Virus record (IMG/VR): IMGVR_UViG_3300017991_000192
Location: 1-41,497 of that record
Reading direction: 5' to 3' (one strand)
Length of the DNA stretch: 41,497 nucleotides
DNA from: a virus
Shown here: piece after piece, positions 1-41,497 of the stretch
Position numbering within the stretch: the stretch's first letter is position 1
Layout: each line of letters opens with the position of its first letter
Program-made: the position numbers and the translations under genes
Notes under the pieces: model-generated
What the model was told of the DNA's origin: nothing
Seen by the model: only the letters and a program-made list of their open reading frames with translations
Database searches by the model: none

Positions 1-258
1 ATACCATGCACCACGACCGAGATCCTTTGCGTAAAATCGAATTGGACTCTCTTGGTAATCACAGTATGCTTCTACTTGTTCCGGCTGGACATATCCAGCA
101 TCCAGAGCAAACTCAACTTCATCAGGTTTCATGTCCAGAAAACCTTTTGCCAGCTTCGTACGTACAACATAGTCAAAAGCATCATCCGCAGATATATGCC
201 TGTCATCCAAAGCCTGTTCGACCTCCGCAGGGGCCAACGACATTAAAGGTCTGTCCAT
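1..258 (-). CDS. Internal virion protein gp16-like, N-terminal part (runs off the window edge)
   Basis: This frame starts at the ATG at 258 (9 nt after a GGAG ribosome site, 10 nt past the gp15-like stop) and is open for exactly 86 codons to base 1. By T7 gene order the next gene after gp15 is gp16, the largest internal virion protein, which enters the host envelope at infection to help DNA translocation. The matching 3' part is the large ORF at the right edge of the window (38200-41496). If the two ends overlap by one base, the frame reads on through Tyr-Asp-Trp-Met into that ORF. I see no transglycosylase signature (Glu-Ser...) in these 86 residues, although T7 gp16 carries such a domain near its N-terminus. 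The identity rests on synteny. Confidence 0.7.
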   Translation of the reverse strand, partial: MDRPLMSLAPAEVEQALDDRHISADDAFDYVVRTKLAKGFLDMKPDEVEFALDAGYVQPEQVEAYCDYQESPIRFYAKDLGRGAWY

Positions 259-268
259 AAGTTCTCCG

Positions 269-1906
269 TTATTTTAAAGCGTCAAAGGCGTCTGTCGTTG
301 CCTTCAAGTTAGGTTTAAGTTCTACTTCAGTTTCTTTCGATAAGCTGCGCAGTCGGTTGCGAACGTTGTTAACATCAGGGGGCGTTTTAGTACCGGCCTG
401 AGCTTGACTTGGTGTCCCTAAACCGAGAGGATATTTCTTGAATATTTTCTCAGCGACACTGTCACTGATTTCATCAAGTTCTACAGCCGTAGGCAACTTC
501 TGGTTCTCCTTAACGTATTCAGAGAGAGTTGTCTCCCACAGGACTCGCGCCTTTTTGACACGCATAGGACCATTGGTTGGATCGAGAGCATTCCCGATTT
601 TATCTGTAGGACTTAACAGATTCATAAGATCTCGCTCAGCGTCCTTCTTCTGCGTGCGCCACTCATTATAGCCAGATGTGTGTTCCTGCTTCTGGCGTTG
701 AACGATGACATTTAAAAGCTGTTTAAAATCATGTTCACTTAAAGAATTGGCAACTGTATTCAAACCTTGAACAGTCAGATTGTTATGCGCGGCTACAAAG
801 GCAGTGTTATAGACATCCCGATTAGATGATTCAGGGAAACCCTTACGCTGTTTGAGCCGGTCAATGATGTTTAACAAGGCGTGTGTTTGCCCGAAATTCA
901 GAACGACACCGTCAGCATTTGCTTTCGGGTCTGTATATCGGCTGATTCTCAAAGCCAAAGTATTAAGCTTTTTGAGATCTGTGCTGTCAGTACTCAAGAG
1001 ATCAAAGAGGAGGCCTGTTCCGATTTGTGTTTTCAGTTCAGCCTTACGTTTGGTCTCAGCAACTTCAGCGTCTCTGTCTGCTTTATCTTTGGCGATCTGA
1101 GCGCGATGTTCCCAATTTCTAATAGCCTCTTTCTGACTTGTATCTGTCAGTCGAATTCCAGAAGCATCAGGCTCATGTCCAAATTGAAGTAACTCAGGCC
1201 TGTTTTCCAATTCTGCGATTTCTCCGACAATACCAGTGAAAAGTGCAGAGACTTCTCCAGTCTTAACCCCAAGTTGTTTCGCGTTTCCTTGAAGATCCGT
1301 TAAAAGATCTCGCAGATCCTTTCCGGCTGAATCTGTATCACCGGCTACGATAATCTCAGACACTGAAGACCGAATGATCTTACTCACATTCTGGACGGTT
1401 TGATCATGAAGAATGGCAACCTGATGTTTCTTAAATTTACTGTCAAAGGTTCCGGTTAATTGCTGTGCGTGTGGTAAGAAATGCTCCAAGTAAGCCGGGG
1501 CCATTCCGCTAGTGTGCTCCTGGAGGAGTGAAGTCTTTGCCTCTTCCCACTGCTCAGCCGTACCACCTTCAGTCTTTATTAACTCAAATTGTTCTGTAAG
1601 ACCGCTCTGAAATTCTGCAACAGAAGCACGTGCCTGAAGATTGTTGTAAGCATCTGAGAAGGCTTTTATCTTCATTTCTTCTTTAGTTGGCTCACGTTTA
1701 TCCGCAAAAGCTTTCAAAGCCTCACCTTTATGTTTCTCGTCCTCAGACTCAGCGTATCTTCGAAGTGCTGGTTGTAACGATGAAAGGCCTTTAACAAGAG
1801 CAGCCAAACCGTTCGGATCACGGTGATACCTAAAATAAGGGTAGGATGTTGAAGCTTTCGCTCCTGTGGGTTTTGCAACCACCTCAGCAGTTACACGATC
1901 TCCCAT
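269..1906 (-). CDS. Internal virion protein gp15-like
   Basis: A 545-residue protein, shorter than T7 gp15 (747 residues). It is strongly charged and mostly helical in appearance, with long Lys/Glu/Ala-rich stretches and no signal peptide or membrane segment. T7 gp15 forms part of the internal core stacked on the portal and is ejected into the periplasm to build the DNA channel with gp14 and gp16. The start is ATG with AAAGGAG 8 nt upstream. It lies 11 nt after the gp14-like gene and just before the gp16-like gene, which is the T7 order. The function is inferred mainly from position, size and composition. Confidence 0.72.
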   Translation of the reverse strand: MGDRVTAEVVAKPTGAKASTSYPYFRYHRDPNGLAALVKGLSSLQPALRRYAESEDEKHKGEALKAFADKREPTKEEMKIKAFSDAYNNLQARASVAEFQSGLTEQFELIKTEGGTAEQWEEAKTSLLQEHTSGMAPAYLEHFLPHAQQLTGTFDSKFKKHQVAILHDQTVQNVSKIIRSSVSEIIVAGDTDSAGKDLRDLLTDLQGNAKQLGVKTGEVSALFTGIVGEIAELENRPELLQFGHEPDASGIRLTDTSQKEAIRNWEHRAQIAKDKADRDAEVAETKRKAELKTQIGTGLLFDLLSTDSTDLKKLNTLALRISRYTDPKANADGVVLNFGQTHALLNIIDRLKQRKGFPESSNRDVYNTAFVAAHNNLTVQGLNTVANSLSEHDFKQLLNVIVQRQKQEHTSGYNEWRTQKKDAERDLMNLLSPTDKIGNALDPTNGPMRVKKARVLWETTLSEYVKENQKLPTAVELDEISDSVAEKIFKKYPLGLGTPSQAQAGTKTPPDVNNVRNRLRSLSKETEVELKPNLKATTDAFDALK

Positions 1907-1917
1907 GGTGTTCTCCT

Positions 1918-2475
1918 TTAAGTGTTCTTTGTTTGACGTGACTTATAGTCACTGTAAGTTCCCGCGATCTGAAGTCCGGCACCAATAGATGTACCCAACC
2001 AGTCCACTTTAGGCACACGCACATACGGTGCATTTCCTACTGTAGTTCCTCGACGCTGTGCAGACTCTTTTTCAAATTCAATCTGTTTTGATTTATTTTG
2101 CCGGTTCTGCTCAATCGTAGCGATATCCATTCCAGCTGCGCTGTAAACACCACGCTCAAGCATCTCGCTAGTCACAGCACCCAGGCCCATCTCACCAGCA
2201 GCAACAACGGCTGAAGCAGCATCCTGCTTTGCTTTAATGGCTCTATGGGTCATCTCGTCATGTGCTTGTTCACCCACCTGAGCTTGTTGGATTGTCAACT
2301 GATTAATATCGGCCTGTGCTGCTGCCCGACTTGCCTCAGCTGTAGCTCCGTACTGGCTATTCGCATACGCCTGTTCGCTGAGAGCAGCATCCTGCATTTG
2401 CATCTGACCCATAATGTTCGCGCCCGCTTGCGCGATTGTCAGTAGGCCCATACTCATGGATACAGGTTCACACAT
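1918..2475 (-). CDS. Internal virion protein gp14-like
   Basis: A 185-residue Ala/Gln/Met-rich protein. It opens with a short hydrophobic stretch (about residues 6-20, GLLTIAQAGANIMGQ), followed by a helical Gln-rich middle and a second moderately hydrophobic segment near residues 160-172. T7 gp14 (196 residues) has the same size and composition and is the core protein thought to form the outer-membrane part of the ejection channel. The gene overlaps the end of the gp13-like gene by 8 nt and is followed 11 nt later by the gp15-like gene. Synteny and composition both support the call. Confidence 0.78.
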   Translation of the reverse strand: MCEPVSMSMGLLTIAQAGANIMGQMQMQDAALSEQAYANSQYGATAEASRAAAQADINQLTIQQAQVGEQAHDEMTHRAIKAKQDAASAVVAAGEMGLGAVTSEMLERGVYSAAGMDIATIEQNRQNKSKQIEFEKESAQRRGTTVGNAPYVRVPKVDWLGTSIGAGLQIAGTYSDYKSRQTKNT

Positions 2476-2935
2476 ATTTTAGCCTCACGAATTCATAAAA
2501 AGGTAATTGTAAACACCCATAGGGAACTTCACGTAAAAACGTAAATCCAGCCGCTTTTAGCCAGCGAATAGAAAGTGTATTTCGGACATCCACATAGTTC
2601 ATCAAAAGGTCATACTCCCTATGAAAAAGATTAAGCCAATGTGGATACGCCCGAAGGAAGGATCGCGCGACTAATTTCAAGTTATCCGTCGCTAACATCC
2701 AGGGAACACCAACATTCCACGCCTTAATCTCAGAAAGACCGAAAATTCCTACAGGTTCTAAGGTTTGTTTTTGGCGTACTGTGAAACAATAAAGAGACTC
2801 CCGGAGACCCACCTTGAGAACTGCATAAGGGGATCTTCCGGAAGTCGCTTTTATTTCATCTCTATCTTGATCACGCAGTCGCGGAGCAACATACGCAATG
2901 TCCTCCAGTATCGTTTTCTCCACCCGCCCTAACAT
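2468..2935 (-). CDS. Virion assembly protein gp13-like (GNAT-like fold)
   Basis: A 155-residue protein. I place the start at the ATG in a TAATG junction with the stop of the tail tube gene, with AAGGAG just upstream; a longer frame to 2974 only extends into the preceding gene. The C-terminal half resembles T7 gp13. A segment with YDLLMNYVDVRNTLSIRWL followed by a Gly-Phe step matches the T7 pattern YDTLWNYVWVGNTSHIRFL, which itself looks like the last helix and strand of a GNAT acetyltransferase. T7 gp13 is needed for correct assembly of the internal core. No acetyl-CoA binding loop is obvious, so catalysis is doubtful. Confidence 0.8.
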   Translation of the reverse strand: MLGRVEKTILEDIAYVAPRLRDQDRDEIKATSGRSPYAVLKVGLRESLYCFTVRQKQTLEPVGIFGLSEIKAWNVGVPWMLATDNLKLVARSFLRAYPHWLNLFHREYDLLMNYVDVRNTLSIRWLKAAGFTFLREVPYGCLQLPFYEFVRLKYV

Positions 2936-5499
2936 TAAAGTCTCCTTGTTCTCATGACAAAATTTCCTTCCCACTCAGCACTCTGAATGTTGGATGGAAA
3001 ATAGCTGTCATTAACAATTTTTATGGTTACATTCTCAGCGTTGCATATCACTGGAAATGATAGCGTACCTGAAGCAATGTAGGGTGAACCAATCACCGCT
3101 GCAGATGTTCCGAGTAGAACCTTGTTAGGATAAGTATAAGTGCTTCGACTTCCAGGTGTGACTTCAATATAAAAGAGGCCACTGTCTGTAAAATTGACGT
3201 GCATCTTCTGAAGCTGTAAACGCCCCTCAGTGACTGTTACGCCGTCTTTTCTGACATATTGCGTGGAGAAAGTGTATTCATGGGTGTATGACTTCCCAAC
3301 ATAACACTCTCCGTCGGACCAATCGCCGTCCGCTTTGATTGTCGTTGCAGACGGGCGCGTCGTGTTGGCAACCTTACCACCGTGTTTACCAGTAAAGTCC
3401 GGCCCTAAGACAATCTCGAAGTCAGTTGAAGCATCACTGTACGGTAACGTCCATGTGGTTTCATCTGTACCGCCATTATAAACGCCCGTCAGTTCCGTCT
3501 TTCGATCTAAAAAGACCGGGAAAGTTAAATCACCATCAGTCACTCCACTGTGCAAATAGATTTTCTCTAAATACACACCATCATCGCGGGAGACGACTAA
3601 CCATAGCGTTGATTCAACGAGAAAGACTTTAAGTATATTATCCGTTGATGTCACAGTCCAATGAGACCAACTTGACTGCAACTTCTCGTTCCCATTCCAG
3701 TAATACTTGTAGACGTAAATGTGCGAAGGTTGATCACTACTCAAGACAAATAGTGCATCGTCATTAGTGCTTCCGACAATCTGTGTGACATTCCCAGGGA
3801 CATATTCCGGACAATGCGCGGTGACATCTGCAGCATCTTCAGACAGATTGTCCTCATTCACAAAGTATTCCTTGAGTGCTGTATAGGAACCTTTTGGGAC
3901 GGCGAAATAAATATACCGACCAACACCCACAGGACGCACGCCAATGTCATTCTCAAATTCAGTAGACGGCTCAATTTTAGCAGAATCAGGAGTGAGAACC
4001 GATTCTCCAGAAGAAAGCTCGAACTGTGTCTGCTCTGAAAATAAAATAAGCCGTTTGTCCCAGGGGATTGCATGATGTAAAATACAGACTTTTTCATGGC
4101 TGGCAGCCAAGTCAATAGGGTCTGTATCTAATGAGACCATGACGCTTTCATGCCAAAAGTTATAAAAAGAACCGGCACGTGAGAGTACAGGATTTTCATC
4201 AGCCAGAATTCCAAGACGATTTCTAAAGAAAAACATCGAGTTTAATTTCTTACCAATAAAAGAGGCCGCAGGTGAGCTATCGTTATCACCCACTGAACGG
4301 TCTGCCCAGTCACAAACTTCTAGCGTAAACGCGCCGTCTGATTCCCGGACAAGTTTGTGAGGCATGGTTGTTGCATCTAAGACATTTTCAGTAGACCATC
4401 CTCGGCATTCTTCCCACGTTCCAGGGCCAACAGTACCTCCATCGAGTGTCGTAAACTCCACATAGTAGTCATCCAGCGTTGTTTCGTCATCGCCTTGAAC
4501 AAGGAGCTTTGCTTCGTTCCAACAGTTTGGGGGAAGTTTAGACGACCGTGCGATCAAACCCTTCATCCCGACTAACGCAGTATCTCCATAACTGTCATAT
4601 GTCGTGAAAGTAAAATCAGCTCCTGCCGCTTTAGTTATCTTCAACATTGAACCAAAACGATCACAAGTAATATTAGCGACAGCATCAATAAGTGTTTCTA
4701 ATTCTGAAGCAATATTATCAGTCGTATAGGTAGCTGCAGTAGTTGTTGTAGTATAAGCACATTCCGTTCCGTCAACTGTAACTGAATACTTCTTTGATGC
4801 AAGGCCTGTTTTAACATAGACGTAAGCAACATTAGGTTCCGTGTCAGGAGATTCTGAAGAATCAAATGCCGTTGTTACATCTTTATTGACGATAAACGTG
4901 TGGTCTGCAATCGTGAGTAAATAGAAGTCTTCACGAGGTGTACTTGTATTTAAGTAGGCGAGACTTGAAATATCGGCACAAATCCTATAGGAGTCTCCGT
5001 TGTCCCAGTCGTTATCAGTCCCACCGGTAAGAGCCAACACCGTGATCGTCGTTGCATCGTTAGCTGTGATAACACCGTACGATCCATCTGTTACGTTGTA
5101 AATGGTGTAATCCACCCATTCACTGGGTGTCCAAGCTTTAGTTGAATCTGTTAAAATCGTAGCATGAGTCGTTGAGCTATGTGTGCCAGAATCCTGTTCA
5201 GCTCCAAAGACAGATTGTTCACTCCCGGTCAGATCAAAAACCCGAATACCTGTGTCAGCTAAAATAACAACGTAACGTTCTGTGCTATCTCGATTTATAA
5301 AATGAACATAGGCGTTCTCATTCGAAAGAGCTGCCTGAAGTTTTGCAACATGATTAACGGGAGGGCGTTTTTGAAGGCCTTCCACCAGAGACGAATAGCC
5401 GTTCACTTCAGTTTCGCCTTGCGACGGCAACCGCAACGATGGACTCTGCTGAGAAATCCCGTTAAAAAGATTTGGAATATCTTGACTAATTCGTCCCAC
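2935..5499 (-). CDS. Tail tubular protein B (gp12-like nozzle)
   Basis: An 854-residue protein with the characteristic opening of T7-type nozzle proteins, MGRISQDIPNLFNGISQQSP, followed by LRLPSQGETEVNGY. T7 gp12 (794 residues) forms the hexameric tail nozzle below the gp11 ring and closes the DNA channel. The body is beta-rich with many Thr/Ser/Asp runs and no membrane segment. It starts 9 nt after tail tubular protein A, and its last codons hold the ribosome site for the gp13-like gene, so the two are translationally coupled. Length, opening motif and position agree. Confidence 0.95.
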   Translation of the reverse strand: MGRISQDIPNLFNGISQQSPSLRLPSQGETEVNGYSSLVEGLQKRPPVNHVAKLQAALSNENAYVHFINRDSTERYVVILADTGIRVFDLTGSEQSVFGAEQDSGTHSSTTHATILTDSTKAWTPSEWVDYTIYNVTDGSYGVITANDATTITVLALTGGTDNDWDNGDSYRICADISSLAYLNTSTPREDFYLLTIADHTFIVNKDVTTAFDSSESPDTEPNVAYVYVKTGLASKKYSVTVDGTECAYTTTTTAATYTTDNIASELETLIDAVANITCDRFGSMLKITKAAGADFTFTTYDSYGDTALVGMKGLIARSSKLPPNCWNEAKLLVQGDDETTLDDYYVEFTTLDGGTVGPGTWEECRGWSTENVLDATTMPHKLVRESDGAFTLEVCDWADRSVGDNDSSPAASFIGKKLNSMFFFRNRLGILADENPVLSRAGSFYNFWHESVMVSLDTDPIDLAASHEKVCILHHAIPWDKRLILFSEQTQFELSSGESVLTPDSAKIEPSTEFENDIGVRPVGVGRYIYFAVPKGSYTALKEYFVNEDNLSEDAADVTAHCPEYVPGNVTQIVGSTNDDALFVLSSDQPSHIYVYKYYWNGNEKLQSSWSHWTVTSTDNILKVFLVESTLWLVVSRDDGVYLEKIYLHSGVTDGDLTFPVFLDRKTELTGVYNGGTDETTWTLPYSDASTDFEIVLGPDFTGKHGGKVANTTRPSATTIKADGDWSDGECYVGKSYTHEYTFSTQYVRKDGVTVTEGRLQLQKMHVNFTDSGLFYIEVTPGSRSTYTYPNKVLLGTSAAVIGSPYIASGTLSFPVICNAENVTIKIVNDSYFPSNIQSAEWEGNFVMRTRRL

Positions 5500-5508
5500 A
5501 GTTTACTC

Positions 5509-6117
5509 CTAAATGAAATAGCCGTCTCGAAACCAGATATCGACCGTGTCCGGACTTTCGAGCATATTATAGTCAGCGTTATCGGACTCGCGTTCCTTTA
5601 AGACAGCTAGTGCTTGTAATTCATCGTCCTCAGTCAGTGTATCTGTCACTTCACTTCCGAGAATTTTGAGTTGATAAATACGTCCAGCTTTGATCGTTAT
5701 ATACGCACGGGCATGCTGCGGAAGTTCATCCCAGGTGAGAAATAGTATGAGGTTCACCTTAACGTCCTCTACAACATCTGTAAAAGTAAAGGTGTGATTC
5801 TCTTTATCGTATAGCTTCCCATTCCTCATTACGAGATTGCGATATGCATCAGCACCTGTAGTGTCTACATCAAGTGTATTTGCTGGTAGAAGAAGATAAT
5901 TACTTGCATCAGGCACCAGTGGATACTCTTCTTCGGTATTGAAATGCCAACCTTGCATCTGAACATCACGAGACGTCTCATGTAAGGTGGCTCTTGCGAC
6001 GGCAGCATCTGCTAAACCAGAAATTGTAGACAGAGAACTTATTGGTGATTCTGAAATAAGCGATAACAGAAAATTTACAGCTTCAAGTTCTGTCGTCGGG
6101 GTGTACGTTAAAGACAT
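5509..6117 (-). CDS. Tail tubular protein A (gp11-like adaptor)
   Basis: A 202-residue protein, close to T7 gp11 (196 residues), which forms the dodecameric ring joining the portal to the nozzle. Family features are visible: an N-terminal block ELEAVNFLLSLISESPIS, a GWHFNTEEEYPL segment near residue 56, and AYITIKAGRIYQ near residue 140. The start is ATG after GGAG. It is the first gene after the terminator that follows the capsid gene, so its expression should depend on readthrough, as for T7 gene 11. Confidence 0.95.
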   Translation of the reverse strand: MSLTYTPTTELEAVNFLLSLISESPISSLSTISGLADAAVARATLHETSRDVQMQGWHFNTEEEYPLVPDASNYLLLPANTLDVDTTGADAYRNLVMRNGKLYDKENHTFTFTDVVEDVKVNLILFLTWDELPQHARAYITIKAGRIYQLKILGSEVTDTLTEDDELQALAVLKERESDNADYNMLESPDTVDIWFRDGYFI

Positions 6118-6131
6118 CTCAATCTCCTAAT

Positions 6132-6177
6132 AAAAAAAGGGAGGTCCTTAGCCACTAGTAAGCTAAGGAATCCCCCC
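6132..6177 (-). terminator. Rho-independent terminator after the capsid gene (Tphi-like)
   Basis: Reading the minus strand, a hairpin with arms TCCTTAGC and GCTAAGGA (extended outward by GGGA/TCCC pairing) and loop TTACTAGTG is followed directly by seven T residues (complement of 6138-6132). It lies between the capsid stop at 6202 and the tail tube start at 6117. This is the exact position of the T7 phage terminator Tphi, which limits tail gene expression relative to capsid. Confidence 0.9.
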
Positions 6178-6201
6178 TGTAGGTAACTATCGGTTGATTG
6201 T

Positions 6202-7146
6202 TTAGACCGTATGGTCAAACTCAATACAAGACTCAGGCCGCAAGTATCCATGACCAACAGCGTATTTGGCCACGATCAGCGTTCCCTGACGTCTGATGTC
6301 ATACGCAGACTCCAGCGCGAGATCAAGCAGCTTCACGGTACCAACACCGGTCTTGTGCATCACGAGACCGGCAGTATGCTGCGCGTCAACACCATGATAG
6401 GTATTGCCTGAAAGATCAGTAGAAGGCAGATGGTTTGTCTTGAGGATCGCAATTCCAGCAATCTTCAGCACATCACCCTCGGCGTAACTTCCACGCCCAC
6501 CGTAATCCCGGTTGATAGCCTTTGCAGACTGAACCAGCGCGTAGTACTGCGCGGGCCTGTAATAGGCATACCTGTCATCTTCAGGCACATCATGCTCGTC
6601 GAGATTCTGAGCTGCGGTATACAGACCCTCAGCCAGAGCTTCAGCAGCCGTAGCCAGCGTCGCACTGTCAAAATCCTCGTCAGTGATTACAGTACCGGCA
6701 TTACCCTGATCATCGAAATTACTCGAAGCGCGGGCACCCAGGATACCTTCCTGAAGGACGTTCTTGTCGTACTCATAACCCAAAGCCCGACCACACTCGG
6801 CGGTATAGATGGACCTTACGTCATAATGATTCATTGCCTCGTCCAGATTTGCGATGAACACTGGAGAAATCAGAAGGCCGTCAATGGTGATAACCTTCTC
6901 CATGTGCTCAATCTGCCCGCCAGTAATCTCATTACCAACGGTGTGATAGGAGGCGGTTGCTTTCCAGGTTGCAGGAAACTGTGCAGACTTCCCGTGTGCA
7001 ATGGTTCTTTCAAGGTGCTTACCCTTGACAATGGCCGACTCTTCGAAAGCCGTCAACACCTCACCCGCAAATACTTTCAGAAACAGGGTGGTGGCATCGC
7101 CGGTAGCGAGGGACTGGCCCAAGCGAGAAACAGTTGCATTACTCAT
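6202..7146 (-). CDS. Major capsid protein (gp10-like)
   Basis: A 314-residue HK97-fold major capsid protein of the T7 family. Recognisable parts are the N-terminal LGQSLATGDATTLFLKVFAG, a GGQIEHMEKVITIDGLL segment near residue 75, and YALVQSAKAINRDYGG. T7 gp10A has 345 residues. I chose the ATG at 7146 because AAGGAT lies about 8 nt upstream and the homologous sequence starts there; the open frame to 7185 adds 13 residues without a ribosome site. The gene follows scaffold and a structured leader of about 300 nt and precedes a strong terminator. I see no gp10B-type extension before that terminator. Confidence 0.95.
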   Translation of the reverse strand: MSNATVSRLGQSLATGDATTLFLKVFAGEVLTAFEESAIVKGKHLERTIAHGKSAQFPATWKATASYHTVGNEITGGQIEHMEKVITIDGLLISPVFIANLDEAMNHYDVRSIYTAECGRALGYEYDKNVLQEGILGARASSNFDDQGNAGTVITDEDFDSATLATAAEALAEGLYTAAQNLDEHDVPEDDRYAYYRPAQYYALVQSAKAINRDYGGRGSYAEGDVLKIAGIAILKTNHLPSTDLSGNTYHGVDAQHTAGLVMHKTGVGTVKLLDLALESAYDIRRQGTLIVAKYAVGHGYLRPESCIEFDHTV

Positions 7147-7450
7147 TGTTGTCTTATCCTTTCGTGTAATGTAGTGATTCTCCACTCCAAGATGAAACTC
7201 ACAGGTCTACATCACACTCGCGACACTTTACACAGAGTTATCCACCCGCAGGTGGGCAAAGGTTCCATGCGTCAAGTGAATCTGTAAGACGCCTCCAAGA
7301 AGGGGGATCATGGTTATCTGAAAAGATTCAGGCCAATCACCAGAAGGGAGGAGAGGGGTGGCCAGGAGGAGGCGGCCCGACCACCCCAGGAGGAGGAGAA
7401 ATGTCCACGCAGGGGGAACTGCGCGGGTATCCTTTTAACCCTGTGTAGGG
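7147..7450 (-). promoter_or_regulatory. Structured untranslated leader between scaffold and capsid
   Basis: About 300 bases with no convincing gene. The minus strand holds a perfect 8-bp hairpin at 7434-7455 (TTTAACCC / GGGTTAAA, loop TACACA) overlapping the scaffold stop. It also holds inverted repeat GGGGTGG / CCACCCC (7382-7388 with 7356-7362) inside a polypurine/polypyrimidine stretch. Neither is followed by a T run, so these are not typical terminators. An RNA processing or stabilising role for the capsid message is my inference. No copy of the 22-bp phage promoter element is present. A 27-codon ORF here has no ribosome site, and I did not call it. Confidence 0.45.
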
Positions 7451-8314
7451 TTAAAGAATAGAGGATCGAGCCAACTTATCAGTGACTTCTTTACGATAAG
7501 CCGGATCAGTTTTATAGCGAGGATCACGCATTGCGTCCGTAACCTGAGCCCTGGACGCGAAAACGGAACCATGAACATCAGAGCTGTCACCAGACAGAAG
7601 CTTAGGATCTTTACCATTAGCGGCCTCATACTTAGACTGTAAGCCACTCACCGCCAACATTGCATCTTCAGCAGTTCCAGCAGTCACTGCGCGATCATAA
7701 GCAGCGATCTCAGCTTGAGTCATATTTTCTGCAGCCCATGTGACCATCTCGTTGTAGTGATCTTGACCACCGACATGATCATAAACTTCCTGATAAAAAG
7801 TCGTGGCTAAAGCTTCCTGGCCAGCGATATACTGATCGACATACTCACGAGGAATGCCAGCTTTTTCCAGCTTGGCATAAGATTCATCGGTGAGGGTGCC
7901 CTTTTCCGCATATTCGGCGGTCAGATCTTCCATCTTCAAACCCGCTTTTTCCACGGCTTTATCGGCAGCATCAGCATCAGCATCCGGATCAGCATTGTCA
8001 GCATCGGCATTGTCAGCATCGGCATTGTCAGCATCGGCATCGGCATCAGCCGGTTTGCTCTGCTTTTTCTCCAGTTCAATATAACTTTGAGCCAGAGCCT
8101 CTGCGTTGACTTCACCAGTTTCAGCGTTCCAAAATTTCTCAGGACACCACTCCGGGCGTTCAGAAGCAGCCGCAAGACTCGGATCATCATCCGGTCTATC
8201 CATAGGATTAGGCGTGATGATTTTACCATCCACATCTACGACGTCACCATTCTCATTTGTCCCAGGAGCATTCGCTGGTGTGTCCTCAGAGTTTAATACA
8301 ATACGTTCAACCAT
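7451..8314 (-). CDS. Scaffolding (capsid assembly) protein, gp9-like
   Basis: A 287-residue, very acidic protein between portal and capsid, the position and size of T7 gp9 (307 residues), which drives procapsid assembly and is then lost. The N-terminal half is disordered in appearance and contains a low-complexity Asp/Ala/Asn tract (about residues 93-120). That tract is encoded by a 15-bp unit repeated three times around 7991-8037. The segment RPEWCPEKFWNAETGEVNAE near residue 53 is typical of this family. The C-terminus is helical and basic. The start is ATG with AAGGAGG 6 nt upstream. Confidence 0.92.
   Translation of the reverse strand: MVERIVLNSEDTPANAPGTNENGDVVDVDGKIITPNPMDRPDDDPSLAAASERPEWCPEKFWNAETGEVNAEALAQSYIELEKKQSKPADADADADNADADNADADNADPDADADAADKAVEKAGLKMEDLTAEYAEKGTLTDESYAKLEKAGIPREYVDQYIAGQEALATTFYQEVYDHVGGQDHYNEMVTWAAENMTQAEIAAYDRAVTAGTAEDAMLAVSGLQSKYEAANGKDPKLLSGDSSDVHGSVFASRAQVTDAMRDPRYKTDPAYRKEVTDKLARSSIL
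7991..8037. repeat. Three-copy 15-bp tandem repeat inside the scaffold gene
   Basis: On the plus strand the unit CATTGTCAGCATCGG occurs three times in a row. On the minus strand it encodes repeats of Ala-Asp-Asn-Ala-Asp. Copy number can change by slippage without breaking the frame, so this is a likely length polymorphism. Confidence 0.85.
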
Positions 8315-8323
8315 GTGACCTCC

Positions 8324-9871
8324 TTATTGTTCAGAGCCGCCTTGTGAACCTGCAGCAGCTCCGAGTTGATTTATAACATTCGGGCCTAACTTCTCAATCA
8401 TCGACTGCATCTGCATTCGCTGTTCAGCTTGTGTTATTTCTTCCGGAGTCTTTATGAGACCACCCATGTCAATTCCAAGAGCTGTTCCGGCTCTCTTAAT
8501 GTAATCACCAACATTCATATAAGTTGATAATACAGCCGGTCCAAAAGGTGCTAATTGATCAGCTAAAACGCGCAATTTATTCAAATCATGCCCGCGACCT
8601 AACGCCTCTAGGCCTGTTGTAATTTGCGGTTTCACCACACCTTCAGGCAGCTTGGGCAGTTTCTTCTGCTTCTGCAGTTTGTGTATCAGAAGTTTAACCA
8701 AAGGTAGTTGGAATTCCTGTGACAGAATCGAATAGACACCACCAAGGGCATCTTCTAATTCCCCTGCCATATATCGAATTTCTTCGGCAGTCACCCGCTC
8801 TCCTTTGCGCTGAACAGACGTGTTCAACAGAAATGCAAAAGACAGGCGAGACGTGATCTCCTTAATTGTCTCAAAGGCAATCTTAAAGTCAGCAAATTTC
8901 TCCATCTGAATCGTCGTAACGTCGGTAGCGTTTCCTTCACGGATAGATCCATTAGGTGCTTCATCCAGCGTTTTCGCTGAAGTCGAACCGTTGGGAGCAA
9001 CTAAGAATAAGACTTTAGCTGCAGCAGCCGAACCTTGAACGATGGCTTTAGTGAGCTTTTCGAGGGAGTAGAGATCACCGAAATATTCTTCAATGAAACC
9101 CCGACCATAATCCTCATTATCGATTTTCGTCCACCGAAGAGCCATCCAAGGACATTTGTCTTTTGGATAATGCCCAGTACTATCCGGGATGACAATGCCG
9201 TTAATCTCCTGATAAATGTTATAGGACTCGCCAGACAGGTAAATTCGAGTATAGAGCTCAATAACATCTTCTCGATTGTTCTCCGTGTCGTCTACGCCAC
9301 ACGCTTGCTTAACAGACTCACTCAAAGCCAGCGTAGAGATTCCCTCTTTAGTTATCATCTCCAACACAGTTCCTGCAGGATCGCGCTTAACCACAAAGCG
9401 TGATAGCGGAAAGATACGCAAACCATTCTCATTCAGAATGTTGACCAACACGTTTCCACCAACGATCAGATGCTTTAAGACTTCAAACGTAGAAACACGA
9501 ATGGCTGAAGACTCGACGTCCGACATGACGGCCCGTTCCATCTTATTGAAACCTTCTTCAACTTCAGCTCGCATTCCTTCTTGTTGCGTTAACTGTTCCA
9601 GAGTAAAGTCGTCCACGGTGAGTTTAAAAAATGGACTATTGGGTGGGAGCAGGGCGAGCAGCAGTTTAGACGCAAGGTTGTTTGTGCCCCTTGCGCCCAG
9701 GCCCTGATATGGAGTGGGATAGATGGTGTGAGCGTTATTTTCCTTGGGAGGAATTAACGTTGGTATGGTGAGCTTCGCGCACTTTTCAGCCCGTTCGAGA
9801 TACGGATCACGCAAAGATTCTAACTTGTTGTAAAGGGACTTGGCAGTGCCGTCGCCTTGAGTTTCTACCAT
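8324..9871 (-). CDS. Portal protein (gp8-like head-to-tail connector)
   Basis: A 515-residue protein matching T7 gp8 (536 residues), the dodecameric portal through which DNA is packaged and ejected. Family hallmarks are the N-terminal YNKLESLRDPYLERAEKCAK, then LTIPTLIPP and a YQGLGARGTNNLASKLLLAL segment near residues 55-75. In the C-terminal third are LSFAFLLNTSVQRKGERVTA and the Arg-Tyr-Met-Ala-Gly-Glu-Leu-Glu region. The last 40 residues are rich in Gln and Met. The start is ATG after AGGAG. It follows the gp7.3-like gene by 9 nt. Confidence 0.96.
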   Translation of the reverse strand: MVETQGDGTAKSLYNKLESLRDPYLERAEKCAKLTIPTLIPPKENNAHTIYPTPYQGLGARGTNNLASKLLLALLPPNSPFFKLTVDDFTLEQLTQQEGMRAEVEEGFNKMERAVMSDVESSAIRVSTFEVLKHLIVGGNVLVNILNENGLRIFPLSRFVVKRDPAGTVLEMITKEGISTLALSESVKQACGVDDTENNREDVIELYTRIYLSGESYNIYQEINGIVIPDSTGHYPKDKCPWMALRWTKIDNEDYGRGFIEEYFGDLYSLEKLTKAIVQGSAAAAKVLFLVAPNGSTSAKTLDEAPNGSIREGNATDVTTIQMEKFADFKIAFETIKEITSRLSFAFLLNTSVQRKGERVTAEEIRYMAGELEDALGGVYSILSQEFQLPLVKLLIHKLQKQKKLPKLPEGVVKPQITTGLEALGRGHDLNKLRVLADQLAPFGPAVLSTYMNVGDYIKRAGTALGIDMGGLIKTPEEITQAEQRMQMQSMIEKLGPNVINQLGAAAGSQGGSEQ

Positions 9872-9880
9872 AAGGGTCTC

Positions 9881-10111
9881 CTATTTCGGGATATTCAATC
9901 CAGACCCCCGACTCGCGCTCGCAGTCGAATCTGCACGGTTAATTCGAAGAGAACTTCGTCCGGCAGCTCGTCGCTTCTTGGGATTCTTTTTCTTGGATTT
10001 GATTTTTAAAGGCGAGGAAGTAGGTGGGGGTGCTTCCGGAGTAATTACCGGGGCGGGTATAGACGGTGCGGCGGGAACTTTGGGTTTCTTGAAGATCGCA
10101 GAACTACACAT
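9881..10111 (-). CDS. Small virion protein, gp7.3-like
   Basis: A 76-residue Pro/Lys-rich protein with the C-terminal signature GRSSLRINRA...SGLNIPK. This closely parallels the end of T7 gp7.3 (GGKKSLSVARSSGGGINI), a small tail-associated virion protein implicated in host range. The N-terminus has alternating Pro and Ala and is likely disordered. Its ATG overlaps the TAA of the upstream gene (TAATG), so translation is coupled. It sits directly before the portal gene, as in T7. Confidence 0.8.
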   Translation of the reverse strand: MCSSAIFKKPKVPAAPSIPAPVITPEAPPPTSSPLKIKSKKKNPKKRRAAGRSSLRINRADSTASASRGSGLNIPK

Positions 10112-10311
10112 TAAGATGGCTCCTTCCGTATGACTTCTGGAAGATCTGCTTGAGTTTCTTTCAATTTAACATTCAACATACGCACGAGCATACGCTGACC
10201 TGTTTTCATCCAGATCTCACGCTCTGACCACGCCGGATCAGCCGAGCATTCTGGATATAATTTGTTTAACTCGTGAATCAGATCTTCAGAATAAAGTGGT
10301 ATTTTTTCCAT
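10111..10311 (-). CDS. Conserved-type small protein before the portal module
   Basis: A 66-residue protein I do not recognise. It is acidic to neutral, with helical stretches and a Trp-Ser-Glu-Arg-Glu-Ile-Trp motif near residue 28, and has no membrane segment or cysteine motif beyond one Cys. It is the first gene after the phage promoter copy at 10318-10339. Its ribosome site AAGGA lies inside the presumed initially transcribed bases of that promoter, so its leader would be only about 10 nt. Being first in the virion operon, it may be a head completion or assembly factor, but nothing in the sequence proves this. Confidence 0.75.
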   Translation of the reverse strand: MEKIPLYSEDLIHELNKLYPECSADPAWSEREIWMKTGQRMLVRMLNVKLKETQADLPEVIRKEPS

Positions 10312-10317
10312 GAGTTT

Positions 10318-10339
10318 TCCTTATATGAGGGAGGGGTCT
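10318..10339 (-). promoter_or_regulatory. Phage RNA polymerase promoter, virion operon copy
   Basis: Exact copy of the element AGACCCCTCCCTCATATAAG plus GA on the minus strand. The part CCCTCATATAAGGA resembles the core of the T3 promoter, CCCTCACTAAAGGGA. Identical copies are at 22753-22774 and 30026-30047. A perfect 7-bp inverted repeat, GGGTCTA/TAGACCC, overlaps its upstream edge in this copy only. It is placed to transcribe the portal, scaffold, capsid and tail genes, like the T7 class III promoters. Confidence 0.82.
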
Positions 10340-10359
10340 ACCTAGACCCAGGGTTAGCT

Positions 10360-10545
10360 TCAAGTTTCACATTCGGTTTCAACTTTTGGTACACATGCTG
10401 TGGGTGAATCCACCCGCTCACTGCGCGTTAAAAAAGCCAAAGCTCCACAGGGGCATCGCATAGCCTTTATTTCAATACCCCCGTAGAGCCTCAACTCTCC
10501 CAGTACTCTGTCACACACAGAACAGACAATCTTAAAGTTCTCCAC
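10360..10545 (-). CDS. Small zinc-ribbon protein
   Basis: A 61-residue protein with C-x2-C (CSVC, residues 8-11) and C-x-C (CPC, near residue 32), a probable zinc knuckle, plus two more Cys near the C-terminus. The start is GTG at 10545; I see no clear ribosome site, so the start is uncertain. It is the last gene before the virion promoter. The function is unknown; small phage zinc-ribbon proteins often bind nucleic acid or host proteins, but that is general knowledge and not shown here. Confidence 0.6.
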   Translation of the reverse strand: MENFKIVCSVCDRVLGELRLYGGIEIKAMRCPCGALAFLTRSERVDSPTACVPKVETECET

Positions 10546-10551
10546 AGCCGA

Positions 10552-10983
10552 CTACTTAATAATCAGTCTTGGAGGGACACGCTGTAGATCTAAAATCCGG
10601 GTTTGAAGTTTGAACATGGTGGTATTTTGTTCAACCATATTCTGGAATAACTCCTTGTTCATTCTACGAGCATCATCAAGATGTAATTTCAAAGCTTCAC
10701 GTTCACCCGCAGATCCTTCTTCAGATGGCCGGATTCCGGCACGATACAGATCATCCATGAGCGTCTGAGCTGCTGAATATGAAAGTGTCATAAGTGAATC
10801 GAGAAGTGTTCCAGCTTCATGTTTGACAACTTCAACGCTTTGGACATTCAGAAAATGACCACCTTTTTCAGAAAAAGCATACACCTGCAGACTGTTTGAA
10901 GGCACATCGAGTTTAACGCGCAGTTGGTGATCATCCCGTGTATGTTCACACGCACAAAGCAATCGCTTATCAGTCTTCGTCAT
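10552..10983 (-). CDS. Unrecognised protein with C-terminal coiled coil
   Basis: A 143-residue protein starting at the ATG at 10983, with GGGAG 10 nt upstream; the longer frame to 11043 lacks a ribosome site and overlaps the previous gene. It overlaps that gene (stop at 10970) by 14 nt. The N-terminal part is beta-like, with VKLDVPSNSLQVYAF near residue 22. The C-terminal 60 residues (EREALKLHLDDARRMNKEL onward) look like an amphipathic helix or coiled coil. I cannot assign a family. Confidence 0.7.
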   Translation of the reverse strand: MTKTDKRLLCACEHTRDDHQLRVKLDVPSNSLQVYAFSEKGGHFLNVQSVEVVKHEAGTLLDSLMTLSYSAAQTLMDDLYRAGIRPSEEGSAGEREALKLHLDDARRMNKELFQNMVEQNTTMFKLQTRILDLQRVPPRLIIK

Positions 10984-11203
10984 TGAATATAATCTCCCAT
11001 GCGTAAGGGTTAAATTTCTTAGATACGATAAGAGGCACACCACAAACTGCGTCCAGGGATTTCAATTTTCTCGTTGAGAACAGGAGGATCTCCTTACGTA
11101 AAGCATCAGCAATTCGTTGACCAACAATAAGAGATTTAAATTCTAATCCCAGTTCTCTCAATTCCAACAGTGAAGTTACCATCTTATCAATAATATCCGT
11201 CAC
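10970..11203 (-). CDS. Small protein; likely detached C-terminal part of the diphosphohydrolase-like gene
   Basis: A 77-residue ORF with a GTG start at 11203, lying inside one copy of a 29-bp direct repeat (11198-11226). Deleting one repeat and the 32 bases between the copies (61 bp) would join this frame directly to the upstream DUF5664-type gene after its SPPPEQGVT segment. The fused sequence would read ...GVT-DIIDKMVTSLL. It therefore looks like the former C-terminal region of that protein, or a coupled partner, separated by a non-triplet insertion. It may still be translated from GTG, with AAGG just upstream. Residues are mixed charged and helical, with a C-terminal VPLIVSKKFNPYAWEIIF strand-like segment. 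Confidence 0.55.
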   Translation of the reverse strand: MTDIIDKMVTSLLELRELGLEFKSLIVGQRIADALRKEILLFSTRKLKSLDAVCGVPLIVSKKFNPYAWEIIFNDED

Positions 11204-11723
11204 ACCTTGTTCGGGAGGGGGAGACTTTTTTCAGCCAATGATGGAGGAGCCAAGCTGGCGTCACACCTTGTTCGGGAGGGGGAGACTGTTCGTCGGAGGA
11301 CTGTGTGTCTTGTTCAGTAACAGACACCTTGTCTGCCAGAGGATAAGGCAAATCATCCAGGGACTCCGGAAGCAAGCCTCTTTCGATACGCTGCTTCGTG
11401 TCATAAGCACAGAACAAATTCCAGATTGCCGCAATCAAATGGTTTTCATCACGCATCCCCACAGTGAACTCAGTTAAGTGTCGCATCCCTGAGTCAACAA
11501 AACGTGAGATTGGAATGCCCTTCTCCCAGTTACGATCACCATACTTCTGGCATCCTGCCTGAAAATGCTTGGCCAAATCCATTAGGGCAAACATGGGGAG
11601 TAGGTCAAAGCGTCCTTTATTCTCCTGCGTATCTCTGACGGCACCGGTTTCAAACTCCTGTCGTTTCCCTGAGTCTTTGATCACGTAATCTCCAACACCA
11701 CGATGATCTGTTTTAACTGACAT
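11187..11723 (-). CDS. dATP/dGTP diphosphohydrolase-like protein (DUF5664 / MazG-like)
   Basis: A 178-residue protein. Residues 35-130 carry the signature of phage dATP/dGTP diphosphohydrolases: KGRFDLLPMFALMDLAKHF, then CQKYGDRNWEKGIPISRFVDSGMRHL, then HLIAAIWNLFCAYD. Known members hydrolyse dATP or dGTP to (d)NMP and in some phages clear host nucleotides to favour modified bases; whether this one does so is unknown. The last 23 residues are out of frame with the downstream ORF because of a 61-bp insertion bounded by a 29-bp repeat. The C-terminus is therefore probably not ancestral. The start is ATG after AGGAGG. It overlaps the Cys-rich gene upstream by 43 nt. Confidence 0.8.
   Translation of the reverse strand: MSVKTDHRGVGDYVIKDSGKRQEFETGAVRDTQENKGRFDLLPMFALMDLAKHFQAGCQKYGDRNWEKGIPISRFVDSGMRHLTEFTVGMRDENHLIAAIWNLFCAYDTKQRIERGLLPESLDDLPYPLADKVSVTEQDTQSSDEQSPPPEQGVTPAWLLHHWLKKVSPSRTRCDGYY
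11198..11287. repeat. Pair of perfect 29-bp direct repeats
   Basis: The plus-strand copies run 11198-11226 and 11259-11287; each begins CGTCACACCTTGTTCGG and ends GAGACT. Their starts are 61 bp apart. They encode SPPPEQGVT in one frame at the first translated copy and another frame at the second, because 61 is not a multiple of three. Confidence 0.95.
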
Positions 11724-11992
11724 TTAATCGCCTCCTTTTCCTCTTCATGATTTCGTTTCACATTCCAGGAAACAAACTCGCTTCCAGCATAACAGCTCCG
11801 GCAAGGCTCAGACATCCCCGAACGCTTTGCAAACTGACAATCGGTACAGGCGGCTTCAGACTCAGCATGCTCCGGCAGCAGGGGTAAATAGGGGCAATAC
11901 CACGGCTTTGTAGCTGAGGTAAAGCATACGGAACAAGGCACTTTAGCTCCTGAGCTGGAATAAAAAGCGCATGTAATACATTTAGGTCTCAT
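11681..11992 (-). CDS. Double zinc-ribbon protein
   Basis: A 103-residue protein with two tandem Cys modules: CITC...CSVC (residues 5-23) and CTDC...PCRSC (about residues 49-67). Each has the pattern C-x2-C-x10-12-C-x2-C expected for zinc ribbons. The second module shares the EPCRSC block with the 57-residue protein encoded directly upstream, so the two genes look like duplicates. Its ATG overlaps the stop of that gene. The function is unknown. Confidence 0.72.
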   Translation of the reverse strand: MRPKCITCAFYSSSGAKVPCSVCFTSATKPWYCPYLPLLPEHAESEAACTDCQFAKRSGMSEPCRSCYAGSEFVSWNVKRNHEEEKEAIKCQLKQIIVVLEIT

Positions 11993-12155
11993 TCATCCTC
12001 CTCTTATCCGGTTTAAAGTTGGGCCGTTCGCGCGTTGAATCATCAAGACAAGAACGGCAGGGTTCTTTTAATCCCTTCACGTCGCGCATATCACAGTGCT
12101 TACAAGCAATACACCACCGCATTTCAACGGGATCACTCGTTAAGTTGGTGTCCAT
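11982..12155 (-). CDS. Small zinc-ribbon protein (57 residues)
   Basis: A short gene with AAGGAGG 9 nt before its ATG at 12155. The 57-residue product has CIACKHC and EPCRSC, a C-x2-C-x(n)-C-x2-C zinc-binding pattern, and ends in a basic tail. The pattern repeats in the downstream 103-residue protein. It overlaps the exonuclease gene by 16 nt at its start and the downstream gene by 11 nt at its end. Tight packing, a strong ribosome site and the conserved Cys pattern support it as real despite its size. Confidence 0.72.
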   Translation of the reverse strand: MDTNLTSDPVEMRWCIACKHCDMRDVKGLKEPCRSCLDDSTRERPNFKPDKRRMNET

Positions 12156-12889
12156 AAGATGGGCCTCCTTGTTTCAAAATTAAAATCTTCAACTCGAAGA
12201 ATTCTTGCCATGCGTGCATTTAGTAACGCATCCTCCTCTGTGAGTCCAACACCAAGGAAAGCAGACAGACACGCCTCCCAGTATTCTTCAAGTGCGACTT
12301 CTTGAAGAATTTTATCAGCCCTTACAGGGCCAACCCTGGGAACACCTGAATAGTTATCAACAGGATCTCCCATTAAAACTTGACGATAAAAATTGTAGTC
12401 GGCTTCATCCTTTGTAATCCGACGCAACTTTTTAGTCCGAGGGTTGTATACTCGCCCCGGAATGGTAAGCATGTCCTTATCCGTTGACACGATGATTCTC
12501 TTACCACTGCTAGATTTCTTATCCGTCGCTAGGATTCCCATCACATCATCAGCTTCAAGTCCGTCCCACAGTTTTACGGGATATTCCATAATGAAGAACT
12601 TTCGGATATCTGTTAACAAGGTGGGTTTTGGTACTGACTTGCGGTTGGCTTTATAATTGGGATTTATCTGTTTACGGAAATTCGTCATACTGGAGAGACA
12701 CACAATGAGATTTACTGTATTCAATTCCCTCGACAACTGTTCAAACGATTTGTCGATATCAGCTTTGGCTTGGTCAAGGTCTGCCAGTTCAGATTGCGTG
12801 TCCCCCCAGTCAAACGTCTGAGTATTTTTAAAGGCATAACGATAGGCATAAATATCCCCATCGATCAACGCCGTCGATTTAGATGCCAT
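12140..12889 (-). CDS. 5'-3' exonuclease (gp6-like, FEN/PIN family)
   Basis: A 249-residue protein of the flap-endonuclease-like family that includes T7 gp6, which removes RNA primers and degrades host DNA 5' to 3'. Visible acidic metal-site motifs are LIDGDIYAYRYA near residue 7, GLEADDVMGILA near residue 120, and VSTDKDMLTIPG near 143. They are followed by a helix-hairpin-helix region GDPVDNYSGVPRVGPVRADK near 182. NYKANRKS near 86 is the arch arginine region. I use the ATG at 12889, since the frame upstream to 12946 lies within the holin gene. It overlaps the holin gene stop by 11 nt. Confidence 0.93.
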   Translation of the reverse strand: MASKSTALIDGDIYAYRYAFKNTQTFDWGDTQSELADLDQAKADIDKSFEQLSRELNTVNLIVCLSSMTNFRKQINPNYKANRKSVPKPTLLTDIRKFFIMEYPVKLWDGLEADDVMGILATDKKSSSGKRIIVSTDKDMLTIPGRVYNPRTKKLRRITKDEADYNFYRQVLMGDPVDNYSGVPRVGPVRADKILQEVALEEYWEACLSAFLGVGLTEEDALLNARMARILRVEDFNFETRRPILWTPT

Positions 12890-13295
12890 TGCGCGTATTC
12901 TTAAAGAAGTTCCAACCGCGCAACCCGAAGCTGGCAACGATGGCACCCAAAAAAGCCCACTGATACCAGTCCGGAGTTGAATTTTTCAAAACTTCAAATC
13001 CAGTTTTTACGAAGGGCTGAAAGCGCGGGATGAAACACATGATAAAAGGAACAGATAAAAGAACTGTAAACCATTCATCCTTCCACGAAAATTTCATTCC
13101 CTCAGCAGCGATGTTGTCATAGTTGACGTCGCCTTCCACAACTGTTTGATGCCTCTTGACGGCACCCTCAACTTTTGCTTTAGCAACTGCCACCTTGCCC
13201 TGAGATTCAATCTTCTTGCGCTCCTGCCAGTTAGTGAAAAGCTTTCCACCAGTTTCGATGATACTCAAAACCGCAGAAACTACTGGAATACTCAT
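12879..13295 (-). CDS. Holin candidate (GTA-type 3-TM holin family)
   Basis: A 138-residue protein: a short hydrophobic N-terminal segment (VVSAVLSIIETGG), a charged helical middle rich in Lys, and then two clear membrane segments. These are WFTVLLSVPFIMCFIP near residue 75 and WYQWAFLGAIVASFGLRGW near residue 110. The layout and the WKDEWFTVLLSVPFIMCFIP block are like the GTA_holin_3TM family found in phages and gene transfer agents. Holins open the inner membrane for lysis. It starts with ATGA overlapping the preceding gene stop and is not adjacent to the amidase gene. Confidence 0.75.
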   Translation of the reverse strand: MSIPVVSAVLSIIETGGKLFTNWQERKKIESQGKVAVAKAKVEGAVKRHQTVVEGDVNYDNIAAEGMKFSWKDEWFTVLLSVPFIMCFIPRFQPFVKTGFEVLKNSTPDWYQWAFLGAIVASFGLRGWNFFKNTRNGI

Positions 13296-13642
13296 GATAA
13301 CCTGACTCCATCAGTCGGCGCGCCCATGGATATACTGGACATGAAACCCCCGCGATCATAGAGTATCGCCACTGTTTTCGTAACGCGATTCTCATAGACA
13401 GCCACGAGTTCCGTTCCTGTGGGGATAACAGCGTTCGCCCACTTTACCCATTTTGCAGTCACGTCAATCGCCACGGGCTCAGGTTTTTCTTCGTGTCGTA
13501 CCATATCGCACAACTCCTCATATCGAGTCGATTCCAGGAACTTGTTATAATCTTCATCAGCTCTAAGCTCACGAGCAATCAAATCAGAAGCCCAAGTTCC
13601 AGGCTTGTTGTTTATCTTTTTGATCGTGTCTAAGTCATACAT
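13292..13642 (-). CDS. Unrecognised 116-residue protein
   Basis: The start is ATG with AAGGAGG 7 nt upstream. The N-terminal half is helical and acidic (LIARELRADEDYNKFLESTR). The C-terminal half has a beta-like VIPTGTELVAVYENRVTKTV stretch. There are no Cys motifs or membrane segments. Its stop overlaps the holin start by 4 nt (ATGA), so the two are coupled. I cannot assign a function. Confidence 0.72.
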   Translation of the reverse strand: MYDLDTIKKINNKPGTWASDLIARELRADEDYNKFLESTRYEELCDMVRHEEKPEPVAIDVTAKWVKWANAVIPTGTELVAVYENRVTKTVAILYDRGGFMSSISMGAPTDGVRLS

Positions 13643-13673
13643 AATAGCCTCCTTCTAATTTTGTGGTTAAGGT

Positions 13674-13877
13674 TTAAGGTAAAATTTTTTCAAACTCAGC
13701 CAGTCGCGTGTAAATCCACGCCCGAAGTTTAACTTCCAGACCATTCGCTGGACGTGGTAAAAATGAAAGCCACAATGCAAGCTGCAGTTCTCCAGCCTCT
13801 TCGACCATCTGAGGCGTAGGGTAAGACTCGTAGCGAACAGACCCACGCAACTGTTCATTGGTTTTATCTTTTTGCAT
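13674..13877 (-). CDS. Small unrecognised protein (67 residues)
   Basis: Preceded by a very strong ribosome site (GGAGGAGGAGG) 5 nt before its ATG. The product is short and helical with a MVEEAGELQLALWLSFLP segment. That segment is too short and charged at one end to call a membrane helix with confidence. An overlapping frame (13667-13858) lacks a ribosome site. The function is unknown. Confidence 0.68.
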   Translation of the reverse strand: MQKDKTNEQLRGSVRYESYPTPQMVEEAGELQLALWLSFLPRPANGLEVKLRAWIYTRLAEFEKILP

Positions 13878-13904
13878 CTATCCTCCTCCTCCTCCGTGTG
13901 TGTT

Positions 13905-14057
13905 TTACTTTGACTTGTTTAACCACATCCGCACGATGATGACTGCAGCTGCGGGCCACATCAAAGCTTGCAGCGTACCGGCTGTGATATCAATCACCCC
14001 TAACATCATCTTCAGCTTAGTCAGCTCCATAATCAAATTGGCTTGAAAAATTTCCAT
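13905..14057 (-). CDS. Small membrane protein (50 residues)
   Basis: A short ORF directly after DNA polymerase, with AAAGGAG 10 nt before the ATG at 14057. It has an N-terminal amphipathic helix (ANLIMELTKLKMMLGVIDI) and one membrane segment (ALMWPAAAVIIVRMW, about residues 31-45) followed by a basic tail NKSK, suggesting a cytoplasmic C-terminus. Size and topology allow a holin, antiholin or host-membrane inhibitor; the sequence cannot decide. Confidence 0.7.
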   Translation of the reverse strand: MEIFQANLIMELTKLKMMLGVIDITAGTLQALMWPAAAVIIVRMWLNKSK

Positions 14058-14074
14058 ATGCTTATTCTCCTTTC

Positions 14075-15904
14075 TTAATGTGTTTCAGCCCAAGACTGAC
14101 CGATCTTATACTCCCCGTCTAAGGGACACCGAAACTTAAAGTGTTCTCCAGCCTTTTTAATGGCCTCTACACCAGTTGAACCTACAGCGTCAGCAACACC
14201 TTCCAGGGAATCAACCTGCCACTCGTCATGGATATTGGCGCAGAATTCATAATGAACTCCAGGCTCTAAACCACACAGAGTTTTTTGTTGAAGATCGGCA
14301 TCAAATATAGCCAGAGCTTTCTTCATGACAATTGCCCCCGCACCTTGCAGTAAAGTGTTCAAGGCTGAATGCGGAGATCTAACGTGCAAATGTCTGCCGT
14401 CGAGACCAATGAGATATCCCCGTTTACAGGCAGCTTGAACTCCAGCTTGTAATTTAGAGAGAGCCGGGAGATTGGCGAGAAACGTTTTACGTAACTTACC
14501 ACCTGCTCCGGCACCTTTCTTAAGGAGTTCTCCAAGCTTTGCATTACCTGCTCCGTAAAGGAAGGCATAGACAAATCTTTTAGCAAGGTCCCTGTATTTA
14601 TCTTCCTCCGGGAGGCCGAGTCGCTCTCGATTGTAACTGTGTATGTCAGACTTAAGGATAATTTCTCCATATTCACCTCCATCCCACCGTGCCATATAGT
14701 GTGCCAGACACCGCAGCTCTAAACCTGATGCGTCAATACCAACTAAAGCTCCAAGTCGAGGAACAAACAGACTGCGACATTCCTTGCCATACGGTTTATA
14801 CACTGCCGGGACCTGCGCCACATTTGGGTGGCTATGTGTCATTCGACCGGTTACCGCACCATTCGAATTGACCGAACCATAAATCACACCTTCCCGTTCC
14901 TGTTTAAGCCACGCTTGAGTTCCCTCGGCCAACTGTGAGATCCTCTTATCTACAGTCAGGTATTCAGACAGGATAGGTGCTTCAGGATATTTCAACTTCG
15001 AGATGACCACCTCGTCAACTTGCGGTTTGCCACCGCCCGTGAAAACTGAAGGCTTCCACCCGCGAAGCTTGATTAAACGGTCCGCGATATGATCACGAGA
15101 CGCAGCATTAAATTCAACCAACTTAACGCGCGTCATAGGACAATCTTTTGTATATCTGTAACGCTTGTTGTTAGCTTTAGGTGTGAAACTCTTCGCTGTC
15201 CCTGGGGCTCTCCACCCATCTTTTGGGACATACCACGGCTTGAAAGTGTCTTGAAGTTGCGCCTCCAGTTCCTTTTTCTTTTTGACCAACTGGGCGTATA
15301 GCGATCCTCCAGCATCAGTATCAAAACCAAACCCATACTCCTCTTGTCGCCACACAATCTGCGCAACTTTATGCTCTAAGTCCAAGGCTTCCGGGCTGTA
15401 CTTTTTGGTTTCAATCAGTGTGAGAAGATCGTCAGTAACACGCACATCTTGCTCGCAATAGTCATCCATTTCAGGTGTCCACGTTCCCCAAGGTCCCTTA
15501 AAATCTCCCTTATAATTTCCGAGACGATATCCCCAAGCCTCCAAGGACTGCTTACCATAGATATTTCTTGGGATCTTACCCTTACGCATGGCAACTGCAT
15601 CGCGATCTTTCAGATCCGTCCAAATAAGTTTTGCCATAACAAACGTGTCTAGTACTTTACCTTTGGGTTCAAACCCAGGGTACACCTTCTTGATTGCAGG
15701 GATATCAAACCGAATAATGTTGTGACCACAGATGACGTCTGCTTTCATCAGCCACTGCAATCCCTCTGCAAGTGTGTCCATTGCGGGTGTGTTCCGAAAC
15801 CGGTAAACGGTCTTCTTCCCATGCACCCGCACGGACATACAATGGATCTTTGTTAATTCATCGAGCAAGCCGTCGGTCTCTATGTCAAAGACCAATGTTT
15901 GCAC
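14075..15904 (-). CDS. Family A DNA polymerase (gp5-like)
   Basis: A 609-residue protein. The N-terminal 3'-5' exonuclease has VFDIETDGLL (Asp7, Glu9) and ICGHNIIRFDIPA. The polymerase domain has motif A GIDASGLELRCLAHY (Asp391), motif B KRFVYAFLYGAGNAKLG, and motif C NIHDEWQVD (His-Asp560-Glu). T7 gp5 has 704 residues; this one is shorter, and I do not see an obvious thioredoxin-binding insertion, though I could not align it. The start is GTG, overlapping the TAG of the RNA ligase gene by one base, with GGAGG upstream. It replicates the phage genome with the primase-helicase. Confidence 0.96.
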   Translation of the reverse strand: MQTLVFDIETDGLLDELTKIHCMSVRVHGKKTVYRFRNTPAMDTLAEGLQWLMKADVICGHNIIRFDIPAIKKVYPGFEPKGKVLDTFVMAKLIWTDLKDRDAVAMRKGKIPRNIYGKQSLEAWGYRLGNYKGDFKGPWGTWTPEMDDYCEQDVRVTDDLLTLIETKKYSPEALDLEHKVAQIVWRQEEYGFGFDTDAGGSLYAQLVKKKKELEAQLQDTFKPWYVPKDGWRAPGTAKSFTPKANNKRYRYTKDCPMTRVKLVEFNAASRDHIADRLIKLRGWKPSVFTGGGKPQVDEVVISKLKYPEAPILSEYLTVDKRISQLAEGTQAWLKQEREGVIYGSVNSNGAVTGRMTHSHPNVAQVPAVYKPYGKECRSLFVPRLGALVGIDASGLELRCLAHYMARWDGGEYGEIILKSDIHSYNRERLGLPEEDKYRDLAKRFVYAFLYGAGNAKLGELLKKGAGAGGKLRKTFLANLPALSKLQAGVQAACKRGYLIGLDGRHLHVRSPHSALNTLLQGAGAIVMKKALAIFDADLQQKTLCGLEPGVHYEFCANIHDEWQVDSLEGVADAVGSTGVEAIKKAGEHFKFRCPLDGEYKIGQSWAETH

Positions 15905-16839
15905 TATAGTTCCTCCTTTAACAAGTGGGCAATCGTACTCCCCACGTTATATACGGCCCGAATTTCCTTTTTATCCAAAACGTCAAGCGCGTCCCCCGCA
16001 TCTGCAAGAAACTCTTGGCGGGCATCGTCTAAGATCCTCTGGATATATGTCCCAATTTGGCTGGACTCTTCAATCGGACCGTATTTAGAAAACACACTAA
16101 GCATCCGATTCCGTGTAATGTATGTGCGAAACGTAGCATTCAGCCGTTCAGCACGGGTATCTCCAAGTTTGACTTTCTTCTTGGCCCGCTTCTCGCGCTC
16201 GCTGAACTCCGGGTTTTTCTTCTTGAGATAGAAAGGACCACCATCAATAAAATAAACTTCCTGTGTCCACCACGGTTTGATAACAACACCCTCCATCAGG
16301 TTTCCAGGCTTTGGGTTTAAACTCGTAGGCCTCTTGATGTCATAATCCAAAGCGACTTGAAGACCGTTACACCACGCGATCACAGGGCACAGCATCGAGA
16401 GTATGTGTAAATCGTCTTGAAAGAAGTTATACGCAGTCTTGGCTGGCATAAGCTTTCCGTTTATTCTGACGTCAAAAAACTTTATGTCCTGTTTCTCCCC
16501 ATACTCCACGCGATTCTGAATACCAGGACCAAACAATTCACCACAAAGCGTCACCGGAACACGGGAAGAGTCTACAAATTTTTGGACACGTTTCCATGCA
16601 TCCTGATAATATTCAAGGACTCCCCACACGTTATAAAAATGATCTCCCTTGCAGCGGATCTGCTTACGCGAAGCAACTTGCATTTCGGAATCAGGAGAAA
16701 AGATAAGCTGCAAGTTTGCGCCGTCTATTTTTTCCTGAAGGACATACACCTCATTTTCCAGTTCCGGAAAAGTCGCCAACACTTTGCGTATAAACGCTCG
16801 TTGGTAACTGTTCTGGATTTCGGGATATTTCTTAAACAT
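15904..16839 (-). CDS. RNA ligase of the T4 Rnl2 type
   Basis: A 311-residue nucleotidyltransferase. Motif I is LQEKIDGANL, with the adenylated lysine at K37. Motif III is in CGELFGPGIQNRV, motif IV is MEGVVIKPW, and motif V is FYLKKKNPEFSE. The last is followed by a helical C-terminal domain with a TYITRNRMLSVFSKYGPI block, very like T4 Rnl2. Rnl2 seals nicks in double-stranded RNA and RNA-templated ends with ATP. T7 carries a DNA ligase instead, and I see no DNA ligase in this window. The start is ATG after AAGGAGG. It overlaps DNA polymerase by one base. A DNA-joining role cannot be excluded from sequence. Confidence 0.87.
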   Translation of the reverse strand: MFKKYPEIQNSYQRAFIRKVLATFPELENEVYVLQEKIDGANLQLIFSPDSEMQVASRKQIRCKGDHFYNVWGVLEYYQDAWKRVQKFVDSSRVPVTLCGELFGPGIQNRVEYGEKQDIKFFDVRINGKLMPAKTAYNFFQDDLHILSMLCPVIAWCNGLQVALDYDIKRPTSLNPKPGNLMEGVVIKPWWTQEVYFIDGGPFYLKKKNPEFSEREKRAKKKVKLGDTRAERLNATFRTYITRNRMLSVFSKYGPIEESSQIGTYIQRILDDARQEFLADAGDALDVLDKKEIRAVYNVGSTIAHLLKEEL

Positions 16840-16925
16840 TGCGCCTCCTTCTCTTCAAGTAAAAACCGGGAGAGCCAGAAGACTCCCCCGGTCACAAGTA
16901 CAATCAATATAATATTAACGATCAT
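16725..16925 (-). CDS. Possible small membrane protein overlapping the RNA ligase start
   Basis: A 66-codon ORF whose ATG overlaps the stop of the upstream gene (ATGA). Residues 2-23 are a good membrane segment (IVNIILIVLVTGGVFWLSRF). The rest, from about residue 29, lies in another frame of the RNA ligase gene and looks random. A terminator hairpin lies inside its 5' part. Coupling and the hydrophobic start argue for it; the long overlap and the internal terminator argue against it. Confidence 0.35.
   Translation of the reverse strand: MIVNIILIVLVTGGVFWLSRFLLEEKEAQCLRNIPKSRTVTNERLYAKCWRLFRNWKMRCMSFRKK
16861..16892 (-). terminator. Rho-independent terminator before the RNA ligase gene
   Basis: On the minus strand a 10-bp stem ACCGGGGGAG / CTCTCCCGGT (one G-T pair) with loop TCTTCTGG is followed by TTTTTA. 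It lies 22 nt before the RNA ligase start and separates the primase-helicase block from ligase and DNA polymerase. Phage-type RNA polymerase may read through, so it could reduce rather than stop expression. Confidence 0.82.
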
Positions 16926-17236
16926 CCTCTTACAAGATCCGCTACAGCTTGCACTGGCCGGGGACAGAAAGATTCAAAGACCATGTAGTAACCCTCTTCG
17001 ATAACCTCAAAGGAATCCTCAATGATCCGCACGATTACCCACACCCGTTCCTGATACGCTTGCCACTTAATTTTGAAGCGACAATACGGAATGGATGTTC
17101 CATCCAATGTCGGAACACCCTTATAAGCAGGAGCCAACGGAGGGGCAATTGCGACTTCTGAGTATGGCATGCGAGGCGCCTCTGTAAGTCGTTCATATTT
17201 TGGTGGTTCAATTTCCCGCCTCACTGTATGTTTCAT
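16922..17236 (-). CDS. Unrecognised 104-residue protein
   Basis: The start is ATG with AAGGAGG 9 nt upstream, overlapping the preceding stop by 4 nt. The N-terminus is Pro-rich (APRMPYSEVAIAPPLAPAY). The C-terminal half is beta-like with aromatic residues (YCRFKIKWQAYQERVWVIV). There are no known motifs. Confidence 0.68.
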   Translation of the reverse strand: MKHTVRREIEPPKYERLTEAPRMPYSEVAIAPPLAPAYKGVPTLDGTSIPYCRFKIKWQAYQERVWVIVRIIEDSFEVIEEGYYMVFESFCPRPVQAVADLVRG

Positions 17237-17493
17237 TCAGTTACCTCCTTCTCAAGTTGCAGTGTTTTAAAACAATAGAAACATTTGCCTGTAATCCACT
17301 CGTGAAAAGGTATCTCGTGTTGCTCCGTATCCGTATGACACTGAACTTCAACCCGGAGCACACGCTCACAAAAATCACGAGAAACAGTGAGTTTTTCTAC
17401 TGGAGCACAACAAATGCTACATAAGAACCTCGAATGTGAACGCTCGGCATCGACGTACTCTTGGTGCCACGTCATAAAGGGAGCACTATGCAT
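17233..17493 (-). CDS. Small Cys-rich zinc-binding-type protein
   Basis: An 86-residue protein with CSICC (residues 25-29), single Cys near 42 and 52, and CFYC near 71-74. This is a probable treble-clef or zinc-ribbon arrangement. The ribosome site AAGGAGG is a little far (about 14 nt) from the ATG at 17493; an internal ATG at residue 7 is possible. It is coupled to the next gene by an ATGA overlap. The function is unknown. Confidence 0.65.
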   Translation of the reverse strand: MHSAPFMTWHQEYVDAERSHSRFLCSICCAPVEKLTVSRDFCERVLRVEVQCHTDTEQHEIPFHEWITGKCFYCFKTLQLEKEVTE

Positions 17494-17501
17494 TGATACG
17501 A

Positions 17502-17798
17502 TTACTCCTCCTTAAATTCAGAACTCGTTACCGGCTTTTGAACACTCGCCTTCTTTGGCTTCGTTGCTTTCTTTGTCCTTTTCCGAGTCTGCTTCTGCTT
17601 CGACCTCTGCAAGAACATCTCAGTGTCTGTAACCTGTAAGACATAATTGCCAGTCAGGTTCCATTTGGCCTGACGGAGAAGCGTCCGCAACTCCAGGACT
17701 GTGAAAGTAGGAAGCCGCAACTTGGCTGGATCACGATCTCGACCGAGTGTGATTTTCGTCGGCCCATTTTTCTTCTTCTTAATGCTTTTGACTGCCAT
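17502..17798 (-). CDS. Lys-rich small protein
   Basis: A 98-residue very basic protein: an N-terminal KSIKKKK cluster, a folded-looking middle (LPTFTVLELRTLLRQAKWNL), and a Lys/Arg/Thr-rich C-terminal tail (about residues 70-90). I start it at the ATG at 17798, preceded by AAAGGAG, rather than further upstream. Basic tails suggest nucleic acid binding, but no family is recognised. It overlaps the 49-residue upstream ORF by 20 nt. Confidence 0.68.
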   Translation of the reverse strand: MAVKSIKKKKNGPTKITLGRDRDPAKLRLPTFTVLELRTLLRQAKWNLTGNYVLQVTDTEMFLQRSKQKQTRKRTKKATKPKKASVQKPVTSSEFKEE

Positions 17799-17928
17799 CC
17801 TTACTCCTTTCTTTGGCAACTGCACCCCAACAACTGGTGTGCGCTTTGCTGGTCATCCCCCGATATGCTTTCGGGATGGACGTATTATATTTTTTCAACT
17901 TTCCGTTCACCCATACTCGAATCTGCAT
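17779..17928 (-). CDS. Small basic protein (49 residues)
   Basis: A short ORF with AGGAGG 9 nt before its ATG at 17928, one of the better ribosome sites in the region. The 49-residue product is basic and starts with a beta-like MQIRVWVNGKLKKYNTSIP. It overlaps the end of the 108-residue ORF upstream by 44 nt and the start of the Lys-rich gene downstream. The ribosome site is the main support; the function is unknown. Confidence 0.6.
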   Translation of the reverse strand: MQIRVWVNGKLKKYNTSIPKAYRGMTSKAHTSCWGAVAKERSKDGSQKH

Positions 17929-18211
17929 CTGCCTTACCTCCTAAATTAGTGTTTAACTTCAAGCCTAAAAGAATAGGGATACGCTTAGACGCTGACGTGA
18001 ATGTCTTCATAATCCGTGCCCGACTCGCAGCACCCGTCGTTACTTCGTATCGGCGTTCAAGCTTCGCCATCTTCTTGAGCACTTTACCTAATTCGCCAGT
18101 ATAGATTGACCACGTACGGTGTCTAATAGTCTGCGACGGCCCGCACAGTCTTGCCCGCCACTGGTGGCGATGCTTCAAATGGACAATCCGTAGAAACTCT
18201 TCCTTCGTCAT
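17885..18211 (-). CDS. Unrecognised basic protein overlapping the primase-helicase end
   Basis: A 108-codon ORF with GGGAGG a few bases upstream, overlapping the primase-helicase 3' end by 89 nt in another frame. The product is strongly basic (Lys, Arg, His) with a helical LGKVLKKMAKLERRYEV segment. A shorter form from an internal Met near residue 49 is possible and would avoid the overlap. The sequence TTAAACACTAATTT, which also occurs before the amidase gene, lies inside its 3' part. Moderate confidence. Confidence 0.5.
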   Translation of the reverse strand: MTKEEFLRIVHLKHRHQWRARLCGPSQTIRHRTWSIYTGELGKVLKKMAKLERRYEVTTGAASRARIMKTFTSASKRIPILLGLKLNTNLGGKADADSSMGERKVEKI

Positions 18212-19787
18212 CCATCATCCTCCCTGAGTCCGGATCATAGAAAAGCAAACCCGATATTCCAGTCATTCCAGAAAACCGATTCTTCAACCACCGGACTCGC
18301 GTTGTATTTTGTTCAAGGTCATCCTGTTGATCACGCTCAAGACCCACCACGAGATCTGAAAGTTGATACAGAGCTCCACTCCCTCGTAAATCCGAAAGGG
18401 ATATCTGCCCACCCTCTTCAAACGGTTTCCCGTTTCCAGGTTTCTTGAGATGTGACACGATGAATAGACCGACCTGCGCCTCTTCCACAAATGACCGAAA
18501 GTTTGTCATGGCTTTATCAATGGTACGTCGTTCGTCAGCTTCAAGTGATCCACCTGAAATCATGATCGAGATATGATCCAAAAAAAGCCACTTACATCCA
18601 CAACCTTTTGCCATGTATCGGAGTTTGGCCAGAAGGGTGTCTGAATCCACAGAACCCCAATGATCATAGAGTTGAATCCGCTCATGATTGAGGACTTTCT
18701 TCCAGACATCTTGCTGTTCAGCTTCAGGGACGGCTTTAGGTTTGAGGTGTAAGGGCACTCCAGCTTCCAAACTCATAAAAGCACGTGCTGTCTGTGCAAC
18801 TGATTCCTCAAGGCCGATATAACCAACCGTCTCGTTTAAATTGTTGAATAAATAATATGCGATCTCCCGACACAGGCTTGACTTACCAATACCTGAACCT
18901 GCAGTGACCAACACGATCTCTCCGGCACGCATCCCAAAAGACTTCTCATTCATGTGCGCCCAGGGATAGGGAGTAGAATCCACATTCATAATCTTGCTGA
19001 CCATATCCCAGGTCTCACTTCCAGAGACAATCCCATCAGGACGATACGTTTTTGCGTTCCAAATAGCTTGGATAACCTGATCACCCTGACCCGCAGTAAG
19101 ACACGCATTCGGATCTTTCATGGGGAGCACTGCAATTTTGGCTCTACCTGGAGTGAGCACGAGAGCTGCCTCACGCGCCGCAGTTTGTCCAGGTTCATCC
19201 ATGTCAAACATAAAGATCACATCATCAAAAGTTTCAATCCACTCGATGTTTTTCTTCACCGTTTTCTTCGCGGATTTTGATCCATGAGGAATTGAAACGA
19301 CAGGCCACTTGTGGTTTTGTAGTTGCGAAACAGTAAGCGCATCAATTTCGCCTTCAGTTATGACGAGTTTTTTCCCGCCCTCTTTCCAAAGGTGTTGACC
19401 AAAGAGAACATGCTTGGAACCATAGTCCCGATAAACAAACGTTTTATCCGGAAACCGCAGCTTCTGCCCGACAATCCGTCCATCTTGTGTATAATTCGCA
19501 ATTTGAACGGGCCGTCCACCAAAAGTTCCGACCTGATAGTTCCACTTTTTGCACGTCTCCTCGGTAAGTTGTCGTTTACTCAGGGCACGCACTTCACCGA
19601 TAATAATTTTTTCCTCTTCGATGCTCGCGACAGGGACCTCAGAATTATCTGATGCACTCGACTCATAATGCCCACAGCCAAAACAATAGCCATGCCCATC
19701 AGCGTATCGCGCAAGATTATCCTTGCTTCCACACTGTGGACATGGCTCATGACCTGCAAACTCATTGGTGCCGAGGTCTTCAAGCAT
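18123..19787 (-). CDS. Primase-helicase (gp4-like)
   Basis: A 554-residue protein from the ATG at 19787; the open frame to 19910 extends into the upstream gene. The N-terminal zinc-binding domain has four Cys (CPQC at 16-19, CFGC at 35-38), as in T7 gp4A primase. A TOPRIM-like primase core follows, with VITEGEIDALTVSQ and VIFMFDMDEPGQTAA. Then comes a RecA-type DnaB helicase domain with Walker A AGSGIGKSS, a Walker B-like WLFLDHISIMISG, and an IVSHLKKP motif. It unwinds DNA and lays primers for gp5. It starts 1 nt after the HTH gene. Confidence 0.95.
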   Translation of the reverse strand: MLEDLGTNEFAGHEPCPQCGSKDNLARYADGHGYCFGCGHYESSASDNSEVPVASIEEEKIIIGEVRALSKRQLTEETCKKWNYQVGTFGGRPVQIANYTQDGRIVGQKLRFPDKTFVYRDYGSKHVLFGQHLWKEGGKKLVITEGEIDALTVSQLQNHKWPVVSIPHGSKSAKKTVKKNIEWIETFDDVIFMFDMDEPGQTAAREAALVLTPGRAKIAVLPMKDPNACLTAGQGDQVIQAIWNAKTYRPDGIVSGSETWDMVSKIMNVDSTPYPWAHMNEKSFGMRAGEIVLVTAGSGIGKSSLCREIAYYLFNNLNETVGYIGLEESVAQTARAFMSLEAGVPLHLKPKAVPEAEQQDVWKKVLNHERIQLYDHWGSVDSDTLLAKLRYMAKGCGCKWLFLDHISIMISGGSLEADERRTIDKAMTNFRSFVEEAQVGLFIVSHLKKPGNGKPFEEGGQISLSDLRGSGALYQLSDLVVGLERDQQDDLEQNTTRVRWLKNRFSGMTGISGLLFYDPDSGRMMDDEGRVSTDCPFEASPPVAGKTVRAVADY

Positions 19788-19788
19788 A

Positions 19789-20001
19789 CTACACCATATC
19801 CCCAAGGTAATAACGGGTGTACCGTTTTCCTCTGGCATCTCTTGCCATCGCAACGGTAATCTTAACGCCCATCTTTCGTAGATCATAGATCCGGCTGGCC
19901 AACCGCTCAATGCCGAACACGGCTCGCGCCACCAGAGGCGTAATATATCCGTTTACCTCAAGGTAATCTTGCAGCATCTGTACTTGTGTTTCATTCCTCA
20001 T
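19789..20001 (-). CDS. Small helix-turn-helix protein
   Basis: A 70-residue protein of the short winged-HTH type common in phages (HTH_39-like). It has QMLQDYLEVNGYITPLVARA, then GIERLASRIYDLRKMGVKI, then a beta wing GKRYTRYYL. It would bind DNA or act as a replication accessory factor. It sits directly before primase-helicase, with its stop 1 nt before that start, and has a good ribosome site (GGGGGGAAG). Confidence 0.75.
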   Translation of the reverse strand: MRNETQVQMLQDYLEVNGYITPLVARAVFGIERLASRIYDLRKMGVKITVAMARDARGKRYTRYYLGDMV

Positions 20002-20020
20002 AACTTCCCCCCTTGTTCAA

Positions 20021-20206
20021 TTATTTTCGGCCAAACTTCTGATCAAACCACTCCTTCGATCCTGGAGCCCCCTTAAATGTTTGATCAAAATTTTCCTTAT
20101 ACAAATCAGACGGCACTCTTTGCGCCGGACTGAACATATTCACAGGAATCGTCTGACTGCGATATTGAGCCAGCCGTTCAGCTTGTCGCTCATCTACTTC
20201 AGACAT
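20021..20206 (-). CDS. Small unrecognised protein (61 residues)
   Basis: I start at the ATG at 20206 with GGAAGAG 5 nt upstream; the longer frame to 20251 lies in the amidase gene. The product is polar with RQAERLAQYRSQTIPVNMF near the N-terminus and a C-terminal SKEWFDQKF. It overlaps the amidase gene by 13 nt. There is no known motif. Confidence 0.65.
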   Translation of the reverse strand: MSEVDERQAERLAQYRSQTIPVNMFSPAQRVPSDLYKENFDQTFKGAPGSKEWFDQKFGRK

Positions 20207-20628
20207 ATCTCTTCCTTTTCCAGCCACTCCTTCACGTCGAAGCATGGACACGCTTTATGCACATTCGGAAGATCTCTATGTCCGCACACAGTCACGCCGT
20301 CCTCACACTTCGAGATAAGCATCTCCAAGAGTGTCTTTAAGGTTTTCTTTTGTGTCCGGCTGAAATTATCTTCAGCCTCGCCCTGGGCATTTACGCCACC
20401 AACCAAACATATTCCGATAGAATTTTTGTTATGACCCTTGGCATGCGCTCCGACCTCGTCGAGTTGTCGCCCAAATTCCAGAGAACCATCAGCACGAATC
20501 ACGTAATGGTATCCGATCTTTAACCACCCACGTTTCCGATGCCAACGATCAATAGTAGAGGCTCGTATCTTTTTGAGGGGTTGCGTCGCGGAGCAATGCA
20601 CAATGATCTCCGTTATCTTCCGTTTCAA
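20194..20628 (-). CDS. N-acetylmuramoyl-L-alanine amidase (T7 lysozyme, gp3.5-like)
   Basis: A 144-residue protein (T7 gp3.5 has 151). Zinc ligands are visible: His11 in IVHCSAT, and the later His and Cys in CGHRDLPNVHKACPCFDV. The Tyr of GYHYVIRADG and the Lys just before the last ligand are the expected catalytic helpers. It cleaves peptidoglycan at lysis. In T7 it also binds the phage RNA polymerase to slow late transcription. The start is an unusual TTG at 20628 with AAAGGAGA 4-5 nt upstream; no in-frame ATG or GTG fits the homologous start. Confidence 0.92.
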   Translation of the reverse strand: MKRKITEIIVHCSATQPLKKIRASTIDRWHRKRGWLKIGYHYVIRADGSLEFGRQLDEVGAHAKGHNKNSIGICLVGGVNAQGEAEDNFSRTQKKTLKTLLEMLISKCEDGVTVCGHRDLPNVHKACPCFDVKEWLEKEEICLK

Positions 20629-20655
20629 ACAGTCTCCTTTCTTCAAAATTAGTGT

Positions 20656-21171
20656 TTAATAATCAGGGTAAATTTTTTTTGCATCCTGTTCTTCGGCATG
20701 GATGATCCGATGACAATTAGCACAGACCATGATGCATTTTTTAGCCTCAACGAAAAGCGTTTCCCATCTGCGGTGCAGCAGATTTCCAACATTATATTTT
20801 TTACTCGAAGGATCTACATGGTGAAAATCGTAGCAAGCAAAAGGAAACGACCGTTTGCAGCAAGCACATCGATTACCGAAATACTGTAAAAGCTTTTCGT
20901 GATTCTTTAGAATGTTTTTTCGTTTATACTTTCGGTCATTTTCTCTACACTTTTCCAGATTTTCTCTTCGATACTTATTTGCGGCTTCTTTATACGCTTT
21001 TTTATTGCGTAAATAGTAACGACGATTCCTTTCCTGCGTACAGGATTTACAGTATGAGTTAAGACCGTCTTTTGCGTCACTCCGTTTTGGAAATGCACTC
21101 AAAGACTTCCACTCACCGCACTTCGTACAACGCTTCATACCCTCGTCGGTCTTATCCTCTTGTTCATTCAT
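20656..21171 (-). CDS. Free-standing HNH endonuclease
   Basis: A 171-residue protein. The N-terminal zinc module has CTKC...CKSC (residues 15-45), followed by a very basic helical linker. The C-terminal HNH nuclease has CACC, then FHHVDPSSKKYNVGNLL (catalytic His pair), and MVCANCHRIIH. Such genes are usually homing-type nucleases that spread between phages; T7 gene 3.8 is an HNH gene in the same part of the genome. It overlaps endonuclease I by 8 nt and is followed by the amidase, so it looks inserted into the gp3-gp3.5 block. Confidence 0.9.
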   Translation of the reverse strand: MNEQEDKTDEGMKRCTKCGEWKSLSAFPKRSDAKDGLNSYCKSCTQERNRRYYLRNKKAYKEAANKYRRENLEKCRENDRKYKRKNILKNHEKLLQYFGNRCACCKRSFPFACYDFHHVDPSSKKYNVGNLLHRRWETLFVEAKKCIMVCANCHRIIHAEEQDAKKIYPDY

Positions 21172-21601
21172 TCAGCCACTCCTCTGGTATGGTCTTATCT
21201 GCGTATTTAAATTCGTTCTTCTCGCACCACATCGCGTACGTCGTCTTGCTCAACTTTGAAATCCGCGCACGTGAATTCGAAAAGACGAAACGAATATCCA
21301 GGTCAGGATGCTGTGCCTTAATGAGGAGATGTTTCTGTCGATCCGCAGTTACAAAGCGGCCTTTAGTTTCTATGAAGATTTGCCGTCCAGACTTCGTGTG
21401 TATCTCAAAGTCCGGGGTGTACTTCCGTTTTTTCGCGGGCTGCTCGTACTGGATAATATGTTCCTCATAAGAGAAGGCCACGCCCCGGCTTTTAAGGTCC
21501 GAGGCAGTAGTCTTCTCTAGTCCTGATCGAAAGCCATACTTCAGGCCCACTTGCTTAGAAGTCAGCGTCTTCCGGGTCTTTCGCACCGGCACCGTCACCA
21601 A
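21164..21601 (-). CDS. Endonuclease I, Holliday junction resolvase (gp3-like)
   Basis: A 145-residue protein closely patterned on T7 gp3. It has FRSGLEK (catalytic Glu), KYTPDF (Asp), FIETKGRF (Glu and Lys), then DRQKHLLIKAQHPDLDIRFV and a C-terminal FKYADKTIPEEWL. It resolves branched DNA and breaks host DNA for nucleotide supply. The start is uncertain: TTG at 21601 or GTG at 21598 follow AAGAGG, and both lie inside the 3' end of the SSB gene. Confidence 0.94.
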   Translation of the reverse strand: MVTVPVRKTRKTLTSKQVGLKYGFRSGLEKTTASDLKSRGVAFSYEEHIIQYEQPAKKRKYTPDFEIHTKSGRQIFIETKGRFVTADRQKHLLIKAQHPDLDIRFVFSNSRARISKLSKTTYAMWCEKNEFKYADKTIPEEWLNE

Positions 21602-22178
21602 CCTCTTCTATAGGGGCACCTTCAAAACCTTCTTCTTCATCGAAACCGAATGCTTCACCATTGACGTCGCCGGTCACCAGATCCAGGATCTGAACGGCAC
21701 GAAGCCGCAACGAAACACCGGCACCGATCAACTTGGTGTAAAACGGGATGATATTGAAGGCCACTTTAATAGTTGAACCGCCACCGACATATCCCTTCAA
21801 CTGAATACGCTGGCCCTTGGCGTCGAAAAGGTAGATCTTGACGTCAAAAGGTTCACCGTCTTTAGGCCGCACAATGGACTTCTGTTTGAACGAGAACTCC
21901 AATTCATCAGTCGGATCTCCGGCATCATCAACCACCTCTGAGTAAGGGGCGTCAGCGATCTTGATTTTCTTCCCCTTGTTGGCTTTCTTCGCCGCAGCAA
22001 CGGACTCTTCCATGGCAGCATCAATAAGATCTTTGAGTTTCTCAGCGTCCTCACCCATCAGCCGCAACTTCGTCTTATATTCCCCATCAGGATTGAACTG
22101 CGTGTCCGGCCTTGTCAGCCACGGATAGACGGCAATTCCTGCGGGAGTCGTGTATTTTTCCAGTTTACTTTTTGCCAC
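21555..22178 (-). CDS. Single-stranded DNA-binding protein (gp2.5-like)
   Basis: A 207-residue protein that starts at GTG (22178) with AAGGAGG 9 nt upstream. An OB-fold-like body carries LEKYTTPAGIAVYPWLTRPD and YKTKLRL near the N-terminus and GYVGGGSTIKVAFNIIPFY in the middle. The C-terminus is highly acidic and ends Asp-Ala-Asp-Phe, the gp2.5-type tail that contacts DNA polymerase and primase-helicase. T7 gp2.5 has 232 residues. It overlaps the upstream gene by 14 nt and endonuclease I downstream. Confidence 0.92.
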   Translation of the reverse strand: MAKSKLEKYTTPAGIAVYPWLTRPDTQFNPDGEYKTKLRLMGEDAEKLKDLIDAAMEESVAAAKKANKGKKIKIADAPYSEVVDDAGDPTDELEFSFKQKSIVRPKDGEPFDVKIYLFDAKGQRIQLKGYVGGGSTIKVAFNIIPFYTKLIGAGVSLRLRAVQILDLVTGDVNGEAFGFDEEEGFEGAPIEEVGDGAGAKDPEDADF

Positions 22179-22626
22179 TCTGTGATTCCTCCTTCTGTTT
22201 AAAAAAGTTGTTGCACTTATTGTCCGGACACACCACGTCACAGACAAAGGGGTGCCTGAAGCCGTCCTTCAAAAAACACCAAATGAATTTCACGTCAGAA
22301 CCCTTTGCCTCTGCTTCCACCTTTGCTTTCGCAGTTTTTTTCTTCGTAGCTTTTCGCCTCCTTTCAAATGTTGTGACGATGATCTCTTGAAGAGCCGCCG
22401 TCGCTGTTCCGTTATTGGACACAGTGATAATCTCAGACTCTTCCGGCTCGTCTTTAAACCTGGAATAAATAATCACAGCATCCCCGGCAATCACCTCAAC
22501 AGATAGTGCCATGCCCCTGGCCATCTCCGCATACGCAGCCCCGACGGGCGCGTAGGTCTTACGTGTTCTCCCGTCCGGGCGTAGATACTGGATTAACGGC
22601 ACATAATCTTCAGGATTCTTCGCCAT
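22165..22626 (-). CDS. Unrecognised protein with C-terminal Cys cluster
   Basis: A 153-residue protein, the first gene after the middle phage promoter and a long hairpin. The ATG at 22626 is 8 nt after GGAGG and is preferred over the ATG at 22632. The middle has a Lys/Ala-rich linker. The C-terminus has four Cys (WCFLKDGFRHPFVCDVVCPD then KC), a possible zinc site. No family is recognised. Its place just before SSB suggests a replication or host-takeover role, by position only. Confidence 0.7.
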   Translation of the reverse strand: MAKNPEDYVPLIQYLRPDGRTRKTYAPVGAAYAEMARGMALSVEVIAGDAVIIYSRFKDEPEESEIITVSNNGTATAALQEIIVTTFERRRKATKKKTAKAKVEAEAKGSDVKFIWCFLKDGFRHPFVCDVVCPDNKCNNFFKQKEESQSGKK

Positions 22627-22652
22627 ACGCATCGCCTCCTTTAAAATGTAAT

Positions 22653-22685
22653 GTGCCCCTCCCGGCAGTTAACCGAGAGAGGCAC
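22653..22685 (-). terminator. Strong RNA hairpin after RNA polymerase (possible terminator or processing site)
   Basis: A 13-bp stem on the minus strand, GTGCCTCTCTCGG with CCGGGAGGGGCAC (two G-T pairs), loop TTAACTG. The following bases, ATTACATTTTAAAGG, have only a short T run. It lies downstream of the phage promoter at 22753-22774 and upstream of the next gene. It could be an early terminator for host polymerase or an RNase III processing hairpin. Confidence 0.6.
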
Positions 22686-22752
22686 TTCACGAGAGAGTGA
22701 ATGAATTATGCATAAAGAAAACCCTCAAGGCAGGGCCGAGAGAGTTCTCTTT

Positions 22753-22774
22753 TCCTTATATGAGGGAGGGGTCT
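22753..22774 (-). promoter_or_regulatory. Phage RNA polymerase promoter, replication operon copy
   Basis: Exact copy of the 22-bp element found at 10318-10339 and 30026-30047. Its upstream edge overlaps the last bases of the RNA polymerase stop codon, and it points into the replication genes. The CCCTCATATAAGGA core resembles the T3 promoter core. This is the expected place for a class II promoter. Confidence 0.82.
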
Positions 22775-25217
22775 ATGCAAAGAAATATTCGGACTGTTCG
22801 ACACCTCTCAAATCTAAGGAACCAAAATCCGGTAACTCAGGAAGTTTATCTTGGAGTTTTTCTGGTATCTGATCTAGAAGATCCTCCCGAAACACATTAA
22901 GAACATCAACTGAATACATCTCGCAAAAAGCCTCTCGAAGAAGAAAGCTCAAGATCTCCATGTCCGCAGCGAGACAACCATAGCTGTCATGCACCATCGA
23001 AAACGCGCGGAGACCCACTTTATAACACTTATTGATCGAGAGCATCATGTGCGCAGCGTCCATCGAGTGTACGTAATTAGGAGCGATGCCCTGGGTTTGC
23101 TTCCGCTTATCTAAAGCGTTCGTTTCTTCATGCACCACGGTTTGTAGGCGCACTGACCCAATAATTAACTCCAAACGTTTTGTGTTATAACGATTATACT
23201 TCTGCATTACGCGCAACCCTGTGGGTGCCTTCCAGTGAATCGGAAGATCCCCCTTCGACACAACTCTAGCGGCCTCTTGCAGCCAGTCCATCGCTTGCCG
23301 TGCAGCGACCACAACTTCCCCGATAGCCTTATAGACAATCTCCGCAAGATAGCGGCAAGCGGGCCACCACATCTTTTTATCAGCGATATAGTAGTGGCCC
23401 TTCTCAGTCGCCTGTTTTTGAAGCTCAGCAATAAGTTGATTACACATGCCGTTTTGAGTCGCCCCATAGGGTAACGTCATGACGTTTCTCTTGACCAACT
23501 TTCGGTCAATCTTATCAACCCACAATTTTGCCCACTTGTTTCCCTCAACCTCAGCCTCAATCTCGATCCGTCCGGCGACGACATCTGCAACTTGCTGGTA
23601 GATATCTTGAGGTTTGTCTGCAGGAATCAGATTGACCGCAGCACCTCCAACTTCATCCCGAAGCATCGCACTAAAATTTTGGAGACCATTACAGGCACCA
23701 TCCACTGCCACGGGCAGGTGCGACACAAACCCCTCCGGATCATTCCAATAGCCGTCGAGCTCATAACAACACGCGAGAAACTGGTATGGCTTATCAGCCT
23801 CAACCCACCACCGATTTCTAAAAGGTTGCACAGTCGATGCAACGATATCCTCAGCATGGTCTTTTACCCACTGGACACGATCCTCAAGGGAGGCTTTGTC
23901 GTAGCCATAGCAATTTGCAGTGTGAATCATGAGCCAACGAAGAGCCTTTTTATCCAGGCGTTTACCCTGTGCAAACTCTAGGAGCCCTTTCGCTGTATCA
24001 TCCCCCTGCGGATTAAGGAATACAGGCAGAGGGTACGCACGCCCGCGCCAGTCCAACTGATAGGGAAAATAAAACCGAGGTTCACTTTTAAACCGACGAG
24101 CAATGGTGATTTTCTTGGCAAGGGCAGCTACCTTAGACTTCGTGCGCCAATTTTGCTCGTAAACTGCGGAGGCCTGTTTCTTCCACTCCTTCAACACCTC
24201 TTTATCATCATCAAAACAACTGTGATTCTTCATCCGTGAGATAGTGGAGTTACACTGCGGGCATAGCGGCAAGGGCATCTCGTCGCGCCGAGGAAGACCG
24301 AGCTCCTGATCTCCTCCCAGTTCCCAGGCCTCCACCAAAACGTCGTAAACATTGCGATTAATACGCCACGCCGTATCTTGGAGGGCATTCACTGCCTGAT
24401 AAACCGGCTGACAATCCATGCCGTCTAACTCTTGGATGTACTGCTGGTTTCGAGTTTTAACGAGAGGAAATTTATTGATCTTCTGCGAGAGGTACCCGCC
24501 ACCGCGCGCTCCCTGCCATGGGCGCGGCTTGACCAACATCGGGAGCAACACAGGGAAAAGCAGGGCGCAATCGTCGTGCGCCTTCTGGAGATACTCCAAA
24601 GTTTCGGGAGCAGCCTGTAGAGTGGATTTTCTCCACTTCTTATCCCGAATCGCCACAATTTGGCTCAACTGCGTCGAATCACAAAAGATCCCTATAAGGC
24701 GAGCACCTAGTCTGATTTTCTCGGCATGTGGCCAGTCCTCCTGGGTAATCCCTGCCCACTTCGCGGACCGCTTTAAGAGAATCCTTTTGTACCTGTAACT
24801 GGTGGCTTTACGAACACCTTCTTTTACATGCCGATACAGGCCCGCATTCTCTTCTTGGAAAATTGAAAAATTCAATTCATCTTCTAAAAGGTTTGCAATC
24901 TCCAAAGCTACAGCACTCACACTGTGCCGTGAGGCAATCGCATTGACACACTGTCGGGCAGTGATAAAGGCGACAACGTCTGAATCGAACGACTTGAGAT
25001 ACGTCTTAATCTGCCCCAACTGATGCTTTGGTGTGATCGCCCTATTCTCACAGAACTCTGTAATCGCCTGTGAAAGGGGCTCAATGGCGTCCAGAATCAG
25101 TCGTTGACCAGGAGGCATGTCTGCCTCACCCCGCTTCGCACGAGTCTCCCGGTACTGCGCAACTCCCATAGCGACTGACTCCTCTTCTAACTGGTACTGC
25201 CTCTCCACTGTATTCAT
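22773..25217 (-). CDS. Single-subunit DNA-dependent RNA polymerase (T7 gp1-like)
   Basis: An 814-residue protein (T7 has 883). Catalytic motifs are complete: motif A PVAVDGACNGLQNFSAM (Asp506), motif B KRNVMTLPYGATQNG (Lys576, Tyr584), and motif C MVHDSYGCLA (Asp744). It also has GIAPNYVHSMDAAHM and the conserved FYFPYQLDWRGRAYPLP block. It transcribes phage genes from its own promoters, for which the three 22-bp repeats are the candidates. The ATG follows AGGAGA. A sigma70-like promoter and two operator-like repeats lie just upstream, so expression is probably host-driven and repressible. Confidence 0.97.
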   Translation of the reverse strand: MNTVERQYQLEEESVAMGVAQYRETRAKRGEADMPPGQRLILDAIEPLSQAITEFCENRAITPKHQLGQIKTYLKSFDSDVVAFITARQCVNAIASRHSVSAVALEIANLLEDELNFSIFQEENAGLYRHVKEGVRKATSYRYKRILLKRSAKWAGITQEDWPHAEKIRLGARLIGIFCDSTQLSQIVAIRDKKWRKSTLQAAPETLEYLQKAHDDCALLFPVLLPMLVKPRPWQGARGGGYLSQKINKFPLVKTRNQQYIQELDGMDCQPVYQAVNALQDTAWRINRNVYDVLVEAWELGGDQELGLPRRDEMPLPLCPQCNSTISRMKNHSCFDDDKEVLKEWKKQASAVYEQNWRTKSKVAALAKKITIARRFKSEPRFYFPYQLDWRGRAYPLPVFLNPQGDDTAKGLLEFAQGKRLDKKALRWLMIHTANCYGYDKASLEDRVQWVKDHAEDIVASTVQPFRNRWWVEADKPYQFLACCYELDGYWNDPEGFVSHLPVAVDGACNGLQNFSAMLRDEVGGAAVNLIPADKPQDIYQQVADVVAGRIEIEAEVEGNKWAKLWVDKIDRKLVKRNVMTLPYGATQNGMCNQLIAELQKQATEKGHYYIADKKMWWPACRYLAEIVYKAIGEVVVAARQAMDWLQEAARVVSKGDLPIHWKAPTGLRVMQKYNRYNTKRLELIIGSVRLQTVVHEETNALDKRKQTQGIAPNYVHSMDAAHMMLSINKCYKVGLRAFSMVHDSYGCLAADMEILSFLLREAFCEMYSVDVLNVFREDLLDQIPEKLQDKLPELPDFGSLDLRGVEQSEYFFA

Positions 25218-25232
25218 TCAGATCTCCTGTCC

Positions 25233-25261
25233 ATAAAAATTTGAGTTACGAAATTTGACAA
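25233..25261 (-). promoter_or_regulatory. Candidate host promoter for the RNA polymerase gene
   Basis: On the minus strand TTGTCA (25261-25256), a 17-bp spacer and TTTTAT (25238-25233). The expected start is only about 9 nt before the ATG, so the leader would begin at the ribosome site. One copy of the repeat GTAACTCAAATTTT fills the spacer, which suits repression by a DNA-binding protein such as the upstream XRE-like product. This is an inference from spacing. Confidence 0.45.
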
Positions 25262-25301
25262 AAAATCCCTATCTCCCCACGCGCCTCAAAATTTGAGTTA
25301 C
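25236..25301 (-). repeat. Two operator-like direct repeats before RNA polymerase
   Basis: GTAACTCAAATTTT occurs exactly at 25249-25236 and 25301-25288 (minus strand), 52 bp apart. A close variant is at 28301-28288. The copy at 25288 is part of a 13-base palindrome, CTCAAAATTTGAG. These are candidate binding sites for a lysogeny regulator. Confidence 0.6.
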
Positions 25302-25312
25302 ATGCAGAGCTC

Positions 25313-25353
25313 TAAAAGTGGGCCAACAGGTTTGTACCTATCAGCCCACTTTA
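25313..25353 (-). terminator. Rho-independent terminator after the minus-strand integrase
   Basis: A long hairpin on the minus strand: outer arms AAAGTGGGC and GCCCACTTT, with an inner extension TGATAGGT/ACCTGTTG (some G-T pairs) and loop ACAA, followed by TTTTAG. It starts 8 nt after the integrase stop and separates the HTH-integrase pair from the RNA polymerase gene. RNA polymerase therefore needs its own promoter or readthrough. Confidence 0.85.
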
Positions 25354-25360
25354 TGTGACG

Positions 25361-26182
25361 TTAAACAGAGTAACTAGGTGGGATACTCTCAGCCCGCTCC
25401 AGGAGAGACACAGCATCTTGGAGTTGAGCTGGATTAAGGTGAGCATACCGTTCTGTCACGTGAATCGTTGAGTGCCCTAACCAGCGTTGAACCACATATA
25501 AAGACACTCCCTTTTGAACTAAACGCGACGCGCAGGTATGTCGTAACGTGTGGATGGTAACTTCAATCGCTGGACGTGTTTTCCGAAACAGATATTTCAC
25601 TCGATTATCACTCAGCGTAAACTTGTTCCGATGCTTCAGAATTTGTACGACACGTTTTGTCATTGGCACTGACCTGGGACGATCATTCTTAGATTCCCAA
25701 ATCATAATTAGATTATGATCAAAATCTACATCTTTCCGGACCAGTCGCAGAGCCTCAGATAGCCGCATCCCAGTATCTACCAGGATAACCACCAGATCAG
25801 CCATCTCGTCTTCACCTAAAGACCGCAGCTCAGAAACAATCTGATTTTCTTCATCCTCAGACAGGACGTGAAAACGTGTGGGTTTTTCAGCCGTACGGTA
25901 TTTGTTAAACCGAGGCATCGTGATCACTTCCCCCCAGTCCTCCTGAGCAAGCCTCAGAATCGTCTGCAAGGTGGATAACTTCCGGTTTATCGTCGTAGCA
26001 CCATTGCCTTCCTTCCTGAATCGATTGACCAACTCTTGAAGAGTCTTCTCGGTAATCTTTGATAGTGAAATTTCACCGAGATGCCGCTCCAGGTGCCGAC
26101 AATTTGACGCTACTGATCGATACGACCGGCTTGAATTCCAGTGTTCACGTAGTGCGCGTAAAGTTGCGTCAGCAAGTTTCAT
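25361..26182 (-). CDS. Tyrosine recombinase / integrase (early-region copy)
   Basis: A 273-residue protein. The SAM-like N-terminal core-binding domain (about residues 1-90) is followed by the catalytic domain with all active-site residues: Arg140 (DTGMRLSEAL), Lys165 (ESKND), His211-x-x-Arg214 (HTLRHTCASRL), His237 (WLGHST) and Tyr246 (ERYAHL). It resembles XerC/D-like phage integrases. No arm-binding AP2-type N-terminal domain is evident. It overlaps the HTH gene by 4 nt (ATGA) and lies just upstream of the RNA polymerase gene, where integrase-bearing marine T7-like phages such as P-SSP7 keep theirs. A second integrase lies at 32177-33151. Confidence 0.95.
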   Translation of the reverse strand: MKLADATLRALREHWNSSRSYRSVASNCRHLERHLGEISLSKITEKTLQELVNRFRKEGNGATTINRKLSTLQTILRLAQEDWGEVITMPRFNKYRTAEKPTRFHVLSEDEENQIVSELRSLGEDEMADLVVILVDTGMRLSEALRLVRKDVDFDHNLIMIWESKNDRPRSVPMTKRVVQILKHRNKFTLSDNRVKYLFRKTRPAIEVTIHTLRHTCASRLVQKGVSLYVVQRWLGHSTIHVTERYAHLNPAQLQDAVSLLERAESIPPSYSV

Positions 26183-26430
26183 TTTTTCTCCTTCTTCCCT
26201 GCGTACACTTCTGCTTCACATAGAAGCGGACTAGATGTTTCAACATAAGGATTGAACCAGCGTTCAGGCCACATCCAAGCTTCTCGTGATACTGTAGTCA
26301 CGGCTTCGAGATCCTCTGCCATCTTCCGGGAAATCGAACGTTGACCCCGGACGATATAACTCAACGAAACATGTGATATCCGCGCCCGACGCGCGATTTC
26401 TGCTTGAGTCATGAGTTCCCGTACGGTCAT
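26179..26430 (-). CDS. XRE-type HTH regulator (putative lysogeny repressor)
   Basis: An 83-residue protein with a classic Cro/C1-type HTH: LMTQAEIARRARISHVSLSY then IVRGQRSISRKMAEDLEAVT, ending in a Trp-rich AWMWPERWFNP segment. There is no C-terminal protease or oligomerisation domain, so it is smaller than a lambda-type repressor. It is coupled to the integrase by ATGA, has AGGAGG 9 nt upstream, and is preceded by a near-consensus host promoter. The pair looks like a lysogeny module. Likely targets are the operator-like repeats near the RNA polymerase promoter. It could instead be an excision or Cro-like control protein. Confidence 0.85.
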   Translation of the reverse strand: MTVRELMTQAEIARRARISHVSLSYIVRGQRSISRKMAEDLEAVTTVSREAWMWPERWFNPYVETSSPLLCEAEVYAGKKEKK

Positions 26431-26432
26431 CT

Positions 26433-26645
26433 TTAAGCACCTCCTTTCGCTGACGTGTCCGTAACCTTAAACAAGAATTTAGTTAATGTCAAGGTTTTCT
26501 CCAGGTGGCCCTTCAACCTTGTGAGTTGATGAGCCAGCCGGAGGCACCGACTGAGTTGCTGGTGAGGCCCCCTGCCGTGGTCCGTCTCAGCGTCCTGCGC
26601 AGGTCTACTCACGAGTCTTACTTTTTTCTCGCCGGTGCGTTCCAT
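26433..26645 (-). CDS. Possible small basic protein before the HTH gene
   Basis: A 70-codon ORF that begins directly after the TAG of the upstream gene, with no ribosome site of its own. The product is rich in Arg, Lys and His and looks like ordinary coding or random sequence. The putative promoter for the HTH gene lies inside its 3' part. It may be a coupled gene, or the region may simply be a leader. Confidence 0.35.
   Translation of the reverse strand: MERTGEKKVRLVSRPAQDAETDHGRGPHQQLSRCLRLAHQLTRLKGHLEKTLTLTKFLFKVTDTSAKGGA
26464..26492 (-). promoter_or_regulatory. Host-type promoter for the HTH-integrase pair
   Basis: On the minus strand TTGACA (26492-26487), 17-bp spacer, TAAGGT (26469-26464), about 34 nt before the HTH ATG. 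A perfect -35 and correct spacing support a sigma70 promoter that could keep the regulator expressed in a lysogen. Confidence 0.6.
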
Positions 26646-26846
26646 CTATCGATTGAATTCTTCGTCAAAAGCTTCCAGTGAATTTATGCCAAAATCCAAG
26701 TTACATCGCGCGGCTTTCAGGTCCGCAATCAACTCCTTGGACTCCTGGGGCGTTGCACCAAATGGTCTAATCTCGTTGACTAAATCAATCATTTGACGCG
26801 CGGCATCCACGACCCTTTCCAAACCCCTAATTGATACGTTAGGCAT
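26646..26846 (-). CDS. Unrecognised small early protein (66 residues)
   Basis: The start is the ATG at 26846 with AGGAGG 8 nt upstream; the open frame to 26906 lies in the previous gene. The product is helical, with GLERVVDAARQMIDLVNEI then ESKELIADLKAARCNLDFGI. There are no cysteine pairs or membrane segments. It is part of the early operon. Confidence 0.7.
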   Translation of the reverse strand: MPNVSIRGLERVVDAARQMIDLVNEIRPFGATPQESKELIADLKAARCNLDFGINSLEAFDEEFNR

Positions 26847-26847
26847 C

Positions 26848-27225
26848 TTAAACCTCCTCTTTAATTTTATCGTAGGCATGTTCAGCCTGTTCTCTGGTTG
26901 TTTCAATTCCTTCCCGTGCTTGCGTTGCCTGTATCGTTCTGACCATCAGTTCCCGTCTAAGGATCTGATTATCAAGAATTTTATGAATATCTATTCGCCG
27001 GTGTGCCGGTTTCCAATCACAAGACATGCATATTCCAGCATATTGATGCACGGCTTTTCGCCCACAATTAGGACATCTCGTCGCATCACTGCCAGCTTGT
27101 TCTTCTGGTGTACAGGGATTCTCCCGCCGCTCGTCGAGAAGCTCCCGGTAACAATCAGCCTGTGATTTTCCAGTGGTCAGCATCCGTAAATACGCATCTT
27201 CCCAACACTTTTCACATGCGGACAT
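26848..27225 (-). CDS. Zinc-ribbon early protein
   Basis: A 125-residue protein. It opens with MSACEKCWEDAYLRMLTTGK followed by SQADCYRELLDERRENPCTP. This type of sequence recurs in phage and mobile-element proteins. A canonical zinc ribbon follows, CPNC...CMSC (about residues 51-69), and then a helical tail. The start is ATG after GAGG; a longer frame to 27261 is less likely. It may bind nucleic acid or a host enzyme. Confidence 0.78.
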   Translation of the reverse strand: MSACEKCWEDAYLRMLTTGKSQADCYRELLDERRENPCTPEEQAGSDATRCPNCGRKAVHQYAGICMSCDWKPAHRRIDIHKILDNQILRRELMVRTIQATQAREGIETTREQAEHAYDKIKEEV

Positions 27226-27226
27226 C

Positions 27227-27481
27227 TTAAACCTCCCCTGTTTCGGTTCGCATACTTTCATAGGTGATCGAACGTCCCTCTTCCAGAGCCCTTAGCGCGT
27301 GCTTAGAGCTTGTAATCAAAGTTTCCCGCGAGTAGCCTTCCTGAACCATCAGAGCCAGCTCTTCCAGTTCCTTGACGGCGGCTGCCATGTGGGCGACTTG
27401 ATGCACCTCCGCAACGCGCTTTCCGAGTAGGATGTACGCGCGCGTTAAATCCTGGTGACAAATGGGACAAATAATTTTCAT
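27227..27481 (-). CDS. Small early protein with N-terminal Cys pair
   Basis: An 84-residue protein starting at the ATG at 27481, overlapping the upstream stop (ATGA) with AAGGAG just upstream. It begins MKIICPICHQDL (one C-x2-C pair and a His), and the rest is helical (VHQVAHMAAAVKELEELALM). This is possibly half of a zinc site completed by dimerisation or by the later His residues. The function is unknown. Confidence 0.72.
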   Translation of the reverse strand: MKIICPICHQDLTRAYILLGKRVAEVHQVAHMAAAVKELEELALMVQEGYSRETLITSSKHALRALEEGRSITYESMRTETGEV

Positions 27482-27684
27482 GTTATCTCCTTCCTGCACC
27501 CGTTAAAGGGCACTTCACGTCGCTGTAGTTCATACCACATGATCATCTCCAGGTTGTCCGTACCTGAAAACTCACGGCAAAACAACTGCCACTGTCTTAA
27601 GAGTGTTAAAGCTTTAGAAAATTCTTCAACATCCCGATCGGACAGTTCTCCGATATCCTTTCGCCACTCTTTAATTGTTGCCAT
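27478..27684 (-). CDS. Unrecognised small early protein (68 residues)
   Basis: The start is ATG with GGAGGAG about 8 nt upstream. The product is acidic and helical (DIGELSDRDVEEFSKALTLL). It is coupled on both sides with short gaps or overlaps in the early operon. No motif is recognised. Confidence 0.72.
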   Translation of the reverse strand: MATIKEWRKDIGELSDRDVEEFSKALTLLRQWQLFCREFSGTDNLEMIMWYELQRREVPFNGCRKEIT

Positions 27685-27686
27685 AT

Positions 27687-27851
27687 CTACTCCTCCTCTT
27701 TCTTGTACATCTGTGAGTTATTCATCAGGCTGGCTAGCCATTCCAGCTCAACCTTTTTCTGCCGGTTGCGAATCTCACGTTTTTCGCGTAAAGATAAGTA
27801 CCGGTTTGACCTTCTGTATTTTGGATTTTTTCTCCAATCAAAATTCATCAT
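27687..27851 (-). CDS. Unrecognised small basic protein (54 residues)
   Basis: A short ORF with AAGGAG about 9 nt before tandem ATG codons at 27851 and 27848. The 54-residue product is basic in its first half (RKNPKYRRSNRYLSLREKRE) and acidic at the end. It sits 2 nt before the next gene. The strong ribosome site and tight spacing support it. Confidence 0.65.
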   Translation of the reverse strand: MMNFDWRKNPKYRRSNRYLSLREKREIRNRQKKVELEWLASLMNNSQMYKKEEE

Positions 27852-27972
27852 GTTTTGCACTCCTTATCTAATCTCTTGGATGTCCTCAAAGCTGAGACCT
27901 TGAGGACACTTACAGACTAGACCTCTTGCTACTCCTCCCGGCATCTTGAGGTGTTAATGTTTGTATCCATCC
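27852..27972 (-). other. Short gap in the early operon
   Basis: About 120 bases. A 26-codon ORF (27864-27944) and a 13-codon ORF are possible here, but neither has a convincing ribosome site. I see no terminator or promoter. Confidence 0.4.
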
Positions 27973-28125
27973 TCATTTCCCCTTTCTGGTTAACTCTTCG
28001 GCCAACCATTTAAAGTTGTCGCGCCGCCTTTCGAGTAGATCTTTCATAGCTGACACTTCAGCCGACACGCGAATAAGCTTTTGGTGTTGAGCTTTGAGTA
28101 GCTTTTGGTGTTGTCTCAAGGTCAT
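27973..28125 (-). CDS. Unrecognised small early protein (50 residues)
   Basis: The ATG shares one base with the upstream TAA (TAATG), so translation is coupled. The 50-residue product is basic and helical and contains a short internal duplication (QHQKLLKA then QHQKLIRV) encoded by repeated CACCAAAAGCT. No family is recognised. Confidence 0.62.
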   Translation of the reverse strand: MTLRQHQKLLKAQHQKLIRVSAEVSAMKDLLERRRDNFKWLAEELTRKGK

Positions 28126-28268
28126 TATTCAGACTCCAAAACAAAACTTCTGAAAATATCTTTTGCCATGAATTCATTTCGCGTTTGTCCCACAATTTCA
28201 CCGGCAAAATAGATGATGAAAATACCTTCCTTTTCGATCAGCTCTACGTTATTAATTTGAATCGTCAT
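28125..28268 (-). CDS. Unrecognised small early protein (47 residues)
   Basis: AAGGAG lies about 9 nt before the ATG at 28268. The 47-residue product starts with beta-like MTIQINNVELIEKEGIFIIY followed by FAGEIVGQT. It resembles short phage or host antirestriction-sized proteins in size only. An operator-like repeat (28288-28301) lies 20 nt upstream. Confidence 0.65.
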   Translation of the reverse strand: MTIQINNVELIEKEGIFIIYFAGEIVGQTRNEFMAKDIFRSFVLESE

Positions 28269-28287
28269 GGTTTTTGCTCCTTCCCTC

Positions 28288-28301
28288 TAATTTTGAGTTA
28301 C
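28288..28301 (-). promoter_or_regulatory. Third operator-like repeat, early region
   Basis: GTAACTCAAAATTA on the minus strand is a close variant of the two repeats at the RNA polymerase promoter. It lies between the first and second early genes. I see no clear promoter overlapping it. Confidence 0.4.
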
Positions 28302-28305
28302 ATTT

Positions 28306-28995
28306 TTAGACATACTTTTTGGTGTTTAATGTGGTTTCCAAGTCTGCGATAATCTCGGAAGCTGAGTGTGTCAACCAGTACACTTTTTGTGCTTTACGAT
28401 ACGCGCGTACCGAAGGATATTGTCTTTCAGCATTCCGTGCGTAGCACACATCAGAGCACGCACACATACCGAGATTTTTTGAAGGACACGCCATAGCATT
28501 GCCCATGTTAAAAATCATAATGGTATCGTCTAATTTACCGTTTCCAAGCGACATTTTGACACTTCCCAGTTTTCGATACTTTTTGTTAGCTTTCATATGG
28601 CTTTTTTCAGGTTTATTTCGGCCACTACCATGCACTACAAAAGCAATATTTTTAGGTGTTTGACACAAAGTACACTGTCCGCAACTGCCTGGACACTTGA
28701 CGAAACCTTTTGGGATATCTTTATCGGTCATAACTACAATGGTTTTCCCATTATTGCCATTATCGTGGCCACTTCCTTTCACTTTGAATGTAGCTTTTGA
28801 AAAGTTTAAGTCGCGTCTTGCCGTGTATCCATATGTTTCAATGTTCCAAGTACTTTTAAGATAGTCTGCAATCCGGTTTAATTTCGATACACACGATTGA
28901 CTGAAAAAATCTCCTGATTCATTAAAGCGAAAGTACTGGATATAATCTCCAAGTTTTACCGCCTGTTTCGAGTTAAGTCCTTGTTTTTGCTTCAT
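28306..28995 (-). CDS. gp88-like early protein with apparently reordered halves
   Basis: A 229-residue protein, the first gene after the early host promoter, with AAGGAGG 7 nt before its ATG. Residues 16-45 hold an YFRFNESGDFF block. A YTARRDLNFS block follows, and then a Cys cluster CPGSCGQCTLC. Residues 150-210 hold LGNGKLDDTIMIFNMGNAMA, then CPSKNLGMCACSDVCYA. From memory, phage gp88-type proteins carry these blocks in the opposite order: the GNxKL/CPG block first, the RxHxSGDFF block second. This copy therefore looks circularly permuted. Its function is unknown. First-gene position in T7-like phages is usual for anti-host proteins. Confidence 0.6.
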   Translation of the reverse strand: MKQKQGLNSKQAVKLGDYIQYFRFNESGDFFSQSCVSKLNRIADYLKSTWNIETYGYTARRDLNFSKATFKVKGSGHDNGNNGKTIVVMTDKDIPKGFVKCPGSCGQCTLCQTPKNIAFVVHGSGRNKPEKSHMKANKKYRKLGSVKMSLGNGKLDDTIMIFNMGNAMACPSKNLGMCACSDVCYARNAERQYPSVRAYRKAQKVYWLTHSASEIIADLETTLNTKKYV

Positions 28996-29034
28996 TTTCT
29001 GTCCTCCTTAAGTTGATTTTTTGGCCGAAACCGA

Positions 29035-29067
29035 CTTAAACATAAAATTTGTGTTTAAGATTGTCAA
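29035..29067 (-). promoter_or_regulatory. Major early host promoter with overlapping palindrome
   Basis: On the minus strand TTGACA (29067-29062), 17-bp spacer, TATGTT (29044-29039): a near-consensus sigma70 promoter about 45 nt before the first early gene. An inverted repeat CTTAAACA...TGTTTAAG (29035-29059, 9-bp centre) covers the spacer and -10 region. It is a candidate operator for repression in the lysogen. Confidence 0.75.
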
Positions 29068-29430
29068 GGAAAAAAACACGAAAAAGACGATTTTTTTTTT
29101 CAGGTGTAACTCTGAGTAGCAAAAAACAGATACAAACAAACACGCACGCACAACCAAAATTCAGCTATGAGACCAGTGAGGCACCTGAAACATACCAGAA
29201 AGCCAGTCAATCAGATATACAATCGGATTGAAACGTTTAATTTGCGCCATATACAAGACGGTCGCGGCGCGTGAAGGAAGGAATGCGCACGTGCGCGTGT
29301 TCCTCATGGCTGCGCCCCCGTAGGGGGGGTGTTTTTCGCCCGGAGGATTAGGGTTGGGGTCTCAGAAATTTGTAATAAAATTTTTGGCTCTTACATTTCT
29401 CCTGAACCTTCTTCCGGTAATCTTTTGGTG
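29068..29430. other. Non-coding region upstream of the early promoter
   Basis: About 360 bases with no supported gene on either strand. It contains a plus-strand T tract (29091-29100), a GC-rich stretch with GCGCACGTGCGCG near 29285, and the terminator listed separately. In T7-like phages the packaged ends and the direct terminal repeat lie between the terminase gene and the early promoter, so the true ends are probably within 29.1-30.0 kb. No direct repeat is visible, because a circularised assembly would collapse it to one copy. Confidence 0.5.
29313..29336 (+). terminator. Plus-strand terminator shielding the STAS-like gene
   Basis: Stem CGCCCCC / GGGGGTG (one G-T pair) with loop GTAGG, followed by TTTTT. 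It is oriented on the plus strand although no plus-strand gene lies directly upstream, so it would insulate the promoter at 29431 from incoming transcription. Confidence 0.65.
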
Positions 29431-29459
29431 TTGACAATATCCCAGGACTCCACTAGAGT
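29431..29459 (+). promoter_or_regulatory. Sigma70 promoter of the STAS-like gene
   Basis: TTGACA (29431-29436), 17-bp spacer, TAGAGT (29454-29459). The expected start is about 27 nt before the ATG. A perfect -35, ideal spacing and good -10 make this one of the best host promoters in the window. Confidence 0.75.
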
Positions 29460-29492
29460 TTAACGTCTAATTTATTTGAAAAGGAGCCAATC

Positions 29493-29909
29493 ATGACCAC
29501 CGTACTTTCATCAGAGCGCATTCATCTTACACGAGATGATACTGCGCTGCGTTTTACACTAATCCTTAAAGACACACTGACAGATGACGACCGGCACCGT
29601 GTGCGTGAAGGAATCATTGCCGGATTACAGCCAGATCGTTTTAACCTGTATGACCTTATTATGGACATCTCGCAGCTCGATTCTGTAGGTTTCCTTGGGG
29701 TGGAGACATCCATCACGTACTGGCATGCTGCTATTAAAAAGTTCGGACATCTCTTCGTCAACTGCTACCTCATTTTAGGTGAAAAGTTCGAGTCAGATAT
29801 CCTGTCTCTTCAGGTGAAACATGTAGTTGAAACACTGGGCGCACAGGACAGGTGTGTGGTCTTGACCACTTACGAAGAACTTACAGATCTTCTTAGAGAA
29901 GCTATCTAG
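29493..29909 (+). CDS. STAS-like domain protein, probable lysogeny-expressed moron
   Basis: A 138-residue protein on the plus strand, against its minus-strand neighbours, with AAAAGGAG 7 nt upstream and its own promoter and upstream terminator. The fold pattern resembles STAS / anti-sigma-antagonist domains: a beta strand YDLIMDIS, then QLDSVGFLGVETSITYWHAA, a helix ending at KKFG, then LFVNCYLIL, and a final helix YEELTDLLREAI. The serine phosphorylated in SpoIIAA-type proteins is the second of a DSSG motif. Here that position is Val (DSVG), so ordinary phospho-control is unlikely. It may alter host regulation or membrane traits in the lysogen. The STAS assignment is by eye. Confidence 0.72.
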   Translation: MTTVLSSERIHLTRDDTALRFTLILKDTLTDDDRHRVREGIIAGLQPDRFNLYDLIMDISQLDSVGFLGVETSITYWHAAIKKFGHLFVNCYLILGEKFESDILSLQVKHVVETLGAQDRCVVLTTYEELTDLLREAI

Positions 29910-30004
29910 TCTTTATCTCTGATGCTGATCATTATTAGAGACACAGACCAGGAGGAGAGCTTAAAGACAGACTCCATGTATACTTAAAGTATAACTTAGA
30001 GAGA

Positions 30005-30017
30005 GGGGCTTCGCCCC
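30005..30017 (-). other. GC-rich hairpin downstream of the third phage promoter
   Basis: A perfect GGGGC-GAA-GCCCC hairpin on the minus strand, with weaker GAGAG/CTCTC pairing outside. It begins about 10 nt after the promoter copy at 30026-30047. No T run follows, so it may be a processing or pause site near the genome end. Confidence 0.5.
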
Positions 30018-30025
30018 CGGAGCTC

Positions 30026-30047
30026 TCCTTATATGAGGGAGGGGTCT
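30026..30047 (-). promoter_or_regulatory. Phage RNA polymerase promoter, right-end copy (phiOR-like)
   Basis: Third exact copy of the 22-bp element, just downstream of terminase and tRNA-His and pointing out of the late region toward the presumed genome end. T7 phiOR sits in the same place and acts in replication. Transcripts from it would run antisense to the STAS-like gene. Confidence 0.8.
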
Positions 30048-30052
30048 GTTTA

Positions 30053-30127
30053 TGGGGTGCCTGGAGGGATTCGAACCCTCTAAAAGATGGGCCACAACCA
30101 TCTCCCGCGCCATTTGGGTTCAGGCAC
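30053..30127 (-). tRNA. tRNA-His (anticodon GTG)
   Basis: A cloverleaf can be drawn: acceptor GTGCCTG/CAGGCAC, D arm with 3-bp stem CCC/GGG, anticodon stem GATGG/CCATC with loop TTGTGGC (anticodon GTG), and T arm GAGGG/CCCTC with loop TTCGAAT. Discriminator C73 and the CCA end (30055-30053) are encoded. Oddities are A at position 8 in place of the usual T, a short D stem, and T rather than G at position -1, although C73 would normally pair with G-1 in tRNA-His. It lies 15 nt after the terminase stop. It may be a working phage tRNA or a remnant. Confidence 0.78.
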
Positions 30128-30141
30128 ACCCGCAGATTCTA

Positions 30142-31800
30142 TTAAGCGTGAAACCATTTAGGGCCTTGTGGTTTAACTCCCATGACATGCTCAGCAAAGT
30201 GTGCGAGCTCCTTGTTGAGCTGTTCTTCACGCCACTCGTCGGCAGCAGAATCCTGTTCCTTTGCTAGCCGGTTTTTCCAGTAGGCGACACTTTCAGCGAC
30301 GGCGTCGAGACGGTCATCGTGTGCAAGAGCCCCGCGCTCCAGGGTCATTCGGGTCATCTGATAGAAGAGTTGGTAGTTGATGTCATCAGTTCCCCTGGCG
30401 TCGCGCCGGATCAGTTCTTCATCCACGATCAGTCTGTGTTGATTCATGACAGGCTCTAGGACGTCTATGATACGCCTTTCCTTCTGTACTGAATTGCGGA
30501 TTTCCGAAAGGGTTACCGTGTATTCGTGTTTCTTGAGGATTGGCTTCATGAGTTCCAGGAACATGCCGTCACCAAAGTTACTCTCAATGACGATCTCATG
30601 GACGCCACCTTCCTTGGCCTTTTCTGCAAGGGTGTTGAGTGTCTTCTCTTCGTAGCCTCCGGTGAAGCCACCGGCGTCACACAGGAAGATGTTTCCATGC
30701 ATCATCTTTGAGATGGCATATCCAGTTTCATCCCGGCCTCGACCGGCTGGATCGATGAGCATCACTGCACCTTGATAAGGCCGCCACTCTTTGTCCCACT
30801 TAAGGGGGCGGTATAGACGATCACCTTGGAGTCCAACCATGGGTAGGTCTTGTGGCCGGATCAGCTGTTCAGGACCAGAGCCATACATGAATTTGACTGG
30901 AGCTTTCTCCAGGTCAATATTCCAGACTATCAGGTCAGACAACTTGAGGGGATACTTGTTGGCATCACTGAGAGATGTATCCAACATGAATTGAAGGGCA
31001 AATCCGGAGCGTCCGTATGATGTTTCTCGTTCAATCAGGTCAAAGTCGTTAAAGCGTTCCGGATCAGTAGGAGCTCCTACTTCGAGTCGTGACTTGAGGA
31101 TGTAGGGCGCAAGTCGGTTTCCGAAGAATTTACGGAGGCGTTCTCCAGGCATTCGTGCGGGCCAGATCTTAACTTCGTATCCCCGGTTGGGAAGTACATT
31201 ATAGAGGGACATTTCACACTGAGGAGTCCCCAGGTAGATAATGCGGGAGTGCTTCGCAGGAGTAAGCACTGCGTCGAACTCTTTGACAGCCTCTGAGAGG
31301 CGTTCCCGCATGGTCAATGTGTAAGAGTTCTTAGGTACTTCGATATCGTCAGCTACTATAACATCGGCACGTGATCCTGCGAGCTGTCCAAAAATACCTA
31401 CTGATTTCACTGAAGGGGCATGGTGTGCCCTAGCAGGTCCGACATCGAAAGCAACGTTTGAGTCTCTCTGTTTATTTTTAGGCTGTAAATGCTGAAGGAT
31501 GTCCACCTCCGCGATCAGCCTTTTAGTAAATGTGGAGAAGGCGTCGGCTCTGTCTTTTGAAGCCGACACTACGAGAACTTTAAGTTGGGGATCTCTAAGG
31601 AGTAGCCACAGAACGAAAACAGACGTAATCCAGGACTTACCAACTCCTCGAAAAGCCTCGATGACAGAACGCTTAGGCCCGCGCTGGAGGTAATCAGAGA
31701 TGTCATCTTGAATGGGGGTTGGTGGGGGGAGCAGTAAGTGTTTCCAGATGTAGGCGACGAATTTCTTAAAGTCGGCTTTGAGTTCGTCTAAAGGTGACAT
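30142..31800 (-). CDS. Terminase large subunit (gp19-like)
   Basis: A 552-residue packaging motor (T7 gp19 has 586). The ATPase domain has Walker A FRGVGKSW near residues 50-57, VLVVSASKDRADAFSTF, and Walker B VIVADDIEV. The nuclease domain has VMLIDPAGRGRDETGYAISK (catalytic Asp) and an Asp pair near ALAHDDRLDAVAE. It cuts concatemers and pumps DNA into proheads. The start is ATG after GGAGG. I find no recognisable small terminase gene beside it. Confidence 0.96.
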   Translation of the reverse strand: MSPLDELKADFKKFVAYIWKHLLLPPPTPIQDDISDYLQRGPKRSVIEAFRGVGKSWITSVFVLWLLLRDPQLKVLVVSASKDRADAFSTFTKRLIAEVDILQHLQPKNKQRDSNVAFDVGPARAHHAPSVKSVGIFGQLAGSRADVIVADDIEVPKNSYTLTMRERLSEAVKEFDAVLTPAKHSRIIYLGTPQCEMSLYNVLPNRGYEVKIWPARMPGERLRKFFGNRLAPYILKSRLEVGAPTDPERFNDFDLIERETSYGRSGFALQFMLDTSLSDANKYPLKLSDLIVWNIDLEKAPVKFMYGSGPEQLIRPQDLPMVGLQGDRLYRPLKWDKEWRPYQGAVMLIDPAGRGRDETGYAISKMMHGNIFLCDAGGFTGGYEEKTLNTLAEKAKEGGVHEIVIESNFGDGMFLELMKPILKKHEYTVTLSEIRNSVQKERRIIDVLEPVMNQHRLIVDEELIRRDARGTDDINYQLFYQMTRMTLERGALAHDDRLDAVAESVAYWKNRLAKEQDSAADEWREEQLNKELAHFAEHVMGVKPQGPKWFHA

Positions 31801-31863
31801 TTTTCGGTTTCCTCCAAAACTGTGTTGACATTAACCCCAAAATTCGTGTATAAGCCTCTCAGC

Positions 31864-31884
31864 CCCACGAGGTTCGACGATCTC
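31864..31884. repeat. 20-bp sequence shared with the gp16-like gene
   Basis: CCACGAGGTTCGACGATCTC occurs here (31865-31884) and at 40826-40845. In both places the minus strand can read Glu-Ile-Val-Glu-Pro-Arg-Gly. Here that reading belongs to a third frame that ends in ...LIHEFWG before the terminase gene and includes a proline-rich NPPPN segment. Confidence 0.7.
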
Positions 31885-31906
31885 CAGGTTAGGTGGGGGA
31901 TTGGGT

Positions 31907-32143
31907 TCATGGAGTGATGAAAGCCGTACCTGCTGCGTACACGCCAATAGTGAATATGAATACAGCAACTCCAACCAGGATTCGATTCACACTGTCGCGC
32001 CAAGTTTGCAAATTAGTTATGTCTGCTGCGTGGGTGGCGCACCTGAGAAAACCCTTGTTTTCAGCTTCTTTGAATCTCTGGCACAGAATAGACAACTTTA
32101 AATCCATCCGGATCAGCAGATCGTGTTCTTCTTGTTTGGTCAT
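31907..32143 (-). CDS. Small membrane protein, XhlA-like (possible holin or lysis accessory)
   Basis: A 78-residue protein: a helical, charged N-terminal part (HDLLIRMDLKLSILCQRFKE, likely coiled coil) and one C-terminal membrane segment ILVGVAVFIFTIGVYAAGTA (about residues 54-73). This layout matches XhlA-type hemolysin/holin accessory proteins. T7 places its holin gene 17.5 just before the terminase genes, so position supports a lysis role. AAAGAGGA lies 9 nt before the ATG. It is divergent from the plus-strand integrase, with 33 bp between starts. Confidence 0.7.
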   Translation of the reverse strand: MTKQEEHDLLIRMDLKLSILCQRFKEAENKGFLRCATHAADITNLQTWRDSVNRILVGVAVFIFTIGVYAAGTAFITP

Positions 32144-32176
32144 ATTGAATATCCTCTTTCTAAAAGGGAGGTATTT

Positions 32177-33151
32177 ATGAGTATTTCAGGGAGAAAATTA
32201 AAAGTTGGGCTGCGATTTCGGTACGAGTTTCGGCATGAGGGTCAGCGCATACAGTCTCGATACACGTATCTCTCTAAGAGGGATGCCCGCGCTGCTGAAA
32301 AGGAACACCATGATAGACTTTCCGGAGAGACGTTGCGTGATTTGTTTAAGGCGCGACTTGAAGACATGAGATTGAAGGGGATGTCGCGAGACTATCTTTC
32401 AGAAAATCGCAGATATTATATCCGAGCTCAAAATGTGTGGGGAGAAAATACGCCGGTGCGAACCATCGACAAACCAAAAGCACACGATTTGATTCAACTC
32501 GAAGCTGCACGGCTGGCCCAGGCAGGAAAGACTAACCACAAATTAAATGGAATGATCCGGTGTCTCCGAGCTTTTTTCTACTGGAGTATCGACGAGCGGG
32601 GCATCATGATGGAGAATCCCTTCTATAAATTCAAGTTATATCCTATCGCATTGAAACAGAAATACATTCCGTCAGATCGACAGGTAGCCGCCGTCCGGAA
32701 ACTCTTGACGAGAAAGCAGCGATCTTTATTTGATTTTATAGAAGAAACAGGTTGCCGAATCATGGAGGCTGTCTCACTCCAAGTTGACGATATTAATTTG
32801 AGGGCACAGACTGTGACACTCTGGACGCGAAAAGCCAAGAATCGTAATCTAACTCCGCGCATCATTCCGTTTCCACACTGTTTAAAAGACAAGCAACTTC
32901 CGAAGGCTGGAGCCGTATTCAAGACCTGGGATGCTTATCCCCGGTTTTTAGAAGAGGCGATGGTGCTTTATAAAAAATCGCCGGTCGGCTATTTATCACC
33001 CACTTGGAGTTGGCACAATTTACGCCATCGAAGAGCCTCGCTGTGGGCTGCTGCAGGTATGAGCACCTTTGAGATAATGTCACGGTTGGGCCACAATAAT
33101 CTCTCAACGACGATGCAGTATCTCCAACTCTTGGGTTATTCAGCCCTTTAA
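32177..33151 (+). CDS. Tyrosine integrase next to attP
   Basis: A 324-residue protein on the plus strand. I start at the ATG at 32177 with GGGAGG 6 nt upstream. The N-terminal 40 residues (LKVGLRFRYEFRHEGQRIQS) look like an AP2-type arm-binding domain. A SAM-like core-binding domain follows, and then the catalytic domain with Arg194 (ETGCRIMEAVSL), Lys near 219-221, His280-x-x-Arg283 (HNLRHRRAS), His306 (RLGHNN) and Tyr315 (MQYLQL). All active residues are present. The attP-like tRNA fragment begins 95 bp downstream. Opposite strand, own ribosome site and adjoining att site mark it as an integration cassette. Confidence 0.95.
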   Translation: MSISGRKLKVGLRFRYEFRHEGQRIQSRYTYLSKRDARAAEKEHHDRLSGETLRDLFKARLEDMRLKGMSRDYLSENRRYYIRAQNVWGENTPVRTIDKPKAHDLIQLEAARLAQAGKTNHKLNGMIRCLRAFFYWSIDERGIMMENPFYKFKLYPIALKQKYIPSDRQVAAVRKLLTRKQRSLFDFIEETGCRIMEAVSLQVDDINLRAQTVTLWTRKAKNRNLTPRIIPFPHCLKDKQLPKAGAVFKTWDAYPRFLEEAMVLYKKSPVGYLSPTWSWHNLRHRRASLWAAAGMSTFEIMSRLGHNNLSTTMQYLQLLGYSAL

Positions 33152-33167
33152 AGGGGGAACACAGGTA

Positions 33168-33399
33168 GAGGGTAGAGGGGTACCCTCTGGAGGGTATTTC
33201 CTGAAATAAACATTAAGTAAATACAAGATGTTATGGGCTACTAGCCAGGACTTAAAATCCCTTATCGCTTGCCGGTGTGCGGGTTCGATTCCCGCCCCAG
33301 GCACCATAAATCAGTAATTAAATGAGGGAGTTAGCATAAGGACAGACTGCTCCTTTAAATAATGCTCGGAGGGTACCCCCGGTCTTGTAGGATACCCTC
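33168..33399. repeat. GAGGGTA heptamers flanking attP (candidate integrase arm sites)
   Basis: GAGGGTA or its complement occurs at 33168-33174 (+), 33181-33187 (-), 33190-33196 (+), 33369-33375 (+) and 33393-33399 (-). They lie on both sides of the tRNA fragment at about 50-90 bp. Placement and orientation resemble arm-type or accessory binding sites in attP. The right pair also forms a hairpin after the 262-residue gene. Confidence 0.55.
33246..33306 (+). other. Putative attP core: 3' part of a tRNA-Leu(UAA) gene
   Basis: From the anticodon arm to CCA this matches a tRNA-Leu: loop CTTAAAA (anticodon TAA), long variable arm TATCG/CGGTG, T arm GCGGG/CCCGC with loop TTCGATT, acceptor 3' strand CCCAGGC, discriminator A, CCA. 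The 5' half (acceptor 5' strand and D arm) is absent upstream. Phages that integrate into tRNA genes carry exactly such a 3' segment, so recombination restores the host gene. It lies 95 bp after the plus-strand integrase. Confidence 0.88.
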
Positions 33400-33409
33400 C
33401 AAGATGTTT

Positions 33410-34198
33410 TTACGTCCAACTCAGCGACGCATCCTCAAACTCCATGGAGACCGACAGGCCTTTGGCAGCCGTCCCGGAGTGTATAGCATCGATATCGATG
33501 TAGATCATATCTCCGGTTTGAACGTCGTCATAAGATGTGTTGACAACACCATCGCTGGCAAAGAGTTCATCGCCAATGGTAACTTTGGTGGAAAGCATGT
33601 CTCTGTGCTTCTCAGGGATAATGCTTCCAGTGCCAATCGTCTTATTGGCTTCCGCGACGAGGGCGGCGTTGGTGACCTCAAAGTAATCGTCATCCACGGC
33701 AGTTATGGTGAAGGTTCCGTTGTTGCCCGCATTGAAATTCTGTGCCGCAATACGGAGCACATCTCCCGCTTTCAGGGAGGCCAGGGAATCAGCTATGACA
33801 GGATCAGTTCCGGTACCGTCATAGGTATACCGTGCGGTGTTGCCGCCCTGATCTGTAATGTCAAACTGGGTGGTTGAATCTCCCAGGGCCGCAGTTTGTC
33901 GTACCCGTCGGAGCTGAATGTCACAGCTTCCTGTCACACCAAGAACCGAATTGGCTGCGGTGACGCCGGTCAGATTGAAACCATTCATAGAGGCGGGCAC
34001 CACGAAACCAGCGAGGCCGTCGGCTACTGCACAATCGGTATCAGCAGCCACCACACTTCTTTCAATCAGTTTCTGGAGGACCTGCAGATCATCCAGGCTC
34101 TTCTCTGTGGACTGGCCACATGTAATGTCCCGGATGGTAATCATGTCAGTACGAACGAGGGTTCTCAATGCCGGGAAAACTTCAGTAGGATCGCTCAT
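33410..34198 (-). CDS. Unrecognised protein downstream of the tail fibre genes (possible structural)
   Basis: A 262-residue protein starting at the ATG at 34198 with AAGGAG 9 nt upstream. It is rich in Thr, Asp, Gly, Val and Ala with many short beta-like segments (GNTARYTYDGTGTDPVIADS, GDVLRIAAQNFNAGNNGTF), typical of phage decoration or fibre-associated proteins. The segment NAGNNGTFTITAVDDDYFEV recurs in phage baseplate or fibre beta domains. It is the last virion-side gene before the integration cassette. The function is inferred only from composition and place. Confidence 0.75.
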   Translation of the reverse strand: MSDPTEVFPALRTLVRTDMITIRDITCGQSTEKSLDDLQVLQKLIERSVVAADTDCAVADGLAGFVVPASMNGFNLTGVTAANSVLGVTGSCDIQLRRVRQTAALGDSTTQFDITDQGGNTARYTYDGTGTDPVIADSLASLKAGDVLRIAAQNFNAGNNGTFTITAVDDDYFEVTNAALVAEANKTIGTGSIIPEKHRDMLSTKVTIGDELFASDGVVNTSYDDVQTGDMIYIDIDAIHSGTAAKGLSVSMEFEDASLSWT

Positions 34199-34232
34199 TA
34201 AAATCACTCCTTATCGATAAGGTTTACGGTTT

Positions 34233-34403
34233 TTAAATAAATTTATCCCAAGTGGGATCTTTCGGATCAATGAGACGGCCAACAATAGCACATAGAGCAG
34301 CTGCGCCGAGAAACGTATACATTACGATTCTCAAGATCCAGCCAATAAGCCACCTTAAAACGATCCAAGAGACTCCACCAACAATACTCAACGTTTTAAA
34401 CAT
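34233..34403 (-). CDS. Small membrane protein (56 residues)
   Basis: A short ORF with AAGGAG 6 nt before its ATG at 34403. The 56-residue product has one or two membrane segments (IVGGVSWIVLRWLIGWILRI and VMYTFLGAAALCAIVGRLI) and a short charged C-terminus DPKDPTWDKF. T7-type class II holins (gp17.5, 67 residues) sit between the fibre and terminase genes, so this is a good holin candidate, in competition with the 138- and 78-residue membrane proteins. Confidence 0.72.
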   Translation of the reverse strand: MFKTLSIVGGVSWIVLRWLIGWILRIVMYTFLGAAALCAIVGRLIDPKDPTWDKFI

Positions 34404-34418
34404 CGTCACTCCTTTCTG

Positions 34419-34910
34419 TTAAACTTCTGGTTGAACCAGGACGTCCAACTCAGTGGGTTGAAAATTAAACACGTCGTCAAATTCTTCAAGATCTTGAAGG
34501 CGACTTTCAGCATCATTCGAGGCTTTTCGTACAGCTTTCCGAAACTGTTTAAGTTCCGCAGGTATGGGCACTTCTTCTTCGAGTTCTCGAAGAGTTAGCC
34601 AGTCAGTTTCTTTAAGAATGGTCTGAGCTCGCTGTTTGATTTTGAGACATTTCTGCGCCTTTAAATCATCAAGTGACTGTTTCGGGCTGAGTGTGTGCTC
34701 ACGGACTACCACCCCATCCACCACAGTGTCAGTAAATCCCGTTGATCGATAACGTCTGGTGTTAAAAGGAACCTCATGAAATGGGAGAATGCCCAGGTCT
34801 GCAAGTTCCTCTTTAGACCAGCGTTTAAAGATCGATTTAGGATATTGGTTGATTCCTTGAGTAATGGGCTGTGGAGTGTGTAGTATTGTATTATCGGGAA
34901 GTTTCCACAT
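34419..34910 (-). CDS. Tail fibre assembly chaperone-like protein
   Basis: A 163-residue protein from the ATG at 34910, about 10 nt after GAGG; a GTG at 34922 is an alternative that overlaps the preceding stop. The N-terminus has MWKLPDNTILHTPQ. The C-terminal part has AQTILKETDWLTLRELEEEV then AELKQFRKAVRKAS. This matches the phage tail assembly chaperone pattern (R..LL..TDW ... Y/F R.A LR) seen beside fibre genes. It may help fold or assemble the large fibre protein encoded directly upstream. Confidence 0.72.
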   Translation of the reverse strand: MWKLPDNTILHTPQPITQGINQYPKSIFKRWSKEELADLGILPFHEVPFNTRRYRSTGFTDTVVDGVVVREHTLSPKQSLDDLKAQKCLKIKQRAQTILKETDWLTLRELEEEVPIPAELKQFRKAVRKASNDAESRLQDLEEFDDVFNFQPTELDVLVQPEV

Positions 34911-34918
34911 ATAGATTA

Positions 34919-37165
34919 TCACCTCGCGTTCGCATATTTTTCAGGTTGCTGTGCAATGCCGATGCAGATGTGGGTATGTCCGCTACTGTTAACTGAAGTA
35001 TCAGACGCACGGCATTTTATTCCTGAACAAACCAGATCACCAATAGAAGATCCGAAATTTTGAAGGTTGTTATTGGTATTTAAGTACAGCCCAACGTCCA
35101 TCACATTGTACGGCTGAGCATCTAAAAGCCATACCACCCAATTTGCACTCGCGTCTGCATTCTTTATGATCGCCAATGCTGGTGCAACAGTGCAAGGAAC
35201 GAAGGGACCGGCAGGACTACTATTACCCTCATAGTTGATCCCAGTTGTGAATTGTGATATGACCTTTATAACAAGCACACGGTACGTACCTGTCGGTGCC
35301 GCACTTTTAATGGAGACATTAGTTGCATCAACATCTACATATTGAGTCACTGTCTCGCCACTCGTGCTGTTTATAATGATGTTGTAATTGGTGGTTAAAC
35401 CAGGGTGTGACATGTACCAATCACCAGTTGAATCCACCCGTTTTCCGATGGCAATAAAGGTACCTGTTCCGAGACTGTGCGCTTGATCTGTATCCGAACC
35501 GTTGGTGTGCGCGAGTTCATCAGTGTAAACACCATACGAAGTACCAACACGTAAAGATATTCCAGCCCACGTGTCTGAACCAGAAAGTGTTGCTTTCGCG
35601 CCCTTACCTGCATTCGAATTGAAGTGGATAGAATTTGTCGAGTCATCTGAAAAGCGTACTTCCCAATCTTCATTGTTGGTGAGGTTTTTCAGAATATCAA
35701 CGTAGTTGGTCCAACCGCTTCGTAATGCCGTGAGTGTGGATTCAATATTACTTTCAGTGGCCTGATCAACAACAAAGCCATTCGTTGATTCAAGGATACT
35801 GGGCTCAGTCAAATTAGCATTTGTGAGTGCTAGAAAATTAGCAGGGGGCGTATACTCAAAATTTCCCTCGCCATTATCGTCAGGTTGTGATGATGCGATG
35901 GTTAATCCACCCTGTCCGAAATTAAAGAGAAGGGCGTCCGTTGTATACAGACTGGTGTAAGGGGAGATAGGCACAGAAGGTAATGTGTCAAATGCGTACC
36001 CAGTACCTGCTTCAGGATCACCTGAATTCTGCCACACACCGTTTTTCGAAAACCAAATCTTATGGTTATCGTAATCAATGGCGACGCCTATAATGTCAGA
36101 TGTTGAAGTCCAAGAATCTCCGTATGCCGTCGTCGATCCGTTGCATTTTGAACCATCATTATAATAACCCCAAACCTCTGAATCACCGCTTCCGACACCG
36201 TTTAAAGCAGCGTCTTGAGTAGCAACTCCAAGAACCATGTGAGCCACACCACTACATGCTTCAATTTTGACTTCAAAGTAATGCTTGCCTGAAGTAATCC
36301 AGAAGGGACTCCGGGCGTTGAACCACGCACCAGCACTGGTACATTTCTGGTTTCCCTCAGACAGCGTGAGACTGCTCCCCTTATCCAGGGGATTCATGAC
36401 AGCATATTGCTTAGTGGGTGTGTCTAGCACTTGATCAGTTGATGTAAGATTTGCAGACGTATAATCATTACTGTTTCCACTCACATCGTTGCCTAGATCC
36501 CCACTATCTGCGAAATCTAGATGAAAACCATTCGTGCCGTAAGATCCTGAGTATGCTTTCGGTATCCAAATACCACTTTTAAACTCTCCAAAACTCGTCG
36601 AATCCGCAATAATTCCATCCAACATGATGACTTGAGCAAGACATCCATCTGTAAAACTGGTCCCCGCGGGGTTTCGACCAACATATTGAGCTTTAGCATT
36701 TTGCAGAAAACCGGTGAGGTTATAGTTTAATGAGGGGTAGGTCTCAGTGGCAAAATCCGTGACTTGACTTCCATTCACTTCAATGGTAACTCGATCAGCC
36801 GCAGTCGCTTGAGTAGTATCTATCTGTACGCAAATTGAATACCACCCAAAATCGCGGTATTTGGCGGTTGTCTTGAGATCACCGGCGGTGGCACCGTCAA
36901 AGTAGAGACGAAGTTGATCCTCATAGTACTGTAGGGTATCATAGTGTGTCGCAGCCTGAGCAGCGATCACATCCATAATTGTCATCCCAAGATTCCCACG
37001 CTTTAACCACAGCGCAATCGTGACTTTTTTGCTACTGTCAGCAGCTCCGCTCGGTGTCCATGATAATGACGCAGAGTCATCATCGTTGAATCGACAACTA
37101 TTCGCAATTTGAGTTTCATAGAACGCGCTGTCAGAATACCCTGCAGGTAGAATTAAGTGACTCAT
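34919..37165 (-). CDS. Receptor-binding fibre/spike protein with LamG-like and SPRY-like domains
   Basis: A 748-residue protein. Residues 20-200 look like a concanavalin/LamG fold, with SLSWTPSGAADSSKKVTIAL then WLKRGNLG and later YSICVQIDTTQ. Residues about 265-400 resemble a SPRY domain, with KHYFEVKIEACSGVAHMVLG, DIIGVAIDYDNHKIWFSKNG and a final FNFGQGG. The C-terminal 220 residues form a further beta-rich domain. Lectin-like domains suggest binding of host surface sugars. It starts 3 nt after the gp17-like fibre gene and is followed by a chaperone-like gene. It is probably attached to the tail through that fibre. Confidence 0.82.
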   Translation of the reverse strand: MSHLILPAGYSDSAFYETQIANSCRFNDDDSASLSWTPSGAADSSKKVTIALWLKRGNLGMTIMDVIAAQAATHYDTLQYYEDQLRLYFDGATAGDLKTTAKYRDFGWYSICVQIDTTQATAADRVTIEVNGSQVTDFATETYPSLNYNLTGFLQNAKAQYVGRNPAGTSFTDGCLAQVIMLDGIIADSTSFGEFKSGIWIPKAYSGSYGTNGFHLDFADSGDLGNDVSGNSNDYTSANLTSTDQVLDTPTKQYAVMNPLDKGSSLTLSEGNQKCTSAGAWFNARSPFWITSGKHYFEVKIEACSGVAHMVLGVATQDAALNGVGSGDSEVWGYYNDGSKCNGSTTAYGDSWTSTSDIIGVAIDYDNHKIWFSKNGVWQNSGDPEAGTGYAFDTLPSVPISPYTSLYTTDALLFNFGQGGLTIASSQPDDNGEGNFEYTPPANFLALTNANLTEPSILESTNGFVVDQATESNIESTLTALRSGWTNYVDILKNLTNNEDWEVRFSDDSTNSIHFNSNAGKGAKATLSGSDTWAGISLRVGTSYGVYTDELAHTNGSDTDQAHSLGTGTFIAIGKRVDSTGDWYMSHPGLTTNYNIIINSTSGETVTQYVDVDATNVSIKSAAPTGTYRVLVIKVISQFTTGINYEGNSSPAGPFVPCTVAPALAIIKNADASANWVVWLLDAQPYNVMDVGLYLNTNNNLQNFGSSIGDLVCSGIKCRASDTSVNSSGHTHICIGIAQQPEKYANAR

Positions 37166-37168
37166 AGT

Positions 37169-38149
37169 TTAAGAACTCTCTTCCCACTTTCCAACCATAA
37201 GCATATTTGTGCCGTCTGATTTAAAGATCATGATCAGTTTACTTCCAGATCCTGAAGGCGTGTCGGGCGTTCCAACAGCACCAAAATCAAAGACAGCGTT
37301 GAATGCGAGCGTCCGGTCAGAAGAGTCTTGAATGACAGTTAAACAATAAAAGGCTCCCGCTTTCTGATTTGTAGGGGCATTTAATGTTGTATTCTGGTCC
37401 AGCGTAAGCGTACACACTTGGTTACTCTCACAGTCCCAACTCACTGCGGCGGCAGGAGTCAGTGCTGATTCATCGAAGTTCTGTGTTTTGGTGAATTCAG
37501 TAGCGATCCCGGCGGCAGCTGCTCCAGCTTCGGCGGCTGTAACACTGTGTGGGTTTCCAGACGAGACGTCTTTATGTGCCACAGCGTTGGTCAGATCTGT
37601 ATTCGTCTGATCGTAAGTATCCAGGAGGGCCTTATTATCGTGCGAATGAACTTCATCAGCTTCGATTCCGTCTAAGAGAGTTTTGTTGTCATGTGAGTGT
37701 GTCGAAGCCGCTAATGCAAAGGCTTCCAGGTGTGCTTTGGTAACTGCATCCTGCGCCGCAGTCGGATCTGCCAGATTTGTGATCTTTCCGGAGTCAGCGT
37801 CGTAGTTGCCGTCATCACCTTTAATGAGTGAGTCTTCAGCATCATCCGCAGCTTCCTGAGAAATGTAGAAATTCTGTAACGCTGAATCATCCAGATCCTC
37901 TTCAGTAAGCGTTCCGGCATCTTGGAAGTTTACTGTGCGGCTATCTTTTGGGGTTGTTCGCTGAAACCGAATCGTCGCCCCTACAGCCGGAGCTGAATCC
38001 AACTCAACGGTACTGGCAGTCAACCACGTGAAATCAACTTCAACACCCGCTTCATAAGCGGTAACGTGGTCTGCTTCCAGGTATCCGAATGTGATGCTGA
38101 ATGGACCAGTACTTCCGGTAGAAGTGTATTCAACATAAGAATAGGCCAT
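37169..38149 (-). CDS. Tail fibre protein, T7 gp17-like N-terminal anchor
   Basis: A 326-residue protein. Residues 1-110 match the tail-binding domain of T7 gp17: an N-terminal YVEYTSTGSTGPFSITFGYL, then VELDSAPAVGATIRFQRTTP and LTEEDLDDSALQNFYISQEA. A helical and Asp/His-rich shaft follows (repeated HSHDNKTLLDGIEADEVHSH) and then a beta C-terminal domain with a FDFGAVGTPDTPSGSGSKL stretch. It is shorter than T7 gp17 (553 residues), consistent with an adaptor that carries the separate large spike protein encoded next. ATG after GGAG. Confidence 0.9.
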   Translation of the reverse strand: MAYSYVEYTSTGSTGPFSITFGYLEADHVTAYEAGVEVDFTWLTASTVELDSAPAVGATIRFQRTTPKDSRTVNFQDAGTLTEEDLDDSALQNFYISQEAADDAEDSLIKGDDGNYDADSGKITNLADPTAAQDAVTKAHLEAFALAASTHSHDNKTLLDGIEADEVHSHDNKALLDTYDQTNTDLTNAVAHKDVSSGNPHSVTAAEAGAAAAGIATEFTKTQNFDESALTPAAAVSWDCESNQVCTLTLDQNTTLNAPTNQKAGAFYCLTVIQDSSDRTLAFNAVFDFGAVGTPDTPSGSGSKLIMIFKSDGTNMLMVGKWEESS

Positions 38150-38199
38150 ATATTCTGCTCCAATGAGTTGAGGGGCGAAAAGCCCCCCACTCGATGTAG

Positions 38200-41100
38200 T
38201 TAGTCAGATGAAGTACCCAGGAGTTGTTCAAATTGGGTACGGTAAGTTTGTGTCTTTTCGTGCCGTCTTTCAGTTAAACCGCGAATCGCGTTGGCTTGCA
38301 GTTGATACTCCGCGATGATCTTCTCGCGCACTTCTGGTGTTTCAGCCAGATAAGCCGCGCGTGCGCCTTCCCGAAATATCTGAATGATACGTCGGTAAGT
38401 CTCAGCGCGTGTTTGATCATCTTTAATGTGTTGAAATTTAGGATTATCATACACCCGATTTAACGTCTCTCTGATGGGCATCTTCGCAAGTATGGCATTG
38501 AGTTGATCGTACTGTTTTGGCTCAAGTTCGACGCCCTGCAGTTTATCTGATATTCGACCAACGTTAGCTCCGCAGAAATACATATCGAGTAACGCCCGAT
38601 CTGCATCAGTTGTACGAGTAACGTTGAACATGCCAAACGTCCTGGGTTCTTTTACAATCGGTTGTCCGGTCACATTGTGGCGGCGCGGGAGTAGTTTTGT
38701 AGAGTCAACATTGATGTTAAACGCATCTTCCCAAGAGTAAATCTCTCTAAGGTATTGATCATCAGAGACCTGCTTGTTCTGCGCAGCAATCGCAAACGGA
38801 AAGAAGGTACTGCCCGTTCGCTTTATGAAACGTTCCTGCCAACCAGGAGATCCACGAAACATCATCGTCATGAAATCTGAGAGACTTTTCATGAAGGTTT
38901 TGCTTCCGATGTTATCCGCAAAGATGAGACTTGCGGCTGAAAACATCTCGTAAAAGGTGGAATCCGGCATGTGATACATATCGTAAACACGATGAATATC
39001 TGCAGCCATTCCCAACCACATGGCTAAGGGATCGAGGCGATTGTATTGAATCCACTTCTCCCCGGTCCAAAAGGCATACTCTTGAATGTTGGCATTGCGC
39101 CACGCATCTTGTTGCCCTGTAGGAGCTGCGCCCGTGATACGACCTGTGTTATAAAGATAAAAACCCAGGCCCATAACAGATGTACCGACTGAAATCCGAG
39201 AAACAGCTTCGGCCTGTCGGATACCTCCGGCTAGTAGATCTTCCTGAAATTTTCTTGAGAGGAGACCTAACGGTGTTCTCCTGCCTGAGAATAGAGCAAT
39301 ATTGACGGCCACATTATAGAAAGGCACAAAGATTGCTTTGAACAAAGGCAGCGCGTATTTACCAAGAACTCCCCCGGACGGGTTATAACTTAAAGCACGA
39401 CCTACATCAGCCCAGGCACCCCGCAGTGGGTTAGTAAAAGTCATCTCACGTGCGGCTCGAAGAGCGTCTAGATGAAGCTCTTCAGGTGTGTTCTTCATGA
39501 GGTTCAGAAACTCGTTGTCAAAAGAGTCCCAACCTTTCTTGATACCAACTGTAGTATTGTAGGCCATCTCGAAGGCCCGGAAGTTTTTCTCGGCTGCATA
39601 TCCAATCGATTTAAAGATTTCATCCTCAGCTGTGAGAAAGCGAAAGGGCAGTCGCACTAAATCACCAACTGGAATTTGCATCCACCACTCAGGCTCAATG
39701 CCTAATTTTTGTGCTGCCTTTTGGAGAGGAATATTAGGGATAGCTCCACCGCTTAATGATGTGTCATATTTTGTGAGTACATCAGTTATGGGTTCACCCT
39801 CCAGAAAGGACTGAAAAACCTTTCCGAGTTTTCGCTTGTCTCCGGAAATCCAATCAGCTTTAAATCCTTCTTTAAAACCTTTTACATTTCCGCGCACCAG
39901 TTTAGAAGCTCCGGGCAGATAGAATGCCTCTGCAAGGCCTTTTCCCATACCAGTATAATAAGCCGCGAGCTGTTTGAAACGCCAGGGCTGTATAAGGCCC
40001 ATGACACCAGTTGCGGCAGTCCGTGAAACTGCTTCTAAACTTAAGGCTGCCAACGAACCGAGCATGTTCACTTTATGTGTCTGTAAAGAAGAGACCAGGG
40101 CAGCTTGCCTATATTCAGTAAGCCCCTGCATGAAACGTGAACGTGTTACCTCACGCGCATACGCCGCTCTCGCTTCGCTATCGTGTAAAGACTTGTAGTT
40201 ATCTACCAGTTTCTTAATGTTTTGCTTCCCGGTGACGTCCATAGTTTCTTCTAAAAACTCGTCACTGATTTTATCAAAATCAAACTTCCGACCTTTGCGC
40301 ATAATTTTATATGCATTAAGACCACGCCCGACTTCGACCTGAACACCTTTCACTGTGCGCAGTAGATCAGCAAATTGCTGAAGATGTGCAGCCACTTTCA
40401 TTTCGTGACCAAAAGGCCTGTAACCGTGTTCTGCACTTTTCTCAGCGAGATCATAGATGAACTCGTCATAAGCCACCAGATAGCGGTTAATCATATTTAT
40501 TTTCACATCCAGATTTTTGACGTCTGCAGCAAAAGAAGCCACGAACTTGTTTACTTCTTCAACTCCAGTACCCGCAAGATCTGCAAGTTTTCTTCCAGCC
40601 AACGCCGCCGTCGTTCTTTGCGACCTGGGCGTATGCCTGGGAGTCTTCTCGATGATCATCTCCAGGAGCTGTTTATGTTCATCGGTTGTTTCAATCCGAT
40701 CAAAATTAATGAAATCCTTACTGAGTTCCTTTTCTGGTAGTTTCCCTTCAGTCAGGTCAAAAAGGTCTTTTGCCAGCTTATCTGCTTCTTCTGGAGTGAA
40801 TGGGCCAGAAACGGCTTCCTGAGAGCCACGAGGTTCGACGATCTCGTCTGGAGCCTTAGTAGCCCCTTCGGTAATTTTAGATGTTTTCTCTGAGATATCA
40901 GCAGCAGCCTCTCCAGGTAAATTCTCGTCAACTTGCTTTGAGATGTCGTCGAGGATGTTGTGCTTACTCGTCCATAACTTCCCCTTGACGAGGCGCAGAC
41001 TCATGAACAGGGCATCGGCTGCAGAACCAATGCCCAAACCTTCGATGGCATTCTTCAGCCGTCCTTCAGTTTCAGAATCATTCGGATCAGCCTTTAACCA

Positions 41101-41496
41101 GCGCGTCACCGGATTTGATAACTGTGGGTAGTGCTCAATGAGATCTGAGAGCCGCGACTCATGGGGATCAAAGACGGTAGTATCAGCAGCCATCCCCGCG
41201 ATGGACACCCTGATAAACTCAAACAGTTTAGGGGAACTCTTAGCGAGGGCCGCCATCTTCGGGATTTTTGATAGTTTCCCGGCGACACCTAAAAACGGGA
41301 TAAAACCAGTGGCAAATTGTGCGCCTCCGGACGCAACCATCCCCAGTTTAGTGTAGTATTCGGGTGTTTCATTTTCTTCAGGTTGTGTATCCTGTTCTGG
41401 ATTGCGAACATCACCAGGAGTTGGGTCTGTAACAAAACCTTGAGGATCATCTAATCCATCAGGCCCTAACTCCGGCAACCAATTTAGCATCCAGTC
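38200..41496 (-). CDS. Internal virion protein gp16-like, main part (5' end at the window edge)
   Basis: The frame is open from the right edge to the stop at 38200; the first ATG is at 41490, preceded in frame by Asp-Trp. No ribosome site is visible before that ATG, and joining to the left edge of the window with a one-base overlap makes one frame of about 1184 codons. The 1096+ residues include hydrophobic stretches (GGAQFATGFIPFLGVAG near residue 55, YALPLFKAIFVPFYNVAVNI near 715), long helical regions, and a C-terminal helical tail. T7 gp16 has 1318 residues. It lies between gp15 and the fibre gene, as in T7, and would act in DNA ejection. Confidence 0.82.
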   Translation of the reverse strand, partial: DWMLNWLPELGPDGLDDPQGFVTDPTPGDVRNPEQDTQPEENETPEYYTKLGMVASGGAQFATGFIPFLGVAGKLSKIPKMAALAKSSPKLFEFIRVSIAGMAADTTVFDPHESRLSDLIEHYPQLSNPVTRWLKADPNDSETEGRLKNAIEGLGIGSAADALFMSLRLVKGKLWTSKHNILDDISKQVDENLPGEAAADISEKTSKITEGATKAPDEIVEPRGSQEAVSGPFTPEEADKLAKDLFDLTEGKLPEKELSKDFINFDRIETTDEHKQLLEMIIEKTPRHTPRSQRTTAALAGRKLADLAGTGVEEVNKFVASFAADVKNLDVKINMINRYLVAYDEFIYDLAEKSAEHGYRPFGHEMKVAAHLQQFADLLRTVKGVQVEVGRGLNAYKIMRKGRKFDFDKISDEFLEETMDVTGKQNIKKLVDNYKSLHDSEARAAYAREVTRSRFMQGLTEYRQAALVSSLQTHKVNMLGSLAALSLEAVSRTAATGVMGLIQPWRFKQLAAYYTGMGKGLAEAFYLPGASKLVRGNVKGFKEGFKADWISGDKRKLGKVFQSFLEGEPITDVLTKYDTSLSGGAIPNIPLQKAAQKLGIEPEWWMQIPVGDLVRLPFRFLTAEDEIFKSIGYAAEKNFRAFEMAYNTTVGIKKGWDSFDNEFLNLMKNTPEELHLDALRAAREMTFTNPLRGAWADVGRALSYNPSGGVLGKYALPLFKAIFVPFYNVAVNIALFSGRRTPLGLLSRKFQEDLLAGGIRQAEAVSRISVGTSVMGLGFYLYNTGRITGAAPTGQQDAWRNANIQEYAFWTGEKWIQYNRLDPLAMWLGMAADIHRVYDMYHMPDSTFYEMFSAASLIFADNIGSKTFMKSLSDFMTMMFRGSPGWQERFIKRTGSTFFPFAIAAQNKQVSDDQYLREIYSWEDAFNINVDSTKLLPRRHNVTGQPIVKEPRTFGMFNVTRTTDADRALLDMYFCGANVGRISDKLQGVELEPKQYDQLNAILAKMPIRETLNRVYDNPKFQHIKDDQTRAETYRRIIQIFREGARAAYLAETPEVREKIIAEYQLQANAIRGLTERRHEKTQTYRTQFEQLLGTSSD

Positions 41497-41497
41497 A

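Follow-up and report, generated by a model that had tools for sequence, protein, structure and literature searches.

In LUZ100, BB8, ProddE, the pelagiphages and the T7-like cyanophages the genome follows the T7-like order and an integrase gene lies before the RNA polymerase gene, often after a regulator. Many integrase-bearing Autographiviridae target tRNA-Leu, as here, and for S-TIP37 both the integrase gene and attP are reported to be required for integration (PMC8776855). Such genes are taken as a sign of lysogeny and integration, normally with one per genome and the attP close by. The initial annotation had likewise expected at most one integrase in these phages, and a survey of 87 T7-like records agrees with this as the rule: 63 carry one, 23 none and a single record two, the second of which sits in a neighbouring element. 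If only records of 37 kb or more are counted, 49 in all, exactly one integrase is found in 45 and none in 3, the remaining record being the one with the neighbouring element. The counted records include 20 picked for having an integrase (from 40 rows listed), the longer 36 of 85 loci (4/5 from one set and 32/80 from another) and 31 of 80 loci, none searched earlier, on contigs of at least about 18 kb; many of the IMG/VR records are fragments. Another apparent two-integrase phage (G483, locus L240) was discarded because its other integrase sits beyond the host-side tRNA-Leu half. At the ends of five provirus-like records (G476, G477, G478, G481 and G502) there is no tRNA-Leu, tRNA-Lys occurs in G476 only, and the sole shared end repeat of at least 15 nt is one of 15 nt in G481. 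Titles and abstract openings on phage integrase pairs and Autographiviridae integrases, from a collection without most subscription papers, report no T7-like phage with two integrases.

The window studied here, positions 1-41,497 of IMG/VR record IMGVR_UViG_3300017991_000192 (one contig), comes from a T7-like virus that departs from this pattern. Unlike the 20 integrase-bearing T7-like phages searched, which have one integrase each, it carries a second, unrelated integrase with an attP near the gene for the terminase large subunit (TerL), and no attP was found for the first. The single-subunit RNA polymerase (22773..25217, minus strand; PF00940, 1.1e-123; phrog_414) identifies it as a T7-like phage (Autographiviridae), and TerL of the T7 type (30142..31800, minus strand; phrog_38, 4.6e-119), endonuclease I (Phage_endo_I, 3.3e-51) and the internal virion protein (phrog_308) are all present. 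A repeat that by eye resembles a T7 promoter, ACCCCTCCCTCATATAAGGA at 30026..30045 on the minus strand, recurs exactly at 10318-10337 and 22753-22772, giving three copies, and had no match in 100 shuffles even with up to 3 mismatches. Both contig ends fall inside what seems to be a single gene for an internal virion protein, its reading frame shifted where they meet; its N-terminal part has 86 aa, 60-106 aa being expected from five relatives. Because the two ends seem to share one gene, the contig has the look of an almost closed circle enclosing the second integrase. Misassembly is unlikely. The host is probably a sulfate-reducing-type bacterium of the Desulfobacterota.

Both tyrosine integrases reported in the initial annotation are indeed present and intact, with six catalytic residues each, and they differ in family and domain layout as well as in length and strand (273 aa, minus, versus 324 aa, plus). 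The Pfam Phage_integrase profile (PF00589; cut-off 27.1 bits) gives 90.9 bits for the first, Int1, and 46.3 bits for the second, Int2. Neither stands out in GC content (0.468 and 0.466) or in codon usage, where their cosines are 0.867 and 0.899 and those of nine core genes span 0.86-0.97. Searches of IMG/VR with either protein alone found no relative.

Int1 (26182-25361, minus strand; R140, K165, H211, R214, H237 and Y246 at the motif positions) occupies the standard T7-like location between regulator and RNA polymerase. In a quick tree search it falls within the T7-like integrase clade, with 35 T7-like rows on its side of a branch of SH-aLRT 97. Its sequence begins at the core-binding domain and lacks an N-terminal arm-binding domain: no residues precede its start column in the alignment, whereas 56-64 do so in 14 of 20 named relatives and 3-6 in the other 6, and the S-TIP37 integrase in this alignment is likewise without the arm domain. 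The start of Int1 overlaps by 4 nt an XRE/HTH_3 regulator (26179..26430, minus strand; HTH_3, 1.1e-6); in 14 of the 20 named relatives, too, the gene just before the integrase is annotated as MarR, HTH, transcription regulator or DNA-binding. The gap between Int1 and the RNA polymerase holds two repeats, AAATTTGAGTTAC at 25237-25249 and 25289-25301, which may be operators. A variant of AAATTTGAGTTAC lies at 28289-28301.

Int2 (32177..33151, plus strand; R194, K219, H280, R283, H306 and Y315) more likely starts at ATG 32177, preceded by GGGAGG, than at GTG 32123. In its AlphaFold2 model (pLDDT 86.5; a single-sequence fold of pLDDT 37.4 was set aside) residues 2-50 form three strands plus a helix, a predicted arm-binding domain of the kind found in heterobivalent (lambda-type) integrases, followed by core-binding and catalytic domains. 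Int_N and Arm-DNA-bind_4 are recognised in 4/11 and 2/11 members of the Int2 family respectively, and in neither case in Int2 itself. Foldseek matched the model to Tn1549 Int and full-length lambda Int, which share its core-binding and catalytic domains at 12-18% identity; lambda Int also has the arm-binding domain, but the lambda target is no tRNA gene (PMC10865867), unlike that of the Int2 attP. In the tree Int2 lies outside the T7-like integrase clade (p 0.03 in an AU test that placed it in one clade with the T7-like rows) and groups with 30 others (support 99), its own branch being long. These Int2-type integrases come from Desulfobacterota chromosomes and other phage contigs (L060-L064 and L178-L190 among them), have the same domain layout but at most 33-35% identity to Int2, and in many cases have tRNA genes beside them, mostly pointing towards the integrase. 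Because a first PF00940 search of 19 Int2-type phage contigs matched nowhere, its controls included, 13 of the 19 were searched again with two positive controls; both controls matched, and none of the 13 has a T7-like RNA polymerase by this profile.

Between Int2 and TerL lies a 78-aa ORF (31907..32143, minus strand) divergent from Int2, for which no family was found, the one match being weak and below cut-off; beyond the attP, ORF265 (33410..34207, minus strand) likewise has no family, with a best match of E 0.081. These two immediate neighbours of Int2 are thus without family, despite the T7-like genes farther out. None of the ORFs scanned for families was recognisable as an excisionase.

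The attP-like tRNA fragment noted beside Int2 proved to be the 3' half of tRNA-Leu(UAA), a 59-nt core at 33248-33306 (plus strand), downstream of Int2 and running from the anticodon stem to CCA. It is identical at 57/59 and 56/59 positions to the tRNA-Leu(UAA) of two Desulfobacterales genomes, G002 and G001. Around it the octamer RGAGGGTA is clustered, with 5 of its 6 occurrences in the window lying within 234 nt, a concentration found in 0 of 40 shuffles. Three copies stand on the Int2 side of the core, namely AGAGGGTA at 33167..33174 (plus) and 33181..33188 (minus) and GGAGGGTA at 33189..33196 (plus), and two beyond it, GGAGGGTA at 33368..33375 (plus) and 33393..33400 (minus). Judged from their placement, these five are candidates for the arm-type sites that flank the attP core in lambda-type systems.

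Two other IMG/VR contigs, both T7-like, show the same tRNA-half pattern: L394 (3300000557_000228) and L395 (3300033148_005563). Both have the tRNA-Leu(UAA) 3' half and five octamers in the same 3+2 layout; unlike in the present phage, the half lies between the RNA polymerase and a longer Int1-type integrase (331 and 338 aa, respectively) and the octamers differ in sequence from RGAGGGTA. They are partial contigs of 8.4 and 8.9 kb, and no Int2 is seen on them. The L395 phage is integrated into tRNA-Leu(UAA) in the MAG Meg22_1214_Bin_335, where both junctions are visible: the one with the complete tRNA (L026) is identical to L395 at 155/155 positions and the one with the tRNA half only (L015) at 652/652. 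The target is thus conserved in these relatives; for the present phage no genome with a prophage copy was found. Orientation of integrase versus tRNA was dropped as a discriminator, as L394 and L395 disagree. When 10 IMG/VR loci and 17 named phages (all 20 except ProddE, Pasto and S-SRP02) are compared, repeat clusters exceeding all 20 shuffles occur in the integrase-RNA polymerase gap of 7/18 relatives with an arm domain and 0/9 without one; the 7 include L394 and L395, known beforehand to have clusters, and the arm-domain labels were assigned by us.

A second attP near 25.3 kb, envisaged in the initial annotation, did not materialise in the 143-nt gap between Int1 and the RNA polymerase. Two related host genomes gave 77 tRNA matches, of which 75 were compared with eight stretches of the window; the longest run that any of them has in common with this gap is 9 nt, against 8-12 nt for its ten shuffles. 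The 9-nt match is to tRNA-Leu(UAA) and within the shuffle range. A BLAST search of the gap against G001 and G002 gave a best E of 1.3, and near Int1 neither an Rfam scan for a tRNA remnant nor a comparison with host anticodon arms, mismatches allowed, yielded a remnant or short core above chance. Away from Int1, 13 nt of tRNA-Leu(CAA) at 29337-29349 and 12 nt of tRNA-Gln(CTG) at 31974-31985 slightly exceed their ten shuffles and are taken for chance.

As a whole, the data are probably best explained by a temperate T7-like phage in which Int2 and its attP took over integration at the same host tRNA gene, leaving Int1 as a leftover or with another task. Int2 would be the working integrase: the RGAGGGTA octamers would serve as arm sites bound by its N-terminal domain, while the core-binding domain and the catalytic domain would recombine the anticodon-arm core of attP with the same sequence in the host tRNA-Leu(UAA) gene. 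Integration would rebuild the host tRNA with the phage-borne 3' half, so that ORF265 would come to adjoin it and Int2 would lie at the far end. Int1 and the XRE gene would be the group's older lysogeny module, retained at its usual place. We assign the attP to Int2 because the core with its five octamers directly follows this gene and because arm sites need an arm domain, which Int2 has and Int1 lacks; without this domain and without a recognisable adjacent attP, Int1 is most likely a leftover or helper. Of the possibilities raised at the outset, namely division of labour, replacement or capture of a second element, replacement or capture is the better supported, since the attP of Int2 copies the target and layout used by Int1-type relatives; nothing was found that speaks for or against division of labour. 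Against this reading count the intact state of Int1 and the fact that arm-less integrases of the group are not dead, the distant relatives and long branch of Int2, the lack of a recognised excisionase, the tRNAs beside Int2 relatives, which mostly point towards the integrase, unlike here, and the 11 of 18 arm-bearing relatives without a repeat cluster; moreover, there is one contig, and no close relative was found.

That both integrases are used, with Int2 integrating at attP and Int1 serving excision, a second target or the resolution of genome multimers, seems rather unlikely, as no second attP was found for Int1 and the relatives manage with one integrase (45 of the 49 longer records; the 20 were chosen for having one). 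In its favour, Int1, arm-less and Xer-like in size, is intact, overlaps a regulator gene and lies in the conserved place; arm-less members of the group can be active (PMC8776855), and the anticodon core of tRNA-Leu(UAA) is usable by both kinds of system. Since Int1-type relatives use this same core, Int1 might instead act in trans on the attP at 33.25 kb, with Int2 a passenger that landed beside it. The target gene and type of 3' half do match L394 and L395, and L394 also shares the orientation of integrase to core, but the five arm-type repeats, the arm-less Int1 and the arm-bearing Int2 adjoining the site make this improbable. A contig misassembled from two phages would fit the exceptional occurrence of two unrelated integrases, yet T7-like genes flank the Int2 region (TerL, a fibre gene with matches in many relatives, and fibre assembly), Int2 resembles the rest in composition and codon use, the contig ends share one gene, and the attP is of the kind carried by T7-like phages of the same host group; we consider it very improbable.

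A further candidate is a second route into host tRNA-His, marked by Int1 or by the only complete phage tRNA, a tRNA-His(GTG) at 30053..30127 (minus strand) after TerL. In tRNA-dependent lysogeny (PMC10865867) the core is short, the host tRNA is not rebuilt and the phage carries a tRNA of the same isotype. The phage tRNA-His is in fact unlike that of G001 and G002 outside the anticodon arm. The 13 nt it shares with the host gene, however, are the anticodon loop and stem ends, and no separate short core was found near Int1. With up to 2 mismatches allowed, its T-arm/acceptor pattern is present in a single genome among 297 from the phylum. The tRNA-His is rejected as an attP for now; the 59-nt core reaching to CCA would rebuild tRNA-Leu, of which the phage has no complete copy. 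A tRNA-His near the integrase of L109 and L166 was likewise dismissed as a phage gene, because a tRNA-Leu half precedes it and points to host DNA. This route is the most doubtful of all.

Returning to the takeover by Int2, it is conceivable, if rather doubtful, that the phage keeps two integrase families and that its attachment site moved from the integrase-RNA polymerase gap to the late region. If so, integration by Int2 would no longer separate the RNA polymerase gene from the early region, unlike in the L395 prophage, and the lysogen would therefore have to be kept silent through the XRE repressor together with the AAATTTGAGTTAC sites before the RNA polymerase gene. The phage would then have exchanged integration for a repressor as its means of silencing, with both systems still present. 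Because the usual integrase place and the enzyme beside the attP are separated here, integration of the phage is probably due to another gene than that at the standard place, and an attP should not be deduced from an RNA-polymerase-proximal integrase alone. The arrangement suggests one integration system replacing another, and looks like a natural turnover of integrases that retained the host target and the 3+2 arm layout.

The genome (41,497 bases, one virus record in IMG/VR) carries most of its genes on the minus strand in a T7-like order: RNA polymerase, ssDNA-binding protein, endonuclease I, primase-helicase, DNA polymerase, portal, scaffold, capsid, tail tube, internal virion proteins, fibre and TerL. 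Among these, RNA polymerase, endonuclease I, TerL, one internal virion protein and fibre assembly were tested against families; the remaining names were assigned from gene order and sequence. The two ends of the contig read as parts of a single large internal-virion gene, the frame being offset where they meet, and the N-terminal part of this gene has 86 residues, as against the 60 to 106 suggested by five relatives. Hence, the genome is probably nearly complete and circularly permuted. Adjoining the DNA polymerase gene, a 311-aa protein (15904-16839, minus strand) is related to the Rnl2 RNA ligase family (TIGR02307, 98.5 bits, under the cut-off of 197). Three identical copies of ACCCCTCCCTCATATAAGGA, likened by eye to a T7-type promoter, occur on the minus strand after RNA polymerase (22753-22772), before the portal region (10318-10337) and after TerL (30026-30045). 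The early region includes a GP88-like gene (PF17338; 28306-28995, minus strand; 229 aa) of low GC (0.394), with a AATTTTGAGTTAC repeat just after it. TerL is directly followed by a complete tRNA-His(GTG) (30053-30127, minus strand), which differs outside the anticodon arm from the tRNA-His of two related Desulfobacterales host genomes; another T7-like contig likewise has a tRNA-His after TerL. A plus-strand ORF of 138 aa (29493-29909), STAS-like by eye, gave no credible family match, only a chance-level one far under its cut-off; it may be an additional gene that came from a host.

Two tyrosine integrases are present, both with the full catalytic residue set, as the initial annotation had stated. 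Int1 (26182-25361, minus strand, 273 aa) lies ahead of RNA polymerase and shares 4 nt with an XRE regulator gene. Its first residues already belong to the core-binding domain, with no preceding arm-binding stretch; the residues before the column of its start number 56-64 in 14 of 20 named relatives and 3-6 in the other six. Int2 (32177-33151, plus strand, 324 aa) is flanked by the tail genes and TerL. A model of Int2 built with 15 relatives (pLDDT 86.5) has a three-strand-plus-helix N-terminal domain, a four-helix core-binding domain and a catalytic domain; Tn1549 Int and full-length lambda Int are among its best matches with solved structures. A tree of 79 integrases places Int1 with the full set of 35 T7-like rows (support 97) and Int2 in a group with 30 others, from Desulfobacterota chromosomes and other phage contigs (support 99). 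A single clade of Int2 and the T7-like rows was disfavoured (AU p 0.03, from a quick search with a long Int2 branch).

PF00589 searches across whole records bore out the claim that two integrases are unusual in T7-like phages, the rule being at most one per genome. One integrase was found in 22 and none in 14 of 36 IMG/VR records, one in all 20 named phages, which were selected for an integrase resembling Int1, and, in 31 further IMG/VR records, one in 21, none in nine and two in a single record (G483). Among records of at least 37 kb, 45 of 49 had one, three had none and the last was G483; the sets are not random samples but selections by similarity and length, and they include many fragments. 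As the second integrase of G483 lies beyond the host-side tRNA-Leu half, it is part of an adjacent element that sits at this tRNA gene too. There (G483:1-6000) a T7-like prophage and the other element, which has its own integrase and a small ORF that is HTH-like by eye, flank a single tRNA-Leu(UAA) region. The two integrases that meet at this tRNA gene are unrelated, which offers a possible route for integrase swaps. Titles and abstract openings returned by a literature search gave no case of two integrases in such phages.

The attP-like tRNA fragment proposed beside Int2 is the 59-nt 3' half of a tRNA-Leu(UAA) (33248-33306), downstream of the gene. A gapped pattern of this half matched 31 loci in GTDB genomes, 29 of them titled Deltaproteobacteria, Desulfobacterota orders or families, or Syntrophobacterales, and the other two Pseudomonadota and Nomurabacteria. 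The two closest matches (57/59 and 56/59) come from one family, with the mismatches in the variable arm. Five RGAGGGTA octamers surround this core, three on the Int2 side (33167, 33181, 33189) and two on the far side (33368, 33393); a sixth copy lies at 24028. Apart from a coding tandem repeat, a scan of the window for five-copy clusters recovered no other, and 40 shuffles gave none. As a control, repeat clusters in the integrase-RNA polymerase gap of 27 relatives, whose arm-domain labels we assigned ourselves, exceeded all 20 shuffles in 7 of 18 arm-bearing relatives and in 0 of 9 without the arm domain. The method misses more than half of the arm-bearing relatives; the positives include two contigs picked beforehand (L394 and L395), without which the count is 5 of 16, with four copies each.

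These two partial T7-like contigs were the only IMG/VR matches to the tRNA-half pattern. In both, the half is flanked by RNA polymerase and an Int1-type integrase (331 and 338 aa, with 33% and 36% identity to Int1). Each has five octamers, three towards the integrase and two on the far side; these are TGTCGCRA and TGACGGGR, and the att regions lack RGAGGGTA. A MAG contains the L395 phage in integrated form, with a complete tRNA-Leu at the junction on the integrase side (155/155 identical to L395) and a tRNA half at the one on the RNA polymerase side (652/652 identical). Because both contigs show the same target, half and three-plus-two layout, the window site matches T7-like phages of this host group in target, 3'-half form and arm layout; the window differs from them in the location of the site and in the adjoining enzyme.

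Adjacency of integrase and RNA polymerase and tRNA-Leu targets are reported for LUZ100, pelagiphages and cyanophages (PMC10134795, PMC8776855, PMC6811365), and the gap is the site location in several relatives, with the 5' half of tRNA-Leu in HTVC105P, HTVC109P and S-TIP37. No second attP was found near Int1, at 25.3 kb: tRNA matches in the 143 nt that separate Int1 from RNA polymerase stay at chance level. The gap does contain a three-copy repeat (around AAATTTGA) that exceeds its shuffles and is read as operator-like. Six of the 20 named phages (L039, L176, L201, L202, L205, L212) have a complete tRNA-Leu(UAA) near the integrase by ARAGORN, and all six also carry, as a separate element, a short CTTAAAA core in the integrase-RNA polymerase gap, as expected if a phage tRNA replaces the disrupted host tRNA. 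Such replacement of host tRNA-Leu by a phage copy is reported (PMC6811365), also for actinobacteriophages (PMC10865867); the LUZ100 paper suggests imprecise excision as the origin of the LUZ100 tRNA (PMC10134795).

Judged by anatomy, Int2 and its attP are probably the working integration module, and Int1 with the XRE regulator would be the older one. Int1 may still be acting, since arm-less enzymes of its group can work: S-TIP37, whose integrase lacks the arm domain, is reported to integrate only if it has both this gene and attP (PMC8776855). Integration of the L395 prophage splits RNA polymerase from the integrase side; integration at the Int2 site would not. With the Int2 site, keeping RNA polymerase silent would then presumably fall to the XRE gene together with the repeats that precede RNA polymerase.

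Follow-up and report, generated by a model that had tools for sequence, protein, structure and literature searches.

The locus considered here raises the question of whether an open reading frame (ORF) that faces against the core genes of a T7-like phage is a genuine gene and, if so, what it encodes and when it would be expressed. The window, that is, the whole stretch of DNA analysed, is a virus record of 41,497 bases in which the T7-like core lies on the minus strand: single-subunit RNA polymerase, primase/helicase, DNA polymerase, endonuclease I, connector, capsid, tail and internal virion proteins, and terminase. Matches to the core and an integrase included phrog_414 (2e-252), phrog_38, phrog_239, phrog_449 and phrog_1. 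The phage is isolated, its closest terminases being ~58-59% identical. Read leftward, the terminase is followed by a tRNA-His gene, a repeated promoter element, the ORF, a host-type promoter at 29067-29039, a Gp88-like gene and the early genes, which include an HTH regulator and an integrase ahead of the RNA polymerase. The features around the ORF are as follows.

30142..31800, minus strand: terminase large subunit (phrog_38, E 5e-119)
30053..30127, minus strand: tRNA-His gene (gtg anticodon) between the terminase and the phage promoter (ARAGORN; Rfam RF00005, 45.6 bits)
30026..30046, minus strand: putative phage RNA polymerase promoter GACCCCTCCCTCATATAAGGA, leftward and antisense to the gene (3 identical copies)
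29493..29909, plus strand: protein-coding gene, 138 aa, ATG start, no detectable homologue (ORF list; codon usage)
29480..29486, plus strand: ribosome binding site AAAGGAG, 6 nt ahead of the ATG (sequence)
29431..29459, plus strand: predicted sigma70-type promoter TTGACA-N17-TAGAGT (10/12 match)
29315..29338, plus strand: GC-rich hairpin followed by TGTTTTTC, a weak terminator candidate (fold -18.7 kcal/mol, z -1.22)
29039..29067, minus strand: predicted early promoter of host type, TTGACA-N17-TATGTT, leftward and divergent from that of the gene (10/12 match)
28306..28995, minus strand: Gp88-like gene, first in the leftward early operon (PF17338, 2e-8; family of unknown function)

Several sequence peculiarities were recorded elsewhere in the window. 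The tRNA-His gene has an unusual D-arm and a T at position -1. The capsid assembly (scaffold) gene contains a tandem repeat with a 15-base unit, GCATTGTCAGCATCG (7992-8039). A direct repeat of ~30 bases, CGTCACACCTTGTTCGGGAGGGGGAGACT, is found at 11198-11226 and 11259-11287 with a spacing of 61 bases, at the end of a minus-strand gene (11187-11723) whose product has a dATP/dGTP diphosphohydrolase domain. An exact 20-base repeat, CCACGAGGTTCGACGATCTC, occurs near the terminase (31865-31884) and within the internal virion protein gene (40826-40845).

ORF 29493-29909 is a real gene. Its codon usage is typical of the phage, at 0.18 bits per codon; on the same score, windows of core genes had a 5th percentile of 0.15 and a median of 0.25, and the maximum among 445 wrong-frame windows was -0.07. 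Among plus-strand ORFs of 60 aa or longer, three of 73 scored above 0.1, namely this one, the second integrase gene (int2) and a 61-aa ORF opposite the terminase, which is a shadow. When the intergenic region was shuffled, an ATG ORF of this length arose in 26 of 2000 replicates (1.3%). Neither GC-content nor codon usage gave any sign of foreign origin. The gene is opposed to the terminase and to every assigned core gene, all of which are on the minus strand.

The TTGACA hexamer (29431-29436) and the TAGAGT hexamer (29454-29459) are separated by a 17-nt spacer, and a 10/12 match within the upstream 100 bp was reached by 1.3% of shuffles (p ~0.013); across the whole 3 kb, promoter-like sites were at chance level, with 5 found and 4.6 expected. 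This element is a predicted host-type promoter of the gene, and the strong ribosome site AAAGGAG stands 6 nt ahead of the ATG. A sequence-only reading of this DNA had described the locus as a self-contained cassette opposed to the phage genes, with a terminator, a consensus promoter, a strong ribosome site and a STAS-like protein. The gene, its promoter, ribosome site and orientation were borne out, the terminator proved weaker than described, and the STAS-like pattern was not upheld. The hairpin CCCCCGTAGGGGG (29315-29327) with its T-rich tail GGTGTTTTTC does exist; however, the element folds no better than its shuffles, and terminator-like sites in the region are near chance (5 versus 3.0). 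Placed ahead of the promoter, it could shield the gene from upstream reading but is not the terminator of the gene. No good terminator was found downstream of the gene, where the sole candidate (30023-30043) is the phage promoter element itself.

Further features of the window bear on the lifestyle of the phage.

25361..26182, minus strand: int1, the first tyrosine integrase, ahead of the phage RNA polymerase (phrog_1, 3e-53)
26179..26430, minus strand: small HTH regulator adjoining int1 (PF01381, 1.1e-6)
32177..33151, plus strand: second tyrosine integrase (int2), start set by the ribosome site AAAGGGAGG (PF00589, 5e-12; phrog_1, 9e-33)
33248..33306, plus strand: probable attP, a tRNA-Leu(UAA) 3' half with its CCA, directly past int2 (59-column alignment with E. 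coli leuZ; T-arm match)

The int2 product carries the HNLRH...LGH...Y motif, and its gene, located between the tail genes and the terminase, is the only clear plus-strand gene besides ORF 29493-29909. The tRNA-Leu(UAA) half-site past it is probably the attP, judging from its sequence, and is situated 3.3 kb from the ORF. Because two tyrosine recombinases are encoded together with this predicted attP, the phage is very probably temperate. The placement of int1 and the HTH regulator ahead of the RNA polymerase matches the known plan of temperate T7-like phages, as seen in LUZ100, Pasto and RHEph21, which are temperate or integrase-bearing. As for the host, GTDB genomes gave no match to a 31-base part of the half-site, the tRNA-Leu pattern had no match in genome and viral contigs, and matches in the plasmid collection were too distant for naming a host. 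Close relatives of int1 or int2 were not found in IMG/VR.

The 21-bp element GACCCCTCCCTCATATAAGGA is present in three exact copies (10318-10338, 22753-22773 and 30026-30046), all on the minus strand, with zero expected. One copy follows the RNA polymerase gene, another is upstream of the capsid region and a third comes directly behind the terminase; their core CTCATATAAGGAGA resembles the T7 promoter. On account of this repetition and position, the copies are likely recognition sites of the phage's own RNA polymerase. The phage promoters phi2, phi7 and phi8 of LUZ100 occupy corresponding places, phi8 being just after the terminase. The terminal repeat of LUZ100 is located 396-639 bases past the terminase end, and ORF 29493-29909 spans 233-649 bases past it here; by analogy, the gene would sit at or in the genome terminus.

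Phage morons are independently promoted genes of the lysogen, first described in lambdoid phages. We favour, with moderate confidence, the explanation that ORF 29493-29909 is an orphan accessory gene of this kind, carried by a temperate T7-like phage, read by the host polymerase in the lysogen or as the phage DNA enters the cell, and silenced by antisense transcription in lytic growth. Host RNA polymerase would read the gene from the promoter at 29431-29459 in the lysogen and during the first minutes after entry, and expression in the lysogen is plausible. The phage polymerase, once made, would transcribe leftward from 30046, antisense through the gene, and such transcription may shut it off. 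Most likely, its product would be a small, soluble protein acting on the lysogen through superinfection exclusion or host adjustment, and not an anti-anti-sigma factor. If true, a host-promoted gene antisense to phage polymerase transcription would constitute a simple design that is on in the lysogen and off in lysis. Recognition of temperate T7-like phages as a group is recent, and few of their lysogen genes are known.

Searches for relatives of the 138-aa protein returned nothing credible in Pfam, PHROGs, NCBIfam, PADLOC or the PDB sequences, the last containing no relative; no defence family was matched. Homologues were likewise absent from IMG/VR, GTDB genome contigs, phage records and plasmid records, the IMG/VR and GTDB scans being seeded by exact 8-residue peptides and so reaching close relatives only. 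None was detected in 30 related viral records, which are distant relatives and in many cases fragments. The NCBIfam exception model for the Shiga toxin A-subunit gave a chance match at 15.6 bits, its cut-off being 715. A match of 17 residues in two viral loci (L109/L110) was also attributed to chance, as it falls inside a 642-aa ORF with portal-like sequence. Opposite-strand ORFs past the terminase in related contigs look, by eye, like antisense translations of other genes and are unrelated to this ORF.

STAS domains share one fold with highly divergent sequences, and their defining feature is a conserved phosphorylatable serine (PMC8256260). In six-frame searches of the window, the models PF01740, PF13466 and PF11964 gave no match at E<=10, while the control genomes gave matches. 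A STAS profile was built from 16 real proteins, comprising 12 from plasmid records, E. coli MlaB and 3 PDB-verified SpoIIAA sequences. Against this profile the ORF product scored Z -0.3, like its own shuffles, whereas MlaB, when left out, scored Z +11.9 and six others exceeded Z 31. For STAS/SEC14, 11 proteins were combined into a profile, against which the product scored Z 0.85; two rough consensus baits served only to fetch real proteins of this group, and the second was dropped after a single match. The single-sequence AlphaFold model of the protein had a pLDDT of 43.6, and a fold search with this low-confidence model yielded no significant match and no STAS protein among the 50 best. In the model the elements run strand, strand, helix, unclear, helix, strand, helix, strand, helix; this order would agree with STAS, whose SpoIIAA fold has 5 strands and 4 helices, only if a strand were formed by residues 52-59, shown there as helix.

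What had been described as a STAS-like pattern comes down to one short stretch, LIMDISQLDSVG, without profile signal. The claim that valine replaces the phospho-serine depends on an alignment with a 3-residue deletion; in an ungapped register, set by eye, the position would be leucine, and the phosphorylatable Ser/Thr of the D-S-S-G loop is absent in either register. A constitutive antagonist, as had been suggested, is not supported, given the lack of profile support and of any HATPase_c_2 kinase partner encoded in the window, although partners of a STAS protein could be host-encoded. Overall, the earlier interpretation is supported as regards an independent, opposed gene with a host-type promoter, and unsupported as regards its STAS identity, the valine substitution and the antagonist role. 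A STAS fold for this protein has a low probability, and dropping the label averts a misleading annotation.

Other explanations of the locus were weighed against the accessory gene. That the protein is a very divergent, SpoIIAA-fold STAS protein without the phospho-serine, one that titrates away an anti-sigma kinase of the host and is never switched off, is quite unlikely: the divergence of sequences within the fold (PMC8256260), the resemblance of LIMDISQLDSVG to the STAS loop and an element order that would fit if residues 52-59 formed a strand are consistent with it, but the silent Pfam models with positive controls, both low Z values, the absence of a PDB relative, the fold search with the low-confidence model that listed no STAS protein among its 50 best and the missing HATPase_c_2 partner in the window speak against it. 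The more elaborate version, in which a serine-less STAS-fold protein would permanently bind a host anti-sigma kinase, rewire sigma-factor use in the lysogen and be shut off by the phage RNA polymerase in lytic growth, strikes us as extremely improbable. An artefact, either a spurious ORF or a decaying remnant, would account for the absence of homologues in all collections scanned, and ORFs of such length do arise in 1.3% of shuffles; however, the clearly coding codon usage and the promoter and ribosome site in register make this very hard to credit.

The gene might alternatively belong to the lysis-lysogeny switch, as an unrecognised regulator or immunity protein divergent from the promoter at 29067-29039, in the manner of a repressor set opposite the early lytic operon. 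Its orientation against that operon, the short and compact product, and the two divergent host-type promoters 364 bp apart in a long intergenic stretch are in line with such a role, which we regard as possible but unlikely: the product matched no HTH or other DNA-binding family, clear operator repeats were not found between the promoters, and the HTH gene beside int1 already fits the regulator role known in LUZ100, Pasto and RHEph21. Finally, the location of the gene next to the early promoter and the presumed genome end, together with a host-type promoter of its own, would suit a lytic-phase gene that enters the cell first and is briefly read by the host polymerase, like the early genes of T7, with no role in the lysogen. 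However, the gene faces away from the early operon, and in LUZ100, Pasto and RHEph21 the T7-like early genes share one orientation, which renders this option distinctly improbable. The accessory gene read in the lysogen remains our preferred explanation.

Among known systems, the STAS-domain-only proteins SpoIIAA and RsbV are similar to the 138-aa protein in length, in the DS-x-G stretch and, according to the weak model, in a compatible element order; they differ in that no profile similarity connects them to it, and here both the serine at the phospho-position and a partner kinase are missing. Pseudomonas phage LUZ100, a T7-like phage with temperate features (PMC10134795), has in common with the present phage its gene order, an integrase and a small regulator ahead of the phage RNA polymerase, a phage promoter just past the terminase and host promoters past the terminus. 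In contrast, all protein genes of LUZ100 are co-oriented, its terminal region carries no gene on the other strand, it has one integrase, and its phage promoter sequence is different. The Rhizobium phages Pasto and RHEph21 also combine a T7-like core with an integrase and an HTH/MarR regulator beside the RNA polymerase, and the RHEph21 terminase is 58.9% identical to that of this phage; unlike it, neither has an opposite-strand protein gene or a second integrase. Since no opposite-strand protein gene is annotated in LUZ100, Pasto or RHEph21, ORF 29493-29909 is an added gene, and two integrases likewise occur in none of these annotated relatives. As a single gene with its own predicted host-type promoter, oriented against the phage genes, it is moron-like; typical morons differ in having a clear terminator past the gene, and the cassette is therefore not a textbook moron. 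With an orphan protein as its product, the interest of the locus lies in its arrangement rather than in a known activity: ORF 29493-29909 is probably an orphan accessory gene, a kind already known, and what makes it interesting is where it lies.

Follow-up and report, generated by a model that had tools for sequence, protein, structure and literature searches.

The 41,497-nt stretch of DNA analysed here (positions 1–41,497 of the IMG/VR record IMGVR_UViG_3300017991_000192; hereafter, the window) very probably contains the attP site of a T7-like phage for a host tRNA-Leu(UAA) gene, with the adjoining tyrosine integrase, IntB, as its integrase and the module as an acquired one. The core, which is the 3′ half of tRNA-Leu(UAA), the repeats flanking it, and the adjacent integrase gene together identify the site as attP. 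An earlier note on this DNA had described a full attP module that would restore the host tRNA, and this description was supported by in-silico restoration of the tRNA and by the anatomy and junctions of related elements. We infer that the phage is a temperate T7-like podovirus that would form lysogens.

T7-like gene content of the window

The gene content of the window is T7-like and includes RNA polymerase, primase-helicase, DNA polymerase, portal, terminase, and T7-type tail fibre genes. The T7-like RNA polymerase gene (22773–25217, − strand; phrog_414, 2.1e-252) indicates where temperate T7-like phages usually have their integrase. The terminase large subunit gene (30142–31800, − strand; PF22530, 5.9e-39) lies on the integrase side of attP, and the gene for a protein with a T7-type tail fibre N-terminal domain (37169–38149, − strand; PF03906, 1.8e-36) lies on its other side. 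The window thus has the features that define Autographiviridae, namely a single-subunit RNA polymerase, a T7-type terminase, and tail and replication genes, as well as an integrase just upstream of the RNA polymerase. This last one is a second integrase, IntA, and IntB is additional to it. We discarded the possibility that the window represents an integrated prophage, since T7-like genes flank the tRNA segment on both sides and only a single copy of the segment is present. No end repeats were found in the 41,497-nt record; a frame is open across its joined ends, which is weak evidence for circularity.

ARAGORN detected a tRNA-His(GTG) gene at 30053–30127, beside the terminase gene, which was below the Rfam tRNA threshold. 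A tRNA-His near the integrase was also observed in the T7-like records L089 and L092. The repeat GTAACTCAAA recurs at 25240, 25292, and 28292 (− strand), upstream of the RNA polymerase gene and early genes, and is a possible phage promoter candidate.

The 3′ half of tRNA-Leu(UAA) as the probable attP core

The attP core is located at 33248–33306 (+ strand), starting 96 nt after the end of the IntB gene, and comprises 59 nt of tRNA-Leu(UAA) from the anticodon stem to CCA. IntB and this segment are placed between the tail genes and the terminase gene, with IntB on the strand opposite to both. When positions 33240–33312 were used as a BLAST query, the part 33248–33306 was aligned to full tRNA-Leu(UAA) genes of two genomes sampled from one family, with 57/59 identical nt (97%) in the Desulfobacterales MAG G039, the closest tRNA found, and 56/59 nt (95%) in G040. 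The differences between the segment and the G039 tRNA are confined to the loop of the variable arm. The segment had been described earlier as 61 bases long; its assignment to the 3′ half of tRNA-Leu(UAA) stands, but the match extends over 59 nt, and the two preceding bases differ from those of the host.

No tRNA was reported by ARAGORN from the segment alone, indicating that the 5′ half is absent, in agreement with the earlier note. When the host 5′ half was joined in silico to the phage segment, ARAGORN recognised tRNA-Leu(taa), and no tRNA was recognised in the reciprocal joint. The core therefore matches part of a host tRNA gene and would restore this gene on integration. Most likely, the segment is carried so that insertion leaves the host tRNA gene unbroken.

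IntB and the heptamers flanking the core

The IntB gene (32177–33151, + strand; likely start ATG at 32177 and stop at 33151) encodes a 324-aa tyrosine integrase consisting of an N-terminal region of the arm-binding kind and a catalytic domain (PF00589, 5.1e-12; phrog_1, 1.7e-32). It ends 16 nt before the first heptamer, and this spacing and the domain matches bear out the previous statement that an integrase gene is adjacent. R194, H280, R283, H306, and Y315 of IntB were invariant among 10 aligned integrases, and the catalytic residues of the integrase adjoining the core are thus intact.

The heptamer GAGGGTA (TACCCTC on the other strand) is present in three copies on the integrase side of the core and two copies beyond it. 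The putative P arm-type sites are copy 1 (33168–33174, + strand), copy 2 (33181–33187, − strand), and copy 3 (33190–33196, + strand), and the putative P′ arm-type sites are copy 4 (33369–33375, + strand) and copy 5 (33393–33399, − strand). The whole window contains 8 copies versus 3.21 expected, and 5 of the 8 lie within 232 nt around the core. A non-trivial 7-mer occurring five times within 240 nt was obtained in 0/200 dinucleotide shuffles of the window; any 7-mer was counted in this control, which allows for the word being chosen after looking. The cluster of five heptamers is not a product of chance, and the five copies in both orientations noticed earlier around the core hold against this control. 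The GAGGGTA copies may serve as arm-type sites of IntB, to which its N-terminal region would bind. The real window has two such clusters, one around the attP core and the other near 8 kb, where the tandem-like short repeats CAGCATC and ATCGGCA are found at 7961–8039 inside the gene after the portal gene.

The two P′ heptamers form a hairpin (33363–33403, − strand; fold z −4.31), which may act as the terminator of the gene that ends at 33410, and a terminator-like match is located at 33381–33367 inside this region. The P repeats also fold (z −2.80), with copy 3 outside the main stem. Since a strong hairpin lies just after the gene ending at 33410, a terminator role of the P′ heptamers, sole or additional, is possible.

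IntA and the origin of the integrase pair

IntA (25361–26182, − strand; PF00589, 1e-25; phrog_1, 3.1e-53), which was absent from the earlier note, is a 273-aa tyrosine integrase without an N-terminal arm-type region. Its gene is intact and in the usual T7-like place, 143 nt upstream of the RNA polymerase gene, and its catalytic residues were intact in an alignment of integrases. The 143 nt separating the two genes yielded no tRNA-like segment. A gene for a helix-turn-helix protein (26179–26430, − strand; HTH_3, 1.1e-6) overlaps the start of IntA and likely encodes a regulator co-transcribed with it. A long dyad was also observed between IntA and the RNA polymerase gene (25313–25352, − strand); by analogy with the one described 3′ of int in the available part of the LUZ100 report (PMC10134795), it is probably a terminator.

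IntA showed 33–36% identity with the integrases of the T7-like records L102 and L103 and lacks their N-terminal ~57 residues; the identity of IntB with these integrases was only 22–29%. A tree of 68 integrase sequences split IntA, together with T7-like integrases (44 rows), from IntB, together with Desulfobacterales and viral relatives (24 rows), with support of 100/100, and IntB was grouped with Desulfobacterales integrases with support of 99/90 and 100/100. The tree rejects IntB as an ordinary T7-like integrase. IntB is foreign to T7-like viruses, and the module is likely of foreign origin.

PF00589 was matched twice in the window. Among 28 T7-like records (27 records over 33 kb from 80 RNA polymerase loci, plus ProddE), 26 had a match and two had more than one (G450 and G458). 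In G450, the best reading is a single integrase gene interrupted by the ends of the record; several matches are present in G458. The other set, which covered 38 of 80 terminase loci, was divided into 19/38 records with one match and 19/38 with none. From the tree split and the place of IntA, the simplest history is that the IntB–attP module was acquired by a T7-like phage already having IntA. The source was probably another kind of Desulfobacterota prophage, with the native IntA kept.

IntB-clade prophages in Desulfobacterales

Relatives of IntB were found in 36 of 389 Desulfobacterales genomes at E ≤ 1e-10, six of them with 36–47% identity. Single-sequence searches of viral_contigs gave no relatives of IntB or of IntA. 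A search of viral_contigs with the IntB-clade alignment gave six loci, of which L229 and L230 were left out of the clade as too distant. The IntB clade accordingly had 10 members, the six genome loci and the viral-contig loci L225–L228.

A full tRNA gene was present just downstream of the integrase in six of the 10 members: tRNA-Phe in L204, Leu-CAA in L205, Arg in L206, Lys in L209, Leu-UAG in L225, and Asp in L228. No tRNA was found near the integrase in L207, L208, and L227 (3/10), and the sequence of L226 ends at the integrase stop, so that its 3′ side carries no information. We found a distal copy of the tRNA in three of the four genome elements examined, that is, 46 bp (exact) in L204, 41 bp (exact; 5′ half of tRNA-Leu-CAA) in L205, and 53 bp at 89% in L209; for L206, none was found within the ~10 kb of available sequence. 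Paired 7-mers flank the core on either side, at similar distances, in L204 (−70/−59 and +118/+129) and L209 (−61/−49 and +115/+126), and none were detected around the L205 core by the same test.

The prophages L204, L205, L206, and L209 resemble the window in having a related integrase (35–43% by tblastn) that ends before a tRNA, together with distal tRNA repeats in three of them and arm-like repeats on both sides in two. They differ from it in their tRNA targets and arm sequences, the repeats of the window being unlike those of L204 and L209 in both sequence and orientation, and no T7-like genes were found near these elements. The tRNA-Lys prophage L209 also contains a second integrase (15069–16235) besides that of the IntB clade and is another two-integrase element.

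Integration sites of T7-like relatives

L102 and L103, whose RNA polymerases are 35–41% identical to that of the window, carry the 3′ half of tRNA-Leu(UAA) between the integrase and RNA polymerase genes, with short repeats on both sides. In the Deltaproteobacteria MAG G041, tRNA-Leu(UAA) is occupied by an integrated L103-type phage: contig L210 leads from host DNA through a full tRNA-Leu(UAA) into phage DNA, and contig L211 from phage RNA polymerase DNA through the tRNA 3′ half into other DNA. A 72-nt core is common to L210, L211, and L103. Altogether, IntA-type integrases adjoin tRNA-Leu(UAA) 3′ halves in T7-like L102, L103, L252, and L268. Only the 39 of 80 RNA polymerase loci with at least 1,800 nt upstream were counted further, and 29/39 had a same-strand integrase upstream of the RNA polymerase. 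A stretch from the T arm to CCA lay between integrase and polymerase in 10/29 loci, which is an undercount because tRNA 5′ halves escape the pattern.

Five other T7-like records (L082, L083, L084, L086, and L093) have a full tRNA-Leu(UAA) gene no more than ~1 kb downstream of the integrase and are candidates for a tRNA-replacing integration mode. In bacterial genome contigs, tRNA-Leu(UAA) 3′ halves without a 5′ half were observed at L105, L108, L112, L141, and L148; they probably mark the ends or the attP sites of further integrated elements.

Host lineage

For the species genomes, we used a host pattern that left the variable arm free and required the anticodon loop with its 3′ stem, the acceptor 3′ strand, and the T arm. 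It was found at 67 loci, and the titles of 61 of the 67 name Deltaproteobacteria, Desulfobacterota, or lineages thereof. The stem of the variable arm in the phage segment is common to the two closest loci, G039 and G040, and a third genome among the 389 of the order matched the segment at 93%. These results suggest that the host most likely belongs to Desulfobacterales (Desulfobacterota).

As a check, a search for a host tRNA identical over 33248–33306 had been proposed; the best match was the near match in G039, and no exact host was found. An exact 56-nt search gave 0 matches in genome_contigs and viral_contigs, and its variant with free variable-arm bases gave 0 in viral_contigs. No attL, attR, or prophage junction of the phage itself was found. 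Among the 389 genomes of the order to which G039 belongs, a search for T7-like prophages gave an RNA polymerase match in one, which was of the L103 type.

Discussion

Tyrosine integrases recognise core and arm sites, and strands are exchanged at the anticodon loop. In the window, the catalytic part of IntB would bind core sites around the anticodon loop, while its N-terminal part would bind the GAGGGTA arm sites. IntB would then recombine attP with the host tRNA-Leu(UAA) gene (attB), presumably exchanging strands close to the anticodon loop CTTAAAA. At one junction, the host 5′ half and the phage 3′ half would make up an intact tRNA, with the P′ arm and then the tail genes behind it; the other would have IntB, the P arm, and the leftover host 3′ half. 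IntA would have been retained in its place next to the RNA polymerase gene, where no tRNA-derived site can be recognised.

We considered three other explanations for parts of this arrangement. The heptamers could be parts of two hairpins ending convergent transcripts instead of integrase sites. IntB and the gene ending at 33410 do converge, and the folds of the P′ pair and the P repeats and the terminator-like match described above would fit such a role. However, hairpins require no common heptamer on both sides of the core, yet five identical copies are present, one of which (copy 3) is outside the main stem, and relatives have paired direct repeats on both sides of their cores. This explanation is therefore unlikely, and arm-site and terminator roles of the heptamers can coexist. 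It is also conceivable that the core still serves IntA from 7 kb away, with IntB accessory, or that both enzymes share the host site. T7-like relatives use tRNA-Leu(UAA) with IntA-type enzymes, which lie next to its 3′ half in L102, L103, L252, and L268, and IntA has kept its catalytic residues while no tRNA-like segment adjoins it in the 143 nt before the RNA polymerase gene. On the other hand, IntB directly adjoins the core, IntB-clade enzymes are habitually beside tRNA sites, and IntA has no N-terminal arm-binding region, although the short integrase of P-SSP7 also has none. We regard this role of IntA as quite improbable, and IntB rather than IntA would be the acting enzyme.

The least probable of the three is that a past imprecise excision left the tRNA segment behind as an inactive relic and that the phage is now lytic. 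No lysogen of the phage was found, and in the available part of the report on T7-like cyanophages, these integrate at a tRNA-Leu site without stable lysogeny (PMC8776855). Arguments against this are the near-identity between the segment and a living tRNA, the intact state of both integrase frames, and the exact arm repeats. The reading of the site as the attP of IntB is thus preferred. A more far-reaching proposal, which we put forward only tentatively and hold to be doubtful, is that a complete foreign integrase–attP module was taken from an unrelated Desulfobacterota prophage and that two unrelated integrases serve one virus, either with both acting on tRNA-Leu(UAA) or with IntA working at a second site or in a different role, for example, excision or dimer resolution.

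According to the available part of the cyanophage report, T7-like P-SSP7 and S-TIP37 integrate at host tRNA-Leu, int and attP are needed in S-TIP37, and a tyrosine integrase is followed by part of the host tRNA-Leu gene, as in the window (PMC8776855). P-SSP7 has the tRNA 5′ half up to the anticodon, between int and RNA polymerase, whereas the window has the 3′ half, between tail and terminase genes. The window further differs from P-SSP7 and S-TIP37 in having two integrases, with the tRNA segment beside the unrelated one. Desulfovibrio phage ProddE (Autographiviridae, MZ666938) is likewise T7-like and has both a tyrosine integrase and the 3′ fragment of a tRNA. This fragment lies between integrase and RNA polymerase and is not from tRNA-Leu(UAA), and ProddE has, unlike the window, only one integrase, in the usual place. 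In LUZ100, an integrase and tRNA-Leu are located close to the RNA polymerase, and LUZ100 and related temperate T7-like phages share with the window an integrase beside the RNA polymerase and a tRNA-Leu nearby; in contrast to the window, no second integrase–attP module is mentioned for LUZ100 in the available part of its report (PMC10134795). In the tRNA-dependent lysogeny of actinobacteriophages, as described in the accessible part of the source (PMC10865867), a phage tRNA replaces the disrupted host tRNA. Such lysogeny is recognised by a very short core, an unrestored host tRNA, and a whole phage copy; in contrast, the 59-nt core of the window restores the host tRNA, and the single whole phage tRNA found is tRNA-His, not tRNA-Leu.

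The site therefore looks like a known mechanism in an unusual arrangement, that is, an acquired integration module and two integrases in a T7-like phage. This points to the ability of integration modules to pass between unrelated phages and to provide a T7-like phage with a second integrase. From the attP, the host lineage of an uncultured T7-like virus and its site of insertion can be predicted, and T7-like phages with evidence of tRNA-Leu integration thereby gain a host lineage that is probably sulfate-reducing.
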